This document shows positions 1-64,000 of a DNA stretch of 64,000 nt, in pieces. The notes beneath the pieces were generated by a model. That model was not told where the DNA came from. It searched no databases and saw nothing but the letters and a program-made list of their open reading frames with translations. Source of the stretch: Adhaeribacter aquaticus DSM 16391 (GTDB lineage Bacteria > Bacteroidota > Bacteroidia > Cytophagales > Hymenobacteraceae); contig NZ_AXBK01000003.1 in assembly GCF_000473365.1 (NCBI RefSeq), forward strand, positions 1 through 64,000, written 5' to 3'. The translations under genes and the position numbers were made by a program. Within the stretch, counting starts at the first letter, position 1, and every line of letters starts with the position of its first letter.

Positions 1-461
1 GGGATGTTAAGGGAACTCTTTATTTTTGATTCAAATATATAATTAAAAATATATTTTATTTAATTTTTACTGGAAACAGCCAGGTTTTTTTGATTATTCT
101 ATTTTTTATACGTTCGTATAAAGTTATCGATATAGTATTAAATAAGGTACAGATAAAAGAATGTAGCCAGGCGGGTTACCTTTTTTTATTTATATTAACC
201 CTATGAAGATAGATAAGCAGAAGTTGAAACGGACATTAATTCAAAAAAGAATAAACAAATTAAGCCCTTAGTTTATTTATTCTTTCTATACATTTGAATA
301 CCATTTAGATAAAAATGATTCTTTACCAAAATTAAGTTACCTTTGAATATGATCCAAGTACAGATATTTTATCAGTTATTTGGCATAATACCGTAGAATA
401 TTTATAGCCTTAACTAAAAGAAACACTAAAAATAATAATAGAATTTATTCGGAATTATGAT
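1..461. other. AT-rich intergenic region, no gene seen
   Basis: No convincing reading frame is present. The only structure noted is a short inverted repeat, TTATACG-TT-CGTATAA, at 106-121, which could be a regulator site but has no recognised partner. Confidence 0.4.
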
Positions 462-701
462 GTGAAAAACCTTTTAATTGATGCCAGTAAAACCACCATT
501 GACCCTACACTGGATGAAGCCGAATACGAGTCTATAGTAACCTCCTTTGCACAAGCCTTGGCAAAGACCCGTCTACAAAAATCCGCCCGGGTGGTTTCTA
601 AGAACCAAGCACGCGAGACAAAAGCAAAGGAGTTATCCGCTGAGGTTGTGAAGGCAACTCAATTAAATATTCATAACCAAAATTTCCCTACTAGATCCTA
701 G
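462..701 (+). CDS. Hypothetical protein, 79 aa (doubtful)
   Basis: This open frame begins with GTG at 462 because both nearby ATGs (457 and 460) run straight into a TGA. The predicted product is hydrophilic and mostly helical with many Lys and Ala, and has no motif I recognise. It ends just before a decayed TolC gene fragment, so it may itself be a remnant of a longer gene. No partner gene or promoter supports it, and I would not assign a function. Confidence 0.3.
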   Translation: MKNLLIDASKTTIDPTLDEAEYESIVTSFAQALAKTRLQKSARVVSKNQARETKAKELSAEVVKATQLNIHNQNFPTRS

Positions 702-710
702 GCTTTAGAA

Positions 711-850
711 TGGCCTTTTGCTAAATAAATTCCAAGACCATTTTCTTTTGGTTTTCCAGTTTGCTTTTGTTGAGTAGTAATTTAATGCGCTGCACTTTTA
801 GTTTTTATTGCGGGCAACCAGCCCGGAAAAGCAGAGCCTTTGACAAAGAA
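711..850 (-). pseudogene. Fragment of a TolC-family outer membrane efflux gene
   Basis: Read on the minus strand, this stretch gives SGLVARN and, after a shift of frame, KVQR-IKLLLNKSKLEN. These match SGLIARN and KVQRSRLLLNKSKLEN in the intact TolC-family gene at 13178-14470. The DNA is also visibly similar to about 13860-13950. Frameshifts and the lack of flanking sequence mark it as a relic of a second copy or close relative. It is not expected to make a protein. Confidence 0.75.
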
Positions 851-958
851 GCAGCAGACAAGCCAACTTTATCTGGCTTTTGATAAGGTTATAGCCTCCA
901 TTCCCAGGCAAGGGAGCTTTCAACTAACACTGCCATTTAAGGGAAAAGTGGCTGGAAC

Positions 959-2065
959 CTACTGAATATTTTCCCACCAGAAACCGGCATTTGAAACGGC
1001 TTCATTTAAAATGACCTTATCTCCAATCAGGGGATGCAACACTGGCAGGTTGATTTTACGAGCCTCCTCTGTCAGGCGGATGATAGGTTCATTCCAGGCA
1101 TGATTCGAAAGTGAAAATTTCCCCCAATGCCCGGGGAATATCATTTTCGCCTGAAGGTCCACTGCAGCCTGCACCACCTCTTCAGGCATCATATGAATAT
1201 ATTTCCAGCTTTTATCATATTGGCCGTTTTCCAGTATTACAAGGTCAAAAGGTCCAAACTGTTCTCCTATGCTTTTAAAGTGTGTATCATAACCGGAGTC
1301 TCCTCCCAGGTATATTTTTTTGGTGGGTGTATTGAGGATGAATGACATCCATAAAGAAGTATTTCTTTGCAAGCCCCTCCCGGAAAAATGCCGGGCAGGA
1401 GCCGTATTCACCCTGAATCCACCTCCCAGCAATATCTCTTCATTCCAGTCGCTTTCGGTAATTTTTGCCGTGCTGTATCCCCATCGCTCCAGGTGGGCAC
1501 CAACGCCAAGACCAGCGAACACATGCATTACCCTGTCTTTCAAGACCTTCATAGTTTCAAAATCCAGGTGATCCCAATGGTCGTGGGTAATAAAGAGGTA
1601 ATCTATTTCCGGAAAATCCTCGGTGGTATATACGTCGCTTCCGTTAAAACTGCGGGTAGTGAATTTTACGGGTGAGGCACTTCCGCTCAGGACAGGATCA
1701 ACCAGTATTTTTTTTCCCTCCAGCTGCATAAAATAAGAGGAGTGGCCGAACCACACCAGGATATCTTCGGCCGGATCGAGTTGTAACAGATCAACCTTTC
1801 TGCTTGGCAAACTACCGGAAGGCACCCTGCCTGCCCGGTCGCCAAAAACAAACTCCTTCATCATGGAAAAGTAGCTGGAGCCTTCCGTGAGCATAGGGGT
1901 AGGACTTAAATTCCGGAACTGACCATTTTTATAATTGAGTGACTGCTGTATCCGGGCCAACCTTTCCCCTGAAGGCACTTTCCCAAACTGGGGCTGTTGC
2001 ATGAAAAGATAAACCACCCCTACCAGCACACTAAGGATACCTGCAATAATTCCTATGATACTCAT
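959..2065 (-). CDS. MBL-fold metallohydrolase, NAPE-PLD/UlaG-like
   Basis: The 368-residue product starts with one hydrophobic segment (about residues 3-22), a membrane anchor or uncleaved signal. A metallo-beta-lactamase fold follows. The metal-binding motif HDHWDH is at 161-166, with GHSSYF near 107, PARHFSGRG in the middle and a later GGDSGYD and PGHWG. The pattern ARHFSGRG...WxSF...HMMPEE is typical of the NAPE-phospholipase D-like branch, so a lipid or phosphodiester substrate is possible but not shown. A close paralogue sits at 25140-26282. It stands alone on this strand and is divergent from the OhrR-like regulator at 2286. Confidence 0.85.
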   Translation of the reverse strand: MSIIGIIAGILSVLVGVVYLFMQQPQFGKVPSGERLARIQQSLNYKNGQFRNLSPTPMLTEGSSYFSMMKEFVFGDRAGRVPSGSLPSRKVDLLQLDPAEDILVWFGHSSYFMQLEGKKILVDPVLSGSASPVKFTTRSFNGSDVYTTEDFPEIDYLFITHDHWDHLDFETMKVLKDRVMHVFAGLGVGAHLERWGYSTAKITESDWNEEILLGGGFRVNTAPARHFSGRGLQRNTSLWMSFILNTPTKKIYLGGDSGYDTHFKSIGEQFGPFDLVILENGQYDKSWKYIHMMPEEVVQAAVDLQAKMIFPGHWGKFSLSNHAWNEPIIRLTEEARKINLPVLHPLIGDKVILNEAVSNAGFWWENIQ

Positions 2066-2226
2066 TCGTTATAGTATATTCTAATAAACCTGGAGGGTTT
2101 CTTTAACCCCGGCACCAGCCAATTGCAGCAGATAATCACTCAGCTAAGCAGCAACAGTACCAACATTCAGAGTTCCTGGCAGACTGCAAGGTAGTACAGA
2201 AAAATTAAAACCTGATCGGTTTTATA

Positions 2227-2269
2227 AAATTAAATTTTGCACAATTTAATTTTATAAAATTTAATTGCA
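2227..2269. promoter_or_regulatory. Candidate operator for the OhrR-like regulator
   Basis: A perfect 10-bp inverted repeat (AAATTAAATT, 2227-2236, with its complement at 2243-2252) lies just before the MarR-family gene. Part of it is repeated directly downstream (TTTTATAAAATTTAATTGCA, 2250-2269). AT-rich palindromes of this kind are usual for MarR/OhrR autoregulation. Binding is inferred from position only. Confidence 0.5.
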
Positions 2270-2285
2270 ATATATTTACAGGCAA

Positions 2286-2711
2286 ATGGAAAAGCTATTA
2301 ATTAGAAATCAGCTGTGCTTTAAGTTTTATGCTTTTTCAAGGCACATTACAACTCTGTACAAACCATTACTGGCAGAGCTAGGACTTACCTATCCGCAAT
2401 ACCTGGTAATGCTGGTGTTATGGGAAAAGGAACAGACAACTGTTAAAGTCCTGGGTGAACAATTAATGCTCGATAGCGGAACGCTTACCCCTCTGTTAAA
2501 ACGATTAGCACAAAAGGGCCTGCTCAACAGAAGCAGAAGCACTACTGATGAGCGCGTTGTGGAAATCAGCCTGACAACCGAAGGAAGAAAAATAAAGCAG
2601 AAAGCCTCCTGCATCCCAGACCAATTGATGCAGGCAGTGAATACAGAATCTTCCGATCTTCCTCAGTTGCACGCTATCCTCAGTAAGATGATAGATCAAA
2701 TACAGGAATAA
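2286..2711 (+). CDS. MarR-family regulator, OhrR-like (peroxide sensing)
   Basis: The product is a winged-helix MarR regulator of about 141 aa from the ATG at 2286; a longer TTG start at 2265 is possible but lies inside the candidate operator. The N-terminus NQLCFKFYAFSR...YKPLL...LTYPQYLVMLVLWE closely follows OhrR, including the reactive cysteine (Cys11 here) that is oxidised by organic hydroperoxides. The recognition-helix region LDSGTLTPLLKRLAQKGL and wing RSTTDERVVEISLT are intact. It is followed by a short-chain dehydrogenase and a glutathione peroxidase, which fits control of an oxidative-stress group. Confidence 0.85.
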   Translation: MEKLLIRNQLCFKFYAFSRHITTLYKPLLAELGLTYPQYLVMLVLWEKEQTTVKVLGEQLMLDSGTLTPLLKRLAQKGLLNRSRSTTDERVVEISLTTEGRKIKQKASCIPDQLMQAVNTESSDLPQLHAILSKMIDQIQE

Positions 2712-2811
2712 GTCCAGAAACCAACTCACTGGCACGACCCGTTGCATGAGTTGTGATTTTAAAAACTAAAATCAATTATCGCGTATTGAGGGTACCGATA
2801 AGAAATTAAGC

Positions 2812-3645
2812 ATGAACAACGAACTTAAAGATACAACGATCGTTATTACCGGCGGCAGCTCAGGAATAGGTGCCGCCGCTGCCAGGATATTGGCTAAAAA
2901 AGGAGCGAATCTGGTGATTACCGGTCGCTCTGCCGATACTAAAATAATCGCCACTGAACTGGGCTGCGATTATTACCTGGTAAATTATTCCAGCTTCTCT
3001 GATGTAAGCCGCTTTGCACAGGAATTGCTAAATAAATATCCTAAAATCGATTTTCTGGTCAATAATATTGGAGGCATTATCGCCGATAGGCGCATCACAG
3101 AAGATGGCCATGAAATGACATTGCAGGTAAATCATCTCTCCGGCTTTCTGCTCACCCAACTGCTGCAGGAACGCCTGGAAGAATCGAAAGCAATTGTAAT
3201 CAATACTTCCAGTTATGCCAATGTTGTTGGTAAAATCAACTTTAACGACCTGGAGAATCAAAAGAATTACAGCGCCATGAAAGCCTACGGAACTGCCAAG
3301 TTAATGAACATCCTCCATGCCATGGAAATCAACAGGCGCTTTAAAGGCGTTCGGGCGACATCTTTCCATCCCGGTGTTGTTAGAACAGGCTTCGCCCGGG
3401 AAGGAAGCAGCCTGGCTAAGTGGTTTTATAATTCAATGCTTAAGAATTTATTTATGATTTCTCCTGAAAAAGGAGCCGATACCCTTATCTGGTTCATTAC
3501 CGGAGAACAGGCCTGGAGAGAGGGAGAATACTATTATAAAAAAAGGCCGGGCAGAAAGAATCCTCAGGCCAACAACGACAACGCACAAAAGCTCTGGGAT
3601 AAGTCTGTACAACTTACAAATAATTTTACAGCCCATACCCTTTAA
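2812..3645 (+). CDS. SDR-family NAD(P)-dependent oxidoreductase
   Basis: This 277-aa Rossmann-fold short-chain dehydrogenase carries the cofactor motif TGGSSGIG (13-20), the variant NNIGG (84-88) of NNAG, a serine at 133-134, and the catalytic YxxxK at Tyr159/Lys163. HPGVVRTGF follows the active site, as in retinol dehydrogenase-like members. The substrate cannot be deduced. It lies 100 bp after the OhrR-like gene on the same strand and may respond to the same stress signal. Confidence 0.85.
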   Translation: MNNELKDTTIVITGGSSGIGAAAARILAKKGANLVITGRSADTKIIATELGCDYYLVNYSSFSDVSRFAQELLNKYPKIDFLVNNIGGIIADRRITEDGHEMTLQVNHLSGFLLTQLLQERLEESKAIVINTSSYANVVGKINFNDLENQKNYSAMKAYGTAKLMNILHAMEINRRFKGVRATSFHPGVVRTGFAREGSSLAKWFYNSMLKNLFMISPEKGADTLIWFITGEQAWREGEYYYKKRPGRKNPQANNDNAQKLWDKSVQLTNNFTAHTL

Positions 3646-3936
3646 ATTCCAACCAGGCATCGCCATGAGCCAGACCTTAAAGTCTTTCTACCATGTTAAC
3701 TTTCTCCACGGCTTTTTCGAATACCTTTCTTAGTTACTTGCTTTCCACAAAGGCCTTCTAAAGCCTGAAAAACTAAAGGACTAAGTGGAAACAGCTGTAG
3801 CGGCGACTAAAAATTGATTTAACCATAACCCGACACTGACCATAGAATTGAAGAACTCGGTTCGGGAAAAACAGGCTACTCAGGAAACATATACCCAATT
3901 AACTGGGTGCTTAAATACATTTTTAAAAATATAATT

Positions 3937-4527
3937 ATGACATTCAAACAACTTATCTTAAAAAAGCTTTACCCACTGATCATGCGCTTAACCAAGAATG
4001 TGGGTGGAAAAGGCTCTATCCTGAACAACCAGCAAGGCACCAGGCCTAAAGTGCCTTTTTACCAGCTCAGGAGTACTCAAAACAACGGTCAGCCACTAGA
4101 TTTCAGCGAGTTTAAAAACAAGAAGGTACTATTGGTAAATACCGCCTCTAATTGCGGTTATACCGGGCAGTATGAAGAGCTGCAACAGCTGCACGAACAA
4201 TTAAAGGACAAGCTGGTGATCGTGGGCTTTCCGTCCAATGACTTTAAGGAACAGGAAAAAAACAATGACAGCGATATTGCCCGGTTCTGCCAGCTAAATT
4301 ATGGCGTTAGCTTTCCTCTGGTAAAGAAAAGCAGCGTGGTAAAAAGTAAAGAGCAGAATCCCATATACCAATGGCTTACCCATTCCGAGCAAAATGGATG
4401 GAATGTCCAGGAGCCCGAATGGAATTTCAGTAAATACCTGATCGATGAAAACGGGGTACTAACCCATTACTTCGGCCCGGCCGTTTCTCCCTTAAGCCAG
4501 GAGGTGGTAAAGGCTTTAGAAGCATGA
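3937..4527 (+). CDS. Glutathione peroxidase family protein
   Basis: The ATG at 3937 is preferred over the upstream GTG at 3907, giving 196 aa. The motif NTASNCGYTGQYEEL places the peroxidatic cysteine at Cys73. NDFKEQE supplies the conserved glutamine, and PEWNFSKYLID the conserved tryptophan. A second cysteine (about 118, in ARFCQLNYGVSFP) fits thioredoxin-recycled two-cysteine enzymes rather than true glutathione users. It reduces hydrogen or lipid peroxides. The N-terminal extension of about 35 residues is hydrophobic and basic and may be a weak membrane anchor. Placement after an OhrR-like regulator supports a peroxide-defence role. Confidence 0.9.
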   Translation: MTFKQLILKKLYPLIMRLTKNVGGKGSILNNQQGTRPKVPFYQLRSTQNNGQPLDFSEFKNKKVLLVNTASNCGYTGQYEELQQLHEQLKDKLVIVGFPSNDFKEQEKNNDSDIARFCQLNYGVSFPLVKKSSVVKSKEQNPIYQWLTHSEQNGWNVQEPEWNFSKYLIDENGVLTHYFGPAVSPLSQEVVKALEA

Positions 4528-4565
4528 CCTCTACTCCCTTGTTGACTGCTCAACCGGGCCCGCTG

Positions 4566-4600
4566 CCAGCCATCTAGGCTGGGCTATTTTCTCATTTTAG
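4566..4600 (+). terminator. Likely terminator after the peroxidase gene
   Basis: A 6-bp stem CCAGCC (4566-4571) / GGCTGG (4577-4582) with a 5-nt loop is followed by a T-rich run, about 40 bp after the peroxidase stop codon. The stem is short, so strength is uncertain. Confidence 0.45.
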
Positions 4601-4790
4601 CCTTTCCTATTTTAATATGAACGCGGGAATTAAGCAGCAATACTAGCAGAGTTAGATGTGAACAGCCAGACTGAAACTGGCCAGTTAGTATGAAAAGGTA
4701 AATGAGGCGAACACACCCTCTAAAAATTAATTTGGTTTAGCACTGATTATTTATTTTTAGCGGTTGCAGCTTTTGAAAAGCTTTCAGAAA

Positions 4791-5498
4791 TCATCTCTTA
4801 CTGATAGTATAAACAAAGGCAACCTGGATGCTGGGAACATAAGCATTTTCCCGGTACACGTCCTTCAGGTAAACATCCACTCTTTCGCTAAGTGTAGGAA
4901 GTGCCGGTGAAAGTGAACTGTTGGACCTTACATTCATACTCATGCCCAGTTCTAAATGGATTTCCGTATTTTTGAGGTTTATAGGAATACGGTTTCCATA
5001 TAATACCCCTAATTGCAACAAATTTGATTTTAATGTAGATAATGATGGGTTTCGATTGAATGGACTTGTTGGAAACCGTATACCTGTTGCAAGTTCAATC
5101 AACTTATTTTGTGTTTCCTTTCCAGTTAAACTAATCTGCTGCAGAAACCCGCCAACATAATTTTTTTTAAAATTGTAATTAATACCTGCTTCTAAAACAA
5201 GCCCAGATTCAAAGGCGTTGTCAATCATCAGCACTACATCTTTTTCAGCTCCGAGTTGCTTCATTGAAAAAAGGATGATAGAAGAATGTGGCTCTGTAAG
5301 AACCCCAAATTGAAAATTTGCAGAAAGTCTTTTAGAAACTCGAACTTCATAGCCAATACCAAATTGGATCGGCACTTCTACAAGTGATTTAAAATAATGC
5401 TGCACACTGTCCGTTCTCTGTTGGGCAGCTGTTTCTGAAAACGGTAAAAACAATAATAAACCATAAAATACTGTTAAGAATTGCAAAAGCTTCCTCAT
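4791..5498 (-). CDS. Secreted protein, probable small outer membrane beta-barrel
   Basis: The 235-aa product begins with a clear signal peptide (MRKLLQFLTVFYGLLLFLP...ETAAQQ, cut near residue 26). The rest alternates polar and hydrophobic residues in strand-like stretches (IQFGIGYEVRVSKRLSANFQFG, LVLEAGINYNFKK, IQVAFVYTISKR), as in small porin-like barrels of Bacteroidota. No enzyme motif is visible. It is monocistronic, convergent with the peroxidase gene. Confidence 0.6.
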   Translation of the reverse strand: MRKLLQFLTVFYGLLLFLPFSETAAQQRTDSVQHYFKSLVEVPIQFGIGYEVRVSKRLSANFQFGVLTEPHSSIILFSMKQLGAEKDVVLMIDNAFESGLVLEAGINYNFKKNYVGGFLQQISLTGKETQNKLIELATGIRFPTSPFNRNPSLSTLKSNLLQLGVLYGNRIPINLKNTEIHLELGMSMNVRSNSSLSPALPTLSERVDVYLKDVYRENAYVPSIQVAFVYTISKR

Positions 5499-5852
5499 TT
5501 ATTAAAATCTTTAGCCACTACTGTCCGAACCCAATAGTGCTCCTGGCTATCCCTACCATGGCCTGCGGCTTTTTCCTCTCGCCCAAGGAATGGCGGCAGC
5601 CAAAGATTATTTCGCCCGTATAAAAGCCGAGCGGAAAATAGGTGCTAAATAAGATAGTTTAGAATATATCTGGAGTCTAAATAGATTCCGTATTATGGTG
5701 CGTTTTCTCATCGATATTTTCTAAAAAATTAATGGCGAAGCTAAAGTAGCTATGCGATAACCAAGCAGAGAACTACCACCGTTAATGCATTAGCAAAGTA
5801 TATTCTGGCGAAATTTTAATTCCATCTTGTATTCTCACCCAAATGCTTATCA
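5499..5852. other. Intergenic region with a coding-like remnant
   Basis: Plus-strand positions 5579-5653 read LAQGMAAAKDYFARIKAER followed by KIGAK and a stop, which looks like the end of a real protein, but no start or upstream frame continues it. The remainder (5654-5852) is AT-rich with nothing recognised. Confidence 0.3.
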
Positions 5853-6722
5853 TCATTGGATAAGAAGTTTGCCTATATTCTTTACGTGGTTTTTTTTCAA
5901 CAAACTCAACAGATACACCCCGGGTGGCAGCACTGTCGGTAACAATACCTGACCTTGGCTACTTACCGGAACTGTTCCGCGGTTCCTTCCCTGCATATCG
6001 ATTAATTGGGCCTTGCTGTACCCTGGCGGCACCTCTTTTATAATGATTTTTCCGGAGGCGCTTGCCGGATTCGGAAAAACAGAAATAGTAGAAGGGGATT
6101 GGGTCTCGTCAGAGATACTGGTAATCAAACAACTTGCCTTGGTTTTCACTACTACCGTGTCTCTGGCGTTACAACCTAAGGGGTCTGTTACCTTAACCCA
6201 ATAAGAGCCGGGTTGGCCTACTTTTATAGATTGGCTTTTAGCGCCCGTTGACCATTGGTAGGTGGCATTAGGCAAAAATGCCTCTAGGGTTAAACTGTCG
6301 CCAGGGCATAATTCGGTTCCATTGGGCGTATTAATAGTAGCTGTCAAAGCAGTACTTGTAATAATAACGGTATTGGGCGATGCACTGCCTATAACCGCCG
6401 GGTTGTTGGAAACAACACGTATCCGGTAAAGGAAACCGAATTGTGCATTTTTGGGCAGGGTAGCCATAATAAGGCCCACGTTAAAATTTGTAGTTCCAAT
6501 ATTTACCGGATTAGTAAACTGTCCCCACTTGTTAGAGAGTTGGGCAGTGAAAGTGTTTCCAAACCTAGGGAAAGTGCCCTTGGTGGCGAACCTGACAATA
6601 ACCTGCGAACCGGCACATGTCCCGGTTTGCAGTACAGAGTCGGTGCTGATGGTAATCTGGGCAAAGGAACTATAGCTAAGCACCAACGAAAGAAATAGGA
6701 AAAGTGTAAATTTTTTGTTCAT
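5853..6722 (-). CDS. Secreted protein with type IX secretion C-terminal domain
   Basis: The start is set at 6722 (MNKKFTLFLFLSLVLSYSSFAQ), where a signal peptide begins; the frame is open 61 codons further upstream but that part looks non-coding. The 289-aa product has a middle region with an Ig-like or PKD-like character (LCPGDSLTLEAFLPNATYQWS, GSYWVKVTDPLGC). The final 75 residues form a T9SS type A sorting domain (ISVFPNPAS...GVYLLSLLKK...GKLLIQ). It is expected to cross the outer membrane and be anchored or released at the surface. The exact role is unknown. Confidence 0.8.
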   Translation of the reverse strand: MNKKFTLFLFLSLVLSYSSFAQITISTDSVLQTGTCAGSQVIVRFATKGTFPRFGNTFTAQLSNKWGQFTNPVNIGTTNFNVGLIMATLPKNAQFGFLYRIRVVSNNPAVIGSASPNTVIITSTALTATINTPNGTELCPGDSLTLEAFLPNATYQWSTGAKSQSIKVGQPGSYWVKVTDPLGCNARDTVVVKTKASCLITSISDETQSPSTISVFPNPASASGKIIIKEVPPGYSKAQLIDMQGRNRGTVPVSSQGQVLLPTVLPPGVYLLSLLKKNHVKNIGKLLIQ

Positions 6723-6929
6723 AAACCTAATACCTGAAAGCAAACCAAAGTGCTTGTTTACATTCCTTTTTTTGCGCTGCAAACAACCATGGAGGAACCC
6801 TGCGTTTGCAATTTTAGCACCTCGTAGCACTGCTACACTGCTAAAAAATCCCTGCCTAGAGCCTTTTCCTGGCCGTTTTCGCTGGTAAAAGTCAACTGTA
6901 AACAAGCTCTAAATGTTTTTGTGAGAGGT

Positions 6930-7580
6930 TTATTTAATTGTGTAATTGGTAAGGGTTTCTGATTGGTTTACAATTTTGCTACCCTGCAGAGACAGGTTGA
7001 AATTACTTTGCACCAGTCCTACTTTGTCTGCGTAATAGAAATCGCCCCCACCTAACGAACCAATAGTAGGTATGGAAACATTTAACCGCACCCGTATTAC
7101 CTTTGTGAATATCTTATTATTTACCGTAAGCGTAGTGTCCTTGGTTTTTATGGCATAATTTAAATCCGCTGTTAGCGGAATAGGGATAGAGGGAATACTA
7201 ATAGGCAAAGATGATTTCCAGGTCGCTTTTACGGGTTGGTTATCTTTCAGATAAAGCTCTGAGAAGCCATTAGGCGCTAATCCCGGAATAACGGTTAATT
7301 GGTAATACTCATTCGCACTTTTTAAACGGTACCTGTTCTGTCCGTCGGTGCTGGTAAATACTTTGAAGGTCTTGCCAGAAGCGGTAGTGTCTTTGTTGGT
7401 AGCCGTTAGCGTGTAGGAAGTCCCCAGGCTGGTTTGGTAGGACCAGGTGCTCCCCGCTGTCATGGGCATGTAATTAGGCTCCGACTTAGGCTCTGGCTTA
7501 GGCTCAGTATCAGAAGCATTCTTCTCACATGAAGCAAGAAAAAACAGGGCAAGAATCAAGGATGTCAAATTTATTTTCAT
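6930..7580 (-). CDS. Hypothetical lipoprotein
   Basis: The 216-aa product has a lipoprotein signal ending in LASC (cysteine about residue 18), followed by a Pro/Glu-rich linker (EPKPEPKSEPN). The beta-rich body contains MTAGSTWSYQ and YYADKVGLVQSNFNL, phrases common in Bacteroidota lipoproteins of unknown function. Together with the neighbours at 5853 and 7733 it forms a minus-strand run of exported proteins with gaps of about 150-210 bp, so each may have its own promoter. Confidence 0.65.
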   Translation of the reverse strand: MKINLTSLILALFFLASCEKNASDTEPKPEPKSEPNYMPMTAGSTWSYQTSLGTSYTLTATNKDTTASGKTFKVFTSTDGQNRYRLKSANEYYQLTVIPGLAPNGFSELYLKDNQPVKATWKSSLPISIPSIPIPLTADLNYAIKTKDTTLTVNNKIFTKVIRVRLNVSIPTIGSLGGGDFYYADKVGLVQSNFNLSLQGSKIVNQSETLTNYTIK

Positions 7581-7732
7581 TTTTATTGGTTTTTATAAGT
7601 AGAGACCCATTTATGGGCAGGGTTAAGTGTGAAATAAGTTAAGGATGCGTTTTAGCGTTTTTTCAGGAAATAAGCTCATTCGAGCTTGTTGTTCATGCTT
7701 TGGTAGAGCTATCAGTCCGGTGATATATAATT

Positions 7733-8449
7733 TTATAAGCGAATGGTGTATGATTTTCCGTTGTTTAGCATAAGGGTAGCTGTATTATTGCCATTAAAGG
7801 TTACTTGCCCCTGGTAGCGAGATGGTTTTTTTTGCTCAATTTCTATGTTGAGATGAACGACACCTGATTTGATCTTCCTTGTCTTTTTATCCATGACAAT
7901 ATTAGTAGAATTTAATATTGTTTTTCCTTTGATAAAAGGTTGGTCTTTAAAGGCGGATGTATAACTTCCTTCCTGCACTGCCTGTTTAATGAAATACTCC
8001 GTTGAAGAGGCTTCTAAACCAGACACTTCAAATGCAGATGTAGTTTTGCCTGCAGAAGCAAGCATTATTCCGTCAAAACCGGAAGCGCCGCTGGAGCTGA
8101 AATTCACCTTTGAAGGCTGCTTATTAACACAGGTAAGGTTCCAGTTCAGTTTTAAATCATAGGAAGAGGAACCAGTAAGGCCTGAATAGCGCTTGGCTAA
8201 CGTTGTATCCTTTTTGGCTCCACAGTTTTCTGGGGTAAGGAACCGGTCAAGAATATTAATAGAATTATCAAAGTGGGTTAAGAGACCCCCTCTTTCAAAA
8301 GTAAGCGCCTGTTTTGTCATTTCTACGGCTACGTCTTCGGTAAAAGAAGGCTCTGGCGCTGGTTCTGAATTTTCTTTACATGATGTAGTAAAAAGGAAAA
8401 TGAAAGCAGAGAAAAAGAAAAGAGAATTTAAGCTTTTAGGGGGTTTCAT
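7733..8449 (-). CDS. Hypothetical lipoprotein
   Basis: A lipoprotein signal (FFFSAFIFLFTTSC) precedes an acidic, Pro-rich linker (ENSEPAPEPSF), giving 238 aa in all. The body is beta-rich with two further cysteines (NCGAKK and LTCVNK) that could form a disulfide, and ends in TATLMLNNGKSYTIRL. I do not recognise a family. It is likely exported and membrane-anchored, like its downstream neighbour. Confidence 0.65.
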   Translation of the reverse strand: MKPPKSLNSLFFFSAFIFLFTTSCKENSEPAPEPSFTEDVAVEMTKQALTFERGGLLTHFDNSINILDRFLTPENCGAKKDTTLAKRYSGLTGSSSYDLKLNWNLTCVNKQPSKVNFSSSGASGFDGIMLASAGKTTSAFEVSGLEASSTEYFIKQAVQEGSYTSAFKDQPFIKGKTILNSTNIVMDKKTRKIKSGVVHLNIEIEQKKPSRYQGQVTFNGNNTATLMLNNGKSYTIRL

Positions 8450-8613
8450 GTTTTTAATTTTTAAAGTTTTATTGTTTTTGATTTAAAGTTTGATTGTCTA
8501 AACTGATAGATGTAGAGAATTAAAAAATGGTTGGGTGAACAGGAAATATTTTTTTAGACTGTAGGCAGAGAAGTACAATGGCCTGATTTTTCTTAAAGTA
8601 ATTTAGGGCACAG

Positions 8614-8885
8614 GCGCTCTTCCTGGACGGCATTCACCTGATAAATAACATCAGTAATAATATGAGGAACTGCCTGATGGAGTTGAAAGATAAAATCCTG
8701 GTGTAAGCGGACCTTTAAAGGATGAACACAAGAATATCTGCCAGATTAAGCACTCCGGACATCGGTGCATCGCCAGTTTTCTCTCTAACCTTATCTCAGG
8801 ATTGTTTGCCTACTGCTTTTTCCCAAAGAAACCGGCTATAAGTTCCCAACAGAGTATGCTCACCAAGTGGGCTTCTTTTATTTAA
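8614..8885 (+). pseudogene. Degraded IS982-family transposase (C-terminal part)
   Basis: The first frame reads ALFLDGIHLINNISNNMRNC and continues LMELKDKIL to a stop. A second frame from 8721 reads DEHKNICQIKHSGHR...SGLFAYCFFPKKPAI. Together these follow the end of IS982-type transposases (DGxxLxxxxxxNM...DKxLLRKR...NDxLKNxxQIEHxRHRS...GLxAYxFxPKKP). The part between, holding the last catalytic Glu, is frameshifted, so the gene is dead. No terminal repeats were identified. Confidence 0.75.
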
Positions 8886-9039
8886 TCGGACTCAGGTTAC
8901 TAGGTATTTTAGCATGCACCTGATTTAAATTCACTATTTTTCCCAGGGCACCCAACCAAAACTCCTGGTTAAGCATCTATAACAATAACTACTTGCAACC
9001 TATACGAACTATAAATACTTTCACGGGTAATAATTTTTT

Positions 9040-9564
9040 TTGGAATCAGAACTGATAGAAGGCTGCCAAAATCGGGACCGGCAGAGCCAAAGTAAGCTCT
9101 ACTCTTTATTGGCGCCCAAAATGTTAGTAGTGTGCCTGCGCTATACCAAAAGCAGGGAAGAAGCTGAAGAAGTTTTACAAAAGGGATTTCTAATTGTATT
9201 TCAGAAGATTTCACTTTTCCGCTTTGAAGGTTCATTAGAAGGTTGGGTGAGGAAAATAATGGTTAACTGCGCACTTCAGGAAGTAAGGGCTAAATCGCCG
9301 ATGCAGTACCAAACCCTTCAAACGCTACCAGATATCGAGGATAAGGAGTATATTTTACCGGAAATAAGCGCTAAAGAATTGATTGCATTGATACAGAAAT
9401 TACCGCCTATGTATCGTGCCGTTTTCAATCTTTATGTTTTTGAAGGAATGAAGCATAAGGAAATTGCATCTCTCCTGAATATTTCAGAAGGTACGTCTAA
9501 ATCAAATTTATCGGATGCAAAGAAGATACTGCAGAAAACGGTTATGCGGCAAAATAAGGTGTAA
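9040..9564 (+). CDS. ECF-family RNA polymerase sigma factor
   Basis: The 174-aa product has the two conserved sigma regions: region 2 (LYSLLAPKMLVVCLRYTKSREEAEEVLQKGFLIVFQKI...FEGSLEGWVRKIMVNCALQ) and region 4 (LPPMYRAVFNLYVFEGMKHKEIASLLNISEGTSKSNL). The start is TTG at 9040; no ATG in frame precedes region 2. It lies 18 bp before a membrane-spanning protein that is probably its partner. It would direct polymerase to a small stress or envelope regulon. The target promoters are not known. Confidence 0.9.
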   Translation: MESELIEGCQNRDRQSQSKLYSLLAPKMLVVCLRYTKSREEAEEVLQKGFLIVFQKISLFRFEGSLEGWVRKIMVNCALQEVRAKSPMQYQTLQTLPDIEDKEYILPEISAKELIALIQKLPPMYRAVFNLYVFEGMKHKEIASLLNISEGTSKSNLSDAKKILQKTVMRQNKV

Positions 9565-9582
9565 AACAAAACATTCGCCAGT

Positions 9583-11154
9583 ATGAGTAAAAAATCTTTA
9601 AATGATCTTGAAAGTCTCTTTAGAGAAAAAATAGAAGAGTATCAGGAGTTACCTTCTGACAAGACGTGGCAAGAAATAGAAAGTAAGTTAGACAGAGACC
9701 CCTATACTATAGGAAAGGATAATAGCTTTCCTAAAAAATGGACTCTTCTTTCAGTTTTATTTATTATCGGGTTGGTAGGCTGCTTTATTTACTATTACCC
9801 CAATTTAAACGCTGAGCGTAGGCAAGCAAACAGCAGCAAAGCTGCGCAAAATCAAATTGGTAAGACCATGCCTGGCAACGTTGCTTTGTCTACGGAACAA
9901 TCTGTCCAAGAAGTAGTAGCATCTGCCAATAATAAAAACAAGAAAGTAGCCGGAAAGAGTAATGTTGCAGAAATTAGTCTAGGTGAGCTTAGCAGAAACA
10001 ACAGCGAGTTAGATAGTGAGGCAATAAAAAAAGAAGAAAGAAAGCTGAATGATAAAAGAAAGCAGCCTTATAAAGTAAATGCCTTGCCTGCTAAAAAAAG
10101 AAAAATCAGGTCATTTAGCCTGGCCATAAGAAAGAAAAAGGCTTTGAGTATTTTTTCTGAAATAGACACAGAAAATGGAAATAAAAAGGCTAATGCAAAT
10201 GCTGATTCATTTTCTAAAGGCAACAGCATTTTGGGGGAACAGCCAGGTAAGATGCCTATAGATTCTTTAGGAGAGAAAAACAACTATGCGTTAAAGCCTT
10301 TACCCCAACAGAACATAAATAGCCCGATAGAAAAAGCAGATACCATAGAGGCTTTTTCAAGTAATAAAATGCCCTCTGCAGATACCATAGCTGAAAAATT
10401 TGCTTTTAAGCAGAAGGACTTGGTGTTTAAACGCCACTTTTCTATTGCCGCAGTTTATGCGCCTAATAAAATCGATAATAAACTAGAACAAGGTGTACAA
10501 CGGTATAAAGAAGATGATAAGAATGTAATCGAGCAGCAGGAAACAATTAAAAGCTCATTTGTTTATGGCGTATTGGCAGAATATAAGTTCAGAGAACATT
10601 GGGCTATCCAAAGTGGCTTGAAGGTTTCTTCAACTACAACCTCTATTCAATCAAAAAATATATTTGCGCGGCCGGAGCTTGCTACCATAACAAGTATTCT
10701 TAGCTATAAATATAACTCCACGGCAGGGTTTACTTATATACCAAATATAAGCGGAGTGCTACTTGCGCTAGGTGACAGTGTGAAAACATTACCATCAGTA
10801 AGCAAAGTAAATTATGCGGTCGTGCCTTTGACCTTACAGTATTCAACTATGGGGCGTTTGTTTTTCACAGGCTCAGCTGGTGTTAACATTAATTTACTCA
10901 CTCGTGCCACATTAGATACAGAAACAGACTTCTTTGGTTTCAGGTTCGCTAGAACGTACAGTTTGCAAGGTTTAAAAAAGAGCTATTTTTCTGGCAGCCT
11001 TGGGCTGGGTATAGGCTATAATGTGTCTGAAAAAATATCTGTATTCTTTTCACCGGCCCAAACCTTTTCTTTTGGACCAGTGAATGAAAATACGCCTGTA
11101 AAAAAATATGAACGGACCATAGGTTACCAGGCCATACTTCGTTACAGGCTTTAA
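9583..11154 (+). CDS. Membrane protein with C-terminal beta-barrel-like domain, sigma-factor partner
   Basis: The 523-aa product has a charged N-terminal part of about 50 residues, one transmembrane helix (WTLLSVLFIIGLVGCFIYYYP, about 49-69), a long Lys/Asn/Ser-rich linker (about 80-280), and a beta-rich C-terminal domain from residue 285 with repeats like YGVLAEYKFREHWAIQSGLKV and GLGIGYNVSEKISVFFSP. This arrangement is common directly after ECF sigma genes in Cytophagales, where the N-terminus may act as an anti-sigma segment. That role is inferred from position. An inner-membrane helix joined to a barrel-like domain is unusual and unexplained. Confidence 0.65.
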   Translation: MSKKSLNDLESLFREKIEEYQELPSDKTWQEIESKLDRDPYTIGKDNSFPKKWTLLSVLFIIGLVGCFIYYYPNLNAERRQANSSKAAQNQIGKTMPGNVALSTEQSVQEVVASANNKNKKVAGKSNVAEISLGELSRNNSELDSEAIKKEERKLNDKRKQPYKVNALPAKKRKIRSFSLAIRKKKALSIFSEIDTENGNKKANANADSFSKGNSILGEQPGKMPIDSLGEKNNYALKPLPQQNINSPIEKADTIEAFSSNKMPSADTIAEKFAFKQKDLVFKRHFSIAAVYAPNKIDNKLEQGVQRYKEDDKNVIEQQETIKSSFVYGVLAEYKFREHWAIQSGLKVSSTTTSIQSKNIFARPELATITSILSYKYNSTAGFTYIPNISGVLLALGDSVKTLPSVSKVNYAVVPLTLQYSTMGRLFFTGSAGVNINLLTRATLDTETDFFGFRFARTYSLQGLKKSYFSGSLGLGIGYNVSEKISVFFSPAQTFSFGPVNENTPVKKYERTIGYQAILRYRL

Positions 11155-11218
11155 CCTTTGTTATACTACTATAAAAATCTTATTAAAGAAAGAAGCTACA
11201 TCTGTCAGTAAAAATCTG

Positions 11219-11255
11219 GGGCAAATGCTGTTGAAAAGTTCAACAGCATTTGCCC
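11219..11255 (+). terminator. Strong hairpin after the 523-aa gene
   Basis: A perfect 17-bp stem (GGGCAAATGCTGTTGAA, 11219-11235, paired with 11239-11255) with a 3-nt loop lies 64 bp after the stop codon. No T-run follows, so it may act as an RNA-stabilising hairpin as much as a terminator. The rest of the gap to 11502 shows nothing else. Confidence 0.6.
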
Positions 11256-11502
11256 GGCGATAAAAGATAATTACTGGCTTTTGTCATGTCAGCCTAGAGC
11301 TCACTTACCTGCGGAAGGTCGACGGGCATCCCTTTAAAGACGGTGACGTTGGCAAGGGATCCAGTTTGAAATAGCTTTTATCAATTTAGAACTTTAGGTT
11401 TAAAATGTTTTCGCAAACAGTTTTACCTTCCTAATCATTTGGAAGTTAAAAACTCTAAACAGCTTCGCGTTGAATAAGAGGAGTAAATTAACATATTTAC
11501 TT

Positions 11503-12459
11503 TTAATATCTTTCTCCGGCCGCTGAATCGGGCGGAAAGATGCTGTCAATTTCGGATACTTCTGCTGGACTTAAATTTACTTCCACAGACTTCACGTTTT
11601 CTTCCAAATATTTCCGGCGTTTGGTTCCCGGTATGGGCACCAGCTCTTCTCCTTTAGCCAATACCCAAGCTAAGGCTAATTGCGAAGGCGAAATGCCTTT
11701 GTCTTTTGCCAGTTGCTCAACCTTTTTTACGATGTCCAGGTTCTTTTGGAAATTTTCCCCCATAAACCTTGGATTAAACCTCCGGAAATCCCCTTCTTCA
11801 AAATCATCCGGGCTTTTAATCGCGCCGGTTAAAAACCCCCGGCCTAACGGGCTATATGGCACAAATCCTATTCCTAAACGCCGCGTAGTTTCCAGTACGC
11901 CATTGGTTTCTACATCTCTCGTCCACAAGGAATATTCGGTTTGCACCGCAGTGATGGGATGGGTTCGGTGGGCTCTTTCTATGAGGGCTGGTTCCGCTTC
12001 CGAAATACCCAGGAAACGCACCTTTCCTTGCTTTACCAGCTCGCTCATCGCGCCAATGGTATCTTCTATGGGCACCTTGGGGTCCATCCGATGCTGGTAA
12101 TACAGGTCAATGGTTTCTATGCCCAACCGCTTTAAACTCCCTTCTGCCGATTTGAAGACCGTTTCAGGCCTGCCATCAATAACAGCCCCCTCTGGACCCC
12201 ACATCACGCCAAATTTGGTGGCGATAAAAATGCCATCGCGCTTGCCTTTTATCGCCTGTCCCAGCAACTCTTCGTTAGTATATGGGCCATACAATTCGGC
12301 GGTGTCTAAAAAATTGACACCCAATTCCAGTGCCCGGTGGATGGTGGCCACCGATTCTTCGGTGTTATCCCGGTCGCCGTAAAAGGCACTCATGCCCATT
12401 AGTCCCAGGCCAATTTCTGATACCTCAGGTCCGTTTTTTCCTAATGTCCTTTTTCTCAT
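11503..12459 (-). CDS. Aldo/keto reductase
   Basis: The 318-aa TIM-barrel NADPH-dependent reductase has the full catalytic tetrad: Asp52 and Tyr57 ([10 protein letters not shown]), Lys82 (ATKFG) and His123 (YYQHRMDP). The cofactor-binding end ([15 protein letters not shown]) is also present. Sequence style is that of the AKR13/YakC-like group that reduces small aldehydes. It is monocistronic, with more than 400 bp of intergenic DNA upstream. Confidence 0.9.
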
Positions 12460-12877
12460 CCTTGTTTTTTAAATAGTTTAAAAAATTTGTTAATCGCTTC
12501 GTTATAAGTTCAAATAGACTATTTAGAGCGATTGGTCATCCAACGTAATATACTGTTTATCATGTTAGTTGTTTTATTAAGCTTAAATGTAGTCTAATAG
12601 AAACGGACAGGTAAGGTAGGAAAAGAAAAAAAGTTAAATTGTACTACTATAAAACGCTTTAATATGTCCAAAATTCCATAAATAACCGCAAAAGCAACTA
12701 CTAAAATTTTACCTGTTGTCTGGTTAAACTTAGGACTGACTAAACAATCTTAAAAAGCAAGAGGCGGCATTACAATCTACTTTGGGATTCAACTAAACTA
12801 TTATACTATGACGTGCCAGTCCCAGAGTAAAAAATACCAGCTATGAATAGTACAGGCATAAGCATATATTAGGTTTA
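12460..12877. other. Intergenic region, nothing recognised
   Basis: AT-rich DNA between two minus-strand transcription units. It must hold the promoter of the aldo/keto reductase gene near 12460-12560. No repeat, RNA or remnant gene was recognised. Confidence 0.4.
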
Positions 12878-13147
12878 TCAGGCTGCTTTATCCTGTATAT
12901 TGCTTTGGGCAAGGATCAACTCAATGAAGGCTTCTACCGTAAGTTGCAATGGAATGCAATTTTCCCGGATTTCTACTGCGTGTTTCCATTCTAATTCGTT
13001 TAAAAACCAGTTTATATCTTGCGTAGTTAAGTTAAGGTTTTTTAAGGTTATTTTCTTTACATGATTGAAATCGGCGGGAATAGTCCATTCAGTTTTCATT
13101 AGCTGAAAAGTATCTTTGGCAGTAATATTTAACATAGTGAGTGGCAT
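12878..13147 (-). CDS. Hypothetical protein, 89 aa, last gene of the efflux operon
   Basis: This small soluble protein (MPLTMLNITAKDTFQLMKTEW...DINWFLNELEWKHAVEI...LTVEAFIELILAQ) is mixed alpha/beta, with a helical end that faintly resembles an acyl-carrier fold, but the D-S-L attachment motif is absent. It follows the TolC-family gene by 30 bp on the same strand, so it is likely co-transcribed. Function unknown. Confidence 0.6.
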   Translation of the reverse strand: MPLTMLNITAKDTFQLMKTEWTIPADFNHVKKITLKNLNLTTQDINWFLNELEWKHAVEIRENCIPLQLTVEAFIELILAQSNIQDKAA

Positions 13148-13177
13148 TTTGAAATAAGTAAAAAGAATTTAAATGGT

Positions 13178-14470
13178 TTATTTTATCTTTCCGTTTAAAC
13201 TTCCGGTGAAATACTGGTAAACAGTTGCTTTAAGCTGAAAATTAGCATAAGCATTAACATGCGCACTGGATGCCTCCTGGTAAGAAGTCTGGGCGCCCAT
13301 TAATTCAGTAATTCCGATCAGGCCGCTGGCGTAATTATCCTGGCTTACTTTAAGATTTTCCTGGGCAAGTTCCAGGTTTTCCTTCGCAAACAGAATCTCT
13401 TTCCGGACATCGGTCAGGTCATACCAGGCTTTGGTGATGCCTACTTTCAACTGGTTTTGGGCCGATACAAAATTATGTTGGGCTTTTTGTTCGCTGATGG
13501 CGCGTTTTTTCATATTCTGCTTTCCCTGGCCCCACCAATCCGAAATAGGTACACTTACTGTTCCCATCGCTATCGGCATGAAACTATTGCCCAGGCCACT
13601 ATCCACACTTCCGATTTGGGCCGCATTCACACCAAACGATACGGCAGGCAGTAAATCGGCCCGGGTTAGTTTGGTTTGTAGTTTTTCCGCTTCCAGACTT
13701 TTTTGCAGCAGCCGGTAATAATCATTCTCCGTTAAGGAAGTATCCGGAACCGTAGCGGCCAAAGCAGGCACCAAGGTAGTTATAAACGTATCCTGCATTA
13801 CTAAAAGTGAATCGTACGGAAGTCCCACGTACACGCAGAAGTCCAGTAAGGCCAGTTTCTTTCCGTTTTCAAGCTTGCTTTTGTTCAGCAGTAATCTACT
13901 GCGCTGCACTTTTACTTTTAACTGGTCATTACGGGCAATCAGGCCGGAAGCCAATAAATCATTCTGCTGCTTCAGAATACCGTCTAATAGCTTTTCGTTT
14001 GCCACCAGGGTTTTGTGCTGTTCCTGAATGTTGACCAGATTCCAGTATTTTTGCTCTGTTACCAGCAAGACTGAATCCAGCGATTGTTTGGCCCTGATTT
14101 TATTTACTTCCAGTTGCAGGGCCGCCAGCTGATTAGCGGTTCTGATTTTACCGCCTACATACAGCGGTTGGGTAGCGCTGGCCCCGGCGAAATAAAAGTT
14201 GTTAATCCCCCGTTCCAGCAAAGGCGGCATGGCACCAATCAAATCCTTGAAACCATAGACACCCACCCCGGTCAAACTAACCGAGGGTAGATAAGCTGAT
14301 TTAGCTGCTTTCACATCGGCTTCGGCCGAAGCAATATCTAACTTTCCGTTTTTAATGGCCGTGCTGTAGGCTAGAGCGGTCTGTTTACTTTTATCCAGAG
14401 TAATGGTATGCTCCTGGGCCTGCGCCAGTAAGGTCAGGCACATAAATATATTTATTAAAATAAGTCTCAT
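13178..14470 (-). CDS. TolC-family outer membrane efflux protein (system 1)
   Basis: The start is placed at 14470 (MRLILINIFMCLTLLAQAQ), which gives a signal peptide and 431 aa. Two long coiled-coil halves typical of TolC are visible (DIASAEADVKAAKSAYLPSVSL; NYASGLIGITELMGAQTSYQEA). It would form the outer membrane channel for the RND pump encoded just upstream (start only 16 bp after the pump's stop). A decayed copy of part of this gene lies at 711-850. Confidence 0.9.
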   Translation of the reverse strand: MRLILINIFMCLTLLAQAQEHTITLDKSKQTALAYSTAIKNGKLDIASAEADVKAAKSAYLPSVSLTGVGVYGFKDLIGAMPPLLERGINNFYFAGASATQPLYVGGKIRTANQLAALQLEVNKIRAKQSLDSVLLVTEQKYWNLVNIQEQHKTLVANEKLLDGILKQQNDLLASGLIARNDQLKVKVQRSRLLLNKSKLENGKKLALLDFCVYVGLPYDSLLVMQDTFITTLVPALAATVPDTSLTENDYYRLLQKSLEAEKLQTKLTRADLLPAVSFGVNAAQIGSVDSGLGNSFMPIAMGTVSVPISDWWGQGKQNMKKRAISEQKAQHNFVSAQNQLKVGITKAWYDLTDVRKEILFAKENLELAQENLKVSQDNYASGLIGITELMGAQTSYQEASSAHVNAYANFQLKATVYQYFTGSLNGKIK

Positions 14471-14486
14471 AATGGGTATAATATAG

Positions 14487-17400
14487 TTAAATGGCGGGCA
14501 CAGGGGTGACGTTATTCTCAGGGGCATGAGCATCTTCTTTGCGGAAAGCCAACCAGTACAAAGTAGGCAAGGCAAAAAGCGTCAGCAACATAGAAACCAG
14601 TAGCCCGAAGCAAATTACCGTGCCCAGCGGCCCCCACAGGGTTGAGCGGCTGACAATCATCGGGATAACGCCCACGGCGGCGGCCGAAGAAGTCAGGAAA
14701 ATAGGCCGCATCCGGCGCTCCGCCGCTACCCGGGCCGCTTCTTTCACACTTAATCCTTCTTTTTCCCGGAGTTCATCGGCAAAGTCAATCAGAATAATAC
14801 CGTTCCGGACTACAATACCGCACAAGGCCAGTAATCCTAAGAAAGAAGTAAAGCCAAAGGGGTATTGCATCAACATTAAGCCCACGGAAGCGCCCAGTAT
14901 ACTTAGGAACATGGTGGTCAGGCTAAGCACGGCGTGCTTGATGCGCTTGAAGTGCCAAACCAAAATCAGGAAAATAACGACTACGCTCATACCCAACGAA
15001 AGCCCCATGGGTAAAATATTTTCTTCCTGCATTTCCAGTTCGCCGCCATAGCTGATGCTCACGCCTTCGGGTACGTTTAAAGCTTTGATAGCGGGTTGAA
15101 TGTGACCTAGGATGTTGTTGGCTACGGCATCTTTGGTCATGTCCATGCGCACCGTCAGGGTGCGAACCCCGTTGCGGCGTGCAATCTGGCCCTGGTGCCA
15201 TTCGGGCGCAATTTGGGCTACCTGACGCAGCGGCACCACAGTTTGCGATTGCTGCACCGGAATCCGCAAGTCCAGCAAAGCATTAGTACTGCTTCTTACC
15301 GCTTCGCTGGTCTTTACTTTCACGTCTAACGGGTAGCTGGCTTCCCACACCTGGGTAGCCGGCAATCCCTGCATATTCATGGCCACGATGTTGGCCACAT
15401 CTTCTTTGGTTAGTCCTAAACGCGCCGCTTCGTTGTGCTTCACCTCCAGCCGGATGCCTTCCTTCATTTCCTCATAATCTGTCCGGACCCAGGTAATGCC
15501 AAGCTGCTTTTTCCCTATTTCTGTTACCTGTTCACCTATATTTTTAAGCACCGCTATATCGTTGCCGGAAATGCGCACTTCAATGGGCGCCGGGGTGGGT
15601 ACCATGGTAAGCTGTTTCATCCGGACATAGGCCGTTGGGAAAATATTGCTGTATTTGATTTCGTATTCCCCCAAAATTTCTTCGGTAGCTTCCTGGGTAG
15701 TGGTATTAATCAGTACTTGGGCATAGTTCTCGGCCGGCAGGTTGGGCGCATAAAGCGTGTGGAAACGGGGAGAAGCCGTACCGATAAAACTGGTATACGA
15801 AACAATGCGTTCGTCCTGGGCCATGATGTTTTCCATCTTTTTCACCACGTTGTCGGTTTGCGCCAGGTTATAGCCCTGCGGCAGGTAAATTTCCATGGCA
15901 AACTGGTTGCGCTCTACCTTCGGGAACAACTGCTGCGGCAAAAGCGCCATTAATATTGCTCCAATCACCACCGAAAGAACCGCGAAAAGGGTCGTTAAGA
16001 CCGGATGATTGATGGCATTGCTGATGTGGCGGTCGAACACTTTTTGCACCCGGTCCAGCATAGATGGTTTCCCAGTAGGGGAGTTGCCGTGGTTTAGCCC
16101 TTTCTTAATGAACAAAGTATTAAAATACGGCACCAAAAGCATGGAAATAATCAGCGACAGCGATAAGGCGATAATAATAGTGAAGGGGAACATGCCCACA
16201 AAATCGGCCGCTACGCCTTCCATAAAAAACATGAGCGGGGCGAAGGTGGCGGCAATGGCCAGGGTGGCCGTAAATACAGACGGAAATAATTCAACGGCGC
16301 TGCTTTCGGCCGCCTTCCAAACCGATAAGCCGTGGTCGAGCTTTTCGACATGGTTGTCAATGACTACAATCGGGTCGTCTACCACAATTCCCAGCACAAT
16401 AATAAGAGCCGCCAGCGTTACCGTGTTTAGTTCGTAGCCCAGCAGGTACATAATAGCGAGCGTCGCCGCAATGGTAATCGGAATAGTAGCTGCCGCTACC
16501 GAAGCTACCCGGAAAGGCAGGAGCAAGAGGGTCACAATAATTACCCCCACCAAGGCAAAGCCAAACTCCTGCATAAAGTGGGAAATAGACTCATCTACTA
16601 CTTCCGGCTGGTTGGCCAGCCTGGTGATATGGATATCGGCAGGCTGTTTACTTTGTATTTGCTGCAGGCGCGCTTCTACTTCTTCCCCGAAATGCACAAT
16701 ATTGTTCCCAGTCGCCATTTCCATGGAGATAACAATGCATTTGGTGCCATTAGCGGTTACATACGATTCGGGGTCTTCGTATTCCCGTTTGATGGTGGCA
16801 ATATCGCGCAGGCGAACCACATTGCCGTTGGCATTACTCTGGATAATCTGGTCGGCCAGGTCGGCTTCCGATTTAAAGAAGGACGTTAAATGAATAGGCC
16901 GGTCAATTACGTCGCCGTTCAGGCTGCCCGCCTGATTAATGGCGCCTTCCTTCTGCAAAGCCTGCATCAGCGAACCCGACGTTATGCCGTAATTAATCAG
17001 CTTGTTATTATCTACATAAATGCTGATTTGTTCGTTTAAGGCACCCACCCGGGTAATTCTGGCCAGGCTACCAATCCCCCGCAACTCATCCTCCATTTCC
17101 TCCACGTGTTTCTGTAAGTCTTTGTAAGGCCGGGTTTTGGATTCTACGGCCAGCAGTACCGCCGAGGTGCTGCCGAACTCACTGTTCACCACAAGGCCTA
17201 AAACCTCCTGGGGTAACTGAGCTTTTAGTAAAAGGGTCCCGTTTTTTAGCTTATTCCAGAAATCTTTGGTGTCACTGGCCTGTACCTGGGCGGCTACTTC
17301 CACGAAAATGTACATTATGCCATCACGGGAATAAGAATAGGTTTTGGTTTTATCTACTTCGTTAAAGCTAAAAAGGTATTCTTCTACTTTTTTGGTCAGT

Positions 17401-17597
17401 TGCTGTTCTACCTGCTCTGATGACGCTCCCGGATAAACACCCACAATTACGCCTTGCCGGATGGTGAAACTCGGAAATTCGTTGCGGGGCATATTAAAAA
17501 GGGCATAAATGCCCAAGGCTACCAACACTGTGGCAAGGGCAAGCGGGAGAGCCTTATACCGCATGGCCCATTCCACCATATTTCTATTTTCTTTCAT
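14487..17597 (-). CDS. RND efflux pump permease (system 1)
   Basis: A start at 17597 (MKENRNMVEWAMRYKALPLALATVL) gives 1036 aa, the normal length for AcrB-type pumps; the frame is open to 17627. Twelve hydrophobic segments and two large periplasmic loops are evident. The proton-relay aspartates are present in transmembrane helix 4 (VLGIVVDDPIVVIDNHVEKL). YPGASSEQVEQQLTKKVEEYL is the usual start of the porter domain. It exports small toxic compounds by proton antiport together with the adaptor (17617) and the TolC channel (13178). The three genes are tightly spaced under a TetR-type regulator. Confidence 0.93.
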   Translation of the reverse strand: MKENRNMVEWAMRYKALPLALATVLVALGIYALFNMPRNEFPSFTIRQGVIVGVYPGASSEQVEQQLTKKVEEYLFSFNEVDKTKTYSYSRDGIMYIFVEVAAQVQASDTKDFWNKLKNGTLLLKAQLPQEVLGLVVNSEFGSTSAVLLAVESKTRPYKDLQKHVEEMEDELRGIGSLARITRVGALNEQISIYVDNNKLINYGITSGSLMQALQKEGAINQAGSLNGDVIDRPIHLTSFFKSEADLADQIIQSNANGNVVRLRDIATIKREYEDPESYVTANGTKCIVISMEMATGNNIVHFGEEVEARLQQIQSKQPADIHITRLANQPEVVDESISHFMQEFGFALVGVIIVTLLLLPFRVASVAAATIPITIAATLAIMYLLGYELNTVTLAALIIVLGIVVDDPIVVIDNHVEKLDHGLSVWKAAESSAVELFPSVFTATLAIAATFAPLMFFMEGVAADFVGMFPFTIIIALSLSLIISMLLVPYFNTLFIKKGLNHGNSPTGKPSMLDRVQKVFDRHISNAINHPVLTTLFAVLSVVIGAILMALLPQQLFPKVERNQFAMEIYLPQGYNLAQTDNVVKKMENIMAQDERIVSYTSFIGTASPRFHTLYAPNLPAENYAQVLINTTTQEATEEILGEYEIKYSNIFPTAYVRMKQLTMVPTPAPIEVRISGNDIAVLKNIGEQVTEIGKKQLGITWVRTDYEEMKEGIRLEVKHNEAARLGLTKEDVANIVAMNMQGLPATQVWEASYPLDVKVKTSEAVRSSTNALLDLRIPVQQSQTVVPLRQVAQIAPEWHQGQIARRNGVRTLTVRMDMTKDAVANNILGHIQPAIKALNVPEGVSISYGGELEMQEENILPMGLSLGMSVVVIFLILVWHFKRIKHAVLSLTTMFLSILGASVGLMLMQYPFGFTSFLGLLALCGIVVRNGIILIDFADELREKEGLSVKEAARVAAERRMRPIFLTSSAAAVGVIPMIVSRSTLWGPLGTVICFGLLVSMLLTLFALPTLYWLAFRKEDAHAPENNVTPVPAI

Positions 17598-17616
17598 AAA
17601 TAAATCGGAAGGCTGT

Positions 17617-18681
17617 TTACCGCACAATTTGAATGGCGGTGCTGTCAGTTAATTTGTGATAACCGGAGGTGATAAGATTTTCGGAGCCCTGAAGCCCTTT
17701 GGTTACCCGGATGCCGTTGTTGTATAAAGTGCCGGTCTGGATGGTTTTACGCAACGCCATTTTGCCGTCGGCACTGGCAACGTACACATAATTTTGCCCG
17801 TTCACGTCTACCTGCACGGCTTCTACCGGCACAATCAGCTGGCCGGCAGTAGCCGTGGCGTTGCCGTCTGAGTTATTCTGAAAGGCTACATTGCAAACCA
17901 TACCGGGCTTTAGCTCTTCACTGGGGTTGGGTAAACTAATTTTAACCGTATAATTGGGAGTACCAGCCGCGGCCAGTACGGCTACTTCGTCCACCGTTCC
18001 CTCTATTTGTTTATTGCCTAATGCTGGCACCGTTACTTGGGCTTTATCTCCTTTTTGGTACGTATTTATTTCGGCTTCCGGAATGGGTACAGCTACGCTG
18101 ACGCGGGAAATATCCAGTATCTGCACCGCCGGTGCGCCGGGAGCCGCCAACGAACCGGCTTCTATTTTTTTAGCACCGATATACCCGCTTTGGGGGGCAT
18201 AAAGTTTGGTATGGGCAATGTTCTGGTAAGTAGCCCGGGCCGCCGAACGAGCCTGGTCGTATTGCGATTTGGCTTCCAGCATCCTGATTTCGGCAATACT
18301 GCCTTTCCTGAAAACTTCTGCAATTCGTTTATAATTTTCCTCCGCCAATCTTACCTGGGCCATCTGAACTTCGTACTGGCTGCGGTAAGCGGTTTCATCT
18401 ACGGTGGCAATAAGTTGTCCTTTTTTGACAAATTGCCCTTCTGCCACGGGTACGGAAGTTACATTGCCGGATACCAGGAAACTTAGTTGCACCACTTTGT
18501 TGGCCTGGATGGTACCGGTATATTCCAGGTGGCTGCCTTGGTTTTGGGCGTTCGCCAACGCCACTGTTTCTACCCGCACCGGTTCAATGGTCTTAACTTT
18601 TTCCTGATTCTTTTGACAAGCACTATTGAGCAAGCCAACTACAATTAAAATGGCTGCTAAGGGATTTTTCAGTAGTTTCAT
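17617..18681 (-). CDS. RND efflux periplasmic adaptor, lipoprotein (system 1)
   Basis: Starting at 18681, the 354-aa product has a lipoprotein signal (ILIVVGLLNSAC, cysteine about 22). The lipoyl-like half-motif VPVAEGQFVKKGQLIATVDE, an alpha-hairpin and the matching second lipoyl half (KLYAPQSGYIGAKKIEAGSLAAPG) follow. It links the pump to the TolC channel in the periplasm. Its stop lies 19 bp before the chosen pump start. Confidence 0.92.
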   Translation of the reverse strand: MKLLKNPLAAILIVVGLLNSACQKNQEKVKTIEPVRVETVALANAQNQGSHLEYTGTIQANKVVQLSFLVSGNVTSVPVAEGQFVKKGQLIATVDETAYRSQYEVQMAQVRLAEENYKRIAEVFRKGSIAEIRMLEAKSQYDQARSAARATYQNIAHTKLYAPQSGYIGAKKIEAGSLAAPGAPAVQILDISRVSVAVPIPEAEINTYQKGDKAQVTVPALGNKQIEGTVDEVAVLAAAGTPNYTVKISLPNPSEELKPGMVCNVAFQNNSDGNATATAGQLIVPVEAVQVDVNGQNYVYVASADGKMALRKTIQTGTLYNNGIRVTKGLQGSENLITSGYHKLTDSTAIQIVR

Positions 18682-18704
18682 GTAATAAATATTTTTTAAA
18701 CATT

Positions 18705-18729
18705 CTAACAAAATATGTATTTTTGTCGA
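18705..18729. promoter_or_regulatory. Candidate TetR operator upstream of the adaptor gene
   Basis: An imperfect palindrome (ACAAAATA-TG-TATTTTTGT) sits between the TetR and adaptor genes. Its right end, TTTTGTCGA (18721-18729), is the exact complement of TCGACAAAA found in the palindrome before the TetR gene. The same regulator probably binds both. Confidence 0.5.
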
Positions 18730-18746
18730 TTTTTAAGGAAAAAATT

Positions 18747-19340
18747 TTACTTTAATCCTTTTATAAGGATATCTACCAGCCACTTAAGCCGGTTTTCCAA
18801 CCCACCCATGCCATTAAAGAGAATTATTTCCTGTTCAAAACTACGAAAGGCAATAACCAGGGTTTCCACTAGAAACTTCTTATCCTCTTGATGAAGTTTA
18901 GCGATTTCTCCTTTTTCTATGCCAAGAGTAAATATACCATTCACCGCTTCAAATTCTTCCTGCAATAGCAAACGGTTAAGCGTGAATACTAATTGTTCCT
19001 GCTCATTCAGGTCTTTCATTATATTAGCATATTCCATAGTTAAAACCTTTAACCGCTTCAACTTTACAAGATTGTAAGCAAGCAGGTTTTCGGCTAAGGA
19101 GGCTTTCGGGTTTATTTTCTCTTTCGCTAATTGAATAATACCCGTAAACTCAGTAATGGCAAATGCCTCAAAAACTTCGGTTTTATTGCCAAAGTAATGA
19201 TAGATAGTGCTACGGCCTTTTCCTGATGCTTTGGAAATATCATCCATGTTCACTTTCGTGTAGCCGTAACGCCGGAAAACTTCTTTCGAAGCCTTCACAA
19301 TGTTTTCTTTTACCATCTCAAAATTTGCATCAGATTTCAT
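18747..19340 (-). CDS. TetR-family regulator of efflux system 1
   Basis: The 197-aa protein has an N-terminal TetR helix-turn-helix (ASKEVFRRYGYTKVNMDDISKASGKGRSTIYHYFGNKTEVFEAF, about 17-60) and an all-helical ligand-binding remainder. It is the first gene of the minus-strand series TetR, adaptor, pump, TolC. A palindrome overlaps its start region, which suggests autorepression released when a pump substrate binds. Because the -7-like box is only 4 bp before this ATG, the second Met (19316) is a possible true start. Confidence 0.9.
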   Translation of the reverse strand: MKSDANFEMVKENIVKASKEVFRRYGYTKVNMDDISKASGKGRSTIYHYFGNKTEVFEAFAITEFTGIIQLAKEKINPKASLAENLLAYNLVKLKRLKVLTMEYANIMKDLNEQEQLVFTLNRLLLQEEFEAVNGIFTLGIEKGEIAKLHQEDKKFLVETLVIAFRSFEQEIILFNGMGGLENRLKWLVDILIKGLK

Positions 19341-19366
19341 TCGACAAAATTATAAATTATGTCGAA
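19340..19366. promoter_or_regulatory. Palindromic TetR operator overlapping a -7 box
   Basis: TTCGACA (19340-19346) and TGTCGAA (19360-19366) form a perfect 7-bp inverted repeat, centre to centre 20 bp. On the minus strand a Bacteroidota-type -7 box TAATTTTG lies inside it (19345-19352), so repressor binding would block polymerase. Confidence 0.6.
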
Positions 19367-19459
19367 AAATAAAAATAAATTTTTAATATTTGGAGGCTGT
19401 TTTAAATAATAGGAATTAGTGTAATAGGATCTGAAAGTCATAAACAGAGGAGCTAACCA

Positions 19460-20233
19460 AAAAAATTACGATACACTATTCAACCGATCTAACAAATTCT
19501 ATTGGGATATAGAAGAGAAGTTTTATTGGCGCAACGGAAGAGACAACACAATTAGCGTTTAATCCCCGGTGTTTAACTTACTTAAAACGGGCCATTAATA
19601 GCAGTGGTCGCCTATGCGGGGCGAAAGTTGGCAAGTACTCTATTATTATTTCTGCAAATAGCAGGTCCCAGGCATCGAAAAGCAATTATATGAGCTTCCT
19701 ATGCCTGGAGCAGGTAAAAAAAGAAAAAGAATATTTTTCCACCGCAGCTGTTTTAGATTGCCTGTATATTACAACAGCGGTGGGCGAGGAGGCAAGCAAG
19801 AAAATAAAAGGCAAAAGCAGCATTTACTCGTCGATATGCAAGGTTTTTTGCTGGCTGTTAAGGTTAGTTTAGCTGGGGTAACAGATAGACAGGGAGCTCA
19901 GGTAGTTTTAGTAGAACAGACCGATTACAATGAAGTAAGGTTAAACAAGTATATGCAGCTGGTGGCTTGGGGAAAACTAATAAAATAGGTTCAGAAGCTG
20001 TTTAGTATTATCCTCAATATTGTTAAAAAGAAAGAAAGTGCTGGCTTTTCTGTATAGCCAAAACGATGGGTAGTTGAAAGAACATTTGCCTGGATTATTA
20101 AATGTCGCCACTTAGCCTTAATCAGGAAAGAATAACCACTACATCTGGAGCTTTCATTTTTATTCCAATGTACCAGCTAATACTAAACCATTACAAAACT
20201 AAAATAGGTAAACCCTATCTAAGATTAATATAA
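19460..20233 (+). pseudogene. Degraded IS5-family transposase
   Basis: Pieces of an IS5-type transposase appear in several frames: ESWQVLYYYFCK near 19625, STAAVLDCLYITTAVG near 19740, KRQKQHLLVDMQGFLLAVKV near 19810 followed by DRQGAQVVLVE, AKRWVVERTFAWI near 20055, and TSGAFIFIPMYQLI near 20140. These follow the order seen in the family (WQxVYYYFxxW, SAAVIDSQSV, KKRHLLVDTxGxLLAVxV, DRxGA, RWVVERTFAWL). Multiple frameshifts and stops show it is inactive. Confidence 0.85.
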
Positions 20234-20273
20234 AACTTTGTATTTTCCTGAAATGACAAATAAAGGATACATT

Positions 20274-21080
20274 TTATATCACTGTTATACTTGCTGATGT
20301 TTCGGCATGGGCGGAAAAATAACCCAATGCATTATTACTAAAATTTCCGGTTGGATTTGCTGGTGATGCCGATTGGCTGCTGCCTGCTAAGTCTTCTTCG
20401 CGCAGGAACCTGAATACATTTTCATCAATAGTTTGCAGCACAATAGTTACAACATCGCCAGATTTTAATTCCTGATCACGATCAAAAAAGTTAAAATTAA
20501 CCAGTTTACCATCCTGAAATTCATCGTTCAAATAGAATAAATCAGCGGAAGCCTGCCCATTTACAGTATAAATAGCTCTATAATAATTTTTTATGCCGGC
20601 GGGATCTTGAAATTTAATCTGGGGAAATAAATATCCACTTCTAAATTCAGACTTTTCTATCGAAATTTCATTAATTGCAATGGGTTGTGGCATACGGGAG
20701 GCTGCTTCATACGTTTGGCCGTTTGCAGTTACTTTCAGGAAATAATTACGCCCTGGTAGCCCTTTAAAGTTGGTGGTTTTATAAAATCCTGCCCCAGCTT
20801 GCCTTAAAATTTCGGAGTTGCCGGCATTATCACTTATGATAACCTGGGCATTATCTATAGTAGGAAAGGTATTGGTTTGATTAAAACTTATACTCTGAGA
20901 AAGCAACACGGAGTATGGTCCTGGCCCGTCACTGATATTGGCTTCAATTATAATTCTGGGATCAGCTTCTTTCAGGTCAATATCCAATACTTTTTCGCAT
21001 GCAGTAGCTACAAGTAAAACAACTGACAATAGCGTCCGGAATAATTGCTGCCTGGAAATTTTATTTCTTTTTATTATCAT
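20274..21080 (-). CDS. DUF4249-type lipoprotein paired with a TonB receptor
   Basis: The 268-aa product has a lipoprotein signal (LLSVVLLVATAC) and then the family's typical start CEKVLDIDLKEADPRIIIEANISD. The remaining body is beta-rich (GPYSVLLSQSISF, NYFLKVTANGQTYEA). Its start overlaps the stop of the TonB-dependent receptor by 4 bp (ATGA), a strong sign of translational coupling. The pair is probably an outer membrane uptake unit, with the lipoprotein on the cell surface. The substrate is unknown. Confidence 0.85.
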   Translation of the reverse strand: MIIKRNKISRQQLFRTLLSVVLLVATACEKVLDIDLKEADPRIIIEANISDGPGPYSVLLSQSISFNQTNTFPTIDNAQVIISDNAGNSEILRQAGAGFYKTTNFKGLPGRNYFLKVTANGQTYEAASRMPQPIAINEISIEKSEFRSGYLFPQIKFQDPAGIKNYYRAIYTVNGQASADLFYLNDEFQDGKLVNFNFFDRDQELKSGDVVTIVLQTIDENVFRFLREEDLAGSSQSASPANPTGNFSNNALGYFSAHAETSASITVI

Positions 21081-23428
21081 TTGAATTTAAAATTATAGCT
21101 GAAGGAAGGCACCATTTTAAATAGCGCTATCTGAATGGCTTCGGTCCGGTTAGGATCGGTTTCGCTGGGCTCAAATTGAATGATATAAGCATTTTCGCGG
21201 GCGTACAGGTTGTAAATAGAGAATGACCAGCTTGACTCAAATTTATCGGTTTTCTTGCGGTTCCATGTGGCGCCAATATCCAACCGGTGGTAAGGTGGCA
21301 TCCGGTAACCATTCCGTTCGGTATAGAGGTTTTCTACGCGGCCATTTATGCGGTATTTACCACTTGGGAACGTAATGGCATTGCCTGTATTATAAATAAA
21401 GGTAGAAGAAAAAGTCCATTTTTCGTTTAAATTATAAATACCTACTAGTGATAAATCGTGGGTTCTGTCTTGTTTAGCCGGGTAATAATTACCATTATTT
21501 ATAAACTCAAACTGGCGCTCCGACCTGGATAAAGTATAACCCACCCAGCCGTTAAACTTGCCATATTTTTTTTTCAGGAAAAACTCTACGCCATACGCCC
21601 GACCCGCACCAATCAATAATTCGCTTTCAACATTATCGTTAAATTCCAGCTGGGCGCCATTGCGGTAATCAAGCTGGTTTTGCATTTTTTTATAATAAAC
21701 CTCCGTCGAAAACTCATAAGTGTTCTCTTTAAAATTGCGGAAATAACCAACTGAAACCTGGTCTGCCAGTCCAGGCTTTACAAATGGCCCGGAAGGCAGC
21801 CATAAATCAGTAGGGCTTCCCGCCGTGGAGTTAGATAATAAGTGTAAATATTGCGCATTACGGCCATAGGCCGCTTTAACCGAATGTTGGTCGCTTAAAA
21901 TATAACTAATAGCAAGGCGTGGCTCGGGGTTAATATACGTTTTTACAAACTCTCCGGAAGTAAAATTTGTGGTATCAACAGGGTCGCCGGCTGCATTGTT
22001 GGTATAAAAATCACCGGGGCCCAGCACACTAAAACCCGAAAGCCGCAGCCCATAAGTCAAGTTAAATTTTTCGTTAATTTTATAGTCATGCGACGCATAT
22101 AACGCATTTTCCAAGGAATAACGATTCGGCAACTCGCGGCTGTTAATGCCTGAAGCTTCACCGGCCGAAATAGCGCCGGGCACGATTTGGTGATGGATGG
22201 CATTCAAGCCAAATTTAAAAGTGCTGCGTGCGCCTGGATAATATTCAAAATCCTGTTTAAAATTCCAGTCCTGGATGCGGGAAATAATATTGAAATCGGC
22301 GATGCCGGCATTAATATCAATATTATAATTATAGTTACTGAAAATAAGCGACGTATTAGAGAATAATTTCTCGCTAAAAAGATGGTTCCAACGCATAGTT
22401 CCCGTTGAATTTCCCCAATCGAAACCGAATAAATCTTTAAAGCCCAGTACATCTTTCCCGAAATAGCCTGACAGATAAACCCGGTTGTTTTCGTTTATTT
22501 TATAGTTGGCTTTGGCATTTATATCGTAAAAAAATAAACGGGAATCACGAACTGAACTATCGGACGATAGTTTCAGGAAAATATCGGCGTAAGAGCGACG
22601 AGCCGATATAGTAAACGAACCTTTGTCTTTTACAATCGGGCCTTCTATATTTAGCCGCGATGAAATTAAGCCAATGCCTCCGCTCACCGCAAAATTCTGG
22701 TTATTGCCATCGTTCATTTTAATATCCAGCACCGACGACAACCGGCCCCCGTATTCGGAGGGCATTCCGCCTTTGTAAATCGTTACATTTTTAATGGCGT
22801 CCGAATTAAAAACCGAAAAGAATCCCAGCAGGTGCGAGGCATTATATACCGGGGCTTCATCCAGCAATATTAAATTTTGATCGGCACTGCCTCCCCGTAC
22901 ATAGAAACCGCTGTTTCCTTCTCCTGCTGATTTAATGCCCGGAATCAGTTGCATGGTTTTAATCACATCCCGTTCCCCCATTAAAACCGGTATAGTATTT
23001 ACTTCTCGCATATCCAGGCTTTCCACTCCCATTTGGGTTTTAACCACGTTCTCGTTTTGGCGCCGGCTGCTTATTTCCACCGTTTGCAATTGGTTTTCCT
23101 GGGCGGTAATAATAAAATCGAGCTTGGTATTTTGCTTTAACAAGATGGTCTTGGAACTTGGCACGTAACCAATGTATTGGGCAATAATAGTATAATTTCC
23201 AGCGGGAATGGAAAGGGAAAAGAAACCATAAGCATTGGTAGAAGCTCCTAATGCAGGCAGCTCTTTTACCACAACAGTAGCGCCAATCAGTTCTTCGCCG
23301 GAGCGGGCATCCCGTATATAGCCGCTAATGGTATAACGGGCATTTTGTGCCGAAACGTTGGAGAAAATCAACAGGCAAATGAGTAAAGGCAACAAATATC
23401 GAATAGAATTAGGGAGATGAAGCAACAT
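21077..23428 (-). CDS. TonB-dependent receptor with carboxypeptidase-like N-domain
   Basis: The 783-aa outer membrane receptor has a signal peptide (ICLLIFSNVSAQ), then a carboxypeptidase regulatory-like domain (about 33-115; YTISGYIRDARSGEELIGATV). The plug follows (about 120-240; GFYVRGGSADQNLILLDEAPVYNASHLLG), and a 22-strand type barrel ends in SYNFKFK. It takes up a ligand using TonB energy. It is co-transcribed with the DUF4249 lipoprotein downstream. It is not a SusC/SusD pair, since no SusD-like gene is adjacent and the receptor is shorter than SusC. Confidence 0.92.
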   Translation of the reverse strand: MLLHLPNSIRYLLPLLICLLIFSNVSAQNARYTISGYIRDARSGEELIGATVVVKELPALGASTNAYGFFSLSIPAGNYTIIAQYIGYVPSSKTILLKQNTKLDFIITAQENQLQTVEISSRRQNENVVKTQMGVESLDMREVNTIPVLMGERDVIKTMQLIPGIKSAGEGNSGFYVRGGSADQNLILLDEAPVYNASHLLGFFSVFNSDAIKNVTIYKGGMPSEYGGRLSSVLDIKMNDGNNQNFAVSGGIGLISSRLNIEGPIVKDKGSFTISARRSYADIFLKLSSDSSVRDSRLFFYDINAKANYKINENNRVYLSGYFGKDVLGFKDLFGFDWGNSTGTMRWNHLFSEKLFSNTSLIFSNYNYNIDINAGIADFNIISRIQDWNFKQDFEYYPGARSTFKFGLNAIHHQIVPGAISAGEASGINSRELPNRYSLENALYASHDYKINEKFNLTYGLRLSGFSVLGPGDFYTNNAAGDPVDTTNFTSGEFVKTYINPEPRLAISYILSDQHSVKAAYGRNAQYLHLLSNSTAGSPTDLWLPSGPFVKPGLADQVSVGYFRNFKENTYEFSTEVYYKKMQNQLDYRNGAQLEFNDNVESELLIGAGRAYGVEFFLKKKYGKFNGWVGYTLSRSERQFEFINNGNYYPAKQDRTHDLSLVGIYNLNEKWTFSSTFIYNTGNAITFPSGKYRINGRVENLYTERNGYRMPPYHRLDIGATWNRKKTDKFESSWSFSIYNLYARENAYIIQFEPSETDPNRTEAIQIALFKMVPSFSYNFKFK

Positions 23429-23661
23429 AGGAGTAGTAATAAATATTTAGGCAAAAGTACAGCTTAGAAATGCGATTAGCTTGATTAAATGATAACTATT
23501 CGACGTTTTCAAAATCCATTAACATATGTTATATCCTTCTCTTTTTATTTTGGATCTGATAATTACCTAATAGAAAAGCTATTTTTAAGAAGCCGTTACG
23601 GCTTTCAGATTTACTAGCGACCCTAAACACAACAACTTTAGTTATCCTAGCACTTAGTAAT

Positions 23662-24792
23662 TTATAAAGCTTCTCCTATAAAAATATAAAAGCCAGGTTT
23701 TTCTTTGGTAAAGGCAATGTCAAAACGAGTGAAAATATCTTTTTTCGGGAATAACAAAAAGCGTACCCCTCCGCCACCTGAATACACCAAATCTTTAGCT
23801 GATAAATTAGCAAATTGATTGAAAACTGTGCCAGCGCTGCCAAACACCGCCGCTCCCCATCTTTTGGCAAATGGTAAAGGCAACAAACGGTATTCTACCT
23901 GGGCTGCTAATTGATTGTTGTCCCGGAAACGCCCCAAATAATAACCCCGGTTTATGCTCTCACCACCCAATAAGGCTAATTGGTTAAAAGGAATATCCCC
24001 AGAATTAAACTGCCCTAAAACCTGCATGGCCAGTACATCTCGTTGATTAATGCGTTTGTAAAACCGGTTGTCTGAAATAACAGAAGTAAAGGAGAAATCG
24101 CTTCCCCAACCATTATGGTATCTTAAAATGGCCAGTTCGGAGAAAATGCCTTCCCGTACATTAAGGACATTATGGCGCTTGTCATAGATAAGTCCTGCCC
24201 CTAAACCCAGGTTCGTATACCCCTTGCTGCCGACTGGTAAAGTGATAGGTTCGTCAGAAGAGGATATAAATTTAACCGAGCTTAATCTCTGGAAATCTAT
24301 CTCCGGTCCCAGGTAAAGATTAGGAAAAATCCGGCGCAGGGCCCGTTCTTTCATTTGCAGCTGTCTGGCATCTATCCGGGCTATATACTCAGCCGGCGAA
24401 TCTGGACCTATCCCATAGTAAAGCATCGGAAAGCTCTGGAAGCGGAAGCGCCCCGGGAAAATCCATTTATTCTGATGGGAATAAAGGGCATGGTCGAAAT
24501 ACATGCCGTATTGATTTTCCAGGGTAAAAAATGTAAACCCGTTTATTTCACTCAGGCGGTTAGTGGTATCTTGCCGCGCATAATACACATAAAGGCTACT
24601 AAGGCCAAATTCCCAACTGGTTTCCGGCCCGTAAGCCACAGTAGGATAAGCCAGAAACCTGGGCTTAGATATAGCCGTGGTGTCGTATAGTAGTTTTTGC
24701 ACGTACTGCTTAACAAAGCCGGGTACCTGGCCAAAAGCAGGAACAGTACTGAAGGATAGATATACAATAATGGTCAGAAAACCAGTTTTCAT
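23662..24792 (-). CDS. BamA/TamA (Omp85)-like outer membrane protein
   Basis: From the start at 24792 (MKTGFLTIIVYLSFSTVPAFGQ) the product has a signal peptide and 376 aa. The body is a beta-barrel with the Omp85 hallmarks GLGLIYDKRHNVLNVREGIFSEL, GGESINRGYYLGRFRDNNQLAAQVEYR and an end like GGGVRFLLFPKKDIFTRFDIAF. No POTRA repeats are present, so it is a barrel-only member rather than the essential BamA. Such proteins often accompany surface enzymes; none is clearly linked here. Confidence 0.8.
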   Translation of the reverse strand: MKTGFLTIIVYLSFSTVPAFGQVPGFVKQYVQKLLYDTTAISKPRFLAYPTVAYGPETSWEFGLSSLYVYYARQDTTNRLSEINGFTFFTLENQYGMYFDHALYSHQNKWIFPGRFRFQSFPMLYYGIGPDSPAEYIARIDARQLQMKERALRRIFPNLYLGPEIDFQRLSSVKFISSSDEPITLPVGSKGYTNLGLGAGLIYDKRHNVLNVREGIFSELAILRYHNGWGSDFSFTSVISDNRFYKRINQRDVLAMQVLGQFNSGDIPFNQLALLGGESINRGYYLGRFRDNNQLAAQVEYRLLPLPFAKRWGAAVFGSAGTVFNQFANLSAKDLVYSGGGGVRFLLFPKKDIFTRFDIAFTKEKPGFYIFIGEAL

Positions 24793-25139
24793 AAAGGCTT
24801 TAAGTAACGTGAATTTGTTGAGCATAAGCTGGTAAAACATAAAAACTTAGGGTACATCAGTTTAACCAAAAATGAACCCCAGCACTAAAAGGTAGAAAGC
24901 TGTGAATAATCGAAAAGGCTCTCGTCGGCACTAAATACTGTTTAAATGATTAATTAACTATTTACATTTTATCTAAACTGCTAAAAATTTTCAACCACAA
25001 TAGCTTTTGTTTTACTACTATGAGAGCTAAAATAACCCAGTTTGTCCCCGCTGCTATTTTTTCCGGAATGGCAGAAATAGCCACAGACTGACACATGGCT
25101 GGGTCTAAACTCAACTAATCACCCTATACATCTTCCTTT
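24793..25139. other. Intergenic region, no clear gene
   Basis: A 23-codon frame at 25021-25092 starts with ATG but is too short to support. No promoter match or repeat was recognised. The DNA separates two minus-strand genes. Confidence 0.35.
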
Positions 25140-26282
25140 TTAATTTGCATAGGGTGGCGGCGTTTGCCACCAACGACTGGTTGGTAGTTTTTGATTTAAA
25201 ATAATCGTTTCCCCTATTTGGGGTGTGGTGACCGGCACCTGTAAATGCTGAGCCTTTACCATAAGTCTTTGAATGGGTTCGGTCCAGCTATGCATGGCTA
25301 GCGTAAAAGCTCCCCAGTGGATAGGCATGAGCACTTGGCCTTTCAGATCGAGATGGGCCTGTACGGTTTCTTCGGGCATCATGTGTATGTTAGCCCACAG
25401 TTCATTGTACTGGCCGCATTCCAGCAAGGTAATATCGAAAGGACCGTATTTGTCGCCAATTTGTTTAAATCCCGGAAAGTAACCCGAGTCGCCACTGAAA
25501 AATATAGAATCCTGCTTTCCCTGGATTACCCAGGAAGTCCAAAGTGTTTTCATTCGGTCGCTGAGGCCCCGACCGGAGAAATGACGGGCAGGCGTGGAGA
25601 TTAGTTTCAGCCCTCCTAATTCGACTTCCTGCCACCATTCCAACTCGGTAATTTTAACGGCGGGTACCCCCCAGGCTTCTAAATGAGCACCAATTCCCAG
25701 CGGCACAAAAAAATGGCCGGTTTTATCTTTTAATTCCTGAATCGACCCGTAATCCAGGTGGTCGTAGTGGTCATGCGAAATCAAAATAGCATCGATGGTG
25801 GGCAAATCAGCTATATCAATAGGGAGGGTGTTGCTAAACCGCTGCGTACCCACAAACGAAACCGGCGACGGTGAGCTTCCCAACATCGGGTCCAGTAAAA
25901 GGCGTTTGCCATCTATCTCTACTAAAAAGGCAGAATGACCAAACCAAGTGATTCTGGTGAGAGAATCACTTATGCCGGCAAAACGCCGGGGATCCATTTT
26001 TTGCACAGGAATAACCCAGTTGGGCTTCTGGTTTTCATTTTCGTTTAAGGTCTTGGCAATTATTTTCAGAAAACCCGATAAGCCTATATTCATATTGGTT
26101 TCAACCTGATTCTGAAATCGGCCATCTTCGTAAAGGCGCGATTTTTGCATAACCATTAAACGATGGCCAGTTGCTTCGCCGCCAAACTGGGGCGAAACAT
26201 TCAAAAATATAACACCGCCTACTCCCAAAAACAATATAAAAGCGAGTAAAGTTAGGGTGGTCCTTTTTAATATTTTTTTCAT
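25140..26282 (-). CDS. MBL-fold metallohydrolase, NAPE-PLD/UlaG-like (paralogue)
   Basis: Starting at 26282 (MKKILKRTTLTLLAFILFLGVGGVIF), the product has one N-terminal membrane segment and 380 aa. The metal site HDHYDHLD and the signatures ARHFSGRG, FFSGDSGY, GQYNELWANIHMMPEETV and PIHWGAFTLAMHSW match the protein at 959-2065 throughout, so the two are paralogues. It follows the acyl-carrier-like gene (26338) and a TetR gene on the same strand, unlike its paralogue. Substrate is unknown; a membrane lipid is a reasonable guess from the family. Confidence 0.85.
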   Translation of the reverse strand: MKKILKRTTLTLLAFILFLGVGGVIFLNVSPQFGGEATGHRLMVMQKSRLYEDGRFQNQVETNMNIGLSGFLKIIAKTLNENENQKPNWVIPVQKMDPRRFAGISDSLTRITWFGHSAFLVEIDGKRLLLDPMLGSSPSPVSFVGTQRFSNTLPIDIADLPTIDAILISHDHYDHLDYGSIQELKDKTGHFFVPLGIGAHLEAWGVPAVKITELEWWQEVELGGLKLISTPARHFSGRGLSDRMKTLWTSWVIQGKQDSIFFSGDSGYFPGFKQIGDKYGPFDITLLECGQYNELWANIHMMPEETVQAHLDLKGQVLMPIHWGAFTLAMHSWTEPIQRLMVKAQHLQVPVTTPQIGETIILNQKLPTSRWWQTPPPYAN

Positions 26283-26337
26283 AATAAGTCCCCTGGTTAG
26301 TAAGCCAAAAGCGGGTGCAGCCATAAATAAAAAGGTT

Positions 26338-26604
26338 TTATTGGGTACCCAGCGGCGCAGATGTACCTTTATCCTGGATAAAATAAACAAAATCATCTAC
26401 TGAGTTTAAGGTCACCTCGTCGGGAATGGTAATTTCAAATTTTTTCTCTATTACCAGAATGATATCAATTAAATCAACTAAATCGAAACCAAGTTGTTGA
26501 AATGATTTGGTTAATATACGCGAGGTTGGGATGCCTTTTTGCCTGTGAATGATTTGAGCTATATCTTGCCGAAGCAAATGAGATTGATACGTTACCATGG
26601 GCAT
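26338..26604 (-). CDS. Acyl-carrier-like protein lacking the attachment serine
   Basis: This 88-aa protein follows the acyl carrier pattern: LGFDLVDLIDIILVIEKKFEITIPDE aligns with the usual LGxDSLDxVELVMxLEExFxIxIPDE. The position that carries phosphopantetheine is Leu42 (codon TTA) instead of Ser. TTA differs from the serine codon TCA by one base. The fold seems intact, so it may bind partners without carrying an acyl chain, or be a recent loss. It lies between a TetR regulator and the metallohydrolase on one strand. Confidence 0.75.
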   Translation of the reverse strand: MPMVTYQSHLLRQDIAQIIHRQKGIPTSRILTKSFQQLGFDLVDLIDIILVIEKKFEITIPDEVTLNSVDDFVYFIQDKGTSAPLGTQ

Positions 26605-26690
26605 TTATAAAAATCTGATTTAATTAAAAGAAAATGGAATGAATTAACGGAAATCCAGCTTTGATTTAGCCAGGATAAATAGACAAAAAA

Positions 26691-27290
26691 TTACAAGTGG
26701 CAATATTTTAGCTTTACCTGGTTTAAAACGATAATACCATCCGACGAAACAAGACCTAATAGAAAATGTTTAAGGTTCAACTGGTAAATATCCTGCCGGT
26801 CAAATTCCGACAGCGGGAATAATTCAGAGTTATAAATTATTTGAAGTTGTCCCAGATATAAGCGGGCCGTTACCTTTGAATTTACATCGGGGCGGTACAA
26901 ACCACTTTGGATACCCCGCCAAAAGTTGGCTTGCAAAAGCTGGATAATATGTTCCTGCTTGTATTCCTGCCAGATTAGATATGCCTGATGATGATATTTT
27001 TTTAAATCATAAAAAAAGGCCTCATCCAAATTCAGAAGCTTTTGAATAGCCGTATTAATAGTACTGCAAAACTCATCGATGGCATTTGCTGTAGTTTCGG
27101 TGCAGATATGCTTTATTTCTTCTAAAAAAGTAGTTAGGCTTTCAGTTACTAACTGATCTTTATCAGCAAACCATTTATAAATTGTTTTTTTAGAAATACC
27201 TAAATCTTCGGCTATATCATCCATTGAAATGGATTTAATGCCGTATTGCCGAAACAATTCAAAAGCTCGCGTTAAAATCCTTTCCTTCAT
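26691..27290 (-). CDS. TetR/AcrR-family regulator
   Basis: The 199-aa protein has a standard TetR helix-turn-helix (MKERILTRAFELFRQYGIKSISMDDIAEDLGISKKTIYKWFADKDQLV, 1-50) and a helical effector domain. It heads a minus-strand series with the acyl-carrier-like gene (86 bp away) and the metallohydrolase. Its location just after the second efflux operon makes a link to that pump possible too, but that operon has its own regulator. Confidence 0.88.
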   Translation of the reverse strand: MKERILTRAFELFRQYGIKSISMDDIAEDLGISKKTIYKWFADKDQLVTESLTTFLEEIKHICTETTANAIDEFCSTINTAIQKLLNLDEAFFYDLKKYHHQAYLIWQEYKQEHIIQLLQANFWRGIQSGLYRPDVNSKVTARLYLGQLQIIYNSELFPLSEFDRQDIYQLNLKHFLLGLVSSDGIIVLNQVKLKYCHL

Positions 27291-27430
27291 CGCTTTCTAC
27301 TCTCCAAAATAAAATCATATTACTTTAAGCGCCGGTGTATTTTTCTCAAGTCTTAAACCAAAAGGTTTATTACCGGATATTTAAAGTATTGGTAATCAAT
27401 AATTATTAAGTTTCTTCGACTTTAATAAGC

Positions 27431-27466
27431 CGGGTGCAGCAAAACAAAAGGACTCCGCTGCACCCG
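27431..27466 (-). terminator. Hairpin after efflux operon 2
   Basis: A perfect 10-bp stem CGGGTGCAGC (27431-27440) / GCTGCACCCG (27457-27466) lies about 20 bp after the stop of the pump gene. A T-run is present only on the plus side, so termination on the minus strand would rest on the stem alone. Confidence 0.5.
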
Positions 27467-27484
27467 TGACTTTTTTAAAGAAAG

Positions 27485-30400
27485 TTAATAATTAGTGCTA
27501 TGCGCCATTTTCTGTTCTTCCATCAGGGCTGTTTCGTGTTCCAGTTCTTCCAGGGTTTTTTCTTCCAGTTCAATCTTGGTAGATTTATCCAGGCCAAACT
27601 TCGCCAGCACGCGGTCGAATAAATAATAGATAATAGGAACGACAATCAGGGTCAGGAACATGGAACTACTCAATCCGCCAATCAGGGCCCAGGCTAAACC
27701 ATTTTTAGAGGCAGCCACAGCCCCACCCGCTAACGCAATCGGTAACATACCAATTACCATGGCCAGGGTAGTCATCAGGATAGGACGGAAACGGATCCGG
27801 ACGGCTTCAATCAAGGCCTCTTTTACGGGCACACCTTCAGATTTAAGCTTGTTGGTAAAGTCAACTACCATAATGGCGTTTTTAGCCACTAAACCAATCA
27901 TCATAATAATCCCCAGAATAGAGAAAATACTTAGTGTTTCGGATGATAAGGCCAAAGCTAATAAGGCCCCAATAATTGCTAGTGGAATGGAGAACAATAC
28001 CACAAAAGGATACACGTAGCTGTCATACAAGCCCACCATAATCAGGTACATAAAAATGATAGAAGCCAGTAAAGCAACGCCCAAGGTACCAAAACCTTCG
28101 GACTGGTTTTTCATGTTTCCTTCGTAGCCAATGGTTACGCCGGTCGGCAATTTCATTTTTCCTAAGCGTTCCTGAATTTCGGCACCCACAGAACCTGCCG
28201 GACGGCCTACCACAAAGGAATTCACATTTACAGAAGTTACCCGGTCGGTACGTTCCAGTTTTGAAGGCCCGGAAGCCTGACGGATATCGGCAAACTGACC
28301 TAACCGAATTAACTGGCCGGTATTATTTACAAAAGATAAGTTAGATATATCGGTTACATTGCGGCGGTCGAACACATCCAGGCGGATATTGATATCGTAG
28401 TTGTTCGTGCCTTCGCGGTATTCGGCATCGGTGTTACCGCTAAATGCCACCTGCATACCGGCGCCCACGCTTTCCAGGGTTAGACCCAAACTCGCCATTT
28501 TATCGCGGTCCACGGCTACTTCAATTTCGGGGTTTCCGCCTTCCACGGAAGTTTCCACATCCGAGGTACCCTGTACCTGTACCACCTGGTTCATGACGCG
28601 CTGTGAGAAATTAAGCAAGGTATCTAAATTAGGGCCCGATAATACAATCATAATAGGGGCTTGCGCACTACCTACCATTCCTACAGGCACCGGCGTAACT
28701 TTTATGCCCGATATTTTACTTTCGATATCGGCTTTTACAATCCGGCTGAATTTCTCGGTACTAAAATTACGTTCTTTTACGTTTACCAAGGCTACGAATA
28801 CTTCTGATTCATAAGCGTTGCCCTGGCCAGCCTGCGATGAAGAGGTGGCACCAACCGTCGTAAATACTTTTTTGATTTCGGGATATTTCTGAAGGTAGCG
28901 TTCTACCTGCGATGTAGCCTGATTGGTTTGCTCTACGGTAGCATTCTTAGGTAATTCCAACTGGAAGTTCACCTCGCCCCGGTCACCGTTGCCAATAAAC
29001 TCACTCCCAATAAATCCACCCGGAATTAGCATAACCGAGCCAATAAAAGCACCAAACGTTAACAGGATGACAATAATTTTGTGGTTAAATGCCCAGCGTA
29101 AGGTACTGGTAAAGCCATCAATAATCCGATCAAGCAAACGCTCAAAACCCAAAATAAAACGGCCGAATATATTTTTATCGGATAAATGTTCTAAGCGCGA
29201 AAAACGGCTGGCTAATAAAGGAATCAAGGTAAAGGCAACAAATAAACTGATTAAGGTTGCTACCGCTACCACCACCGCAAACTGGCGTAAAATATCTGAA
29301 ACTAAACCGGTAGAAAGCGCCAGCGGCACAAATACAACCACAATTACGAGCGTAATTGAAATAACCGTAGAAGAAATTTCGCGGATACCATCGTAGGACG
29401 CCTGGGCCGGTGTTTTACCCATTTCCATATGCCGATAGATATTTTCAATTACCACAATCGCATCATCTACCAGGATACCCACCACCAATGATAAAGCCAT
29501 TAAGGACATCAGGTTCAACGAAAAACCAAATAACCAGATAGCAATAAACGTAGCAACCAGGGATGCCGGAATGGAGACCATTACAATAATCGCGTTTCGG
29601 ATACTGTGCAAGAACAGTAACATTACCACGGCTACCAATATAATTGCTAATACTAAATCGTGCATAACAGAATCAGCGGCTTCTAAGGTAAACGTAGAAC
29701 TGTCATTTGCAATGTTAAACTTCAGGCCTACATTAGCATAAGTTTTTTCCAGTTGCGCCAGCGTTGCTCTGGTTTGCTCACTTACCTCCACGGCGTTAGC
29801 ATCTGATTGCTTCTGAATGGTAATACCAACTGATGGGTTAGAATTAATACGGCTTAAAATATCGATATCTTTCTGTGAATCCTGTACTTCCGACAAATCG
29901 CTTAAGCGCACCACCCCTCCGGCATTTTGTCGGATGATTAAATTATTTAGCTGGTCCAAGGACTGGAATTTACCAGCCAGACGAATCTGCGTTTGGCCGT
30001 TTGCATCTTTAATTTCACCGGTCGGAAAGTCTAAGTTAGAGTTCCGGATGGTTTGCATTACCTGTAATATGGAGATACCATAAGCTTCCAGTTTATTGGC
30101 ATCAATATTTACCTTGATCTCCCGCTCCTGGCCACCCAATATTTTTATAGCGGCCACCCCCTGGGCACGGGACAATTGTGGTTTAATTTGCTTATCAATT
30201 AAGTCAAAAAATTTGGTAGCCGGCATATTGGCCGTGGCACCCATTTTAATAATCGGTAAGTCGTCGAAGTCAAATTTTCCTAAGGTTGGGGCATCGGCAT
30301 CCTCGGGTAAACGGGCCAGAATGGCGTTTACTTTCCGCTGGGCATCCTGCAAACTTAAATCTACATTCGTGCCTTGCTTTAAATTGATAACGATAATGGA

Positions 30401-30664
30401 AAAGCTTTCCTGGGATGTACTTTTTATGGTACTTACGTTTTCCAGCGACGAAATCGCGTCTTCAATTTCCTTTGTAACGGAGTTTTCTACTTCATACGGC
30501 GAAGCACCGGGATATAACGTGGTAATAGTTAAAACCGGCGGGCTAAACTTTGGCAACAGCTCATAGTTTAATGACCGGTATGCAGTTACCCCTAGTAAGG
30601 TAAGTACAGTAAATACCACCACTACTATTGTAGACCGTTGAATTGATATTTTAGTAATATTCAT
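27485..30664 (-). CDS. RND efflux pump permease (system 2)
   Basis: The 1059-aa AcrB/MdtB-like pump has the usual N-terminus (RSTIVVVVFTVLTLLGVTAYRSL...LYPGASPYEVENSVTKEIEDAI), the helix-4 aspartates in VVGILVDDAIVVIENIYRHME, and a charged C-terminal tail of about 40 residues (KIELEEKTLEELEHETALMEEQ). It pairs with the adaptor at 30703 and the TolC protein at 31768 in one operon headed by a GbsR/MarR regulator. It is only distantly similar to system 1, so the two pumps likely serve different substrates. Confidence 0.94.
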   Translation of the reverse strand: MNITKISIQRSTIVVVVFTVLTLLGVTAYRSLNYELLPKFSPPVLTITTLYPGASPYEVENSVTKEIEDAISSLENVSTIKSTSQESFSIIVINLKQGTNVDLSLQDAQRKVNAILARLPEDADAPTLGKFDFDDLPIIKMGATANMPATKFFDLIDKQIKPQLSRAQGVAAIKILGGQEREIKVNIDANKLEAYGISILQVMQTIRNSNLDFPTGEIKDANGQTQIRLAGKFQSLDQLNNLIIRQNAGGVVRLSDLSEVQDSQKDIDILSRINSNPSVGITIQKQSDANAVEVSEQTRATLAQLEKTYANVGLKFNIANDSSTFTLEAADSVMHDLVLAIILVAVVMLLFLHSIRNAIIVMVSIPASLVATFIAIWLFGFSLNLMSLMALSLVVGILVDDAIVVIENIYRHMEMGKTPAQASYDGIREISSTVISITLVIVVVFVPLALSTGLVSDILRQFAVVVAVATLISLFVAFTLIPLLASRFSRLEHLSDKNIFGRFILGFERLLDRIIDGFTSTLRWAFNHKIIVILLTFGAFIGSVMLIPGGFIGSEFIGNGDRGEVNFQLELPKNATVEQTNQATSQVERYLQKYPEIKKVFTTVGATSSSQAGQGNAYESEVFVALVNVKERNFSTEKFSRIVKADIESKISGIKVTPVPVGMVGSAQAPIMIVLSGPNLDTLLNFSQRVMNQVVQVQGTSDVETSVEGGNPEIEVAVDRDKMASLGLTLESVGAGMQVAFSGNTDAEYREGTNNYDINIRLDVFDRRNVTDISNLSFVNNTGQLIRLGQFADIRQASGPSKLERTDRVTSVNVNSFVVGRPAGSVGAEIQERLGKMKLPTGVTIGYEGNMKNQSEGFGTLGVALLASIIFMYLIMVGLYDSYVYPFVVLFSIPLAIIGALLALALSSETLSIFSILGIIMMIGLVAKNAIMVVDFTNKLKSEGVPVKEALIEAVRIRFRPILMTTLAMVIGMLPIALAGGAVAASKNGLAWALIGGLSSSMFLTLIVVPIIYYLFDRVLAKFGLDKSTKIELEEKTLEELEHETALMEEQKMAHSTNY

Positions 30665-30702
30665 TTTCTCTTATTATTTAAATCTTATTCCGGAGAAAAG
30701 CC

Positions 30703-31755
30703 TTACATGGCCGATACTTTAACCCCGTCGCGTAAGTTAATTTGTCCGCTTTGCACTACTTTCTGGCCACTGGCTAATCCGTCGGTAATTTCTACCTGGT
30801 TTTGTGTTACCGAACCAATGCGTACTTTTCTTAATTTGGCAATATTATTTTCTACCACGTAAACCGACGGATCCTGTAAACTACCTACAATGGCTTCGCG
30901 CGGCAATAAAAGAGCCTGGCGGGTATCCGGAATCTCGAATGCCGCGGTGCCGTACATACCAGCCCGCAAGCTATTTTGTGCCGGATTTTTCACTTCAATT
31001 TCCACGTCGTATTTCAAAGAATTATCGGCTTGAGCAGCAATGGCTTTTACCGTTCCTGAGATATCTTCGCCGCCACCAGCATTCGCTCTAACTTTTACCG
31101 GCTGGCCTTTTTTAATCAATAAAACCTGGCTTTCATCTACCTTCACATTCAGTTTAAGGCGGTCTACATTTACAATGTCGTACAGCTTCGTGGCGATTCC
31201 TAAATAAGAACCAACCTCCACATATATTTCGTTTATTTCTCCGGAAATAGGTGCTGTAATACGGGTTTTATTTACGCGCTGGCGGGCAGCTACCAATTGG
31301 GCTTGGGTAGAATTTACCGCTAAACGGGCTTCTTCCAGCTGACGTTTAGTAATGGCTTCACCGGCAGCTAAATTCTCAAAACGGCCTAAATCGCGTTTCG
31401 CTTTTTCGTAATTAGCCTGTACCGTAGCTAAATCAGCAGTCATGGTATTAGCTTCAACCCGCAGTAATAAGTCGCCCGCCCGCACACGGTCGCCTTTCCG
31501 TTTTAAAACTTGTTTAATCTGGCCGGTTGTTTCGGACATTAAGGATAAAGTCTGGATTGGCTCAAAATTTCCCTGCGCGGTAAACGATTTATCAATTTTA
31601 CCCAACTTGGGTTCAGTTAATTGCACAGAAATGGCATCACTTTTAATTTCGGCTACGGCGGCTTCCGTGGCCATTTCTTTTTTATTATCGATTAACTTGT
31701 AAGCTACTAACCCAACCAGTGCTACGGCAACCAGGATATAAATAAATTTTTTCAT
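30703..31755 (-). CDS. RND efflux periplasmic adaptor (system 2)
   Basis: The 350-aa product is anchored by one N-terminal helix (FIYILVAVALVGLVAYKL) instead of a lipid. The lipoyl half-motifs (QVLKRKGDRVRAGDLLLRVE and ITAPISGEINEIYVEVGSYLG), an alpha-hairpin and a beta-barrel domain (AGMYGTAAFEIPDTRQALLLPREAI) are clear. It bridges the pump encoded 38 bp downstream and the TolC protein encoded 12 bp upstream. Confidence 0.93.
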   Translation of the reverse strand: MKKFIYILVAVALVGLVAYKLIDNKKEMATEAAVAEIKSDAISVQLTEPKLGKIDKSFTAQGNFEPIQTLSLMSETTGQIKQVLKRKGDRVRAGDLLLRVEANTMTADLATVQANYEKAKRDLGRFENLAAGEAITKRQLEEARLAVNSTQAQLVAARQRVNKTRITAPISGEINEIYVEVGSYLGIATKLYDIVNVDRLKLNVKVDESQVLLIKKGQPVKVRANAGGGEDISGTVKAIAAQADNSLKYDVEIEVKNPAQNSLRAGMYGTAAFEIPDTRQALLLPREAIVGSLQDPSVYVVENNIAKLRKVRIGSVTQNQVEITDGLASGQKVVQSGQINLRDGVKVSAM

Positions 31756-31767
31756 TTTTGTTTTATG

Positions 31768-33120
31768 CTATTTTATTAATGTTTTTAATTCTCCTTTGGC
31801 TTGTAAATAAGTTAATTGTGCTAACTGGTATTTAAGCCGTTCGTTGTTCAGGTTGGTTTGTGCTTCCCGTAAGGCCACTTCGGTTTCTAATAATTCAGTA
31901 AGCGGCGAAAGGCCCTCTTTATATAATTCGTTTGTGTTTTTATAAACATCCTGGGCCAATCTTACATTCCGTTCCTGTGCTTCAATAGACCGTAGGCTGG
32001 TTTGTATTTGGGTAACCGCGTTGCTTAAAGCCAATTGGGTATTGCGGGTTAACCGGCTGATATCCTGGTCAACTTTTTCTACCTCAATTTGGGCCTGGCG
32101 CATTTGATTTTTGCGCTGGAAACCATCGAAAATGGGGACACTTAACCGCACTCCTAAATTAACTGCTTTGAACCAGGGCTGGGTGCCATCAAAGAAATTA
32201 AACTCATTTCGCTGCGCTGAGGTATTGACAGCCCCAAACCCCGAAATCGAAGGATAATAGCCTGATTGGATATTTTTTACGTTCAGTTTGTACAGGTTTT
32301 TTTGTACATTTAGTAATTTATAATCCAGACGGGTGGCCAGAATAGCTGCGGCATCCGGACTAGCTGGAATTTCGGTATTAATTACTGTAGTAGAATCTAC
32401 TACCTCCAGTTTCTGGTCTATCGGTAACCCCATAAAAAATTTGAGGGCATTCTGCTGCTGCTCGTAGTTAGCAACTAACGTCTGGCGCTGATTTTCCAGG
32501 TTTATTTTATTTACCGTTACCCGGTTTACCTGTACTTTGGTGGCCACATCATTTTTATACTGCAGGGTTAAAATTTTCTCCAGTTGCACCAGCCGGTTAA
32601 AGTTGGCATCAATAGTATTAAATTGTTGTTTGGTTTGCAGCAATTGTAAATACGCTGAGCTGACGTTGTAAATAACTTCTTCCTCGCTCATTTGCGTACG
32701 CAACTGATATAAATCGCGGGTGGTATTGGCGGCCTGTAAACCCACAAAAAATGATTTCCGGAAGATTAACTGGTTTAACTCCAATCCCCCCTGGGCATTA
32801 TACTTCGTGCCAAATTGCACCGGAATTAAGGTTCCGGGCTGACCGGCCAGTTCGCCGGGCAATAATTGTGTGGCTAAAGCCGGGAAAGCGGTTAAGGTAC
32901 CATTGGCAGCAAGTTGTGGCAAGCCGGAACCTTTTGTTTCTTTTATTTTATATTCGGCACTTTTCTGGTCCAGTAACGCTTTTTTAATAATTTCATTATT
33001 AGATATGGCAAACTTCAGTGCTTCTGCCAGGCTTAGCTTGGCAACCGGTTCTGCGGTTTGGGAAAATGCCGGCCATGAAGCAATAAGCCCCAGTGCCAGA
33101 GTTAAAATTTTCTTATTCAC
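31768..33120 (-). CDS. TolC-family outer membrane efflux protein (system 2)
   Basis: The 450-aa product has a signal peptide (LALGLIASWPAFSQ) and two TolC repeats of coiled-coil type, ending in LYKEGLSPLTELLETEVALREAQTNLNNERLKYQLAQLTYLQAKGEL. It is first among the transport genes of its operon, preceding the adaptor and the pump, whereas in system 1 the TolC gene is third. Confidence 0.93.
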   Translation of the reverse strand: MNKKILTLALGLIASWPAFSQTAEPVAKLSLAEALKFAISNNEIIKKALLDQKSAEYKIKETKGSGLPQLAANGTLTAFPALATQLLPGELAGQPGTLIPVQFGTKYNAQGGLELNQLIFRKSFFVGLQAANTTRDLYQLRTQMSEEEVIYNVSSAYLQLLQTKQQFNTIDANFNRLVQLEKILTLQYKNDVATKVQVNRVTVNKINLENQRQTLVANYEQQQNALKFFMGLPIDQKLEVVDSTTVINTEIPASPDAAAILATRLDYKLLNVQKNLYKLNVKNIQSGYYPSISGFGAVNTSAQRNEFNFFDGTQPWFKAVNLGVRLSVPIFDGFQRKNQMRQAQIEVEKVDQDISRLTRNTQLALSNAVTQIQTSLRSIEAQERNVRLAQDVYKNTNELYKEGLSPLTELLETEVALREAQTNLNNERLKYQLAQLTYLQAKGELKTLIK

Positions 33121-33187
33121 GTTAATTACTAAATAGTTTTTGAATATTTTAGATTGTTCAGGAATAAATGAACCAATGAAGTAAAAA

Positions 33188-33682
33188 TTAGTTTTTATTA
33201 TTTTTTTCTTTATTCCATTGCTGCAAGAGTAAAGGCAATTGTTGGAAAATATAGTCCATGAAATCTACCATTTCTTTTATGCTCGCATTATACTCCGGGG
33301 TTTCTTTGGTGCGTATGGCTAGCACCTCTCGCATGAGCACATTAATACCAGCCATTACTTCTATTTTATGCCGGAATTGTTCGCGCCAGTTCGATACCTT
33401 CAACCGGAAATAACGTCTTCTATCACCGGAAAAGGTAATATATTCTAACCGTTGCATCTGTAGTAACAAGTTAATTCCGTTACTTGTAGCGCTTTTACTT
33501 ATTTGTAAGGCTACGGTTATTTCGTCAAAAGTAAGCTGTGGATTATCTGACACGTACAAAAGCCCCAATATTCGGGCAGCCACAGGTTGTAAACCCTCGC
33601 CTTCGAAGGTAATGCCTATTTTTTCAATTAAATTTTTTTGTTTATCCGTCAGCACTATTTTGGGCTTACAATTAAAAACCAT
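33188..33682 (-). CDS. GbsR/MarR-family regulator of efflux system 2
   Basis: The 164-aa winged-helix protein (ARILGLLYVSDNPQLTFDEITVALQISKSATSNGINLLLQMQRLEYITFSGDRRRYFRLK) matches the GbsR-type subgroup of MarR. It is the promoter-proximal gene before the TolC, adaptor and pump genes, 67 bp from the first of them. It probably represses the operon. No palindrome was found in the short region upstream. Confidence 0.85.
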   Translation of the reverse strand: MVFNCKPKIVLTDKQKNLIEKIGITFEGEGLQPVAARILGLLYVSDNPQLTFDEITVALQISKSATSNGINLLLQMQRLEYITFSGDRRRYFRLKVSNWREQFRHKIEVMAGINVLMREVLAIRTKETPEYNASIKEMVDFMDYIFQQLPLLLQQWNKEKNNKN

Positions 33683-33891
33683 TATTTTTTATTTACTGTT
33701 ACCCTTACTTAACACTGCAAAGGTAATACAAGGTTCACCAAGTTCAAAATTTTAAGAACTAATTTTATGGTGAATTTTATAGTCTTTGATTTTTTGTTGT
33801 TGGTTAAGGAGCGTTACCTGTAAAATTTTATGGATAAAAACTAATGCAGGATGATAGGAAGCTGGGCTTCTTGTAAGGTTGAAATATCTGC

Positions 33892-34857
33892 TTAAGCATC
33901 AAAATTCTTTAAGCGGGCGGCAATTTGCGCTAATGAGTTCAATATTTCCTCTTGAGGTGGTAAAGCACCATACACCAATGATTTAAATTCACCCATATAA
34001 GTGGGCAGGAGGAAAGGCCAGCTCTTAAGAGGATCCTGAAATAAAAGGTATTCTCTAAGTGGTTCAGAAGACCAAACTCCCTGGAATTCGCTGCTGCGGG
34101 CATCGTCTACCTGTACTGCCTGAAGGCTCGTAAAGAAAGCTTGGCTATTTAAAAAAGAATTTATCTTAGGCTGCTTCAGCAAAGCATTTAAATCATAAAC
34201 GTGCCTGATTTTAAGCCGCAAATCAGTCATAGGGTCCGGTCCATACGAAGCCCGTACCAAGGCCATTACCTTTTCAGTAAAGGTTCGTTCCAAGCTCACC
34301 ACATTTACTTCAAATGGTTGCAGAGTATATTGCCGGATGAATTCAAACAGATTACGCTGCGCCAGAAACTGGCCGATATAAGAAGATACCGGCAGGTGCT
34401 GGTGGGGATTTGGGCTGGCAAATGCATTAATTTCCAGTAAAATGGTATTGCTGGCCTGTCCGAATGCTGCGTCGGCCGGAGCACCATAATCATGCACCGT
34501 TTTGCGGAACCGGGAACCCTTACTGGTTACCGGATCACCCGGAACCTCGGATAAATCTTTTGTAATTTCCTTCCCGATTTTACTTAGAAGGGACCGGACC
34601 TGATTCCCCGTCATACTTTCGGTAGCATTTATAGCCAGGTCAATATCCTCCGAAAACCGTTCAATTAGGTTATACGCCTTGGATAAAGAGGTACCCCCTT
34701 TAAAAATAGCCTGGTTTACATAAGGAGAATGGGCTAAACGGTACAACACCAAAGTAACCCAATAATCTTTCCGGATAAAGATTTCCCGGATGTTTAAAGC
34801 CTGGGCAGCAGCAGTAATGGCATCCTGAAATACTTCCGGATTCTGGTGTAAATTCAT
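33892..34857 (-). CDS. AbiEii/AbiGii-type nucleotidyltransferase toxin
   Basis: The 321-aa product has the AbiEii signatures: FIRKDYWVTLVLYRLA, the nucleotidyltransferase motif GGTSLSKAY (54-62), SEDIDLAI with the metal-binding pair Asp71 and Asp73, and a later FTEKVMALVRA. In type IV toxin-antitoxin systems this enzyme inactivates translation components by nucleotide transfer and can abort phage infection. Its start overlaps the stop of the antitoxin-like gene by 4 bp. Confidence 0.88.
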   Translation of the reverse strand: MNLHQNPEVFQDAITAAAQALNIREIFIRKDYWVTLVLYRLAHSPYVNQAIFKGGTSLSKAYNLIERFSEDIDLAINATESMTGNQVRSLLSKIGKEITKDLSEVPGDPVTSKGSRFRKTVHDYGAPADAAFGQASNTILLEINAFASPNPHQHLPVSSYIGQFLAQRNLFEFIRQYTLQPFEVNVVSLERTFTEKVMALVRASYGPDPMTDLRLKIRHVYDLNALLKQPKINSFLNSQAFFTSLQAVQVDDARSSEFQGVWSSEPLREYLLFQDPLKSWPFLLPTYMGEFKSLVYGALPPQEEILNSLAQIAARLKNFDA

Positions 34858-35594
34858 ATTATGCGCCAGTTTTTTTTATTGGGTAATACCTGCTCACTCA
34901 TGCCCAAACGGTATTGACTAAGCGGGTTAAGCTTTTTTCTTAAGGGTTTTGCTGCTTCCGAAAACCCCAGAAATTCCAGCAAAGCACCGGTTAAAGCAAT
35001 GGTAGCGGGATTATAGGTTTGCGCTAATTCAGCTAGACGCAGGATAGCAGTCAATTGAAAACCGGCCAATCGCCGCAACAGGATACGACAGGTTTCGTCG
35101 ACGCTGGTAGCTGGTATTTTTTTGATGCCCCGGAAGGCATCCAGAATTTCCAGTTGCGGAATATCGCTCTTGTTAAAGATGACCGGACGTTCCGTAATAG
35201 TTATTTTGGTATTTCCGACGGCAACAGACCGTTTGCGAAGAGTTTTCTGCGAGGGACGGGTAACCAGCGTAACGGCTTTTGGAATTTGCGTAGTCAGGCC
35301 CAACCGGTTGTATAAACCAATACCACCTTCATACATCACATTGCCCTTATCCAAATGAACCAGAGAAGCTATGACATCGCTTTCCTGGGGTTTCAGTGAA
35401 CCGAATAGGGTTTCTTTAGGCTTAAAGTAATGTCCTTTGCCGTAGCGGGTAATAACCCCCTGGCGGGCCAGGCGGCTCAAAGCAGCCGCTAAAGCCCCGA
35501 ATTCTGCTGCTGCAAGCTGGAATTGGCTATAGGTAATCAGCTGGCCAGCCGGCATGTCGTCTATTTTTTCCTTTACCTGTTGCATGATGCTCAT
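34854..35594 (-). CDS. AbiEi-like (DUF6088) antitoxin/regulator
   Basis: The 246-aa protein has an N-terminal winged helix (ITYSQFQLAAAEFGALAAALSRLARQGVITRYGKGHYFKPK, about 20-60) and a larger domain found in DUF6088/AbiEi proteins (NVMYEGGIGLYNRLGLTTQIPKAVTLVT...TITERPVIFNKSDIPQLEILDAFRGIKKI). It precedes and overlaps the toxin gene, as in AbiE pairs, and would neutralise it, chiefly by repressing transcription in known cases. Confidence 0.8.
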   Translation of the reverse strand: MSIMQQVKEKIDDMPAGQLITYSQFQLAAAEFGALAAALSRLARQGVITRYGKGHYFKPKETLFGSLKPQESDVIASLVHLDKGNVMYEGGIGLYNRLGLTTQIPKAVTLVTRPSQKTLRKRSVAVGNTKITITERPVIFNKSDIPQLEILDAFRGIKKIPATSVDETCRILLRRLAGFQLTAILRLAELAQTYNPATIALTGALLEFLGFSEAAKPLRKKLNPLSQYRLGMSEQVLPNKKNWRII

Positions 35595-36820
35595 GATCTT
35601 ACTCCTGTCTATTAAGCTTACTATCTATAGCAATTGCTCTTTGAGTAGCGCAAAGATAGTTGTTAGTATTATTTTGTCAAGTTTATTAACATAAAAACTT
35701 AACAAATGGTTACATTATTCCATTAATCATAATAAGGAGCTCATATCCAGTAGCATCAAGAGGAACATTGTCACCACTAGTTAAAGGGGAGGAAGCCAAA
35801 TCAGTTACAAAGTGCTGAGATCAATCAAGTTGAATACAGCGGTCTTAAACTTAGACGTCCTAGGGCTAGGTGTTTTACATTTATGGACTAAGTAAATAGA
35901 AAAGAGCAAAGCTTATTAAAAACCCATGATTTGGACAAGTAACAGAAAATAAATTCAGGCAAGTTAAAACGTAATTTGGGAAGATTTAAGACATCAACAT
36001 TATCCTATCAAATAATTCTATTTACAAGATAAATTATTAAGGTTATAAATTTAAAAATTAGGTGTAGAAAATAGGCAAATGGCTTAAAAATTCTAAAAAT
36101 ATTTGCTATAACATTCCCCCTTTACTGCCCCTGAAATTTATGGACTATCGCAAATATATTGCTTATAACCAGATGTCAATTGCCGAGCAGGGAGCCATCT
36201 TTTCTTTTTAATTCAAAGGAGCATTGAGAGAAAAATCAGCAAAAGTTTAGTACAATTGTGTCATCGATGATGACACAATTGTACTAAACAATAACTTCAC
36301 CCTACGCTGCTTACACAAGTTACCTGAATCTATATACCTCTAGACCAATTGTCTGTAATACCGCGAGTAGGAGAGGCTGTTTCCTTACCTTTTCTTTCCT
36401 TATAGGAAGTAAGCCAGGTTCTCAAGGAAGAAAGTACTAATTATACCATACGACAACTATATCCTCTATTATGGAAAGTTGTGGAAGTCTATCAAAACGA
36501 AGGAGACTTGCAGGGAAATCCCTTTTATTTAAGTTTATTAAGTTAAAAGGCAGTAAGGTTTTTTTAAACGTTCGGCCCATCTTGCGACAGGCCTTTTTCA
36601 TAGTTAATTTTGCATATAACAACCTCTTATTATTTTCAATAAGAATTATTTTGTAAAGGGTTAAATCTATACAATTATTACTCGATTTATTCTGCCGGTA
36701 GAAGATTATAAATTCTTCTAAAAACCCAAGTAAAAATTTATTTCCTTCAAGTATATCAAAAGGTTTTTATCGTATAATTAAATTAATAGGTCATATAATG
36801 TTTCTAATATATTTAATGTT
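35595..36820. other. Long intergenic region with a palindrome, otherwise unassigned
   Basis: About 1.2 kb without a supported gene. It holds the 43-nt palindrome at 36245-36289 and a 23-codon coding-like piece near 36138-36209. Overlapping 61-codon frames on both strands near 36440-36656 have no features of real genes. The DNA is markedly AT-rich. Confidence 0.4.
36245..36289. repeat. Perfect 21-bp inverted repeat with GAT centre
   Basis: Positions 36245-36265 (starting GTTTAGTACAATTG) and 36269-36289 are exact reverse complements separated by GAT. No T-run or adjacent gene end suggests a terminator. On a plasmid such a site could serve replication, transfer or resolution, but nothing in the sequence decides among them. 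Confidence 0.7.
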
Positions 36821-37189
36821 ATGATTTTGAATAAGTTATTGCTTCCCCTTCTTTGCCTCCTTATTTCTTTCCCTATCCAAGCCAAGGATTTGCCTGATAT
36901 GATTGAGCAACAAGCACAGGTTCTAACTACACATATGGCCACTGATCTGAACTTAGATTCTCTCACCTATAAATACCTTCAAAATTTAAACAGGGAGAAA
37001 TTAATTAAGCTTCATGAACTTCAGAAAATGCAAGAAGCCACAGAAGAGTTAAAGCTTAAAATAGTAGAGCAACTAACCTTGGAAATGGATAACCGGTTTA
37101 AAAAGATGCTCCAGCCTGACCAGGTAAATCTGTATGAAAATAAGAAAAAGGAACTGCCCTTTTATTCTACTCTCATTAATTTTAAATAA
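36821..37189 (+). CDS. Small secreted helical protein
   Basis: The 122-aa product has a signal peptide (LLLPLLCLLISFPIQAKD, cut near 20) and a highly helical, charged mature part (LNREKLIKLHELQKMQEATEELKLKIVEQLTLEMDNRFKKML...QVNLYENKKKELP). The tail (LQPDQVNLYENKK) recalls periplasmic helical proteins in which a residue count before a C-terminal loop is conserved, but I cannot place it in a family. It stands alone. Confidence 0.6.
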   Translation: MILNKLLLPLLCLLISFPIQAKDLPDMIEQQAQVLTTHMATDLNLDSLTYKYLQNLNREKLIKLHELQKMQEATEELKLKIVEQLTLEMDNRFKKMLQPDQVNLYENKKKELPFYSTLINFK

Positions 37190-37249
37190 GTAATTTTAAT
37201 TTATATTAAATAAATAGGGGCCTAAATAATAGCTACCAATTCTTGAAGT

Positions 37250-37429
37250 ATGATATCAATTGATGAATATAAAAAGGCCGCAAAGTTCTTAGAAATATTA
37301 AAAAACGCTGCACCTGATACGCTGGAAGCCGCTATCTTAAAAGCATCGACCAAAACCGTTGCACAATTTTATCAGGAGAATTTCTGCAATGAAAGGTATG
37401 CACTTTTAAAAGAAAGCGTGCTTAGGTAA
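37250..37429 (+). CDS. Small hypothetical protein, 59 aa
   Basis: An ATG-started frame reads MISIDEYKKAAKFLEILKNA and continues with a balanced, helical sequence (TLEAAILKASTKTVAQFYQE) to LKESVLR. Codon use looks coding and there is no competing frame. It lies 60 bp after the secreted helical protein. Function unknown. Confidence 0.5.
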   Translation: MISIDEYKKAAKFLEILKNAAPDTLEAAILKASTKTVAQFYQENFCNERYALLKESVLR

Positions 37430-37581
37430 TTATAAATTACAAATAATTTTATTCCCTATAGACCTTCTTATTAGGATTAAAGCCTGGTTGCCTTAAAAGG
37501 CCTTACCTAAGGGAGTGATTCCGGCTTTTAATCAGACCCCTGAAAGAAATCTAACATTAGATATAATCTACCTGAATTATT

Positions 37582-37779
37582 TTAAGAGTGTTGCAGGGTG
37601 GTTAATTTCATAACCTGTGGCTCTATCTTCGTTAGGTAGTCCTGAAGCTCTTCCTGATAGGCAACCATATCGGCTCTTCTTTATAGGTAATGTAAGAGCA
37701 TAATCTGATCTTCACATTCTTCCAAAGTAAAACAATAGATATGCTCTAGCTTTAATCTGTTTTCAATCTCTGCCAGCAT
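37582..37779 (-). pseudogene. Small gene interrupted by an in-frame stop
   Basis: The minus strand reads MLAEIENRLKLEHIYCFTLE then ECEDQIMLLHYL, a TAA at codon 33 (37683), then RRADMVAYQEELQDYLTKIE to a natural stop. The amphipathic helical character on both sides of the stop suggests one gene of 65 codons now broken. Family not recognised. Confidence 0.5.
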
Positions 37780-37891
37780 GAATTTATTTTGACTTCCTTT
37801 AATAATTCAACCTTGGATTAGTTTGCAACATTAACTACTTTATAAATCCTATCAAATAGGAGAAATACGTAAATGGTTCCCAGTAAAAACA

Positions 37892-37919
37892 AAAAGCACC
37901 CATTTAGTAGAGTGCTTTT
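37892..37919. terminator. Bidirectional terminator-like hairpin
   Basis: An 8-bp stem AAAAGCAC / GTGCTTTT with a 12-nt loop, T-rich on both strands. It lies 20 bp after the stop of the minus-strand 74-aa gene. Confidence 0.6.
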
Positions 37920-37939
37920 CAAACAGAAAACAGTTAAAG

Positions 37940-38164
37940 CTATTGGTTATATAGCCTAATTACTGTCATATTGTTTATATCCCCTTTTTGGGTTATGTGA
38001 GACTTATCTTTTACCTCTTTTCTTAAACCTTCAGTATTAATTATCTGAGCATTGTTCACTGACCAAGCTTTATCACTTGTACTCCATTTCGCTATACTAA
38101 TAATAATAATCAAAAGAGCGACTTTGAAAGTAGGTATAATGTTATCCTGTATTTTATTTACCAT
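37940..38164 (-). CDS. Small protein with one membrane segment, 74 aa
   Basis: The product has a hydrophobic segment near residues 12-25 (TFKVALLIIIISIAKW) and a polar C-terminal part (INTEGLRKEVKDKSHITQKG). A terminator-like hairpin directly follows, which supports it as a real transcription unit. No family recognised. Confidence 0.45.
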   Translation of the reverse strand: MVNKIQDNIIPTFKVALLIIIISIAKWSTSDKAWSVNNAQIINTEGLRKEVKDKSHITQKGDINNMTVIRLYNQ

Positions 38165-38642
38165 ATATTATCCTAATCATCAGACATATACCCTCCAAAT
38201 CATCAGAATGGATATAACGAAAGAGTTATAGTAAATGGTTCCTTTATTATTACTACACTTTCAAGCGGTAATTCTGAGTAGCTGTTTCATTTTAAATAAT
38301 AAATTAAATTTTGATGCTACAAATATCTATCCTGTAATTAATAAATACTAAAGAGAATATAAATTAAAATTGTTAAATCATCGATAATCAAATAATTGTA
38401 AATTAACAAGAATTTTAAAGGAAAGTAAACTGAAAGGGAATCAGGGGTTTGTTATAAGTAACATGTTATAGTATACAAAGATTTTTACTGGAAAGATGTG
38501 GTATTAAACCTAATAGAGAGGAGTTGGTAAAATTCTATTTAACATCCTATCTTTGCAAGGAGTATTGAAGAGGTTTTTTTTCCCTTTTGTAAAACTGCTT
38601 GAGAAACAATCTAAATCAGGATTAATTAACTCAAGTTGCGAG
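38165..38642. other. AT-rich intergenic region
   Basis: No supported gene. The right end adjoins a transposase remnant and may hold the decayed edge of that insertion, but no terminal inverted repeat was identified. Confidence 0.35.
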
Positions 38643-38791
38643 CTAAGAGATAATTTGGTTTAGGGTATAAGCGAAAATAAAGAGTATAATTTTAAGGATG
38701 AAACCTTTAGGGGTAACGGCATGGATTTTTTTTGGGAACAGGCTAGTGATGCCAGAGAAAGTAGTTTCAATTTGTTTCCGGAATTGCCATT
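38643..38791 (-). pseudogene. Transposase C-terminal remnant (IS982-like)
   Basis: The minus strand reads WQFRKQIETTFSGITSLFPK, then KIHAVTPKGFILKIILFIFA and a stop after AYTLNQIIS. This matches the last part of IS982-type DDE transposases, including the catalytic Glu region (IETxFS) and FPKxIHAVTxxGFxLKI. Nothing upstream continues it. It belongs to a different subgroup from the remnant at 8614-8885. Confidence 0.7.
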
Positions 38792-38798
38792 TTTATAA

Positions 38799-39011
38799 TT
38801 ACCGTATATAAAATACAAGAATTAGGGCAAGTAATACGGTAAGTACGATATAAACGGTATAGATCATGTCATACTTAAATGTACTGCTTCGTTTCCCTAA
38901 AAATATACGTTTCTCTTGCTGCCTTTTATAAATTAATTCATAATGGAGTAAGAAAACAATTCCTAATAAACCAGACCAGACCAATAAAAATATAAGCAAT
39001 AGCTCAACCAT
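38799..39011 (-). CDS. Small two-helix membrane protein, 70 aa
   Basis: The product has two clear membrane helices (LLLIFLLVWSGLLGIVFLLHY at about 4-24 and YTVYIVLTVLLALILVFYI at about 51-69) joined by a basic loop (KRQQEKRIFLGKR). No family or partner is recognised. It sits between two pseudogenes. Confidence 0.5.
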   Translation of the reverse strand: MVELLLIFLLVWSGLLGIVFLLHYELIYKRQQEKRIFLGKRSSTFKYDMIYTVYIVLTVLLALILVFYIR

Positions 39012-39032
39012 TCTAAAAGAAAAAAGCAGTAA

Positions 39033-39340
39033 TTAAAACAAGAATCCAAAATTCATATTGGCCAGCTTTTCTTCATCGCCAATCCCGAAAGTGGCACTTA
39101 TAAGAGTATCCTTAAAAAATTTAAACCAAACGCCTCCGCTTTTACCTTTATGCCAATAGTCAAGAAAACCGGAAGGAATATTATAATCAAAAAATACTTT
39201 TCCCTGGTCATATAATGCCAGTACCCCATCGGGGTAGGAACCAGGAAATGGTAGTTGAACAAAGGTGTCCGGTCCTCAAAATTAGTGAAAATACTGCTAC
39301 GTCCGGCAAAGTAGGTTCTCTGGTTGCAGTTCTTTTCTCA
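39033..39340 (-). pseudogene. C-terminal remnant of an outer membrane beta-barrel gene
   Basis: The last 70 codons read PYPDGVLALYDQGKVFFDYN, then IPSGFLDYWHKGKSGGVWFK, and end in LANMNFGFLF, with the terminal Phe typical of outer membrane barrels. A shifted frame upstream supplies FAGRSSIFTNFEDRTPLFNYHFLV. The upstream body is absent. It resembles the end of a BamA/surface-antigen-like barrel but is not a copy of the gene at 23662. Confidence 0.6.
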
Positions 39341-39402
39341 AAGTATTAATTACAAAGTCATAACAGGATTCGATCATAGTTTTATTGAGAAAAGTCTAAG
39401 AC

Positions 39403-40032
39403 CTATTTATTTAGCTTAGCCCATTTATTGCTGGTTCCGGGCATCGTATTAAAAATCCAGTCCCAAAGCGGGGAAGATACCCCAAAAGCCACTTCCGGGG
39501 TATTATAATGATGGATGCTGTGGTGAATCCAGAGGATTTTAAGAAAATTTTTGGGTGGAGCATAAGCATGTACCGCATAATGTACCAACAGGTACATGGC
39601 ATAGCCAAACAGAAAGCCGGATAAAAGCCCGAAAACCAAGTGGCTAAAAACGAAACGGAAAACAAAAAAGAACCCTGAGGCTATTAACAAACTTACCAGC
39701 GGGGGCATTGCTAATCGTTTTTTATCTTTCGGGTAATCATGATGGTTGCCATGAAACGTATATTGCACTTTCTTTTTTAATTCTGTATCCGTATTCATAT
39801 GAAATACGAATCGGTGCGCCACATATTCTACCAGGGTAAATAAAAACCAACCTAAAATAAAGAGCCCAATAGCTGATAATACAGATAAAAAACCATAAAT
39901 AAAACCAATATACACCAATCCAATTGCAATACTAACAAAGATAATTATGGGCACTCCGATGGGAGTATAAGTAAGTTTTTCCAGAAAAGGATTATTAAAT
40001 AACCGGGCTTTCCCTTGATGTCGAGGCTTCAT
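39403..40032 (-). CDS. Fatty acid hydroxylase / sterol desaturase family protein
   Basis: The 209-aa integral membrane protein has four helices and the full di-iron histidine set: HRFVFH (73-78), HGNHHDYP (94-101), HYAVH (151-155) and HHSIHH (170-175). The pattern and the position of HGNHHDYPKDKKRLAMPP match bacterial fatty acid 2-hydroxylase-like enzymes. It would hydroxylate an acyl chain, possibly of sphingolipids, which many Bacteroidota make. It has no operon partner here. Confidence 0.9.
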   Translation of the reverse strand: MKPRHQGKARLFNNPFLEKLTYTPIGVPIIIFVSIAIGLVYIGFIYGFLSVLSAIGLFILGWFLFTLVEYVAHRFVFHMNTDTELKKKVQYTFHGNHHDYPKDKKRLAMPPLVSLLIASGFFFVFRFVFSHLVFGLLSGFLFGYAMYLLVHYAVHAYAPPKNFLKILWIHHSIHHYNTPEVAFGVSSPLWDWIFNTMPGTSNKWAKLNK

Positions 40033-40187
40033 AAAAAATTATTTGCTTTGCCTATATACGGTTAATTCTACTTATAAGTAAAAGTAAAAATCAAAATAAT
40101 AACACAATGCCAAGGTGAAAGCACCTTCTGAAATTTGGGATTTACGTCAACACATATCCTGTAATTTGCCGGCTTTAAAAATTAAAA

Positions 40188-40373
40188 ATGGAAATAATCA
40201 TCATATTTATATTAAGCCTTTTAAATGGATTTTTTGCGCTTTCAGAAATCTCCATCATTTCGGCTAAAAAAAGCCGCATTGAACAGAAGGCGATAGAGGG
40301 CAGCAATGATGTTCTTGAGATTATTGAAGAGTTTAAAATAATGCCGCCTATAAAAATATTAACCTTCAGCTAA
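40188..40373 (+). pseudogene. Truncated N-terminus of a CorC/HlyC (CNNM-type) membrane protein
   Basis: MEIIIIFILSLLNGFFALSE and the following ISIISAKKSRIEQKAIEGSND match the first helix and loop of the DUF21/CNNM transporter family. The similarity stops near codon 52, and the remaining 350-400 residues (DUF21, CBS and CorC domains) are absent, so the gene is broken. Confidence 0.75.
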
Positions 40374-40637
40374 TTGGGCTTGAAAAACATTTTAAAATAA
40401 CTTACTAGTACTTGGTAACTCATTCAAGTTAGTTTATAATGATTCAGGCCTAGGATGTAAAATGGTATAGGCCAGGTCAAAATATGAAAGGCATAATCTA
40501 TTTAACATAAATAATATTATAGGACATTTGGTAAACTCCTGAAATAGCTTTACACTTTAAGTACAAAGTTATGAATAATAGGAATTTAACCGTATAACCT
40601 GTTAAGTATTTTCAGGAACCTACCTAATAAATTGGAA

Positions 40638-40883
40638 TTATGAAGCTGTTATTTTTTGCGTTTTATTTGATTTGGTGAGCAATTGTTCTAAATCTGCCAA
40701 GCTTTTTTCCGGCACCTGGCACCGCATTACTTCCTCAATAAAGGTAACTAAATTTTGCAATTGCAAAGGATTTGAAACATCAAAATAAGGGGAGGCTAAA
40801 AATTTAGATTCCAGCTCTTGATTAGTAACGTGAACAATAAATTCTTCCTGGGTATGCAGTAAAATAGATTTTGCCGTTTCCAT
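40638..40883 (-). CDS. Hypothetical protein, 81 aa, second gene of a pair
   Basis: A small soluble, helical protein (METAKSILLHTQEEFIVHVTN...LQLQNLVTFIEEVMRCQVPEKSLADLEQLLTKSNK). Its start lies 4 bp after the stop of the HTH-like gene at 40888, so the two are almost surely co-transcribed and may act together, as a regulator with its partner. Family not recognised. Confidence 0.6.
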   Translation of the reverse strand: METAKSILLHTQEEFIVHVTNQELESKFLASPYFDVSNPLQLQNLVTFIEEVMRCQVPEKSLADLEQLLTKSNKTQKITAS

Positions 40884-40887
40884 TTTG

Positions 40888-41184
40888 TTAGTTTTTATCA
40901 GAAGGCACTTGTTTAGCGTAAATTATATTTACAAATTCAAGAAAATCAATATCTAACATCCGGGCAATTGCCTGTAACTCCCACATGCGGAAAAGGCCCA
41001 GATTCTCCACTTTAGCTTTAAAATTTGGCGGATTAATCTTTAATTTCCGGGCAATTGTGGTTTTCGGAACAACTTTAAATAATTCTTCAAAAGTGGTAAT
41101 TGCGCCTTCTTTTAGGCCAATTTTCGCTTTTACGAATCTTAAATCATCCTCGAAATTAATTTCAGTAATGGGTACCGGGCACAT
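40888..41184 (-). CDS. HTH (Cro/CI-like) protein, 98 aa
   Basis: Residues about 48-90 (VPKTTIARKLKINPPNFKAKVENLGLFRMWELQAIARMLDI) fit a Cro/CI-type helix-turn-helix. A short N-terminal part (VKAKIGLKEGAITTFEELF) precedes it. It lies 400 bp from the iteron array with its downstream partner gene. A role in plasmid maintenance or as half of a toxin-antitoxin pair is possible but not shown. Confidence 0.6.
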   Translation of the reverse strand: MCPVPITEINFEDDLRFVKAKIGLKEGAITTFEELFKVVPKTTIARKLKINPPNFKAKVENLGLFRMWELQAIARMLDIDFLEFVNIIYAKQVPSDKN

Positions 41185-41592
41185 AATAGGAACATTTTAA
41201 AAGCAGTAAAAAGAGCGACTTAATTTTACTAGCTTAAATTGAAACAGGAAAATTATCCCTGACAAAATTACCGGTTTTTTTTAATTTTTTTTCCCTTTAC
41301 TTTATACGTATTTTATACAAAAAGTAATTAAAATTTATCTTTTGGCCGCTTAGTTTTTTAGAATAAATTTATGGTGATTTAGTGCGCTAATAATCAGTTA
41401 TTTATCAGCTTATTAGGCATTAGGCAATTTTTTTATAGATATAAACAACTAGATTTTTTATATCCTGAGGTCCAATGGCATCCCCTTTTCCCGATAAATG
41501 CTTAATTTTTATACTTTTACTGGTCTTTTGTAAGTATATCTTCCAGTAATCTCTTTTTAGTATAATATAGATTATAAAAAGAGTATATATAT
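41185..41592. other. AT-rich region beside the iterons
   Basis: Long A/T runs (41270-41420) next to the iteron array fit a DNA-unwinding element of the origin. No consensus DnaA box was found by eye. It also carries the promoter for the minus-strand pair at 40638-41184. Confidence 0.45.
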
Positions 41593-41945
41593 GGCTGCAA
41601 TACTTGAATGCCGGTACTCTAAACACACTTTAAAGGCACTTTTTTTTAGTGGCCCGGCTGCAATACTTGAATGGTTAGTAATTTCGGCTGCAATACTTGA
41701 ACGGGTGGCTGCAATACTTGAACGGTTAGGTACCCTTGGCTGCAATAGTTGAATGGTTGGGCTGCAATAGTTGAATGGTTCTAGCAGTTAGGCTGCAATA
41801 GTTGAATGAAAGGGTGCAATACTTGAACGGTTGGCTGCAATACTTGAATGGTTTTACCTATAAGCAGCCTTTTTAGAATCTTAAAATTAACCGGAGGTAT
41901 CTTTATAAGCCGGTAAAAAAAAGTAAGGCTGCAATACTTGAATGG
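41593..41945. repeat. Ten-copy iteron array, plasmid replication origin
   Basis: The 19-bp unit GGCTGCAATACTTGAATGG occurs ten times, all in one direction, starting at 41593, 41656, 41686, 41707, 41738, 41760, 41791, 41812, 41833 and 41927. Variation is limited mainly to C/G at position 12 and T/C at position 17. Start-to-start distances (63, 30, 21, 31, 22, 31, 21, 21, 94) are near multiples of the helical turn. Adjacent to a Rep_3-type initiator, this is the likely origin. It lies 13 bp after the rep stop codon, on the downstream side of the gene. Confidence 0.92.
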
Positions 41946-41958
41946 TCTTAAAAGCTAA

Positions 41959-43092
41959 TTATGCTTTCCTTTTTTCTATCAAATCCCACAACTTACCGTT
42001 GAGTAACATAGTTCTAGCTTCGTCCTTGGTTATTTCTTTATTATAAGCTTTGAAGAAACTCTTGGCAATAGCATCTATTTTTAAATTAATATCTTTGCTA
42101 TTGTTAGTTACCCAGCGCTGAAAAGGATCTTTTTCATCCTTTATTTCCACTTGTTTGTATTTATCGGAAAATATAAATGTTAGTTCTTCCATCAGTTTCA
42201 GGAAGAAAATATTATCTCCGATAACTTCGGCTGTTAAATCATGGAATGTCAGCTCTACCCAATATTCCTCCTGGTATGGTTTATCTAAATCCCCTCGAAC
42301 GAACTGGTACGTAAAATTAAGTTCGCCTACGGTTCGCATCGCTTCCAATACTCTTTTTAAGGATGTTTTTCTGTTCTTTGGTTCTTCTACTACAATTCCC
42401 GCAATCCCAGCAAGGTAGTCAACGGTGAATTTGGTAGATGGGATCAGCCTGGAAAGGAGAATATGCCGGGTCTTTTCCAGGAGAACGTACAGGCTCTTTC
42501 TACCATCGCCCCCTCTGCCTTTGCCAATCTTGCTATACCCTTTGGTATCAATTATATAATAGCGCTGTAGAAATCCTTCTATTACTTCCGGGGCCAGCCG
42601 GATTTCATATAGTTTTACATTTCCGTTATTACGGTCATGATTTAGCTTTATGTCTTGAAGAATAGAAAATTTAGTTAAGTGGGTGGTTTCTCCCTTATTG
42701 TTATAAGTATAAGATTTATCAAAGACAATGTTATGGCGGATCATGTTGAGCAGCGCAAAATCAAACACGGTTTTAAAGGTGTGCCCATTGTAAACCGGGG
42801 GTGAGGCTTTCTTATTATTTATAAAGAAAGGGTGCACTTCGCAAAGGGTTTGTTTATTGCGGCCTGTTTCCTTGCAAAACTGGCCTAAAGTGAAGGTAGT
42901 AAATCCGAACAGATCGTATTTTAATCTTTTAGAGATAAATACAATAAAATCCTTTACTATCCCTGCATCATCAAAAAAACTAGATTCAATGGATTTTAGG
43001 TTATCTGCTATACTTCTGTCAATCCTACTGAGGAAGTAATTCTGTTGCATAAAAGATTCCTTATTCGGATTTTCTTGTTCGCTCATAGCCAT
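41959..43092 (-). CDS. Plasmid replication initiator, Rep_3/RepB type
   Basis: The start is placed at 43092 (ATG); an upstream TTG at 43104 is less likely. The 377-aa protein has the two winged-helix halves of iteron-binding initiators: residues about 15-160 (YFLSRIDRSIADNLKSIESSF...FGFTTFTLGQFCKETGRNKQTL) and about 190-290 (GGDGRKSLYVLLEKTRHILLSRLIPSTKFTVDYLAGIAGI...TSLKRVLEAMRTVGELNFTYQF). It binds the iterons just downstream to open the origin. A 59-codon membrane protein gene ends 22 bp before it. Confidence 0.88.
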   Translation of the reverse strand: MAMSEQENPNKESFMQQNYFLSRIDRSIADNLKSIESSFFDDAGIVKDFIVFISKRLKYDLFGFTTFTLGQFCKETGRNKQTLCEVHPFFINNKKASPPVYNGHTFKTVFDFALLNMIRHNIVFDKSYTYNNKGETTHLTKFSILQDIKLNHDRNNGNVKLYEIRLAPEVIEGFLQRYYIIDTKGYSKIGKGRGGDGRKSLYVLLEKTRHILLSRLIPSTKFTVDYLAGIAGIVVEEPKNRKTSLKRVLEAMRTVGELNFTYQFVRGDLDKPYQEEYWVELTFHDLTAEVIGDNIFFLKLMEELTFIFSDKYKQVEIKDEKDPFQRWVTNNSKDINLKIDAIAKSFFKAYNKEITKDEARTMLLNGKLWDLIEKRKA

Positions 43093-43114
43093 AAAATTAA
43101 TCAAATTTTAATTT

Positions 43115-43294
43115 TTAAACCCTTCTGATACCGATCAGCAAACTGGAAACAAAAGTCAAGAAAAAAGAAAAGGTGATTAATATGGCTGTTTTAACCACAA
43201 TATAAATTAATTGCACTATTAAAACCAAAATAATCTTCACTACATGAATAAAAAATAGCAAAATTGGCTGGAAAATTTTTATAATCGGTTCCAT
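43115..43294 (-). CDS. Very hydrophobic small protein, 59 aa, upstream of rep
   Basis: An ATG-started frame on the rep strand encodes MEPIIKIFQPILLFFIHVVK, then an almost continuous hydrophobic stretch (ILVLIVQLIYIVVKTAILIT and FSFFLTFVSSLLIGI), ending RRV. It would form one long or two membrane helices with a positive end. It ends 22 bp before the rep start, so it may be translated with rep. Family unknown. Confidence 0.55.
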   Translation of the reverse strand: MEPIIKIFQPILLFFIHVVKIILVLIVQLIYIVVKTAILITFSFFLTFVSSLLIGIRRV

Positions 43295-43725
43295 AAATTT
43301 TTGCTTTAGGGTTCGTTTATATGTTCTTTAAAAAGTTTGTAACGACTTCCCATGGAGTTCCTCTGGGAATTCTGCCAGAATTGTTTTTCCTGTTTTCCCG
43401 CCTGCATGATTGGTCCCTTTTAATAAGAATAATTCCATAGTCACATTTTATGCTTCAATTAAATATACGAAAGATATATTTTAATGTGCATTAAAACTGC
43501 ATTTATTTACAAACATTGGATCCGGCCTAAGCTTTTTTCCCTTTTTATGTCGCCAATTTTTTGTTGTGGGAGAATAAGCGGAGAGCTAACCCATTTCCCG
43601 GGTTAGTTGGAAGCGTTTCTTCGGCAACATCAATTAAAAAAGCGGTTAGGTAAAATAAGGTACTGGTTTACCTAATGGCTTTTTCGATTCTTTTTAATGA
43701 TGCAATAGTCCTGCTTTTTCATAAA
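43295..43725. other. Intergenic region with a tiny possible frame
   Basis: A minus-strand frame of 36 codons at 43328-43438 (MELFLLKGTNHAGGKTGK...) begins with ATG and has a basic, Gly-rich N-terminus, but is too short to rely on. It would precede the 59-aa membrane gene and rep on the same strand. The rest has no recognised element. Confidence 0.35.
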
Positions 43726-44097
43726 TTATCTGATGGGATATTTTCCATTTCGGGCTGGGAATTTTCCCTTTAGAATATTGCATTCTATTAATTTATTTTT
43801 GGAAGGATAAATCTTAAGAAATGAACAATTTAAAAAAAGAATCAAACAACCTCCGCATCTGGGTGTGAATATCTGGCAATTTTTTAGGCCAAAGGGTTTT
43901 CCGCCTGTAAAGCGGTTGTTTCCTTTACCCGTTATGTGAATGAAAAAATGATGTAGGCATGGAAGAATATATCCGGCAACACATGAGTGCTTACCTGTAT
44001 GGCCAATATAAACAGGTTTGATTAAATCAAGAATGCTAGCAACTATTTGCTGGATCAGGCCGACCATGGGGAAAGCAACCAGTACAAATGCTAGCAT
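43726..44097 (-). CDS. Hypothetical protein, 123 aa (uncertain)
   Basis: The frame starts 6 bp after the stop of the 96-aa gene at 44104, which supports coupling. It has a hydrophobic N-terminus (MLAFVLVAFPMVGLIQQIVASILDLI) and a Cys/Lys/Gly-rich body (GHTGKHSCVAGY...GLKNCQIFTPRCGGCL). The composition is unusual and no family is recognised, so the frame could be spurious. Confidence 0.35.
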   Translation of the reverse strand: MLAFVLVAFPMVGLIQQIVASILDLIKPVYIGHTGKHSCVAGYILPCLHHFFIHITGKGNNRFTGGKPFGLKNCQIFTPRCGGCLILFLNCSFLKIYPSKNKLIECNILKGKFPARNGKYPIR

Positions 44098-44103
44098 TTA
44101 ACT

Positions 44104-44394
44104 TTAGCTAATGAAGGGATTTTTTACTTTAATGAAGGTGTCAATATCTAATTTCGGGAAGAAGTATTTATAAACATAAACACGTCCAATAGGAATATTA
44201 CCCAAATTTTTATCTAAATAAGTATCAGCATAAAATGTAGTTAACGGAATTCCATTTACATGCAAAAGTGCTTTGAAAGAAAAAAGAGAGGTCTCTCCCA
44301 ATTCTTTATAGTGTTGCCATAAAATATTTCCTTTGCTGCCAGAACGATTTTCCTTTTTAACAGCTTTAACAGAACCTGGCTTTTTTAATTTCAT
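44104..44394 (-). CDS. Hypothetical protein, 96 aa
   Basis: A small protein with a strongly basic N-terminus (MKLKKPGSVKAVKKENRSGSKG) and a mixed alpha/beta body (TSLFSFKALLHVNGIPLTTFYADTYLDKNLGNIPIGRVYVYKYF). The basic tail might contact nucleic acid. It forms a short minus-strand series with neighbours at 43726 and 44482, upstream of the replication module. Function unknown. Confidence 0.55.
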   Translation of the reverse strand: MKLKKPGSVKAVKKENRSGSKGNILWQHYKELGETSLFSFKALLHVNGIPLTTFYADTYLDKNLGNIPIGRVYVYKYFFPKLDIDTFIKVKNPFIS

Positions 44395-44481
44395 ATAAGG
44401 AGTTTAAAATGGAGTAAAAGTTAATAAATATATTTTATACTATATTCTGCTTTACTTAAAACATAATCACCCTTAAATAAA

Positions 44482-44856
44482 TTAAGCAAGTGGTATGATG
44501 ATTTCGGTTTCTTCATCCATCTCGTCAATCTTGATATGCTTTTCGAATAGGTCGCTCTCAATCCCAAATTCTTTTAATATGTGTTCCATCTCAGACTTTT
44601 CAGGAAGCTTTCCTGATGCATCCGGTTTAAATGAAAAATAATGGCATCGACCATAATGGGGATGATCGACCAGGTAATAGCATACCCAACGTCCAACCGG
44701 CACTAGTACCAAATGTCCTGAGTCCTCCCCTGGTACAGCCATCTGCTTATTTATCATATCCAGCAAATCATCTATGGTGTAGATATTTAGTTTGGCATAT
44801 TCTAAAACCTTTTCTATTTGGCGTTTTGTGGTTCGGTCAAAAGCTAATGTTCCCAT
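44482..44856 (-). CDS. Hypothetical protein, 124 aa
   Basis: A soluble, acidic-ended protein: RTTKRQIEKVLEYAKLNIYTIDDLLDMINKQM, then a beta part (GHLVLVPVGRWVCYYLVDHPHYGRCHYFSFKPD) with several His and Cys, and the tail KIDEMDEETEIIIPLA. Codon use and balance look genuine. No family or motif is recognised. Confidence 0.65.
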   Translation of the reverse strand: MGTLAFDRTTKRQIEKVLEYAKLNIYTIDDLLDMINKQMAVPGEDSGHLVLVPVGRWVCYYLVDHPHYGRCHYFSFKPDASGKLPEKSEMEHILKEFGIESDLFEKHIKIDEMDEETEIIIPLA

Positions 44857-45078
44857 CTATGTTATTTATATTATTTCAATTACCGGTTAAAATGCAGAGC
44901 GAAATGACTTGAATGAGGGCCGGATTTGTGCTGTCCGTGTATCCGCCTCGTGCATCAGTATATACATTGAATGTTGTATAAATTAATATTTCTGCTGTCA
45001 CGTTATTGTTATTTGTTCGTTTATTTTCGATTAATGTTTTTGCTGTCGGTCATTTTATGCTAGCCGCTATCAGGTTCC

Positions 45079-45165
45079 AGCTAACAAGCCTTTAAATGCT
45101 TCTTAGCGTTCAGTATATGCAAAGCCCGTCGCAGAGCAAGTGTTTTGTATATGCATTTTTAGTTC
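45079..45165 (-). repeat. Degenerate attC-like site after the 159-aa gene
   Basis: On the minus strand this stretch holds CTGCGACGGGCTTTGCATAT, closely similar to CGCTACGGGCTTGGCATATA in the site at 51909-51972, and a GTTAGCT at its far end (45079-45085). The octamer GCATATAC occurs twice, directly repeated. It lies just downstream of the gene, the position expected of a cassette's recombination site, but the core pair is not preserved. The rest of the gap 44857-45177 shows nothing else. Confidence 0.4.
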
Positions 45166-45177
45166 TCGTTTTTCAAC

Positions 45178-45657
45178 CTAAAATTTATAAACAAGCTGAA
45201 TTCTAGCACTTGGAAGAAACAAAAAACGTAAGTTGCTCTCATCTTCATAAGTATCATCAGGGATCTTTCTTCCCCAAAGTTTTATAGAGGCCCCGAAGTC
45301 AGTATTTAAACCAAATCTATTGGTGATATTTAAGTGTCTACCGATGCTAGGCGTTAAATATAAGGTTTTAAAAATCTTGGTGCCATTATCTTCATATATA
45401 TAAGTAAGCCTTTGACCAAAATGCCAGGTTGGAAGAGTGGCAAATTTTCTAGAATAATGAAAATTTAGTTTGTGTTCAAGGGTGAAATGAACAGAAGTAT
45501 ATGATTCTAAAGGAATGTAACCGAAATTAAATCCCAGGCTATTTCTTTTTGCAATATCTCTATTTAGCCCTATTTGCAGAAATTCTGGAAGTCCAATTCC
45601 TAAGGCTACTTCCCAGTTTCTTTCCTGGGCAAAAACGCCATTTACTAACATTAGCAA
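45178..45657 (-). CDS. Small outer membrane barrel-like protein, possible cassette gene
   Basis: The 159-aa frame has strand-like repeats ending in a terminal Phe (LGIGLPEFLQIGLNRDIAKRNSLGFNFGYI...FLPSARIQLVYKF), the mark of outer membrane barrels. A signal peptide is cut at the start: the in-frame codons before the ATG read TFKNPFLIAVLL, completing it, but an in-frame TAG and no ATG lie further upstream. The true start may be a rare codon (TTG) or the start may be lost. Related attC-like repeats lie on both sides. Confidence 0.6.
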   Translation of the reverse strand: MLMLVNGVFAQERNWEVALGIGLPEFLQIGLNRDIAKRNSLGFNFGYIPLESYTSVHFTLEHKLNFHYSRKFATLPTWHFGQRLTYIYEDNGTKIFKTLYLTPSIGRHLNITNRFGLNTDFGASIKLWGRKIPDDTYEDESNLRFLFLPSARIQLVYKF

Positions 45658-45714
45658 AACTGCTATTAAAAATGGATTTTTGAATGTAAACTAGTTTTCC
45701 TTAATATAAATGAG

Positions 45715-45755
45715 ACCTAACTACACGCAAAACGGAGTTCGTTTCGGTTATTGCC
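45715..45755 (-). repeat. attC-like site, minus orientation
   Basis: The minus strand reads CAATAACCGAAACGAACTCC, then GTTTTG and ends TAGTTAGGT. It is a relative of the sites at 46932 and 51448 (CAATAACCGGAACG-CACTCC). The terminal GTTAGGT (45715-45721) matches the attC core GTTRRRY. It lies at the 5' side of the 159-aa gene, as a cassette boundary would. Confidence 0.5.
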
Positions 45756-45882
45756 TATAGAAATAAAATCTTCCTTTCCCAATATTATAAAATTTCATTA
45801 TACCAGAAGGTCAGTGAGCATCAATTTTTTATTCACTTATTAAGTAAAAACCGTATAATCTTACTTTAAATGGTTTTCTTTC

Positions 45883-46263
45883 ATGGCTCCTGTTAAAAAA
45901 ATTCTTACCTCTTTGCAATTCCCGAATTCGGAATTAATGGTAACCTATTCCGATGTGCTAAGATATGTCCAGTATAGGCTTAAAATATTGGGGCATGGGC
46001 AGCTTAAAGCCTTCTGTCAGAAATTTTCTTTTCCGTATAACAGTGTGGTTAACCTGAAAAATGGAACCCTTAAAAGAAAAGAGCACTGGCTACTCCAACG
46101 CATTTTAGCAACTCTTTCATTTGAAACTTCAGCACTTCAAAATCCTTTGGCTACTGGTGACATGGACCGTTATTATTATCTATTCCCAGGACAGAGCGAA
46201 CTTCAACAGTTTAAAGAGCAATTAGCCATTATAGATAAGCAGGTCCCGATTTTTCCAAGTTAA
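45883..46263 (+). CDS. Hypothetical protein with HTH-like centre, 126 aa
   Basis: The region HGQLKAFCQKFSFPYNSVVNLKNGTLKRKEHWLLQRILATLSF looks like a helix-turn-helix of the Cro/CI type, with a short C-terminal tail. It is isolated on its strand, between two oppositely oriented repeats of the attC-like family. Function unknown; DNA binding is inferred from the helix pattern only. Confidence 0.5.
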   Translation: MAPVKKILTSLQFPNSELMVTYSDVLRYVQYRLKILGHGQLKAFCQKFSFPYNSVVNLKNGTLKRKEHWLLQRILATLSFETSALQNPLATGDMDRYYYLFPGQSELQQFKEQLAIIDKQVPIFPS

Positions 46264-46454
46264 ATTGCTTAGAAAAAAGATTTTATTCTGATTTAGTGAC
46301 TTTATACTTTGGACTGATATTAATATATAAGGCGAAGGCAAACTCCCAGCATTTTTTGGAAATTCGTTATGACAGCCTTTAACTATTGAGCTTTAAAGTT
46401 AATTTAGTCTAAAAGAAGGCTTATGCATTGGAAAGCATCCTATTAAAAATTAAA

Positions 46455-46604
46455 TCAAGATATAGTAATTCCGGTTTCAAGAACAATTTTATTTAGTAAC
46501 AGTAGAAATTTATCAAAATCTTTCGGATAAGCATTTGAACCATAGGTATTAATCTTAAAATTTTTGGATTCAGCTTTCAGCTCCCATTGGGTACCGTCGT
46601 ACAT
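46455..46604 (-). pseudogene. C-terminal remnant of a small hypothetical gene
   Basis: The minus strand encodes MYDGTQWELKAESKNFKINT, then YGSNAYPKDFDKFLLLLNKI and a stop, with YIASRYYSNP in frame before it until a TAG. The phrase W-x-L...G-S-N-x-Y-P-x-x-F-D is familiar from small Bacteroidota orphan proteins, usually longer than this. It is probably the tail of a broken gene. The remaining gap to 46931 shows nothing else. Confidence 0.5.
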
Positions 46605-46931
46605 GGGGTTGCTATAGTATCTGGACGCAATGTATCGCTAAGGATATAAGAATATGATAATGAGCAATATTTAAAGCGTTAAAATATTATAAAAATTCAA
46701 TTAGCAAATACAAAAGTAGCCATTAAAGCTTACCAAGGCCCTTTCAAAGGCTTACCGATACAAAATGGCTGAATACTACAGGAACCCCATAAGCTCTTTT
46801 ATGTTAAACAGGATAGAACAATCGCTAAAATACCAAGTCAACTAGATAAATAATTAAATACAGTATATTAGCCAGCTGCTTAAGGGTATATGGTGGCAAA
46901 CCTAGATACAAAAACCGGTTTCTACCACTCC

Positions 46932-47023
46932 ACCCAAAGGCTCAATAACCGGAACGACACTCCGTTTAGCCGCCCATATTGGGTTGTAGACCGGAACTCG
47001 TTCCGTTTATCCATTAGTTGGGT
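46932..47023 (+). repeat. attC-like recombination site before the 171-aa gene
   Basis: The 92-bp element starts ACCCAAA (46932) and ends GTTGGGT (47017-47023), close to the complementary RYYYAAC/GTTRRRY cores of integron attC sites. ATAACCGGAACGA (46945-46957) pairs with TCGTTCCGTTTAT (46998-47010) at 12 of 13 positions, giving a long imperfect hairpin, as attC sites fold. The first 35 bp are nearly identical to the site at 51448. Confidence 0.6.
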
Positions 47024-47037
47024 GGTATAAAATAACT

Positions 47038-47553
47038 ATGAGAAAAATTATTCCATTACTTTTCTTATTTATTGTTAGTTGTACAAGTATTCAAATACCT
47101 GTGCAGGAAGAACAATCTTTAAAATTAATTTTTGAACCTGAATCTAATAAGACAACCCAATTCTATCCAGTAGAAGATGCCGGGGAATTTTTAGCTAGTA
47201 TTTTGAACCTGCGAAACATAGCTAAGGATAGTATTAAATATGCACAGCTTGAATTAAGGCAAATAGACAATAAGAACATTCAAATCAAAAGCATATTTAA
47301 AGAGGAAGTAAATATTGCGGTATTACGTGGAGAATTTAAAGAGAAGGTATTTAGAATAAGAACTAAACGCCAGACAACTGGTATACCGCCTTTAGCATGG
47401 GTATTAAAAAGCACTTCTAGCTCATTGATTAAAAATAGTGAGGGAGATTTAGTTTTTTACCAACATAATGGGGGAGTAATTTTTCTAACCCTTATGCCAA
47501 TTTTTGGGACTAGTAATGGTCAAAATAAGTATATTTTCCGATCAGTTAATTGA
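47038..47553 (+). CDS. Hypothetical lipoprotein, probable gene-cassette content
   Basis: The 171-aa product has a lipoprotein signal (IIPLLFLFIVSCTS) and a mixed body (LIFEPESNKTTQFYPVEDAGEFLASILNLRN...GEFKEKVFRIRTKRQTTGIPPLAW...GGVIFLTLMPIFG). No family recognised. Its start lies only 14 bp after one attC-like site, and another follows its stop by 15 bp. A single gene tightly bounded by such sites is the layout of an integron cassette. Confidence 0.65.
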   Translation: MRKIIPLLFLFIVSCTSIQIPVQEEQSLKLIFEPESNKTTQFYPVEDAGEFLASILNLRNIAKDSIKYAQLELRQIDNKNIQIKSIFKEEVNIAVLRGEFKEKVFRIRTKRQTTGIPPLAWVLKSTSSSLIKNSEGDLVFYQHNGGVIFLTLMPIFGTSNGQNKYIFRSVN

Positions 47554-47567
47554 AAAAAAATAACACC

Positions 47568-47620
47568 ACACAACCACACCTAAAAACCACCAGGGCGCTT
47601 TTTAGGACCATACGTTGGGC
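47568..47620 (+). repeat. attC-like site after the 171-aa gene
   Basis: From ACACAAC (47568) to GTTGGGC (47614-47620, a match to GTTRRRY). CCTAAAAA (47579-47586) pairs perfectly with TTTTTAGG (47599-47606) as the inner hairpin. The 5' core differs by one base from the RYYYAAC consensus. Confidence 0.5.
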
Positions 47621-48108
47621 TTAATTCTCCACATATTAACTATTAATTTCTGTAGCTAACGATAGCCTATTTCGAAGGGGATTCGTATTTTTCACTGATG
47701 CTCTATGTTAAGGCCGTATTTTAATTGATGCATTACAGCTCGCGCGTAATTCTGGCTAGGAATGCAATGCTTCCTTAGGAAGATATGATAATTTCAGTGG
47801 TGGCTCCCTGGAGACCCCGTTCAGGATACTTATAGAATTCTACAAGCATTCCCTTAGAGCAATTTTTTAGCTTATTTTAAAAACTGAAAAATCAGTTAAG
47901 GGCCTTTCTTTGCCTTTTCAGAGACCACATCATTGAATTTTCGCCGTTTTTCACTACTTTCAACAATAGCGTTAGTCAGGATATTAAATCTAATCTAACA
48001 TTTTGAATCATTTTTAAAATTTAAAAGAATAGTTTTTAAATTATTTTATAATCCCATGTAACTTTTAGGCAGGTTCAAGCCACTTACTATTATATCAATC
48101 TATGAGCC
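47621..48108. other. Intergenic region before an ECF sigma gene
   Basis: No gene supported. It must hold the promoter of the sigma factor gene near 48000-48090, in a strongly AT-rich stretch. No remnant gene was recognised. Confidence 0.35.
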
Positions 48109-48708
48109 ATGCCCGAACCCTCACCAGAAATTAATAAACAGGCCGTATTTTTACAGCTTTACCAGCCCGTTCATGATCGTTTTGAGCGCTACTGCCAAGC
48201 CCAGACCAGCAATAATGTTGATGCTAAGGATTTAGTGAGCGAAACGATACTAATTGCTTACGAAAAATTCGATAGCCTGCGAAATACCGATGCTTTTCTT
48301 TCCTTCTTATTCGGGGTGGCTTCTCGCCTGATTAAAAATAAATCAAAAAAAAATAAATTCTGGGGGATATTTAAAGAAAAGAAATCCGAAAGAATCAAAG
48401 ACCAAACCCTAAACGCTGAAGCTGCTACTGATATTAATATTCTCTATCAAGCTTTAAACCAACTACCCGAAAATCATAAAGAGGCAATAATTTTATTTGA
48501 AATTTCCGGCTTCTCCCTGAAGGAAATTCAAGGAATCCAGCAGATTAGTTTATCGTCTGTTAAATCCCGCTTGGTCAGAGGCCGCACTAAACTGGCTCAA
48601 ATCCTGAAAGACCACGAAACAGATATTTATAATTCCAAAATTCCTTTAAGAGGTATTTCCAACCAGCCTATGCCTTCCCAAAATCTACCACTTACAACAG
48701 TTTCCTAA
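48109..48708 (+). CDS. ECF-family RNA polymerase sigma factor
   Basis: The 199-aa protein has region 2 (FERYCQAQTSNNVDAKDLVSETILIAYEKFDSLRNTDAFLSFLFGVASRLI) and region 4 (LPENHKEAIILFEISGFSLKEIQGIQQISLSSVKSRLVRGRTKLAQIL). It is followed after 11 bp by a single-helix protein with a T9SS tail, likely its partner. A basic stretch between the two regions (KNKSKKNKFWGIFKEKK) is longer than usual. Target genes are unknown; the nearby beta-propeller gene is a candidate. Confidence 0.9.
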   Translation: MPEPSPEINKQAVFLQLYQPVHDRFERYCQAQTSNNVDAKDLVSETILIAYEKFDSLRNTDAFLSFLFGVASRLIKNKSKKNKFWGIFKEKKSERIKDQTLNAEAATDINILYQALNQLPENHKEAIILFEISGFSLKEIQGIQQISLSSVKSRLVRGRTKLAQILKDHETDIYNSKIPLRGISNQPMPSQNLPLTTVS

Positions 48709-48719
48709 AAAATAGAATT

Positions 48720-50141
48720 ATGAAAAACGACCAAAATTTGTTATCCCATTATTTCGAAACTGCTAAATCCCAACCATCAGTAATTTCTATTGATGAAATA
48801 AAAGAGCTGATACAAACCGTTGCCAGCCCAACTTCCAAGGTACACTCCTCTAAAGCATCTTTTTCTTCGATGCATAAATTATTCGTAATTGGGACCAGTG
48901 TTGCATCCCTGATGGTGGCTTCTTTTTGGTATGCCCTGGAGAATTTACCTGTCTCAAAAAACGAATCTAAGCTATCTAATATAAACCCCACGGAACAAAA
49001 TGAATCAGTACATACCAACCCTGGTGAAACTACTGGTTCAACTACTTCCACAATTGCACAAAGAGGGCAAGTAAAGAGTTCTTCTGAAGAAAATCCGGGA
49101 AGTTCTAATAGCTCTACTTTTATTCTTTCAAATGAGCAGGTAGCCAAAAATGATGCGGAAAGCCTATTAGATTCACCGGATAATGGTTCTAAACCATACT
49201 TAACGGTAGACCCTCAAACTTTAAATAAACTTGGGGCTGGTGTAGGAGCAGAAGGAGTGAAATTCCATTATTATATGGATGAAAGTGCCGGCAGTATTGC
49301 TAGTGTAACTGTTAAAGGAAATCGACATAACAGAGGGTCGTTTAAATATACTATTCAAGGTAGATTTAAATCCACAACTAAAAATGCAGCTGGTAGAGAT
49401 ACCACCTATTTTAGGGCTGAGGCTTTTCATAAGAAGTATTTATATTATTTAAAAATTGAAAACCTCTTAGCTAACAAAAGAATCCCAACGCCCATTTTCG
49501 CTTCAAATATACAGGGTACCTTTAAAACAGGTAAGTTCAGGAACTTCGAAAGGAAGTTTGATCATACTATTGATTTTTCCAAGCTTGTCCCCATTTTGGT
49601 AGAAACTAATAATGCCGATAAAGATGAAGCTTTACTTTGGTTTGAGCCTACCCCAGCGTTCTTAGAGGTATTGCCATCAAATCTTGCTAAAGAGTCATTA
49701 GCCATAATAAACAGGCGTACCCCAAAAGAAATTGAGATGTTAAAGTCTCATGAAAGAAGCATGAATAGAGAACAATATTACAGAGTTACAAAAGTACCTG
49801 GAATTAAAGAACTTAATAAACCTAATTCAAAAATTCTCAATGGGGAATCGCCTAAATCTGCATCCGCCTCTGATATTAAGCTGACCAATCTTATTGTTTA
49901 CCCTAATCCTACCAGCGAGTGGCTTAATTTAAAAGTTACCATGCAGGAAAAACAAATTGCCAAAATATATTTAACTAATTTAAACGGGCAATTAGTCAAA
50001 GTTTTGCAGTCGTCCGCTTTACTGTCTGCCGATGAAAATTTAATTTCTTTTAAGGTATCAGAATTGCCTTCTGGCATGTATGTTTTAATCCTTCAACTGG
50101 AAAAGGGCAAACCATTAACGAAACGAATTATCATAAAATAA
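48720..50141 (+). CDS. Single-helix protein with T9SS C-terminal sorting domain
   Basis: The 473-aa product has a cytoplasmic-type N-terminus (MKNDQNLLSHYFETAKSQPSVISIDEIKELI), one transmembrane helix (about 51-69; FVIGTSVASLMVASFWYAL), a Ser/Asn/Thr-rich linker, a folded domain (about 160-330) and a clear type IX secretion C-terminal domain (LIVYPNPTSEWLNLKV...GQLVKVLQ...LPSGMYVLILQLEKGKPLTKRIIIK). The start resembles anti-sigma proteins paired with ECF factors, which are held in the inner membrane, yet the tail directs export to the surface. How both are used is unclear. Position supports anti-sigma function. Confidence 0.75.
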   Translation: MKNDQNLLSHYFETAKSQPSVISIDEIKELIQTVASPTSKVHSSKASFSSMHKLFVIGTSVASLMVASFWYALENLPVSKNESKLSNINPTEQNESVHTNPGETTGSTTSTIAQRGQVKSSSEENPGSSNSSTFILSNEQVAKNDAESLLDSPDNGSKPYLTVDPQTLNKLGAGVGAEGVKFHYYMDESAGSIASVTVKGNRHNRGSFKYTIQGRFKSTTKNAAGRDTTYFRAEAFHKKYLYYLKIENLLANKRIPTPIFASNIQGTFKTGKFRNFERKFDHTIDFSKLVPILVETNNADKDEALLWFEPTPAFLEVLPSNLAKESLAIINRRTPKEIEMLKSHERSMNREQYYRVTKVPGIKELNKPNSKILNGESPKSASASDIKLTNLIVYPNPTSEWLNLKVTMQEKQIAKIYLTNLNGQLVKVLQSSALLSADENLISFKVSELPSGMYVLILQLEKGKPLTKRIIIK

Positions 50142-50228
50142 ATACTGCCTTATTACTGGCCCAACAAAGGCTAGTAATTAGGTTATGTTTAAATCATAAA
50201 AAGGCCAATATTATCTAATACATTTTGC

Positions 50229-51371
50229 ATGAGAAAAACTGGGTTATACCTATTTCTTATTTGCTCATTTTTTTCTTGTGATAATATTGCAAGCCAAAAT
50301 GATACAATCTTTTTAAAAAAGATTGAAATTAATCCCCAGGAAGCAACGCCTAAATTTCTGGAAGACCTGGCGGAGGAGACGGTTTTTACCCCACTAACTC
50401 CTCCGTTTGGGTTAAAAATCAAAAAAATTGACCGTGTATTCTTTGCAGACAGTCTTATTTTTATTTTAGATAAAAGTCTTGATGCCGTCCTCATTTTTGG
50501 AAAGGATGGTAAAATGCTTAATAAAATTCCCGCTAAAGGCAAAGGTCAGGGTAAATTCACCCAAATAACAGATGTGTTTTTTGATAAGATTGAAAAGAAG
50601 GTTGAGGTATATGACGGTGCAATAAGTAAAATTGTTATTTATGATTTCCAAGGCAAATTTATAGAAGAAAAAAATATAAATTCTCCGGAGAAGTCTGGGG
50701 CTATGTTTTATAAATTTAACAACAATTACTTTTTTGAACGAATCACAGTAATTAAAGCAGATAAAGGGAGGTTATCTGTATTTTCAAATAATAACCCTTC
50801 TTATAAAAAAAGCTTTTTAGAAATACCAAATTCAATATCTAATGTTGCTTATGGAGTTAATTTTAATGCGGCCATATTTAGGGATTCTCTTTTTTATATT
50901 CCCTTATTGGATAATAAAATATATTCTGTTTCTGCAAATGACGCTAAACCAGTATATGAATTAATTCTGCCGGAAAAATACTTGGTTCCAGAAAAACTGG
51001 TAAACGGTCCAGCAATGGAAGACTATAATGAGTTTTTAGGAATTATGTCTAACCAGGGTGCCGTATATGGCTTTTCTCATCTGTTTATGAATGAGAATTA
51101 TATTGCCGGCTCCTATAAAGAAGGATATCAACCATGGTCTCTTAAATTCATTTATTCAAAGCGCACTGGCAAGACTTTAAATTATACAAAATTGAAAAGT
51201 CACGTTGTACCTTCTTTGAATGTTTCAGGAAGTGTGATAGGAAATAATGGTGACTACTTTATTATAAATATTCATCATTTGCAATATGAAAATCTACCTG
51301 TAAACACAAGTAAATTTAAATTAAAAGGAAATTCCATTATTTTAATGCAAATTAAATTTAAAGAATTTTAA
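50229..51371 (+). CDS. 6-bladed beta-propeller lipoprotein
   Basis: The 380-aa product has a lipoprotein signal (YLFLICSFFSC) and then repeats of the 6-bladed propeller kind: DSLIFILDKSLDAVLIFGKDGKMLNKIPAKGKGQGKFTQITDVFFDKIEKKVEVYD and so on. Such proteins in Bacteroidota often occur near sigma/anti-sigma or TonB genes and bind unknown surface ligands. It follows the T9SS protein by 87 bp on the same strand. Confidence 0.8.
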   Translation: MRKTGLYLFLICSFFSCDNIASQNDTIFLKKIEINPQEATPKFLEDLAEETVFTPLTPPFGLKIKKIDRVFFADSLIFILDKSLDAVLIFGKDGKMLNKIPAKGKGQGKFTQITDVFFDKIEKKVEVYDGAISKIVIYDFQGKFIEEKNINSPEKSGAMFYKFNNNYFFERITVIKADKGRLSVFSNNNPSYKKSFLEIPNSISNVAYGVNFNAAIFRDSLFYIPLLDNKIYSVSANDAKPVYELILPEKYLVPEKLVNGPAMEDYNEFLGIMSNQGAVYGFSHLFMNENYIAGSYKEGYQPWSLKFIYSKRTGKTLNYTKLKSHVVPSLNVSGSVIGNNGDYFIINIHHLQYENLPVNTSKFKLKGNSIILMQIKFKEF

Positions 51372-51447
51372 ATCAGATGGCTAATAGATGAAGGGGATTA
51401 AAGGTGGTAAAGCTAATTTTAAATTTAAAACAAGACAAAGCTGTTAC

Positions 51448-51498
51448 ACCCAAAGACTCAATAACCGGAACGGCACTCCGTTTATCTGCTAGTTATGC
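51448..51498 (+). repeat. attC-like site before the DUF4279-like gene
   Basis: ACCCAAAG at 51448 is followed by CTCAATAACCGGAACG (one base different after ACCCAAAG from the site at 46932) and CACTCCGTTTAT, then GTTATGC at 51492-51498. ATAACCGGA pairs with TCCGTTTAT at 8 of 9 positions. Compared with 46932 it lacks the inner 40 bp. Confidence 0.6.
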
Positions 51499-51518
51499 TT
51501 CATGTTAAATAAGAAAGA

Positions 51519-51896
51519 ATGGTATATAACAGAATTTGTATTTCCACGGACGACACCTTAAATACTTATAATACTATAACACAGATATTAGGAATTGCAC
51601 CTACGGAGTTTAAAAGCAATAATAAATTCGATAATAGCTATGGCGTATGGACTTATTCAGTAGATATTAATGACGAAGAACCATATTTTGATTTTATAAA
51701 TAATTTCCTCGATATCCTTGAGCCTAAATTTGACAGCTTAGAAAAGATTGGTATCCAAAAAGATGACATTTCTTTTTGGCACCTTTATGAATACGACCAA
51801 CAATGTTCGATGGAATTTCAACCTCTGGAAATGAAGCGACTTGGTGAAAGTGGAATAACCTTATGTATTGACTGTTGGGAAAAAGCCAGTGAATAA
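51519..51896 (+). CDS. DUF4279-like protein, gene-cassette content
   Basis: The 125-aa product fits DUF4279 proteins: a start of alternating strand pattern (MVYNRICISTDDTLNTYNTITQILGIAPTEF), then W-T-Y-S-V and FINNFLDILEPKFDSLEKIGIQKDD and a terminal ISFWHLYEYDQ...GITLCIDCW. These small soluble proteins often appear in mobile or immunity contexts, with unknown function. The gene starts 20 bp after GTTATGC and is followed after 12 bp by GCATAAC, its exact complement, as in an integron cassette. Confidence 0.7.
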   Translation: MVYNRICISTDDTLNTYNTITQILGIAPTEFKSNNKFDNSYGVWTYSVDINDEEPYFDFINNFLDILEPKFDSLEKIGIQKDDISFWHLYEYDQQCSMEFQPLEMKRLGESGITLCIDCWEKASE

Positions 51897-51908
51897 AAAA
51901 CCACGAAA

Positions 51909-51972
51909 GCATAACACAATATAAACCAAACCCTGCTTCGCTACGGGCTTGGCATATACCCGTCCGTTATCT
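51909..51972 (+). repeat. attC-like site after the DUF4279-like gene
   Basis: The site runs from GCATAAC (51909-51915) to GTTATCT (51966-51972). Inner arms CCAAACCC and GGGCTTGG pair at 7 of 8 positions around TGCTTCGCTAC. The 5' core GCATAAC is the exact reverse complement of GTTATGC at the other end of the cassette (51492-51498). Confidence 0.65.
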
Positions 51973-51992
51973 GAAGATGCTTATTTAAAAAT

Positions 51993-52076
51993 CTGTCTGA
52001 AATGTCTTTCAGGCGCTGTCTGATACAATTTCGGACAGTTTTCGAAGCTGTCCGGGCAGTGTCTGATGGCTGTCCG
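51993..52076. repeat. Cluster of CTGTC/GACAG repeats with an inverted pair
   Basis: Seven short TGTC-type units fall within 84 bp, mostly as CTGTCTGA or CTGTCCG. CGGACAG (52032-52038) and CTGTCCG (52048-52054) form a perfect inverted repeat, and CTGTCCG recurs at 52070-52076. This may be a regulator site group or a decayed repeat element. Nothing in the adjoining genes identifies the binding protein. Confidence 0.55.
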
Positions 52077-52216
52077 AGCTTCTATCAGCCAATGGCTGGA
52101 AGCTGGTCGAAAAGAGAAAAGCTCCCATTCATAACATGTTTTATGTTAAATAGAGATTTACCTCACTTCCTTTTACGATAATTTAGATTATTAGAAGATC
52201 GAATTTTTTGCTAGCC

Positions 52217-52366
52217 ATGAGCATATTTAAGGGAATCGTAGAATACGAAAATCGAAGGGAAGATCAACCAGCCAAACCAATCAATACAACTTTAACTAGT
52301 GTTGAAATCGCCCGTGATTTAGTAGGCAAGTACAACACTTTAGTCGCGTGGTCTAGCATGCCCTAG
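52217..52366 (+). CDS. Small hypothetical protein, 49 aa (possibly truncated)
   Basis: An ATG-started frame reads MSIFKGIVEYENRREDQPAK, then LTSVEIARDLVGKYNTLVAW and a TAG soon after. The sequence looks coding up to its abrupt stop, so it may be the beginning of a longer lost gene. It lies between the attC-like region and the defence-like island. Confidence 0.4.
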   Translation: MSIFKGIVEYENRREDQPAKPINTTLTSVEIARDLVGKYNTLVAWSSMP

Positions 52367-52476
52367 ATACCTAAAAATTTTACGAAATAATTATTGGTTA
52401 TGAAAGGCAATGTAGAAAATGCATAAAAAACATTAAATTACAGTGTATCCGATAATCCTGATTTTTCTGAAAGAAA

Positions 52477-54309
52477 ATGCAAACTATTAAGAAACTTACA
52501 ATTGAGGATGTTCTAAATTTAGAGACTGGAGAACAAATTAATTCATATAAGTTTTTTCAAAAGCCGCTAGATGAATTGGTTGAGGTTCGGTCAGAACTTC
52601 AAAAAGCTATAAATAGGTATAGGGAGCCCTTATTTGTTTGCAATTTCTGTAAACAAAAAATTAGAATCAGAGGAGGGGTTGCAAGTGATGGAAGGAAAAA
52701 GAAAGGTTGTTTTCATTTTGCACATTTGAAAGACAGTGAGGAGTGCTCTATAAAAACAAATAATACCTTGACTCAAGAAGAGGTAAATAGGATTAAATAT
52801 AATGGAGCGAAAGAAAGCGCTTTACATATTCAATTAAAAGAGCAGATTGCTGCACAATTATATAAAAACGAGAAATTTAAGAAAGAAATTTCCTTAATAG
52901 AGATAGAAAAAGTTCTTAAAAGTAAAGCAATTGATAAAGAATGGCGAAAACCTGATATAAACGCTTATTTTAAAGATAAACGTATCGCTTTTGAATTACA
53001 GCTTTCAACGACCTGGCTTAGTGTTATTACTGAACGTCAACACTTCTATAAGGAGCAGCAAATTTTCATTTTATGGGTCTTTTATAAATTTAATATTAAT
53101 GATGTAACTAGAAGGTTAACAGATAATGATGTAATCTTTACAAATCATCATAACGCTTTTATATTCGATGAAGATTGTCTTTGGCAGTCAGAACTAGAAA
53201 ATGATCTTGTATTAAAGTGCTTTTATAAAAGATATTATATTGATCAACTTGTGCTTAAGGATACGTGGGAAATGGTTTATGTTACCCTATCTCTGTTAAC
53301 TTTTGACACTAATAATTTTAAAGTTTATTACCATGATGGAAAAAAGCAAAAAAAGGAGCTAGAGCAAAAGATTGATGAGGAGTTAAATAAAAGAGCAATA
53401 GAATTAAAGATAGAGCAAGAGGCTAAAGAAAAGGAAACAGCCGAACGTTTAAGAATAGAAGCTCAGAAAAAAGCAGAAAAAGAAAAAAAACTAGCAGAAC
53501 AAAGAAAGTTACAAGACCAAATCAGAAGAATATCGATTGATATAGAAAATTATAAAAGTGAAAAACTAGAATTACAACAAAATATTAAAGGCTTTGAATC
53601 CAAAATTAAAATTAGAGAAGATATAGTTACTCAGTTACAAAAGTTTACAGATCACACTTATGATTTCATTGCTGGTGATAATTATAATAATCCCTTTTAT
53701 GATCTCAATGAGATGGTAAAAAGCCTACAATTTCGGTACAGCGATCAGATAAAACAAATTAAGATACTCAAAAACAACTTAAATCATGAAGGGCAACAGT
53801 TGAGAATTAAGCAAGCAGGAATTCCTAGATTAGAGGCGATTTCTATAGGAGGTAAAACATATAAAATCATACCTAAGGAAGAGACTTTATTTAATCAGTT
53901 ACGATCCAATTGCCTGTTTCTTTATTATATTCCAAAATCCGAAGTAGATACTTTATTTGCTACCTCATCAATTAAACCAATAAAATCAGAAAACCATTTT
54001 GTAGAGCTTTTTACTAAAAATAATATTCATTTAATGGCAGATTATGAGCTGGAGGTAATTGGCTATAAAAGCCAAATGCAAGAAAATGGTGAAGGCTTGG
54101 CTAAAATAGCTCAGGATATACTAGATATAAAACTACAAATAAAGAACCAGATTGGAGAAACGATAAAGGAAGATATAAAATCTTTAACAGATAAGAAGCA
54201 GCAGGAGGAATTAAGTTACAATAGACTCGATAATGATATGGAAGTTTTAAAAGATTTAAAAGATCAATTTACTATAGACTTAAATATTTTGTTAGATAAT
54301 TACAAATAA
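52477..54309 (+). CDS. CoiA-like PD-(D/E)XK nuclease with zinc-binding motif and coiled coil
   Basis: The 610-aa product starts with a small zinc-finger-like module: CNFC (55-58), then CFHFAHLKDSEEC (78-90). The nuclease core of the CoiA/DUF6035 kind follows: ES-x2-LH-x3-K near 113-121, RKPDINAYF with Asp160, and IAFELQLS with Glu173 and Gln175, the family's usual ExQ. After residue 300 comes a long charged coiled coil (KKELEQKIDEELNKRAIELKIEQEAKEKETAERLRIEA...) of about 90 residues, then a helical C-terminal domain. CoiA-type proteins act on DNA in competence, or as defence nucleases when outside it. It leads the island and has its own promoter region. Confidence 0.75.
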   Translation: MQTIKKLTIEDVLNLETGEQINSYKFFQKPLDELVEVRSELQKAINRYREPLFVCNFCKQKIRIRGGVASDGRKKKGCFHFAHLKDSEECSIKTNNTLTQEEVNRIKYNGAKESALHIQLKEQIAAQLYKNEKFKKEISLIEIEKVLKSKAIDKEWRKPDINAYFKDKRIAFELQLSTTWLSVITERQHFYKEQQIFILWVFYKFNINDVTRRLTDNDVIFTNHHNAFIFDEDCLWQSELENDLVLKCFYKRYYIDQLVLKDTWEMVYVTLSLLTFDTNNFKVYYHDGKKQKKELEQKIDEELNKRAIELKIEQEAKEKETAERLRIEAQKKAEKEKKLAEQRKLQDQIRRISIDIENYKSEKLELQQNIKGFESKIKIREDIVTQLQKFTDHTYDFIAGDNYNNPFYDLNEMVKSLQFRYSDQIKQIKILKNNLNHEGQQLRIKQAGIPRLEAISIGGKTYKIIPKEETLFNQLRSNCLFLYYIPKSEVDTLFATSSIKPIKSENHFVELFTKNNIHLMADYELEVIGYKSQMQENGEGLAKIAQDILDIKLQIKNQIGETIKEDIKSLTDKKQQEELSYNRLDNDMEVLKDLKDQFTIDLNILLDNYK

Positions 54310-54702
54310 ACTAAATTCTCTGATTTAAGCTCTTTCTCATTACTATTGCTATAAGTACTCCTATAATCCTCATTCTTTGTAATGCTGTAGCTCATGCCTA
54401 TGAAAAAGCAGCAATTTCCTTAGGCCAATAATGCCCAAAAACATTGGTTTATCTAATGAAAGTTATAGCATATATGCACCTGTTTTCTTAAGACTAAAGA
54501 CTTTATGTTTTTAGTTTCGATGATATTATAACCAGAATTTATTTCTATTTTACAAAATATATATCATCATATTCCCATATGATTTATGGCTTCCTGTCAT
54601 TTTAAATATTGTAATTAACTCTAAAATAATTTGGTATAATTTTGTTCCAGCACATGTATATAATCTTAATTATTAGTATATTTGTGGCATAAAATTATAC
54701 CA
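54310..54702. promoter_or_regulatory. Intergenic region with a -7 box before the XRE-ImmA gene
   Basis: TATATTTG at 54677-54684 is a perfect TAnnTTTG -7 box placed 18 bp before the ATG at 54703, which supports that start over the TTG at 54682. No -33 element at the expected spacing was seen. The remaining sequence is AT-rich with nothing else recognised. Confidence 0.5.
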
Positions 54703-55902
54703 ATGGAAGAAGAGGAAATTCAAAAACAGCTTTTAGATAAGGTATATGAGCATTTAGCTAGTGCTCCAGCTCCAAGCTTAGCTGTTTTGATTGAGAAGCA
54801 ATGTGATAAGTATGGTATATCACAAAGGCAGTTAAGCCAAATACTAGATCTTCAAAGACCTTCATTAAGTAGAATTCTAGAAGGAGAAGCACAAAAACTA
54901 GACGTATTAACACTTCTTAAAATTCAACAGTTTTTAGGTCTAAGTGTAGAAACAATTATTAAAACTTATGTAGCAAATATCCAGGTAACTGATATAAAAT
55001 CCTTACAGGATTCTGCAAAAGCAACATTTATTGTAAAAAACTTTGATCTAGAAGGCCTTAAAAGATGTGGCTTTATTAAATCAATTACTGATTTAGATGA
55101 AATTGAACATCGGTTAAAGACATTTCTTGGCTTAGAAAATATTCTTGAATATGAAACGGAGGTAGGTTCAGCATTATTCAGCCGCAATGCTAGAAAATCG
55201 CATGATAAAATGCGGGAGCTTTGGGTTAAATCAGCCTACATACAATTCGATCACATTAAGAATCCTAATCCATATAGTAGAGAAGCTCTAATAAGTATTA
55301 TTCCTAAGATTATTCCTTATACCCAGGATATTCATAAGGGACTCTTAACTGTTGTAAGGGCATTGTATAATATTGGCGTAACTGTCATTGCCCAACCTTA
55401 CTTAACAAAGACTTCTGTTCGGGGAGCGACCTTCATAATCAATAATAAGCCTTGTATAGTTTTAACTAGCCAAAATTATGCTACACTTTGGTTTACTCTT
55501 ATGCATGAGCTTCACCATGCTCTTTATGATTTCGAAGCAATTTCTACTACATCTTATCATGTTAGCGGAGAATCAGATGTGTTTTTAATCGAGGAAGAAG
55601 CCAATAGTTTTGCGAAAAGAATGCTACTATCTGATGATAAACTGATTTACATTAAACCTTATATAAATACTCCTCAGCTAGTACAGGAATATGCAAGAAG
55701 ATTAAAAATACACCCTTCTATCATCTATCAATTTTACTTATATGATGTAAAAAGCGATGATGCTTATAAGTTTTATAGTAAATATTTACCAAAGTCTGAT
55801 AGTGCTTTTAGCGCTATTACTGCTGTTGATTGGACAAGTTATAATGAAACTTTAATTGAACGGGCTGACATCACCAAACAAGTATTATCAGAAACAAAAT
55901 AA
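54703..55902 (+). CDS. XRE-family HTH protein with ImmA/IrrE metallopeptidase domain
   Basis: The ATG at 54703 gives 399 aa. An N-terminal Cro/CI helix-turn-helix (KYGISQRQLSQILDLQRPSLSRILEGEAQKLDVLTLLKIQQFLGL, about 36-80) precedes a helical middle and the zinc metallopeptidase site MHELHH (267-272) with a later EEEANSFAKRMLL. Such proteins cleave a bound repressor or a partner, as in IrrE and ImmA. Its stop is 7 bp before a gene for a small acidic protein, a plausible substrate or antitoxin. Analogy with ImmA-containing toxin-antitoxin defence systems is an inference. Confidence 0.85.
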   Translation: MEEEEIQKQLLDKVYEHLASAPAPSLAVLIEKQCDKYGISQRQLSQILDLQRPSLSRILEGEAQKLDVLTLLKIQQFLGLSVETIIKTYVANIQVTDIKSLQDSAKATFIVKNFDLEGLKRCGFIKSITDLDEIEHRLKTFLGLENILEYETEVGSALFSRNARKSHDKMRELWVKSAYIQFDHIKNPNPYSREALISIIPKIIPYTQDIHKGLLTVVRALYNIGVTVIAQPYLTKTSVRGATFIINNKPCIVLTSQNYATLWFTLMHELHHALYDFEAISTTSYHVSGESDVFLIEEEANSFAKRMLLSDDKLIYIKPYINTPQLVQEYARRLKIHPSIIYQFYLYDVKSDDAYKFYSKYLPKSDSAFSAITAVDWTSYNETLIERADITKQVLSETK

Positions 55903-55909
55903 AAATTTT

Positions 55910-56455
55910 ATGAAAGATTTTGAAGAATTCGAGAACTCTGAAAATTCAGATAATGAAGAGAATAATGCCAAAAAAGACAACATAAATCCAGAAAATAATT
56001 CTGAAAGCCGCATTAATAGGGATGAAGAAATAAGGCGAATGGCTGAAGAGGCGGATAAAAATAATGAACGTCAACTTGACTTCTTTGGCGAGCTTCCTAT
56101 ATATAATGAAGAAGAGTTAAAAGATTTTTTTGGGAATATGCAGAACCCATCTGAATCTTATCGTCTCTATTATGGGATAAGAAAGATTTTGATGAACTAT
56201 CTTCCTAAAGGTAAGGAAAACGAATCACTTCGAAATATGATATACGAACAGAAAAATATATTCTTAACTCAAGGAAAGGTTAAAGATGTTAATGGTTTTC
56301 GTGGTGGAGATAGCCGGATGGCCTTAATTGATACTGAGCTAAATGTGGTCTTAGAAAAAGTAAAAGAATGGGCTAATCATGGAGCTCAAACTTTTGATAT
56401 ATTTCTTTCTTTGAGGGATTTAAATATCGAGAAAGGGTATCTTAAAAATGATTAA
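55910..56455 (+). CDS. Acidic hypothetical protein, partner of the XRE-ImmA gene
   Basis: Starting at 55910 (MKDFEEFENSEN), the 181-aa protein has an unusually acidic, Asn-rich and probably disordered N-terminus of about 45 residues, then a helical domain (NEERQ-type LDFFGELPIYNEEELKDFFGNM...YRLYYGIRKILMNYLPKGKENESLRNMIYEQKN...ALIDTELNVVLEKVKEWANHGAQTFDIFLSLRDLNI). A longer frame from 55856 would overlap the upstream gene. No family recognised. Its tight spacing with the metallopeptidase suggests joint function. Confidence 0.6.
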   Translation: MKDFEEFENSENSDNEENNAKKDNINPENNSESRINRDEEIRRMAEEADKNNERQLDFFGELPIYNEEELKDFFGNMQNPSESYRLYYGIRKILMNYLPKGKENESLRNMIYEQKNIFLTQGKVKDVNGFRGGDSRMALIDTELNVVLEKVKEWANHGAQTFDIFLSLRDLNIEKGYLKND

Positions 56456-56651
56456 TAAAATGTTTGTAGTCTTAAGTGCAAACATTCGGAATCAAGGCTG
56501 GAGTGAGTAGGAATAAAAAATACTTATTTTATTGGGAATGGTCAGTAACCAGACCTATTTAAGGTTGTATTTTTTCTAATCTTCCTTTTGGTTATAATAT
56601 TATATTTACTGATTGTAAATGTCCAATATACCCTACTGCTTAAAGTTCTAA

Positions 56652-59600
56652 ATGAGCATATCTGAATACTTAGAAAAAATAAATATCCGCTTTAAAACTG
56701 GGATTTCGCGCGAACATAGTTACCGCGGGGATTTACAAACCCTACTCGAAAGCATAGCTAAAGATGTGTTGGTTACGAACGAGCCGGCAAGAGTAGCCTG
56801 TGGTGCGCCTGATTATATCATTACCCGCAAAGATATTCCGGTAGGTTACATCGAGGCAAAAGACCTGGGGAAGCCGCTCAACAGCAAAGATTACAAAGAG
56901 CAGTTCGACCGCTATAAAACTTCCCTCAATAATTTAATTATTACCGATTATTTAGATTTCTGGCTGTTTAAAGATGGGGAGTTTGTTACCAGCATTAAAA
57001 TTGCCGAAATTCAAAATGGGCAGGTTGTTCCTTTACCCGGAAACTTTGCTACGTTTGAAACTTTTATAAAAAATTTCTGCCAATATATTGGGGTAACGCT
57101 TAAGTCCCCCGCTAAATTGGCGGTAATGATGGCCGACAAAGCAAAGTTCCTGGCCCAGATTATAGAACGCGCGTTAACCGAAGACAGCAACTACCAGAAC
57201 CAGACGCTGCACGACCAGATGCAGGCGTTTAAGGATATATTAATTCATGACATTACCCCCAAGGAGTTTGCCGATATATATGCCCAAACGGTAGCCTACG
57301 GCATGTTTGCCGCACGTTTGCACGACCCCACGCTGCCCACTTTCTCCAGGCAGGAAGCAGCCGAACTGATACCGCGCACCAACCCCTTTCTGCGCAAATT
57401 ATTCAGTTACATTGCCGGGCCCGATATTGATGACCGCATAAAATGGATTGTAGATGCGCTGGCTGATGTATTTAGAGCGACGGATATTCTGACGCTGCTC
57501 ACCAATTTTGGCCGCGCCACCCAAACCCACGACCCGATTATTCATTTTTACGAAACGTTTTTGAGCGAATATGACCCCGCTTTGCGCAAAGCCCGGGGCG
57601 TTTGGTACACGCCCGAGCCGGTGGTAAAATTTATTGTGCGCGCCATAGACGATATTTTAAAAACTGAGTTTAATTTACCAAAAGGGCTTGCCGATACCAC
57701 CAAAACCAAAATAACTTTAAAAGTACCTACCAATGACAAGCGCTACACCGCCGGCCTTAGAGATTACGAGCAGGAAGTACACAAAGTACAGATTCTGGAC
57801 CCCGCCACCGGTACCGGCACGTTCCTGGCCGAAGTGGTAAAATATATTTACGGCAAAAACTTTGCAGCCATGCAGGGTGCCTGGAGCGGTTACGTAGAAG
57901 ACCATTTAATTCCGCGCCTGAATGGATTTGAACTACTCATGGCCTCGTATTCCATGGCGCATTTAAAGCTCGATATGCTGCTCCGCGATACCGGTTACGT
58001 GGCCAAGCGCGAACAGCGTTTCCGGATTTACCTCACCAACTCCCTGGAAGAACACCACAAAGACACCGGCTCACTGTTTGCCAACTGGCTCAGTTCCGAA
58101 GCCAACGAAGCCAACCAGATTAAACGCGATACGCCCGTCATGGTGGTCATGGGTAATCCGCCATACAGCGGCGAAAGTGCGAATAAAGGCGAGTGGATAA
58201 TGAATTTAATGGAGGATTATAAAAAGGAGCCGGGCGGGAAAGAGAAATTAAAAGAGCGAAATCCGAAATGGATAAATGATGATTATGTAAAATTTATCCG
58301 GTACGCGCAGCATTTTATTGAACGGAACGGCGAAGGAGTTTTAGCGTTTATTAATCCGCATGGTTTTTTAGATAATCCTACTTTTAGAGGAATGCGCTGG
58401 AATTTATTAAAGACTTACGATAAAATATATACGCTTGATTTACACGGCAATAGCAAGAAGAAAGAAATTTGTCCGGATGGCTCACCAGATATAAATGTGT
58501 TTGATATTCAGCAAGGTGTTTCAATAAATATATTTGTAAAAACCGGTAAAAAGAAAGCTGAGGAACTGGGACAGGTTTTCCATTTTGATTTATTCGGAAA
58601 AAGAGAATTAAAATATGATTTTTTAAATCAAAATAACCTTAAAACAATCCCTTATATAACCGTACCAAATGTTGCTCCAAACTATTTTTTTATAAAAAAG
58701 GGGTACGATATTCAACTAATTTATGATGAGGGATTTATAATTGCTGATTTATTTCCAGTTTCTTCAGTTGGAATTGTTACTTCAAAAGATGCTGTTCTAA
58801 TAAATACAGATAAAGATAAATTAATTAATAATGTAGGTGATTCTTATGAAATTGAAATAGAACATAATTTAATAAAACCAATTTCTTATAGGCCATTTGA
58901 TAATCAATTTGTTTATTACGATACTAAAATTTTAGAAAGACCTAGGGCTGAAAAGATGCGCCATTTCCTAAATAGGAATAATTTAGGTTTAGTTTTTTCT
59001 AGGCAATCAACTCATGAATACTGGAGTAACATCCAAATAACAAATTGTTTAATTGACAATAGATACCATTTTAGTTATAAAGGAATTCCTACAGAAGCTC
59101 CCCTTTATCTCTATCCCGAAAATTCAACTCAACAAAACATATTAACGGAAGCAAAACGCACGCCCAATCTCAATCCGGAAATCATAACCGAAATTGCCCG
59201 AAAATTAAACCTCACGTTCACGCCCGAAAAGGAAACTGAAGGCGAAGTTTGTTTTGCCAACAGCCCCAACGTACGCCCCGCGTTCCGGCAAACCTTCGCG
59301 CCCATTGATCTCCTGGATTACATATACGCCGTACTGCACAGCCCCGCCTACCGCGAAAAATACAAAGAGTTCTTAAAAATAGATTTCCCCCGCGTGCCGT
59401 ACCCGCAAGATGCCGAAACCTTCTGGCAACTCGTACAACTCGGCGGCCAGCTCCGCCAACTGCACCTTTTAGAAAGCCCCGAAACCGAAAATTATATCAC
59501 CCAATACCCCGAAGACGGTAATAATGTAGTAGAGAAAATCCGCTTTATAACCTACGATTATGGCCCGGTAGCCCTGGGAGAACCTTACCCCGATTATTTA

Positions 59601-59834
59601 GGCGGCGTGTACATAAACGAAACCCAATATTTCGCCGATGTGCCCACCTCGGCCTGGGAGTTTTACATCGGCGGCTATCAACCCGCCCAGAAATGGCTAA
59701 AAGACCGCAAAGGCCGTGAACTCGCCTTTGATGATATTCTACACTATCAGAAAATTATTGTGGCTTTAAAAAGAACAGCAGAGTTGATGAAGGAAATTGA
59801 TGAAGTATTTGTTTTAACTTCAGCATCCGCTTAA
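56652..59834 (+). CDS. Single-chain restriction-modification enzyme (type ISP-like/IIG)
   Basis: The 1060-aa product has an N-terminal PD-(D/E)XK nuclease (GAPDYIITRKDIPVGYIEAK; Asp54, Glu68, Lys70). A helical connector and an N6-adenine methyltransferase follow, with motif I DPATGTGTF (near 384) and motif IV NPPY (near 503). A target-recognition region (about 520-830) and a type ISP-like C-terminal specificity domain (YIYAVLHSPAYREKYKEFLKIDFPRVPYP) complete the chain. No helicase is present, so it is shorter than full ISP enzymes and acts like a type IIG enzyme. It would cut foreign DNA lacking its methyl mark. The recognition region is much more AT-rich than the flanks, suggesting exchange. 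Confidence 0.88.
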   Translation: MSISEYLEKINIRFKTGISREHSYRGDLQTLLESIAKDVLVTNEPARVACGAPDYIITRKDIPVGYIEAKDLGKPLNSKDYKEQFDRYKTSLNNLIITDYLDFWLFKDGEFVTSIKIAEIQNGQVVPLPGNFATFETFIKNFCQYIGVTLKSPAKLAVMMADKAKFLAQIIERALTEDSNYQNQTLHDQMQAFKDILIHDITPKEFADIYAQTVAYGMFAARLHDPTLPTFSRQEAAELIPRTNPFLRKLFSYIAGPDIDDRIKWIVDALADVFRATDILTLLTNFGRATQTHDPIIHFYETFLSEYDPALRKARGVWYTPEPVVKFIVRAIDDILKTEFNLPKGLADTTKTKITLKVPTNDKRYTAGLRDYEQEVHKVQILDPATGTGTFLAEVVKYIYGKNFAAMQGAWSGYVEDHLIPRLNGFELLMASYSMAHLKLDMLLRDTGYVAKREQRFRIYLTNSLEEHHKDTGSLFANWLSSEANEANQIKRDTPVMVVMGNPPYSGESANKGEWIMNLMEDYKKEPGGKEKLKERNPKWINDDYVKFIRYAQHFIERNGEGVLAFINPHGFLDNPTFRGMRWNLLKTYDKIYTLDLHGNSKKKEICPDGSPDINVFDIQQGVSINIFVKTGKKKAEELGQVFHFDLFGKRELKYDFLNQNNLKTIPYITVPNVAPNYFFIKKGYDIQLIYDEGFIIADLFPVSSVGIVTSKDAVLINTDKDKLINNVGDSYEIEIEHNLIKPISYRPFDNQFVYYDTKILERPRAEKMRHFLNRNNLGLVFSRQSTHEYWSNIQITNCLIDNRYHFSYKGIPTEAPLYLYPENSTQQNILTEAKRTPNLNPEIITEIARKLNLTFTPEKETEGEVCFANSPNVRPAFRQTFAPIDLLDYIYAVLHSPAYREKYKEFLKIDFPRVPYPQDAETFWQLVQLGGQLRQLHLLESPETENYITQYPEDGNNVVEKIRFITYDYGPVALGEPYPDYLGGVYINETQYFADVPTSAWEFYIGGYQPAQKWLKDRKGRELAFDDILHYQKIIVALKRTAELMKEIDEVFVLTSASA

Positions 59835-59876
59835 ACAAAATACATAATCAAAATGTAAACGCTTAACTTATGAATT

Positions 59877-60599
59877 GTGCGCTCTGATTTTAATATTTAT
59901 TGTGACGAAAGTTGCCACTTAGAAAATGACAACCAACGCGTAATGGTGCTCGGTCTAATTTGGTGCAACATCACTAAGAAAGAGGAAATATTTAATAGAA
60001 TTAAAGAAATAAAAGCTAAACATGGTTTATCCCCTGCTTTTGAAATAAAATGGCACAAAGTATCTCCGGCTAAAAAGGCGTTTTATCTTGATTTAATTGA
60101 TTACTTTTTTGATGATGATGACTTGCACTTTAGAGCATTATTAGTACCAGACAAAACAGCTCTTAACCATTCTGATTTTGGTCAAACGCACGATGAGTTT
60201 TATTACAAAATGTATTTTGATTTACTTAAGGTAGTTATCACTCCAAAATGCGGTTATAATATTTACATAGACATAAAAGATACCCGAGGTAGAGAAAAAA
60301 TAAAGCGGTTAGAAGAAGTGCTCCGCTCTAGTAATTATGACTTTTCTAAAAACATCATCCGGAAAATACAGGAAGTCAAATCTGATGAGGTTGCCCTTCT
60401 GCAATTGGCCGATTTGCTAATTGGAGCTGTTTCGTATTTAAATAGAGGGTTAAGCAGTAATTTAGGAAAAGTAGAAATTATAAAGAAAATTCAAAAACGT
60501 TCTGGTTATTCCTTACAACAATCTACCCTCCCTACAGAAAGGAAAGTCAATATATTTAGATGGCAATCAGGTAAAAGGAGAATGATAAATGGCCTCTAA
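59877..60599 (+). CDS. DUF3800 protein
   Basis: The 240-aa protein begins with the family motif FNIYCDESCHLEN, followed by EIKWHKVSPAKKAFYLDLIDYFF and LLQLADLLIGAVSY, where conserved acidic residues (Asp in YCDES, Glu/Asp in the LLQLADLL segment) resemble an RNase H-like nuclease centre. The family has unknown function and is frequent in mobile regions and defence islands. Start is GTG at 59877. It overlaps the following gene by 11 bp, so both are likely coupled. Confidence 0.8.
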   Translation: MRSDFNIYCDESCHLENDNQRVMVLGLIWCNITKKEEIFNRIKEIKAKHGLSPAFEIKWHKVSPAKKAFYLDLIDYFFDDDDLHFRALLVPDKTALNHSDFGQTHDEFYYKMYFDLLKVVITPKCGYNIYIDIKDTRGREKIKRLEEVLRSSNYDFSKNIIRKIQEVKSDEVALLQLADLLIGAVSYLNRGLSSNLGKVEIIKKIQKRSGYSLQQSTLPTERKVNIFRWQSGKRRMINGL

Positions 60600-61086
60600 A
60601 TTATTTGAATTACCTGATTTAATTTGCCTTTCTGATTTTGGAGGTTCTTTTGATGTTTATTTAGATGCCGTTTACAAAATCTTTGAAAGAGACTTTATAA
60701 CTTCTAAACCTACTTTTAAAGGTACAAGGTTAGGATTAAAACGGCACCCAGTTACAGATGGCAGAGCCTATACTTTTTATCATATGACCCATGAGGGCAA
60801 GGACGAATTGAATAGAACCCCTGATTTACGAAGATGTGAACGGATTGGCTGGCCACGACCTATGATTGACTTTTCTGAAAGTTCTCAATTGAAAGTATGG
60901 TCTAATGTTAGAGGAAGAGATAAGCGGATTTTAATTTATCACCAGGCTGAAAAATATTTGGTGATATTAGATGATAGAGGTGATTTTATTTTGCCTTGGA
61001 CGGCTTATTTAATTACTTATCGCCATCAAGAAGAAAAGTTATTAAAAGAATATGAGGCCTATAAAAAAGCTGAGGCCGCAAAGTAA
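60589..61086 (+). CDS. Hypothetical partner of the DUF3800 gene, 165 aa
   Basis: The product (LPDLICLSDFGGSFDVYLDAVYKIFERDF...THEGKDELNRTPDLRRCERIGWPRPMIDF...RILIYHQAEKYLVILDDRGDFILPWTAYLITYRHQEEKLLKEYEAYKKAE) has a mixed alpha/beta body with a run of basic residues and a helical tail. No named family recognised. Its start codon lies within the DUF3800 gene, which argues for one operon and possibly one complex. A terminator hairpin begins inside its last codons. Confidence 0.65.
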   Translation: MASKLFELPDLICLSDFGGSFDVYLDAVYKIFERDFITSKPTFKGTRLGLKRHPVTDGRAYTFYHMTHEGKDELNRTPDLRRCERIGWPRPMIDFSESSQLKVWSNVRGRDKRILIYHQAEKYLVILDDRGDFILPWTAYLITYRHQEEKLLKEYEAYKKAEAAK

Positions 61087-61104
61087 AACTTTACGGCCTC
61101 GTTT
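61072..61104 (+). terminator. Terminator at the end of the defence-like island
   Basis: GAGGCCG (61072-61078) pairs with CGGCCTC (61094-61100) and the stem continues toward AAAGT/ACTTT with one mismatch, followed by GTTTCT. The stem overlaps the stop codon at 61084-61086. It closes the DUF3800 operon. Confidence 0.8.
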
Positions 61105-61364
61105 CTCCTTTAACACATGGTCAATGAGATATCTTGTATAGCTATTTGCTATCATTTTCTAACTAGATATCGCAAATTTACAAAATTTTGTTACAAAATG
61201 CTAGCAAAAAGCTAATTATAATGCTATTAACTATTCAATATGCAACTCAAAATTTCATATGTGCTACATAACAAATTCTCCCTGGCGATTTCTAGCTCAT
61301 AAATTTTTAAAGTAGTATTCATTTAAATTTACAAAAAATTATGTTTAACTATTTAAGGCAATAT

Positions 61365-61934
61365 TTAAGAATTTGAAGCTAAATCTAAATATCGGTAACA
61401 AGTAGCCCGGGAAACACCTAATATTTTAGCAATGTCCTCCGCTGATTTGGTGCCCGTGGCATGAAGTATTTTAGCAGATTTAGCTTTCTCCATAGCAGCC
61501 GGCGATAAACCGGCCGGTCTCCCTCCTGCCCTACCCCGAGCTTTGGCAGCTACTAATCCCGCTTTGGTTCTTTCCTTAATTATCTCCCTTTCGAATTCTG
61601 CCAAGGAAGCAAAGATGTTAAATGTAAAGCGACCAGTGGAAGTAGCGGTATTGATGCCATCCTGTAAACTCACAAAGTCTACTCCCCTACTTTTAAAGTC
61701 CGCAACCAGGTCAATTAAGTCCCGGAGCGAACGCCCCAATCGGTCCAGCTTCCAAACGACTACCGTATCTCCTTCCCGGAGCTGACCTAACAGTTTCTCC
61801 AGCTCTGGCCTTTCTTTGTTTTTACCCGACTTCTTTTCCTGGTAAATCTGCTCACACCCATTTTTGGATAGAGCATCAATTTGCAGCTCCAACTTCTGGT
61901 CCTGGGTACTTACCCGGGCGTAACCTATTTTCAT
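61365..61934 (-). CDS. Serine recombinase (resolvase/invertase family)
   Basis: The 189-aa protein has the resolvase catalytic domain: MKIGYARVSTQDQ with nucleophile Ser9, LDRLGRSLRDL with arginines 65, 68 and 71, and FEREIIKERTKAGL at the E-helix. A C-terminal helix-turn-helix (KSAEDIAKILGVSRATCYRYL) binds the recombination site. On a plasmid it would resolve multimers to aid stable inheritance. A repeat-rich region directly upstream (61952-62073) looks like its res site. Confidence 0.92.
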   Translation of the reverse strand: MKIGYARVSTQDQKLELQIDALSKNGCEQIYQEKKSGKNKERPELEKLLGQLREGDTVVVWKLDRLGRSLRDLIDLVADFKSRGVDFVSLQDGINTATSTGRFTFNIFASLAEFEREIIKERTKAGLVAAKARGRAGGRPAGLSPAAMEKAKSAKILHATGTKSAEDIAKILGVSRATCYRYLDLASNS

Positions 61935-61951
61935 ATTTGTCTCACGAATCT

Positions 61952-62073
61952 CATCTCAAATATATAAAATTATGTTTGATTTATGAGATGGTCATTTGAG
62001 ATACTTTTAGGGCTAAAAAGGATAGATTTTGTAAGCCTTTTTATTATCTCTTAAAACGGTCGTTTTTTGAGAT
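61952..62073. other. Candidate res site for the serine recombinase
   Basis: Three groups of ATCTC/GAGAT half-sites precede the recombinase gene: CATCTCA (61952-61958) with TGAGATG (61984-61990), a single TGAGAT at 61997-62002, and ATCTCTTAAAACG (62046-62058) facing CGTTTTTTGAGAT (62061-62073). Three spaced subsites with inverted half-sites are the usual plan of resolvase res sites. The spacing here is not identical to the Tn3 or gamma-delta layout. Confidence 0.6.
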
Positions 62074-62095
62074 AAAAGTTAATCAGACTCGTCCT

Positions 62096-62335
62096 GTGAC
62101 TCGTCCTGAAAAAGTTAACAATTTATGTTGTTCTGGTAAACTTTTGCAGGCCATTACGGATGGAATTGTAAAACCCCAGGAACTGAAACAGGCGATTGAG
62201 CAAGTACCAGGGGCCGAAGATAAACGCCAGGCGAATATCCGGAGCATCCTGCAGGAAGTAGGAATTTCGGTGAAGCAACCGGATATCAAGCAGAACCGTG
62301 GGAAGCAGCGGGGAATGGGTGGAATTAGTATGTAA
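62096..62335 (+). CDS. Small hypothetical protein, 79 aa
   Basis: The frame starts with GTG at 62096 but is open upstream to at least 62039, where a tandem repeat (GACTCGTCCTG twice, 62087-62108) duplicates TRPxTRP in the protein. The product is basic and helical (CCSGKLLQAITDGIVKPQELKQAIEQVPGAEDKRQANIRSILQEVGISVKQPDIKQN). It may be the tail of a larger lost gene. No family recognised. Confidence 0.4.
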   Translation: MTRPEKVNNLCCSGKLLQAITDGIVKPQELKQAIEQVPGAEDKRQANIRSILQEVGISVKQPDIKQNRGKQRGMGGISM

Positions 62336-62420
62336 TTTTTCCCCTACCGCCCTTTTTTGCAATTGTAAATCCGTTGCAAAAACTAGGGGTTTTGTCCGAG
62401 CTTGGTTGATGTTTCTTTTT

Positions 62421-62972
62421 CTATTGCTTTAATTGTTTTTCCAGTTCGGCAATGCGTTCGTTGCTTTTTCTAATAGCGATACGTGCTGCTAGTCTTAATT
62501 CCATTTCGTCTACTACTATAGCAGCTAATTCTTGCAGTATTTCTTTTTGCTCGCTGTTTATATACCGTTGATTGTGATCAATTATACAAAGATTGCCTAA
62601 GTTATAGCCGTCTCTGGTTTGCAACGGAGCAGCGGCATAAAATCGAAGACCAAACTCGCCGCATACTAAAGGATTCGCCAAACACCTGGGGTCTTCTATC
62701 GCATTTTCTACCAGATAAACATCTTTTGATAATATAGCTGAAGCACATAGGCCAGGGTCTCGGTCAATCTGCTCAACTTCATCAAGCCCATAGGATGATT
62801 TGAACCAAATTCTGTCGTGGTCTACTAACGTTATAAGTGCAATAGGCATGCTAAATATTTTAGAAGCTAAAGCAGTGATCCGGTCAAAACTCCCGTCTGG
62901 TGGCGTATCTAAAATTTCGTAGCGTTTGACTACTTTTAAACGTTCTATTTCCTTAATGTCTGATTCCATCAT
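62421..62972 (-). CDS. GAF-domain protein
   Basis: The 183-aa protein is a single GAF domain (ILDTPPDGSFDRITALASKIFSMPIALITLVDHDRIWFKSSYGL...PGLCASAILSKDVYLVENAIEDPRCLANPLVCGEFGLRFYAAAPLQTRDGYNLGNLCIIDH) followed by a coiled-coil helix (about 140-183). Such proteins sense a small ligand or redox state and pass the signal on by the helix. No kinase or cyclase domain is attached. The response regulator at 63540 may be a distant partner. Confidence 0.88.
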   Translation of the reverse strand: MMESDIKEIERLKVVKRYEILDTPPDGSFDRITALASKIFSMPIALITLVDHDRIWFKSSYGLDEVEQIDRDPGLCASAILSKDVYLVENAIEDPRCLANPLVCGEFGLRFYAAAPLQTRDGYNLGNLCIIDHNQRYINSEQKEILQELAAIVVDEMELRLAARIAIRKSNERIAELEKQLKQ

Positions 62973-63539
62973 TATTCTATTTCTTACTCACAAAGTTAAA
63001 ATTTCTTTTTAAGTGGTCCTAATATGTCTGATTTAGTAGCGCTGTCCTTTCGTCAGCTTCTTATAGTTTCTATATAAGCGCACCAGATGCATTCACATAG
63101 CAAATGAATTATATAAATACAGCGGAATATACTAATAAAATATATATTCCGGACAATATATAAAACCTGAAAACAGAGAAGTCCAATTCTTTCCCTTTTC
63201 TTAAGAAAGTACCAGAATAAGGCCAAAAAAAAGCTTCGTTCAGTTGCGTGGAAAGGGGTTTTCTTTTATAACTGGTTTTATGTTAAATAAGAGTTGGTTT
63301 CTGGGTTTTGTACTATTTAAGGGAAGGGAAAGAAAGAGAAGAAATGGCATTTGTAGCAACTTAATGGCAATGGGTTTCTGGTTACCGAGAAGTTTTATTA
63401 TTTTATTTAGTAAGTATTTATCGCATTAAACTACGTTATTTACGTAGGGGATAAATACCTAGACCTTTGATACTATTTAACGGGGAAGGTTTACCTGGAG
63501 AACTACTTTGAGAAGTAAGCTATCCTTAAAAATAAAGGG
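62973..63539. other. Intergenic region between GAF and response regulator genes
   Basis: No supported gene. A copy of TTTTATGTTAAATA, a motif that recurs near the cassette region, lies at 63276-63289. The 61-codon frame at 63244-63429 appears non-coding. The promoter of the response regulator must lie near the right end. Confidence 0.4.
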
Positions 63540-63968
63540 ATGAACGACCAAAGTGCAGCCAGGGCAAAGCCAGCAGTAATACCGCCGATAGATACCATTT
63601 TAATCGTAGATGATGACGAAACCTGCTGTTTTGTGGCAAAAAGAATTCTACAGAAATATGGATTTGGTCAGCAAATTATAACGGTTCATAATGGCTTGGA
63701 AGCGCTGCTAAAATTGCAGACGATTGCCACCAAGGGAGAAAAGCTGCCCGAACTTATCTTTTTAGATATTAAAATGCCGATAATGAATGGCTTTGAATTT
63801 TTAGAAGAAGTAACTCAGATAACTGAGCTGAATTTAAGCCAGACCAAGATATACGTGTGTACCAGTTCCAATCATTCTAAAGACAAAGAACAAGCCTCTC
63901 TTTTTCCAATTGCAGGGTTTATTACCAAACCTTTAACCGCCGACGTTTTAGTAGACATCCTGGTTTAA
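63540..63968 (+). CDS. Stand-alone response regulator receiver protein
   Basis: The 142-aa CheY-like protein has all receiver residues: acidic pocket Asp24-Asp26 (IVDDDET), phospho-acceptor Asp76 (IFLDIKMP), Thr108/Ser109 (VCTSSN) and Lys130 (ITKPL). It lacks an output domain, so it works by binding other proteins once phosphorylated. A short N-terminal extension (about 15 residues) precedes the domain. Its cognate histidine kinase is not in the window. Confidence 0.92.
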   Translation: MNDQSAARAKPAVIPPIDTILIVDDDETCCFVAKRILQKYGFGQQIITVHNGLEALLKLQTIATKGEKLPELIFLDIKMPIMNGFEFLEEVTQITELNLSQTKIYVCTSSNHSKDKEQASLFPIAGFITKPLTADVLVDILV

Positions 63969-64000
63969 TATTTTTAGGCCAACAGCTTGCTCTCATTATT

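Follow-up and report, generated by a model that had tools for sequence, protein, structure and literature searches.

Probable stranded gene cassettes from an integron-like Bacteroidia capture system in Adhaeribacter aquaticus

The window analysed here, the whole stretch of 64,000 nucleotides from Adhaeribacter aquaticus DSM 16391 (contig NZ_AXBK01000003.1, positions 1 to 64,000), very probably harbors cassettes left stranded by an integron-like system of gene capture, native to Bacteroidia, whose integrase has been lost locally, and would, judging by its sequence, be a decayed outpost of such a system. An earlier note on this DNA had described an integrase-less cluster of cassette-like units bordered by six related attC-like repeats. 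A site is present at all six places, but sequence comparison resolves them into two families rather than one, three sites being attC-like by a dedicated model and three attI-like. No integrase lies in the window, but the chromosome of the same genome has two arrays that are each headed by a truncated integrase of this type.

The three attI-like sites all match, in blastn, the post-integrase site of L075, an Adhaeribacter MAG. The first (46927..47019, + strand; E 1.3e-9) is doubled, with one core at 46931-46973 and a second, CCGGAAC..GTTCCGTTTATCCATTAGTT, ending at 47019, and it aligns with 15 leaders that follow integrase genes in relatives. The second (51447..51494, + strand; E 8.4e-6) has no leader or integrase relic, and the third (45719..45757, - strand; E 1.6e-8) is a diverged copy. 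A 43-base body is common to the 46930 and 51448 sites with 91% identity; its pattern occurs twice in the window against 0.01 expected, and genome-wide it is found exactly at these two places and with 3 mismatches at two chromosomal ones, the backwards control yielding 1. Half of the window repeats hence appear to be the site that stands 3' of the integrase in relatives, and their reading as attC was dropped because they match post-integrase sites. Upstream of the doubled site, what may be the remnant of an integrase gene's 3' end (46827..46853, + strand) reads KIPSQLDK-stop, intact relatives ending in KIxSPLDNL-stop, and is followed up to 46926 by a leader resembling that behind intact integrases, the segment 46790-46922 scoring against post-integrase leaders above all 200 shuffles. 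Since a tblastn search of the window with 35 integrases returned nothing significant (best E 0.085), only the extreme end of the gene could survive at 46827-46853. The flanks of the other two copies are unlike post-integrase leaders, 94/200 shuffles scoring as well upstream of the 51448 site and 148/200 at the 45715 site, and the presence of these two attI copies without an integrase counts against the explanation given above. The window attI copies also hold a partial palindrome, so the distinction between attI and attC is not absolute.

The attC-like sites were sought with a model (R1) trained solely on other species, with no training site from the A. aquaticus genome. It recovers all three in the window: the end site of cassette 1 (47567..47621, + strand; 29.8 bits, E 7e-5 over 104 kb), that of cassette 2 (51908..51973, + strand; 37.2 bits, E 1.1e-6 over 104 kb) and, weakly, the decayed end site of cassette 3 (45100..45165, - strand; 19 bits, E 0.03 over 104 kb and 0.0026 over 9 kb), in which R' reads GCTAAG. 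The weakness of this last site and its broken R' also count against the explanation. The bottom strand is favoured at 3/3 sites, with values of -8.6 vs -6.6 for the top strand at 47567 and -7.3 vs -4.7 at 51908, and by just 0.5 kcal/mol at 45100. Imperfect hairpins, another claim of the earlier note, were borne out in part: folding is clear at 46925-47030, over the doubled attI-like site (bottom-strand z -4.7, 0/200 shuffles equally stable), and moderate at 47560-47625 (bottom z -2.6, 3/200), but around the other four repeats stability is within background. The GTTRRRY ends taken as an integron sign proved weak and were discarded as evidence for attC, the motif occurring 144 times in the window and R' carrying it in 7/61 aligned sites. 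A genome-wide search with the model, in which 150/839 candidates were scored, gave 21 matches at E <= 1, among them 9 in the two chromosomal arrays beside truncated integrase genes; the repeats are thus not scattered widely and away from gene ends, the finding that according to the note would have told against it. The search missed the 47567 and 45100 sites, a further point against the explanation. The note had also suggested that the repeat family may be uncharacterised, and no published model covering the family was met; an Rfam scan of the window gave 0 matches at the gathering threshold.

Three cassettes can be delimited by these sites. Cassette 1 (47018..47614, + strand) opens with the TT of one GTT and closes with the G of the following one, and its start GTTGGGTGGTAT is complementary to its own end site GTTGTGTGGTGT at 10/12 positions; in cassette 2 (51493..51966, + strand) the start GTTATGCTTCAT pairs with GTTATGCTTTCG at 9/9 of the first positions and 9/12 overall, and in cassette 3 (45107..45720, - strand) GTTAGGTCTCAT pairs with TTTAGTTCTCGT at 9/12. 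Outside GTT/AAC, complementarity extends to 7, 6, and 7 of 9 positions, respectively (random-pair rates 0.0025, 0.015, and 0.0025), and a start complementary to its own end site is what a circular cassette requires. A boundary scan without anchor yields 453 real against 141 shuffled matches over 1.23 Mb, and 15 against 13 in the window, which does not stand out; such a scan cannot therefore find the window cassettes alone. Each cassette holds one small gene: 47038..47553 (+ strand; 171 aa, no family, N-terminus lipoprotein-like by eye), 51519..51896 (+ strand; 125 aa) and 45178..45657 (- strand; 159 aa, no family). Their description as orphans holds, since NCBIfam gives nothing at E <= 0.001 and Pfam nothing above cut-off, DUF4279 falling just short in the second (23.8 bits, cut-off 25). 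Among 150 genomes searched, the cassette 1 gene has weak homologues (28% and 24%) in 2 others, both at loci holding model attC matches, and the cassette 2 gene has homologues (44-51%) in 6 others, all of genus g5, with no model attC at those loci; these searches gave no sign of recent transfer for either cassette.

Alternatively, the 51448 and 45715 attI-like copies would be the ends of delta-attI cassettes, which would make the segment 47615-51492, with three genes, a single large cassette and 46930-51973 one contiguous array. Delta-attI cassettes are functional in class 1 integrons, and those of mobile integrons likewise feature attI copies away from the integrase and flanking single genes, according to the portion of PMC12901181 consulted. 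Moreover, the four sites between 46930 and 51973 share one orientation, and 6/9 positions agree between the start of the large segment and the left arm at 51448 (0.015 in random pairs). That arm, however, resembles other attI sites of the same type, which may deprive the match of meaning, and the segment measures 3.9 kb against about 2 kb for the largest annotated cassette in the part of PMC8352920 seen. The published delta-attI sites, in the same portion of PMC12901181, are those of IntI1 and IntI2 in mobile resistance integrons, whereas the window attI are of the Bacteroidia type and their cassettes apparently stranded. We regard this alternative as unlikely, if worth keeping in mind beside the reading of separate stranded cassettes.

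Arrays headed by intact relatives of the integrase are found in Pontibacter, Rufibacter, Adhaeribacter, and a number of other Bacteroidia, with 75 chained cassettes (66 under a stricter cut), among them 15 consecutive ones in Rufibacter (L084). Fifteen of their leaders and the own-genome leader align at a common site, at which the cassette GTT is found in 14/15, the L088 leader having none at the expected place (1/15); this attI-like GTT lies about 130-155 bp past the integrase stop codon in the Hymenobacteraceae and about 30-250 bp elsewhere. Outside this family, a cassette start falls within 300 bp of the integrase stop in 17/35 testable loci vs 26/560 random anchors, and a strict boundary test, for which 24/80 loci were dropped as too short, was passed by only 12/21 Hymenobacteraceae loci and 17/35 others, which weakens the case somewhat. 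In 61 aligned attC sites, the L stem shows compensatory double changes at 7/7 pairs, the bottom strand is the more stable in 58/61, and GTTR is present in 60/61, with R'' matching RYYYAAC in 10/61. Model attC matches occur in 38/60 Hymenobacteraceae genomes (8 to 77 sites each at E <= 0.01) and follow genus, in 38/38 genomes of g1, g2, g3, and g6 and 0/22 of g4 and g5; the integrase reaches at least 155 bits in 34/38 attC-bearing genomes of the family, against a single match at E <= 1e-25 (114 bits) among the 22 g4 and g5 genomes. Lastly, two Pontibacter species have in common a cassette of about 600 bp, which directly follows attI in L089 and L078 but occupies the second array position in L085, and its interspecies likeness begins at GTT and stops just before the next GTT, one case supporting the movement of cassettes precisely as units.

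In the host chromosome, two cassette arrays each lie 3' of a truncated integrase gene. The search for an integron integrase in the same strain that the earlier note had proposed revealed this integrase type at two loci, but no IntI above the cut-off. Aligned to the integron integrase profile TIGR02249, the own-genome integrase fragments have their best stretch starting at profile positions 242-243. A nearly perfect palindrome is formed by one of the chromosomal sites (L017/L018). The genome also has two Xer-like genes of about 300 aa, which branch apart from both integrase groups in a tree whose long branches call for caution and have a box spacing of 71-73; the housekeeping dimer-resolution recombinase XerC/XerD was rejected as the cassette enzyme.

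The insert of IntI reads the folded attC. In the integrase relatives this insert is lacking: the distance from the box-K DR to HxLRH is 57-66 (60 in 91) in 97/97 measured relatives, a set that includes some genes fetched twice and in which array-heading is established for part, vs 102 in 26/26 true IntI, all of which have the insert, 16 sequences (12 relatives, 4 IntI) having been dropped for no clear motif. Scores against TIGR02249 are 190-209 bits (cut-off 265) in 9/9 integrases tested, with the alignment split into two stretches in 9/9 and the best stretch ending at profile 178-180, and 2/9 (L106 and L134) score above the cut-off for NF040815 (recomb_XerA_Arch). Because the insert is missing, the plain name of integron was rejected for the system. 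It shares with integrons an integrase, an adjacent attI, head-to-tail cassettes, a GTT boundary, an R''-L''-L'-R' hairpin with variable loop, a better-folding bottom strand and an interspecies cassette with exact limits. Classical integrons, by contrast, have the IntI insert, whereas the Bacteroidia integrase lacks it and many of its relatives carry N-terminal repeats; the attC family is distinct in sequence, and its R' rarely reads GTTRRRY. An attI beside the integrase, as in integrons, occurs in the relatives, while the window attI-like sites stand without an integrase. The Bacteroidia integrase gene points the same way as the cassettes, unlike in class 1 integrons, where intI runs away from its cassettes.

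CALIN share with the window attC-bearing cassettes without an adjoining integrase, but comprise at least two attC within 4 kb, the attC clustering limit in the consulted part of PMC8352920, whereas the two same-strand attC of the window are 4.3 kb apart and attI copies stand among its sites; the chromosomal arrays are dense enough for CALIN but adjoin truncated integrase genes. That the window holds ordinary IntI integron remains of this kind, whose cassettes come from classical integrons and which IntI would move, is highly improbable. The architecture, the bottom-strand bias, and the cassette logic are indeed of integron type, and true IntI exceeds the cut-off in 105/395 genomes of the phylum. 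However, the host genome has no such IntI; among 108 genomes of the phylum that match IntI strongly, only one (G186) is marked as of the same class, the total of same-class genomes searched not being given; the attC model has no match in the 108 kb surrounding 30 true IntI genes; and the missing insert in relatives of the linked integrase and the rarity of GTTRRRY in R' point the same way. Plain terminator hairpins or dispersed REP/MITE-like repeats with no role in recombination, a negligible prospect to which hairpins at gene ends and the L017/L018 palindrome lend some color, were rejected because complementarity joins unit ends that are separated by an unrelated gene of several hundred bases, and does so along extended chains, interspecies likeness stops at GTT, and attC presence tracks the integrase by genus.

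In intact relatives, a tyrosine recombinase gene precedes an attI-like site, behind which a string of short cassettes is found. A cassette begins with TTRnnn and ends in an attC-like hairpin, the left arm of which pairs with the start of that same cassette. In the favoured model of stranded Bacteroidia cassettes, the recombinase would bind the folded attC strand, probably the bottom one, and cut beside G|TT, and the cassette circle would be freed or inserted and then joined to attI. Capture at the window would be a past event: one attI apparently still has next to it the end of an integrase gene that was lost, no leader can be recognised at the other two, and the cassettes are presumably immobile now unless an integrase comes from elsewhere.

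Integron surveys based on the IntI insert would by definition miss these arrays because their integrase is insert-less, and a survey described in the consulted portion of PMC2426708 picked integrons by that insert. Model attC matches in 38/60 Hymenobacteraceae genomes, against the one complete integron, that of Salinibacter, which IntegronFinder 2.0 reported for Bacteroidetes proper (PMC9024848, as far as its consulted part goes), suggest that a large pool of mobile genes may go uncounted in an abundant phylum. Within an integron-like subgroup of simple tyrosine recombinases, the part of PMC8138268 seen calls the insertion essential for integron function, whereas insert-less relatives here head cassette arrays. 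Among the titles of the matches listed, in open-licence PMC papers and without preprints, none concerned Bacteroidia cassette arrays whose integrase lacks the insert, and we found no earlier description of such an integron-like system in the literature covered.

The system makes testable the reading of folded single-stranded sites by a tyrosine recombinase without the IntI insert. Many relatives of the integrase carry N-terminal repeats, and their HARP-like features are suggestive only. The N-terminal domain of XPB is akin to HARP. A 2014 paper by Mason et al. on HARP is cited in PMC4666394. HARP (PF07443) exceeds the Pfam cut-off in L146 alone (31.3 bits vs 25; L118 reaches 21.2 bits) and matches at E <= 0.1 in 3/27 integrase N-termini (L146, L118, and L097), with none among the Hymenobacteraceae integrases scanned, and an N-terminus profile gave two chance-level matches to PDB sequences (E 0.036 and 0.37). 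A tentative proposal, which we hold to be possible but somewhat doubtful, is that Bacteroidia and a few MAGs assigned to other phyla own a separate integron-like branch, whose recombinase either lost or never possessed the insert by which folded attC is read, and would instead recognise the single-stranded hairpin through one to three N-terminal HARP-like modules, a branched-DNA-binding fold, with IntI perhaps a derived sister; if so, the IntI insert may be no prerequisite for integrons. Whole-model comparison in Foldseek at E <= 0.001 returned tyrosine recombinases and recombinase-fold phage regulators, with XerA first and IntI4 third.

The integron-like cassettes in the window form a set that is real, though decayed. 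Taken on its own this set is a modest find, and its interest lies in the system behind it, which on the sequence data appears to be an integron-like lineage that falls outside the defining test of the classical integron integrase (IntI) but agrees with integrons in structure and in one test of mobility. The window covers the opening 64 kb of contig C2 (105,845 bases) in a genome of 5.17 Mb. All six repeats of the earlier note hold sites, but they belong to two families and not to a single one. The repeats at 46931-46973 and 51447-51489 agree to 91%, and a diverged third copy of their body stands at 45715 on the minus strand, while the sites at 47568, 51909 and 45079 lack this body and form the second family. 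The pattern common to the 46931 and 51447 repeats occurs genome-wide at two exact places, both in the window, and at two chromosomal places with three mismatches (backwards control, one).

Searching GTDB genomes with a 131-aa recombinase fragment from the same genome yielded 564 relatives, with the 80 best retained. In the top relatives (Pontibacter, Rufibacter, Adhaeribacter and Sabulibacter), full-length integrases of about 485 aa are followed, 3' of the stop codon, by a conserved site whose alignment covers 15 leaders, the head of an array in the host's own genome and the three window repeats; the cassette GTT is present in 14 of the 15 leaders, the exception being locus L088. Because they match this site, the window repeats at 46930(+), 51448(+) and 45715(-) can be regarded as attI-like. 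The post-integrase stretch of an Adhaeribacter locus (L075) matches them with blastn E-values of 1.3e-9 (46930), 1.6e-8 (45715) and 8.4e-6 (51448). Furthermore, the 5' flank of 46930 still resembles the post-integrase leader (0/200 shuffles as good), reading KIPSQLDK-stop where intact integrase genes read KIxSPLDNL-stop; no leader likeness is left 5' of 51448 or 45715 (94/200 and 148/200 shuffles as good). Eight relatives' contigs (L075, L076, L078, L079, L080, L083, L086 and L096) stop 87 to 1362 bases past the integrase stop, as if short-read assemblies were broken by repeat arrays, which would so hide themselves.

An integron cassette becomes a circle when its start meets the left arm of that cassette's end site; these two stretches, separated by hundreds of bases, must therefore be complementary. 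With the attI GTT as the first anchor, cassettes were chained one by one on start/end complementarity and a stem requirement in 14 named loci and the two own-genome arrays. This gave 75 cassettes under a loose requirement (8 of 12), and 66 of them also satisfied 9 of 12 and a limit on length. A Rufibacter locus (L084) holds 15 consecutive cassettes, the first 13 with at least 10 of 12; the rule finds no cassette in L086 and one poor cassette only in L094. Window cassettes 1 (47018..47614, plus strand), 2 (51493..51966, plus) and 3 (45107..45720, minus) obey the rule with 10, 9 and 9 of 12, or 7, 6 and 7 of 9 outside the fixed GTT/AAC, at random-pair rates of 0.0025, 0.015 and 0.0025. These pairs were first spotted by eye, and an attC model trained elsewhere later marked the same end sites; an unanchored boundary scan of the window (15 real against 13 shuffled) is too loose to reveal them.

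The attC model was aligned from 61 of the 66 sites, leaving out four own-genome sites and one 88-base L085 site and using no window site. Its stem has seven pairs, all with compensatory double changes, and in 58 of the 61 sites the bottom strand gives the better fold, as in integron attC. This covariance-type check bears out three of the attC-like sites proposed earlier: 51908 (37.2 bits, E 1.1e-6), 47567 (29.8 bits, E 7e-5) and, most weakly, 45100(-) (19.0 bits, E 0.03), with E-values over 104 kb that are rough by construction.

The enzyme departs from IntI. On the integron-integrase model TIGR02249 (cut-off 265), nine full-length integrases reach 190-209 bits and stay below the cut-off; they align in two stretches, the best of which ends at profile position 178-180, and the best stretch of the own-genome fragments begins at 242-243. 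Two of these nine enzymes (L106 and L134) exceed the cut-off of NF040815, a model of the archaeal XerA type. The catalytic boxes on either side of the insert position are 57-66 residues apart in 97/97 measured relatives (60 in 91), a set that is only in part shown to head arrays and in which some entries are duplicates of one gene; the spacing is 102 in 26/26 true IntI and 71-73 in own-genome Xer proteins, the comparison covering sequences with clear motifs (16 others, 12 relatives and 4 IntI, were set aside). A tree of 52 sequences, with two long-branched Xer proteins as its only outgroup, places the 18 IntI in one group (100/100 support) and the 32 insert-less enzymes all opposite them, and would allow change in either direction. 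In 108 kb surrounding 30 true IntI genes, the attC model has no match. True IntI above cut-off are common elsewhere in the phylum (105/395 genomes); among genomes with a strong match, G186 alone is marked as the same class, and the two systems could come together there.

By these searches, the lineage is common in Hymenobacteraceae and extends into other Bacteroidia. Among 60 family genomes, all 38 of four genera are attC-positive (8-77 matches each at E <= 0.01); the 22 of the other two genera give no match. The recombinase fragment reaches at least 155 bits in 34 of the 38 and E <= 1e-25 in one of the 22 (114 bits); G009, G029, G042 and G057 carry attC sites without an integrase match at E <= 1e-25, as does the window replicon. 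In 56 loci of other taxa, the model gives 15 matches at E <= 0.1 in 10 loci, all but one (L137:6148) downstream of the integrase on the same strand. A strict model-free test asked whether a first cassette starts no more than 300 bp past the integrase stop; of the 80 loci, 24 had under 600 bp downstream and were left out. It does so in 17 of 35 other-taxa loci and in 12 of 21 Hymenobacteraceae loci, and at 26/560 random anchors; at that rate of about 5%, chance may account for one or two of the 17.

Evidence of mobility comes from an all-against-all comparison, in which one cassette of about 600 bases adjoins attI on two contigs of Pontibacter virosus (L089 and L078) and takes second place in the L085 array (P. 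oryzae), the likeness running from exactly GTTGGCC to just before the next GTT between differing flanks. No window cassette is common to other loci in this comparison.

The cluster had been described as integrase-less, which holds for the window but not for the genome, where two truncated recombinase genes (131 and 139 aa) head chromosomal arrays. A search for the second-family stem gave 17 places at up to two mismatches, some probably chance matches within genes, and two of them are situated 7 kb and 2 kb away from these fragments, whose TIGR02249 matches are both below cut-off. Downstream of each fragment, in its own orientation, comes a series of mostly small genes with hairpin sites between them (seven and four attC model sites, respectively, at E <= 0.004). 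Run over the whole genome, the attC model gives at least 21 matches at E <= 1, at least nine within the two arrays, both lower bounds since 150 of 839 candidates were scored and the 47567 site, found locally at 29.8 bits, was missed. Four further matches lie on another contig (C4:75732, 80965, 102051 and 102896), and two pairs, the members of each about 400 bases apart (C1:4724488 and 4724884; 3955314 and 3955739), are perhaps single-cassette chromosomal clusters. In the second array, a near-perfect palindrome at L044:10330-10400 (C1:3130332-3130400; GGTAACGGTTTTTATATGC...) is closer to a terminator than its neighbouring sites are, yet consistent with the cassette chain.

The integrase fragment at L044 adjoins (13653-16601; by eye, from translations) a close homologue of the MarR-TolC-HlyD-type efflux operon of C2 (window 30703-33682). 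Elsewhere in the window, a reading frame of recurring SSIAA units at 41572-41745, by eye short tandem DNA repeats, lies near a 381-aa gene without a Pfam match (41959-43104); these are possibly the iterons and replication initiator of the C2 replicon. Beyond the cassette region lie, as named by eye from sequence, a large adenine-methylase-like gene (56652-59834) and a serine-recombinase-like gene (61365-61934).
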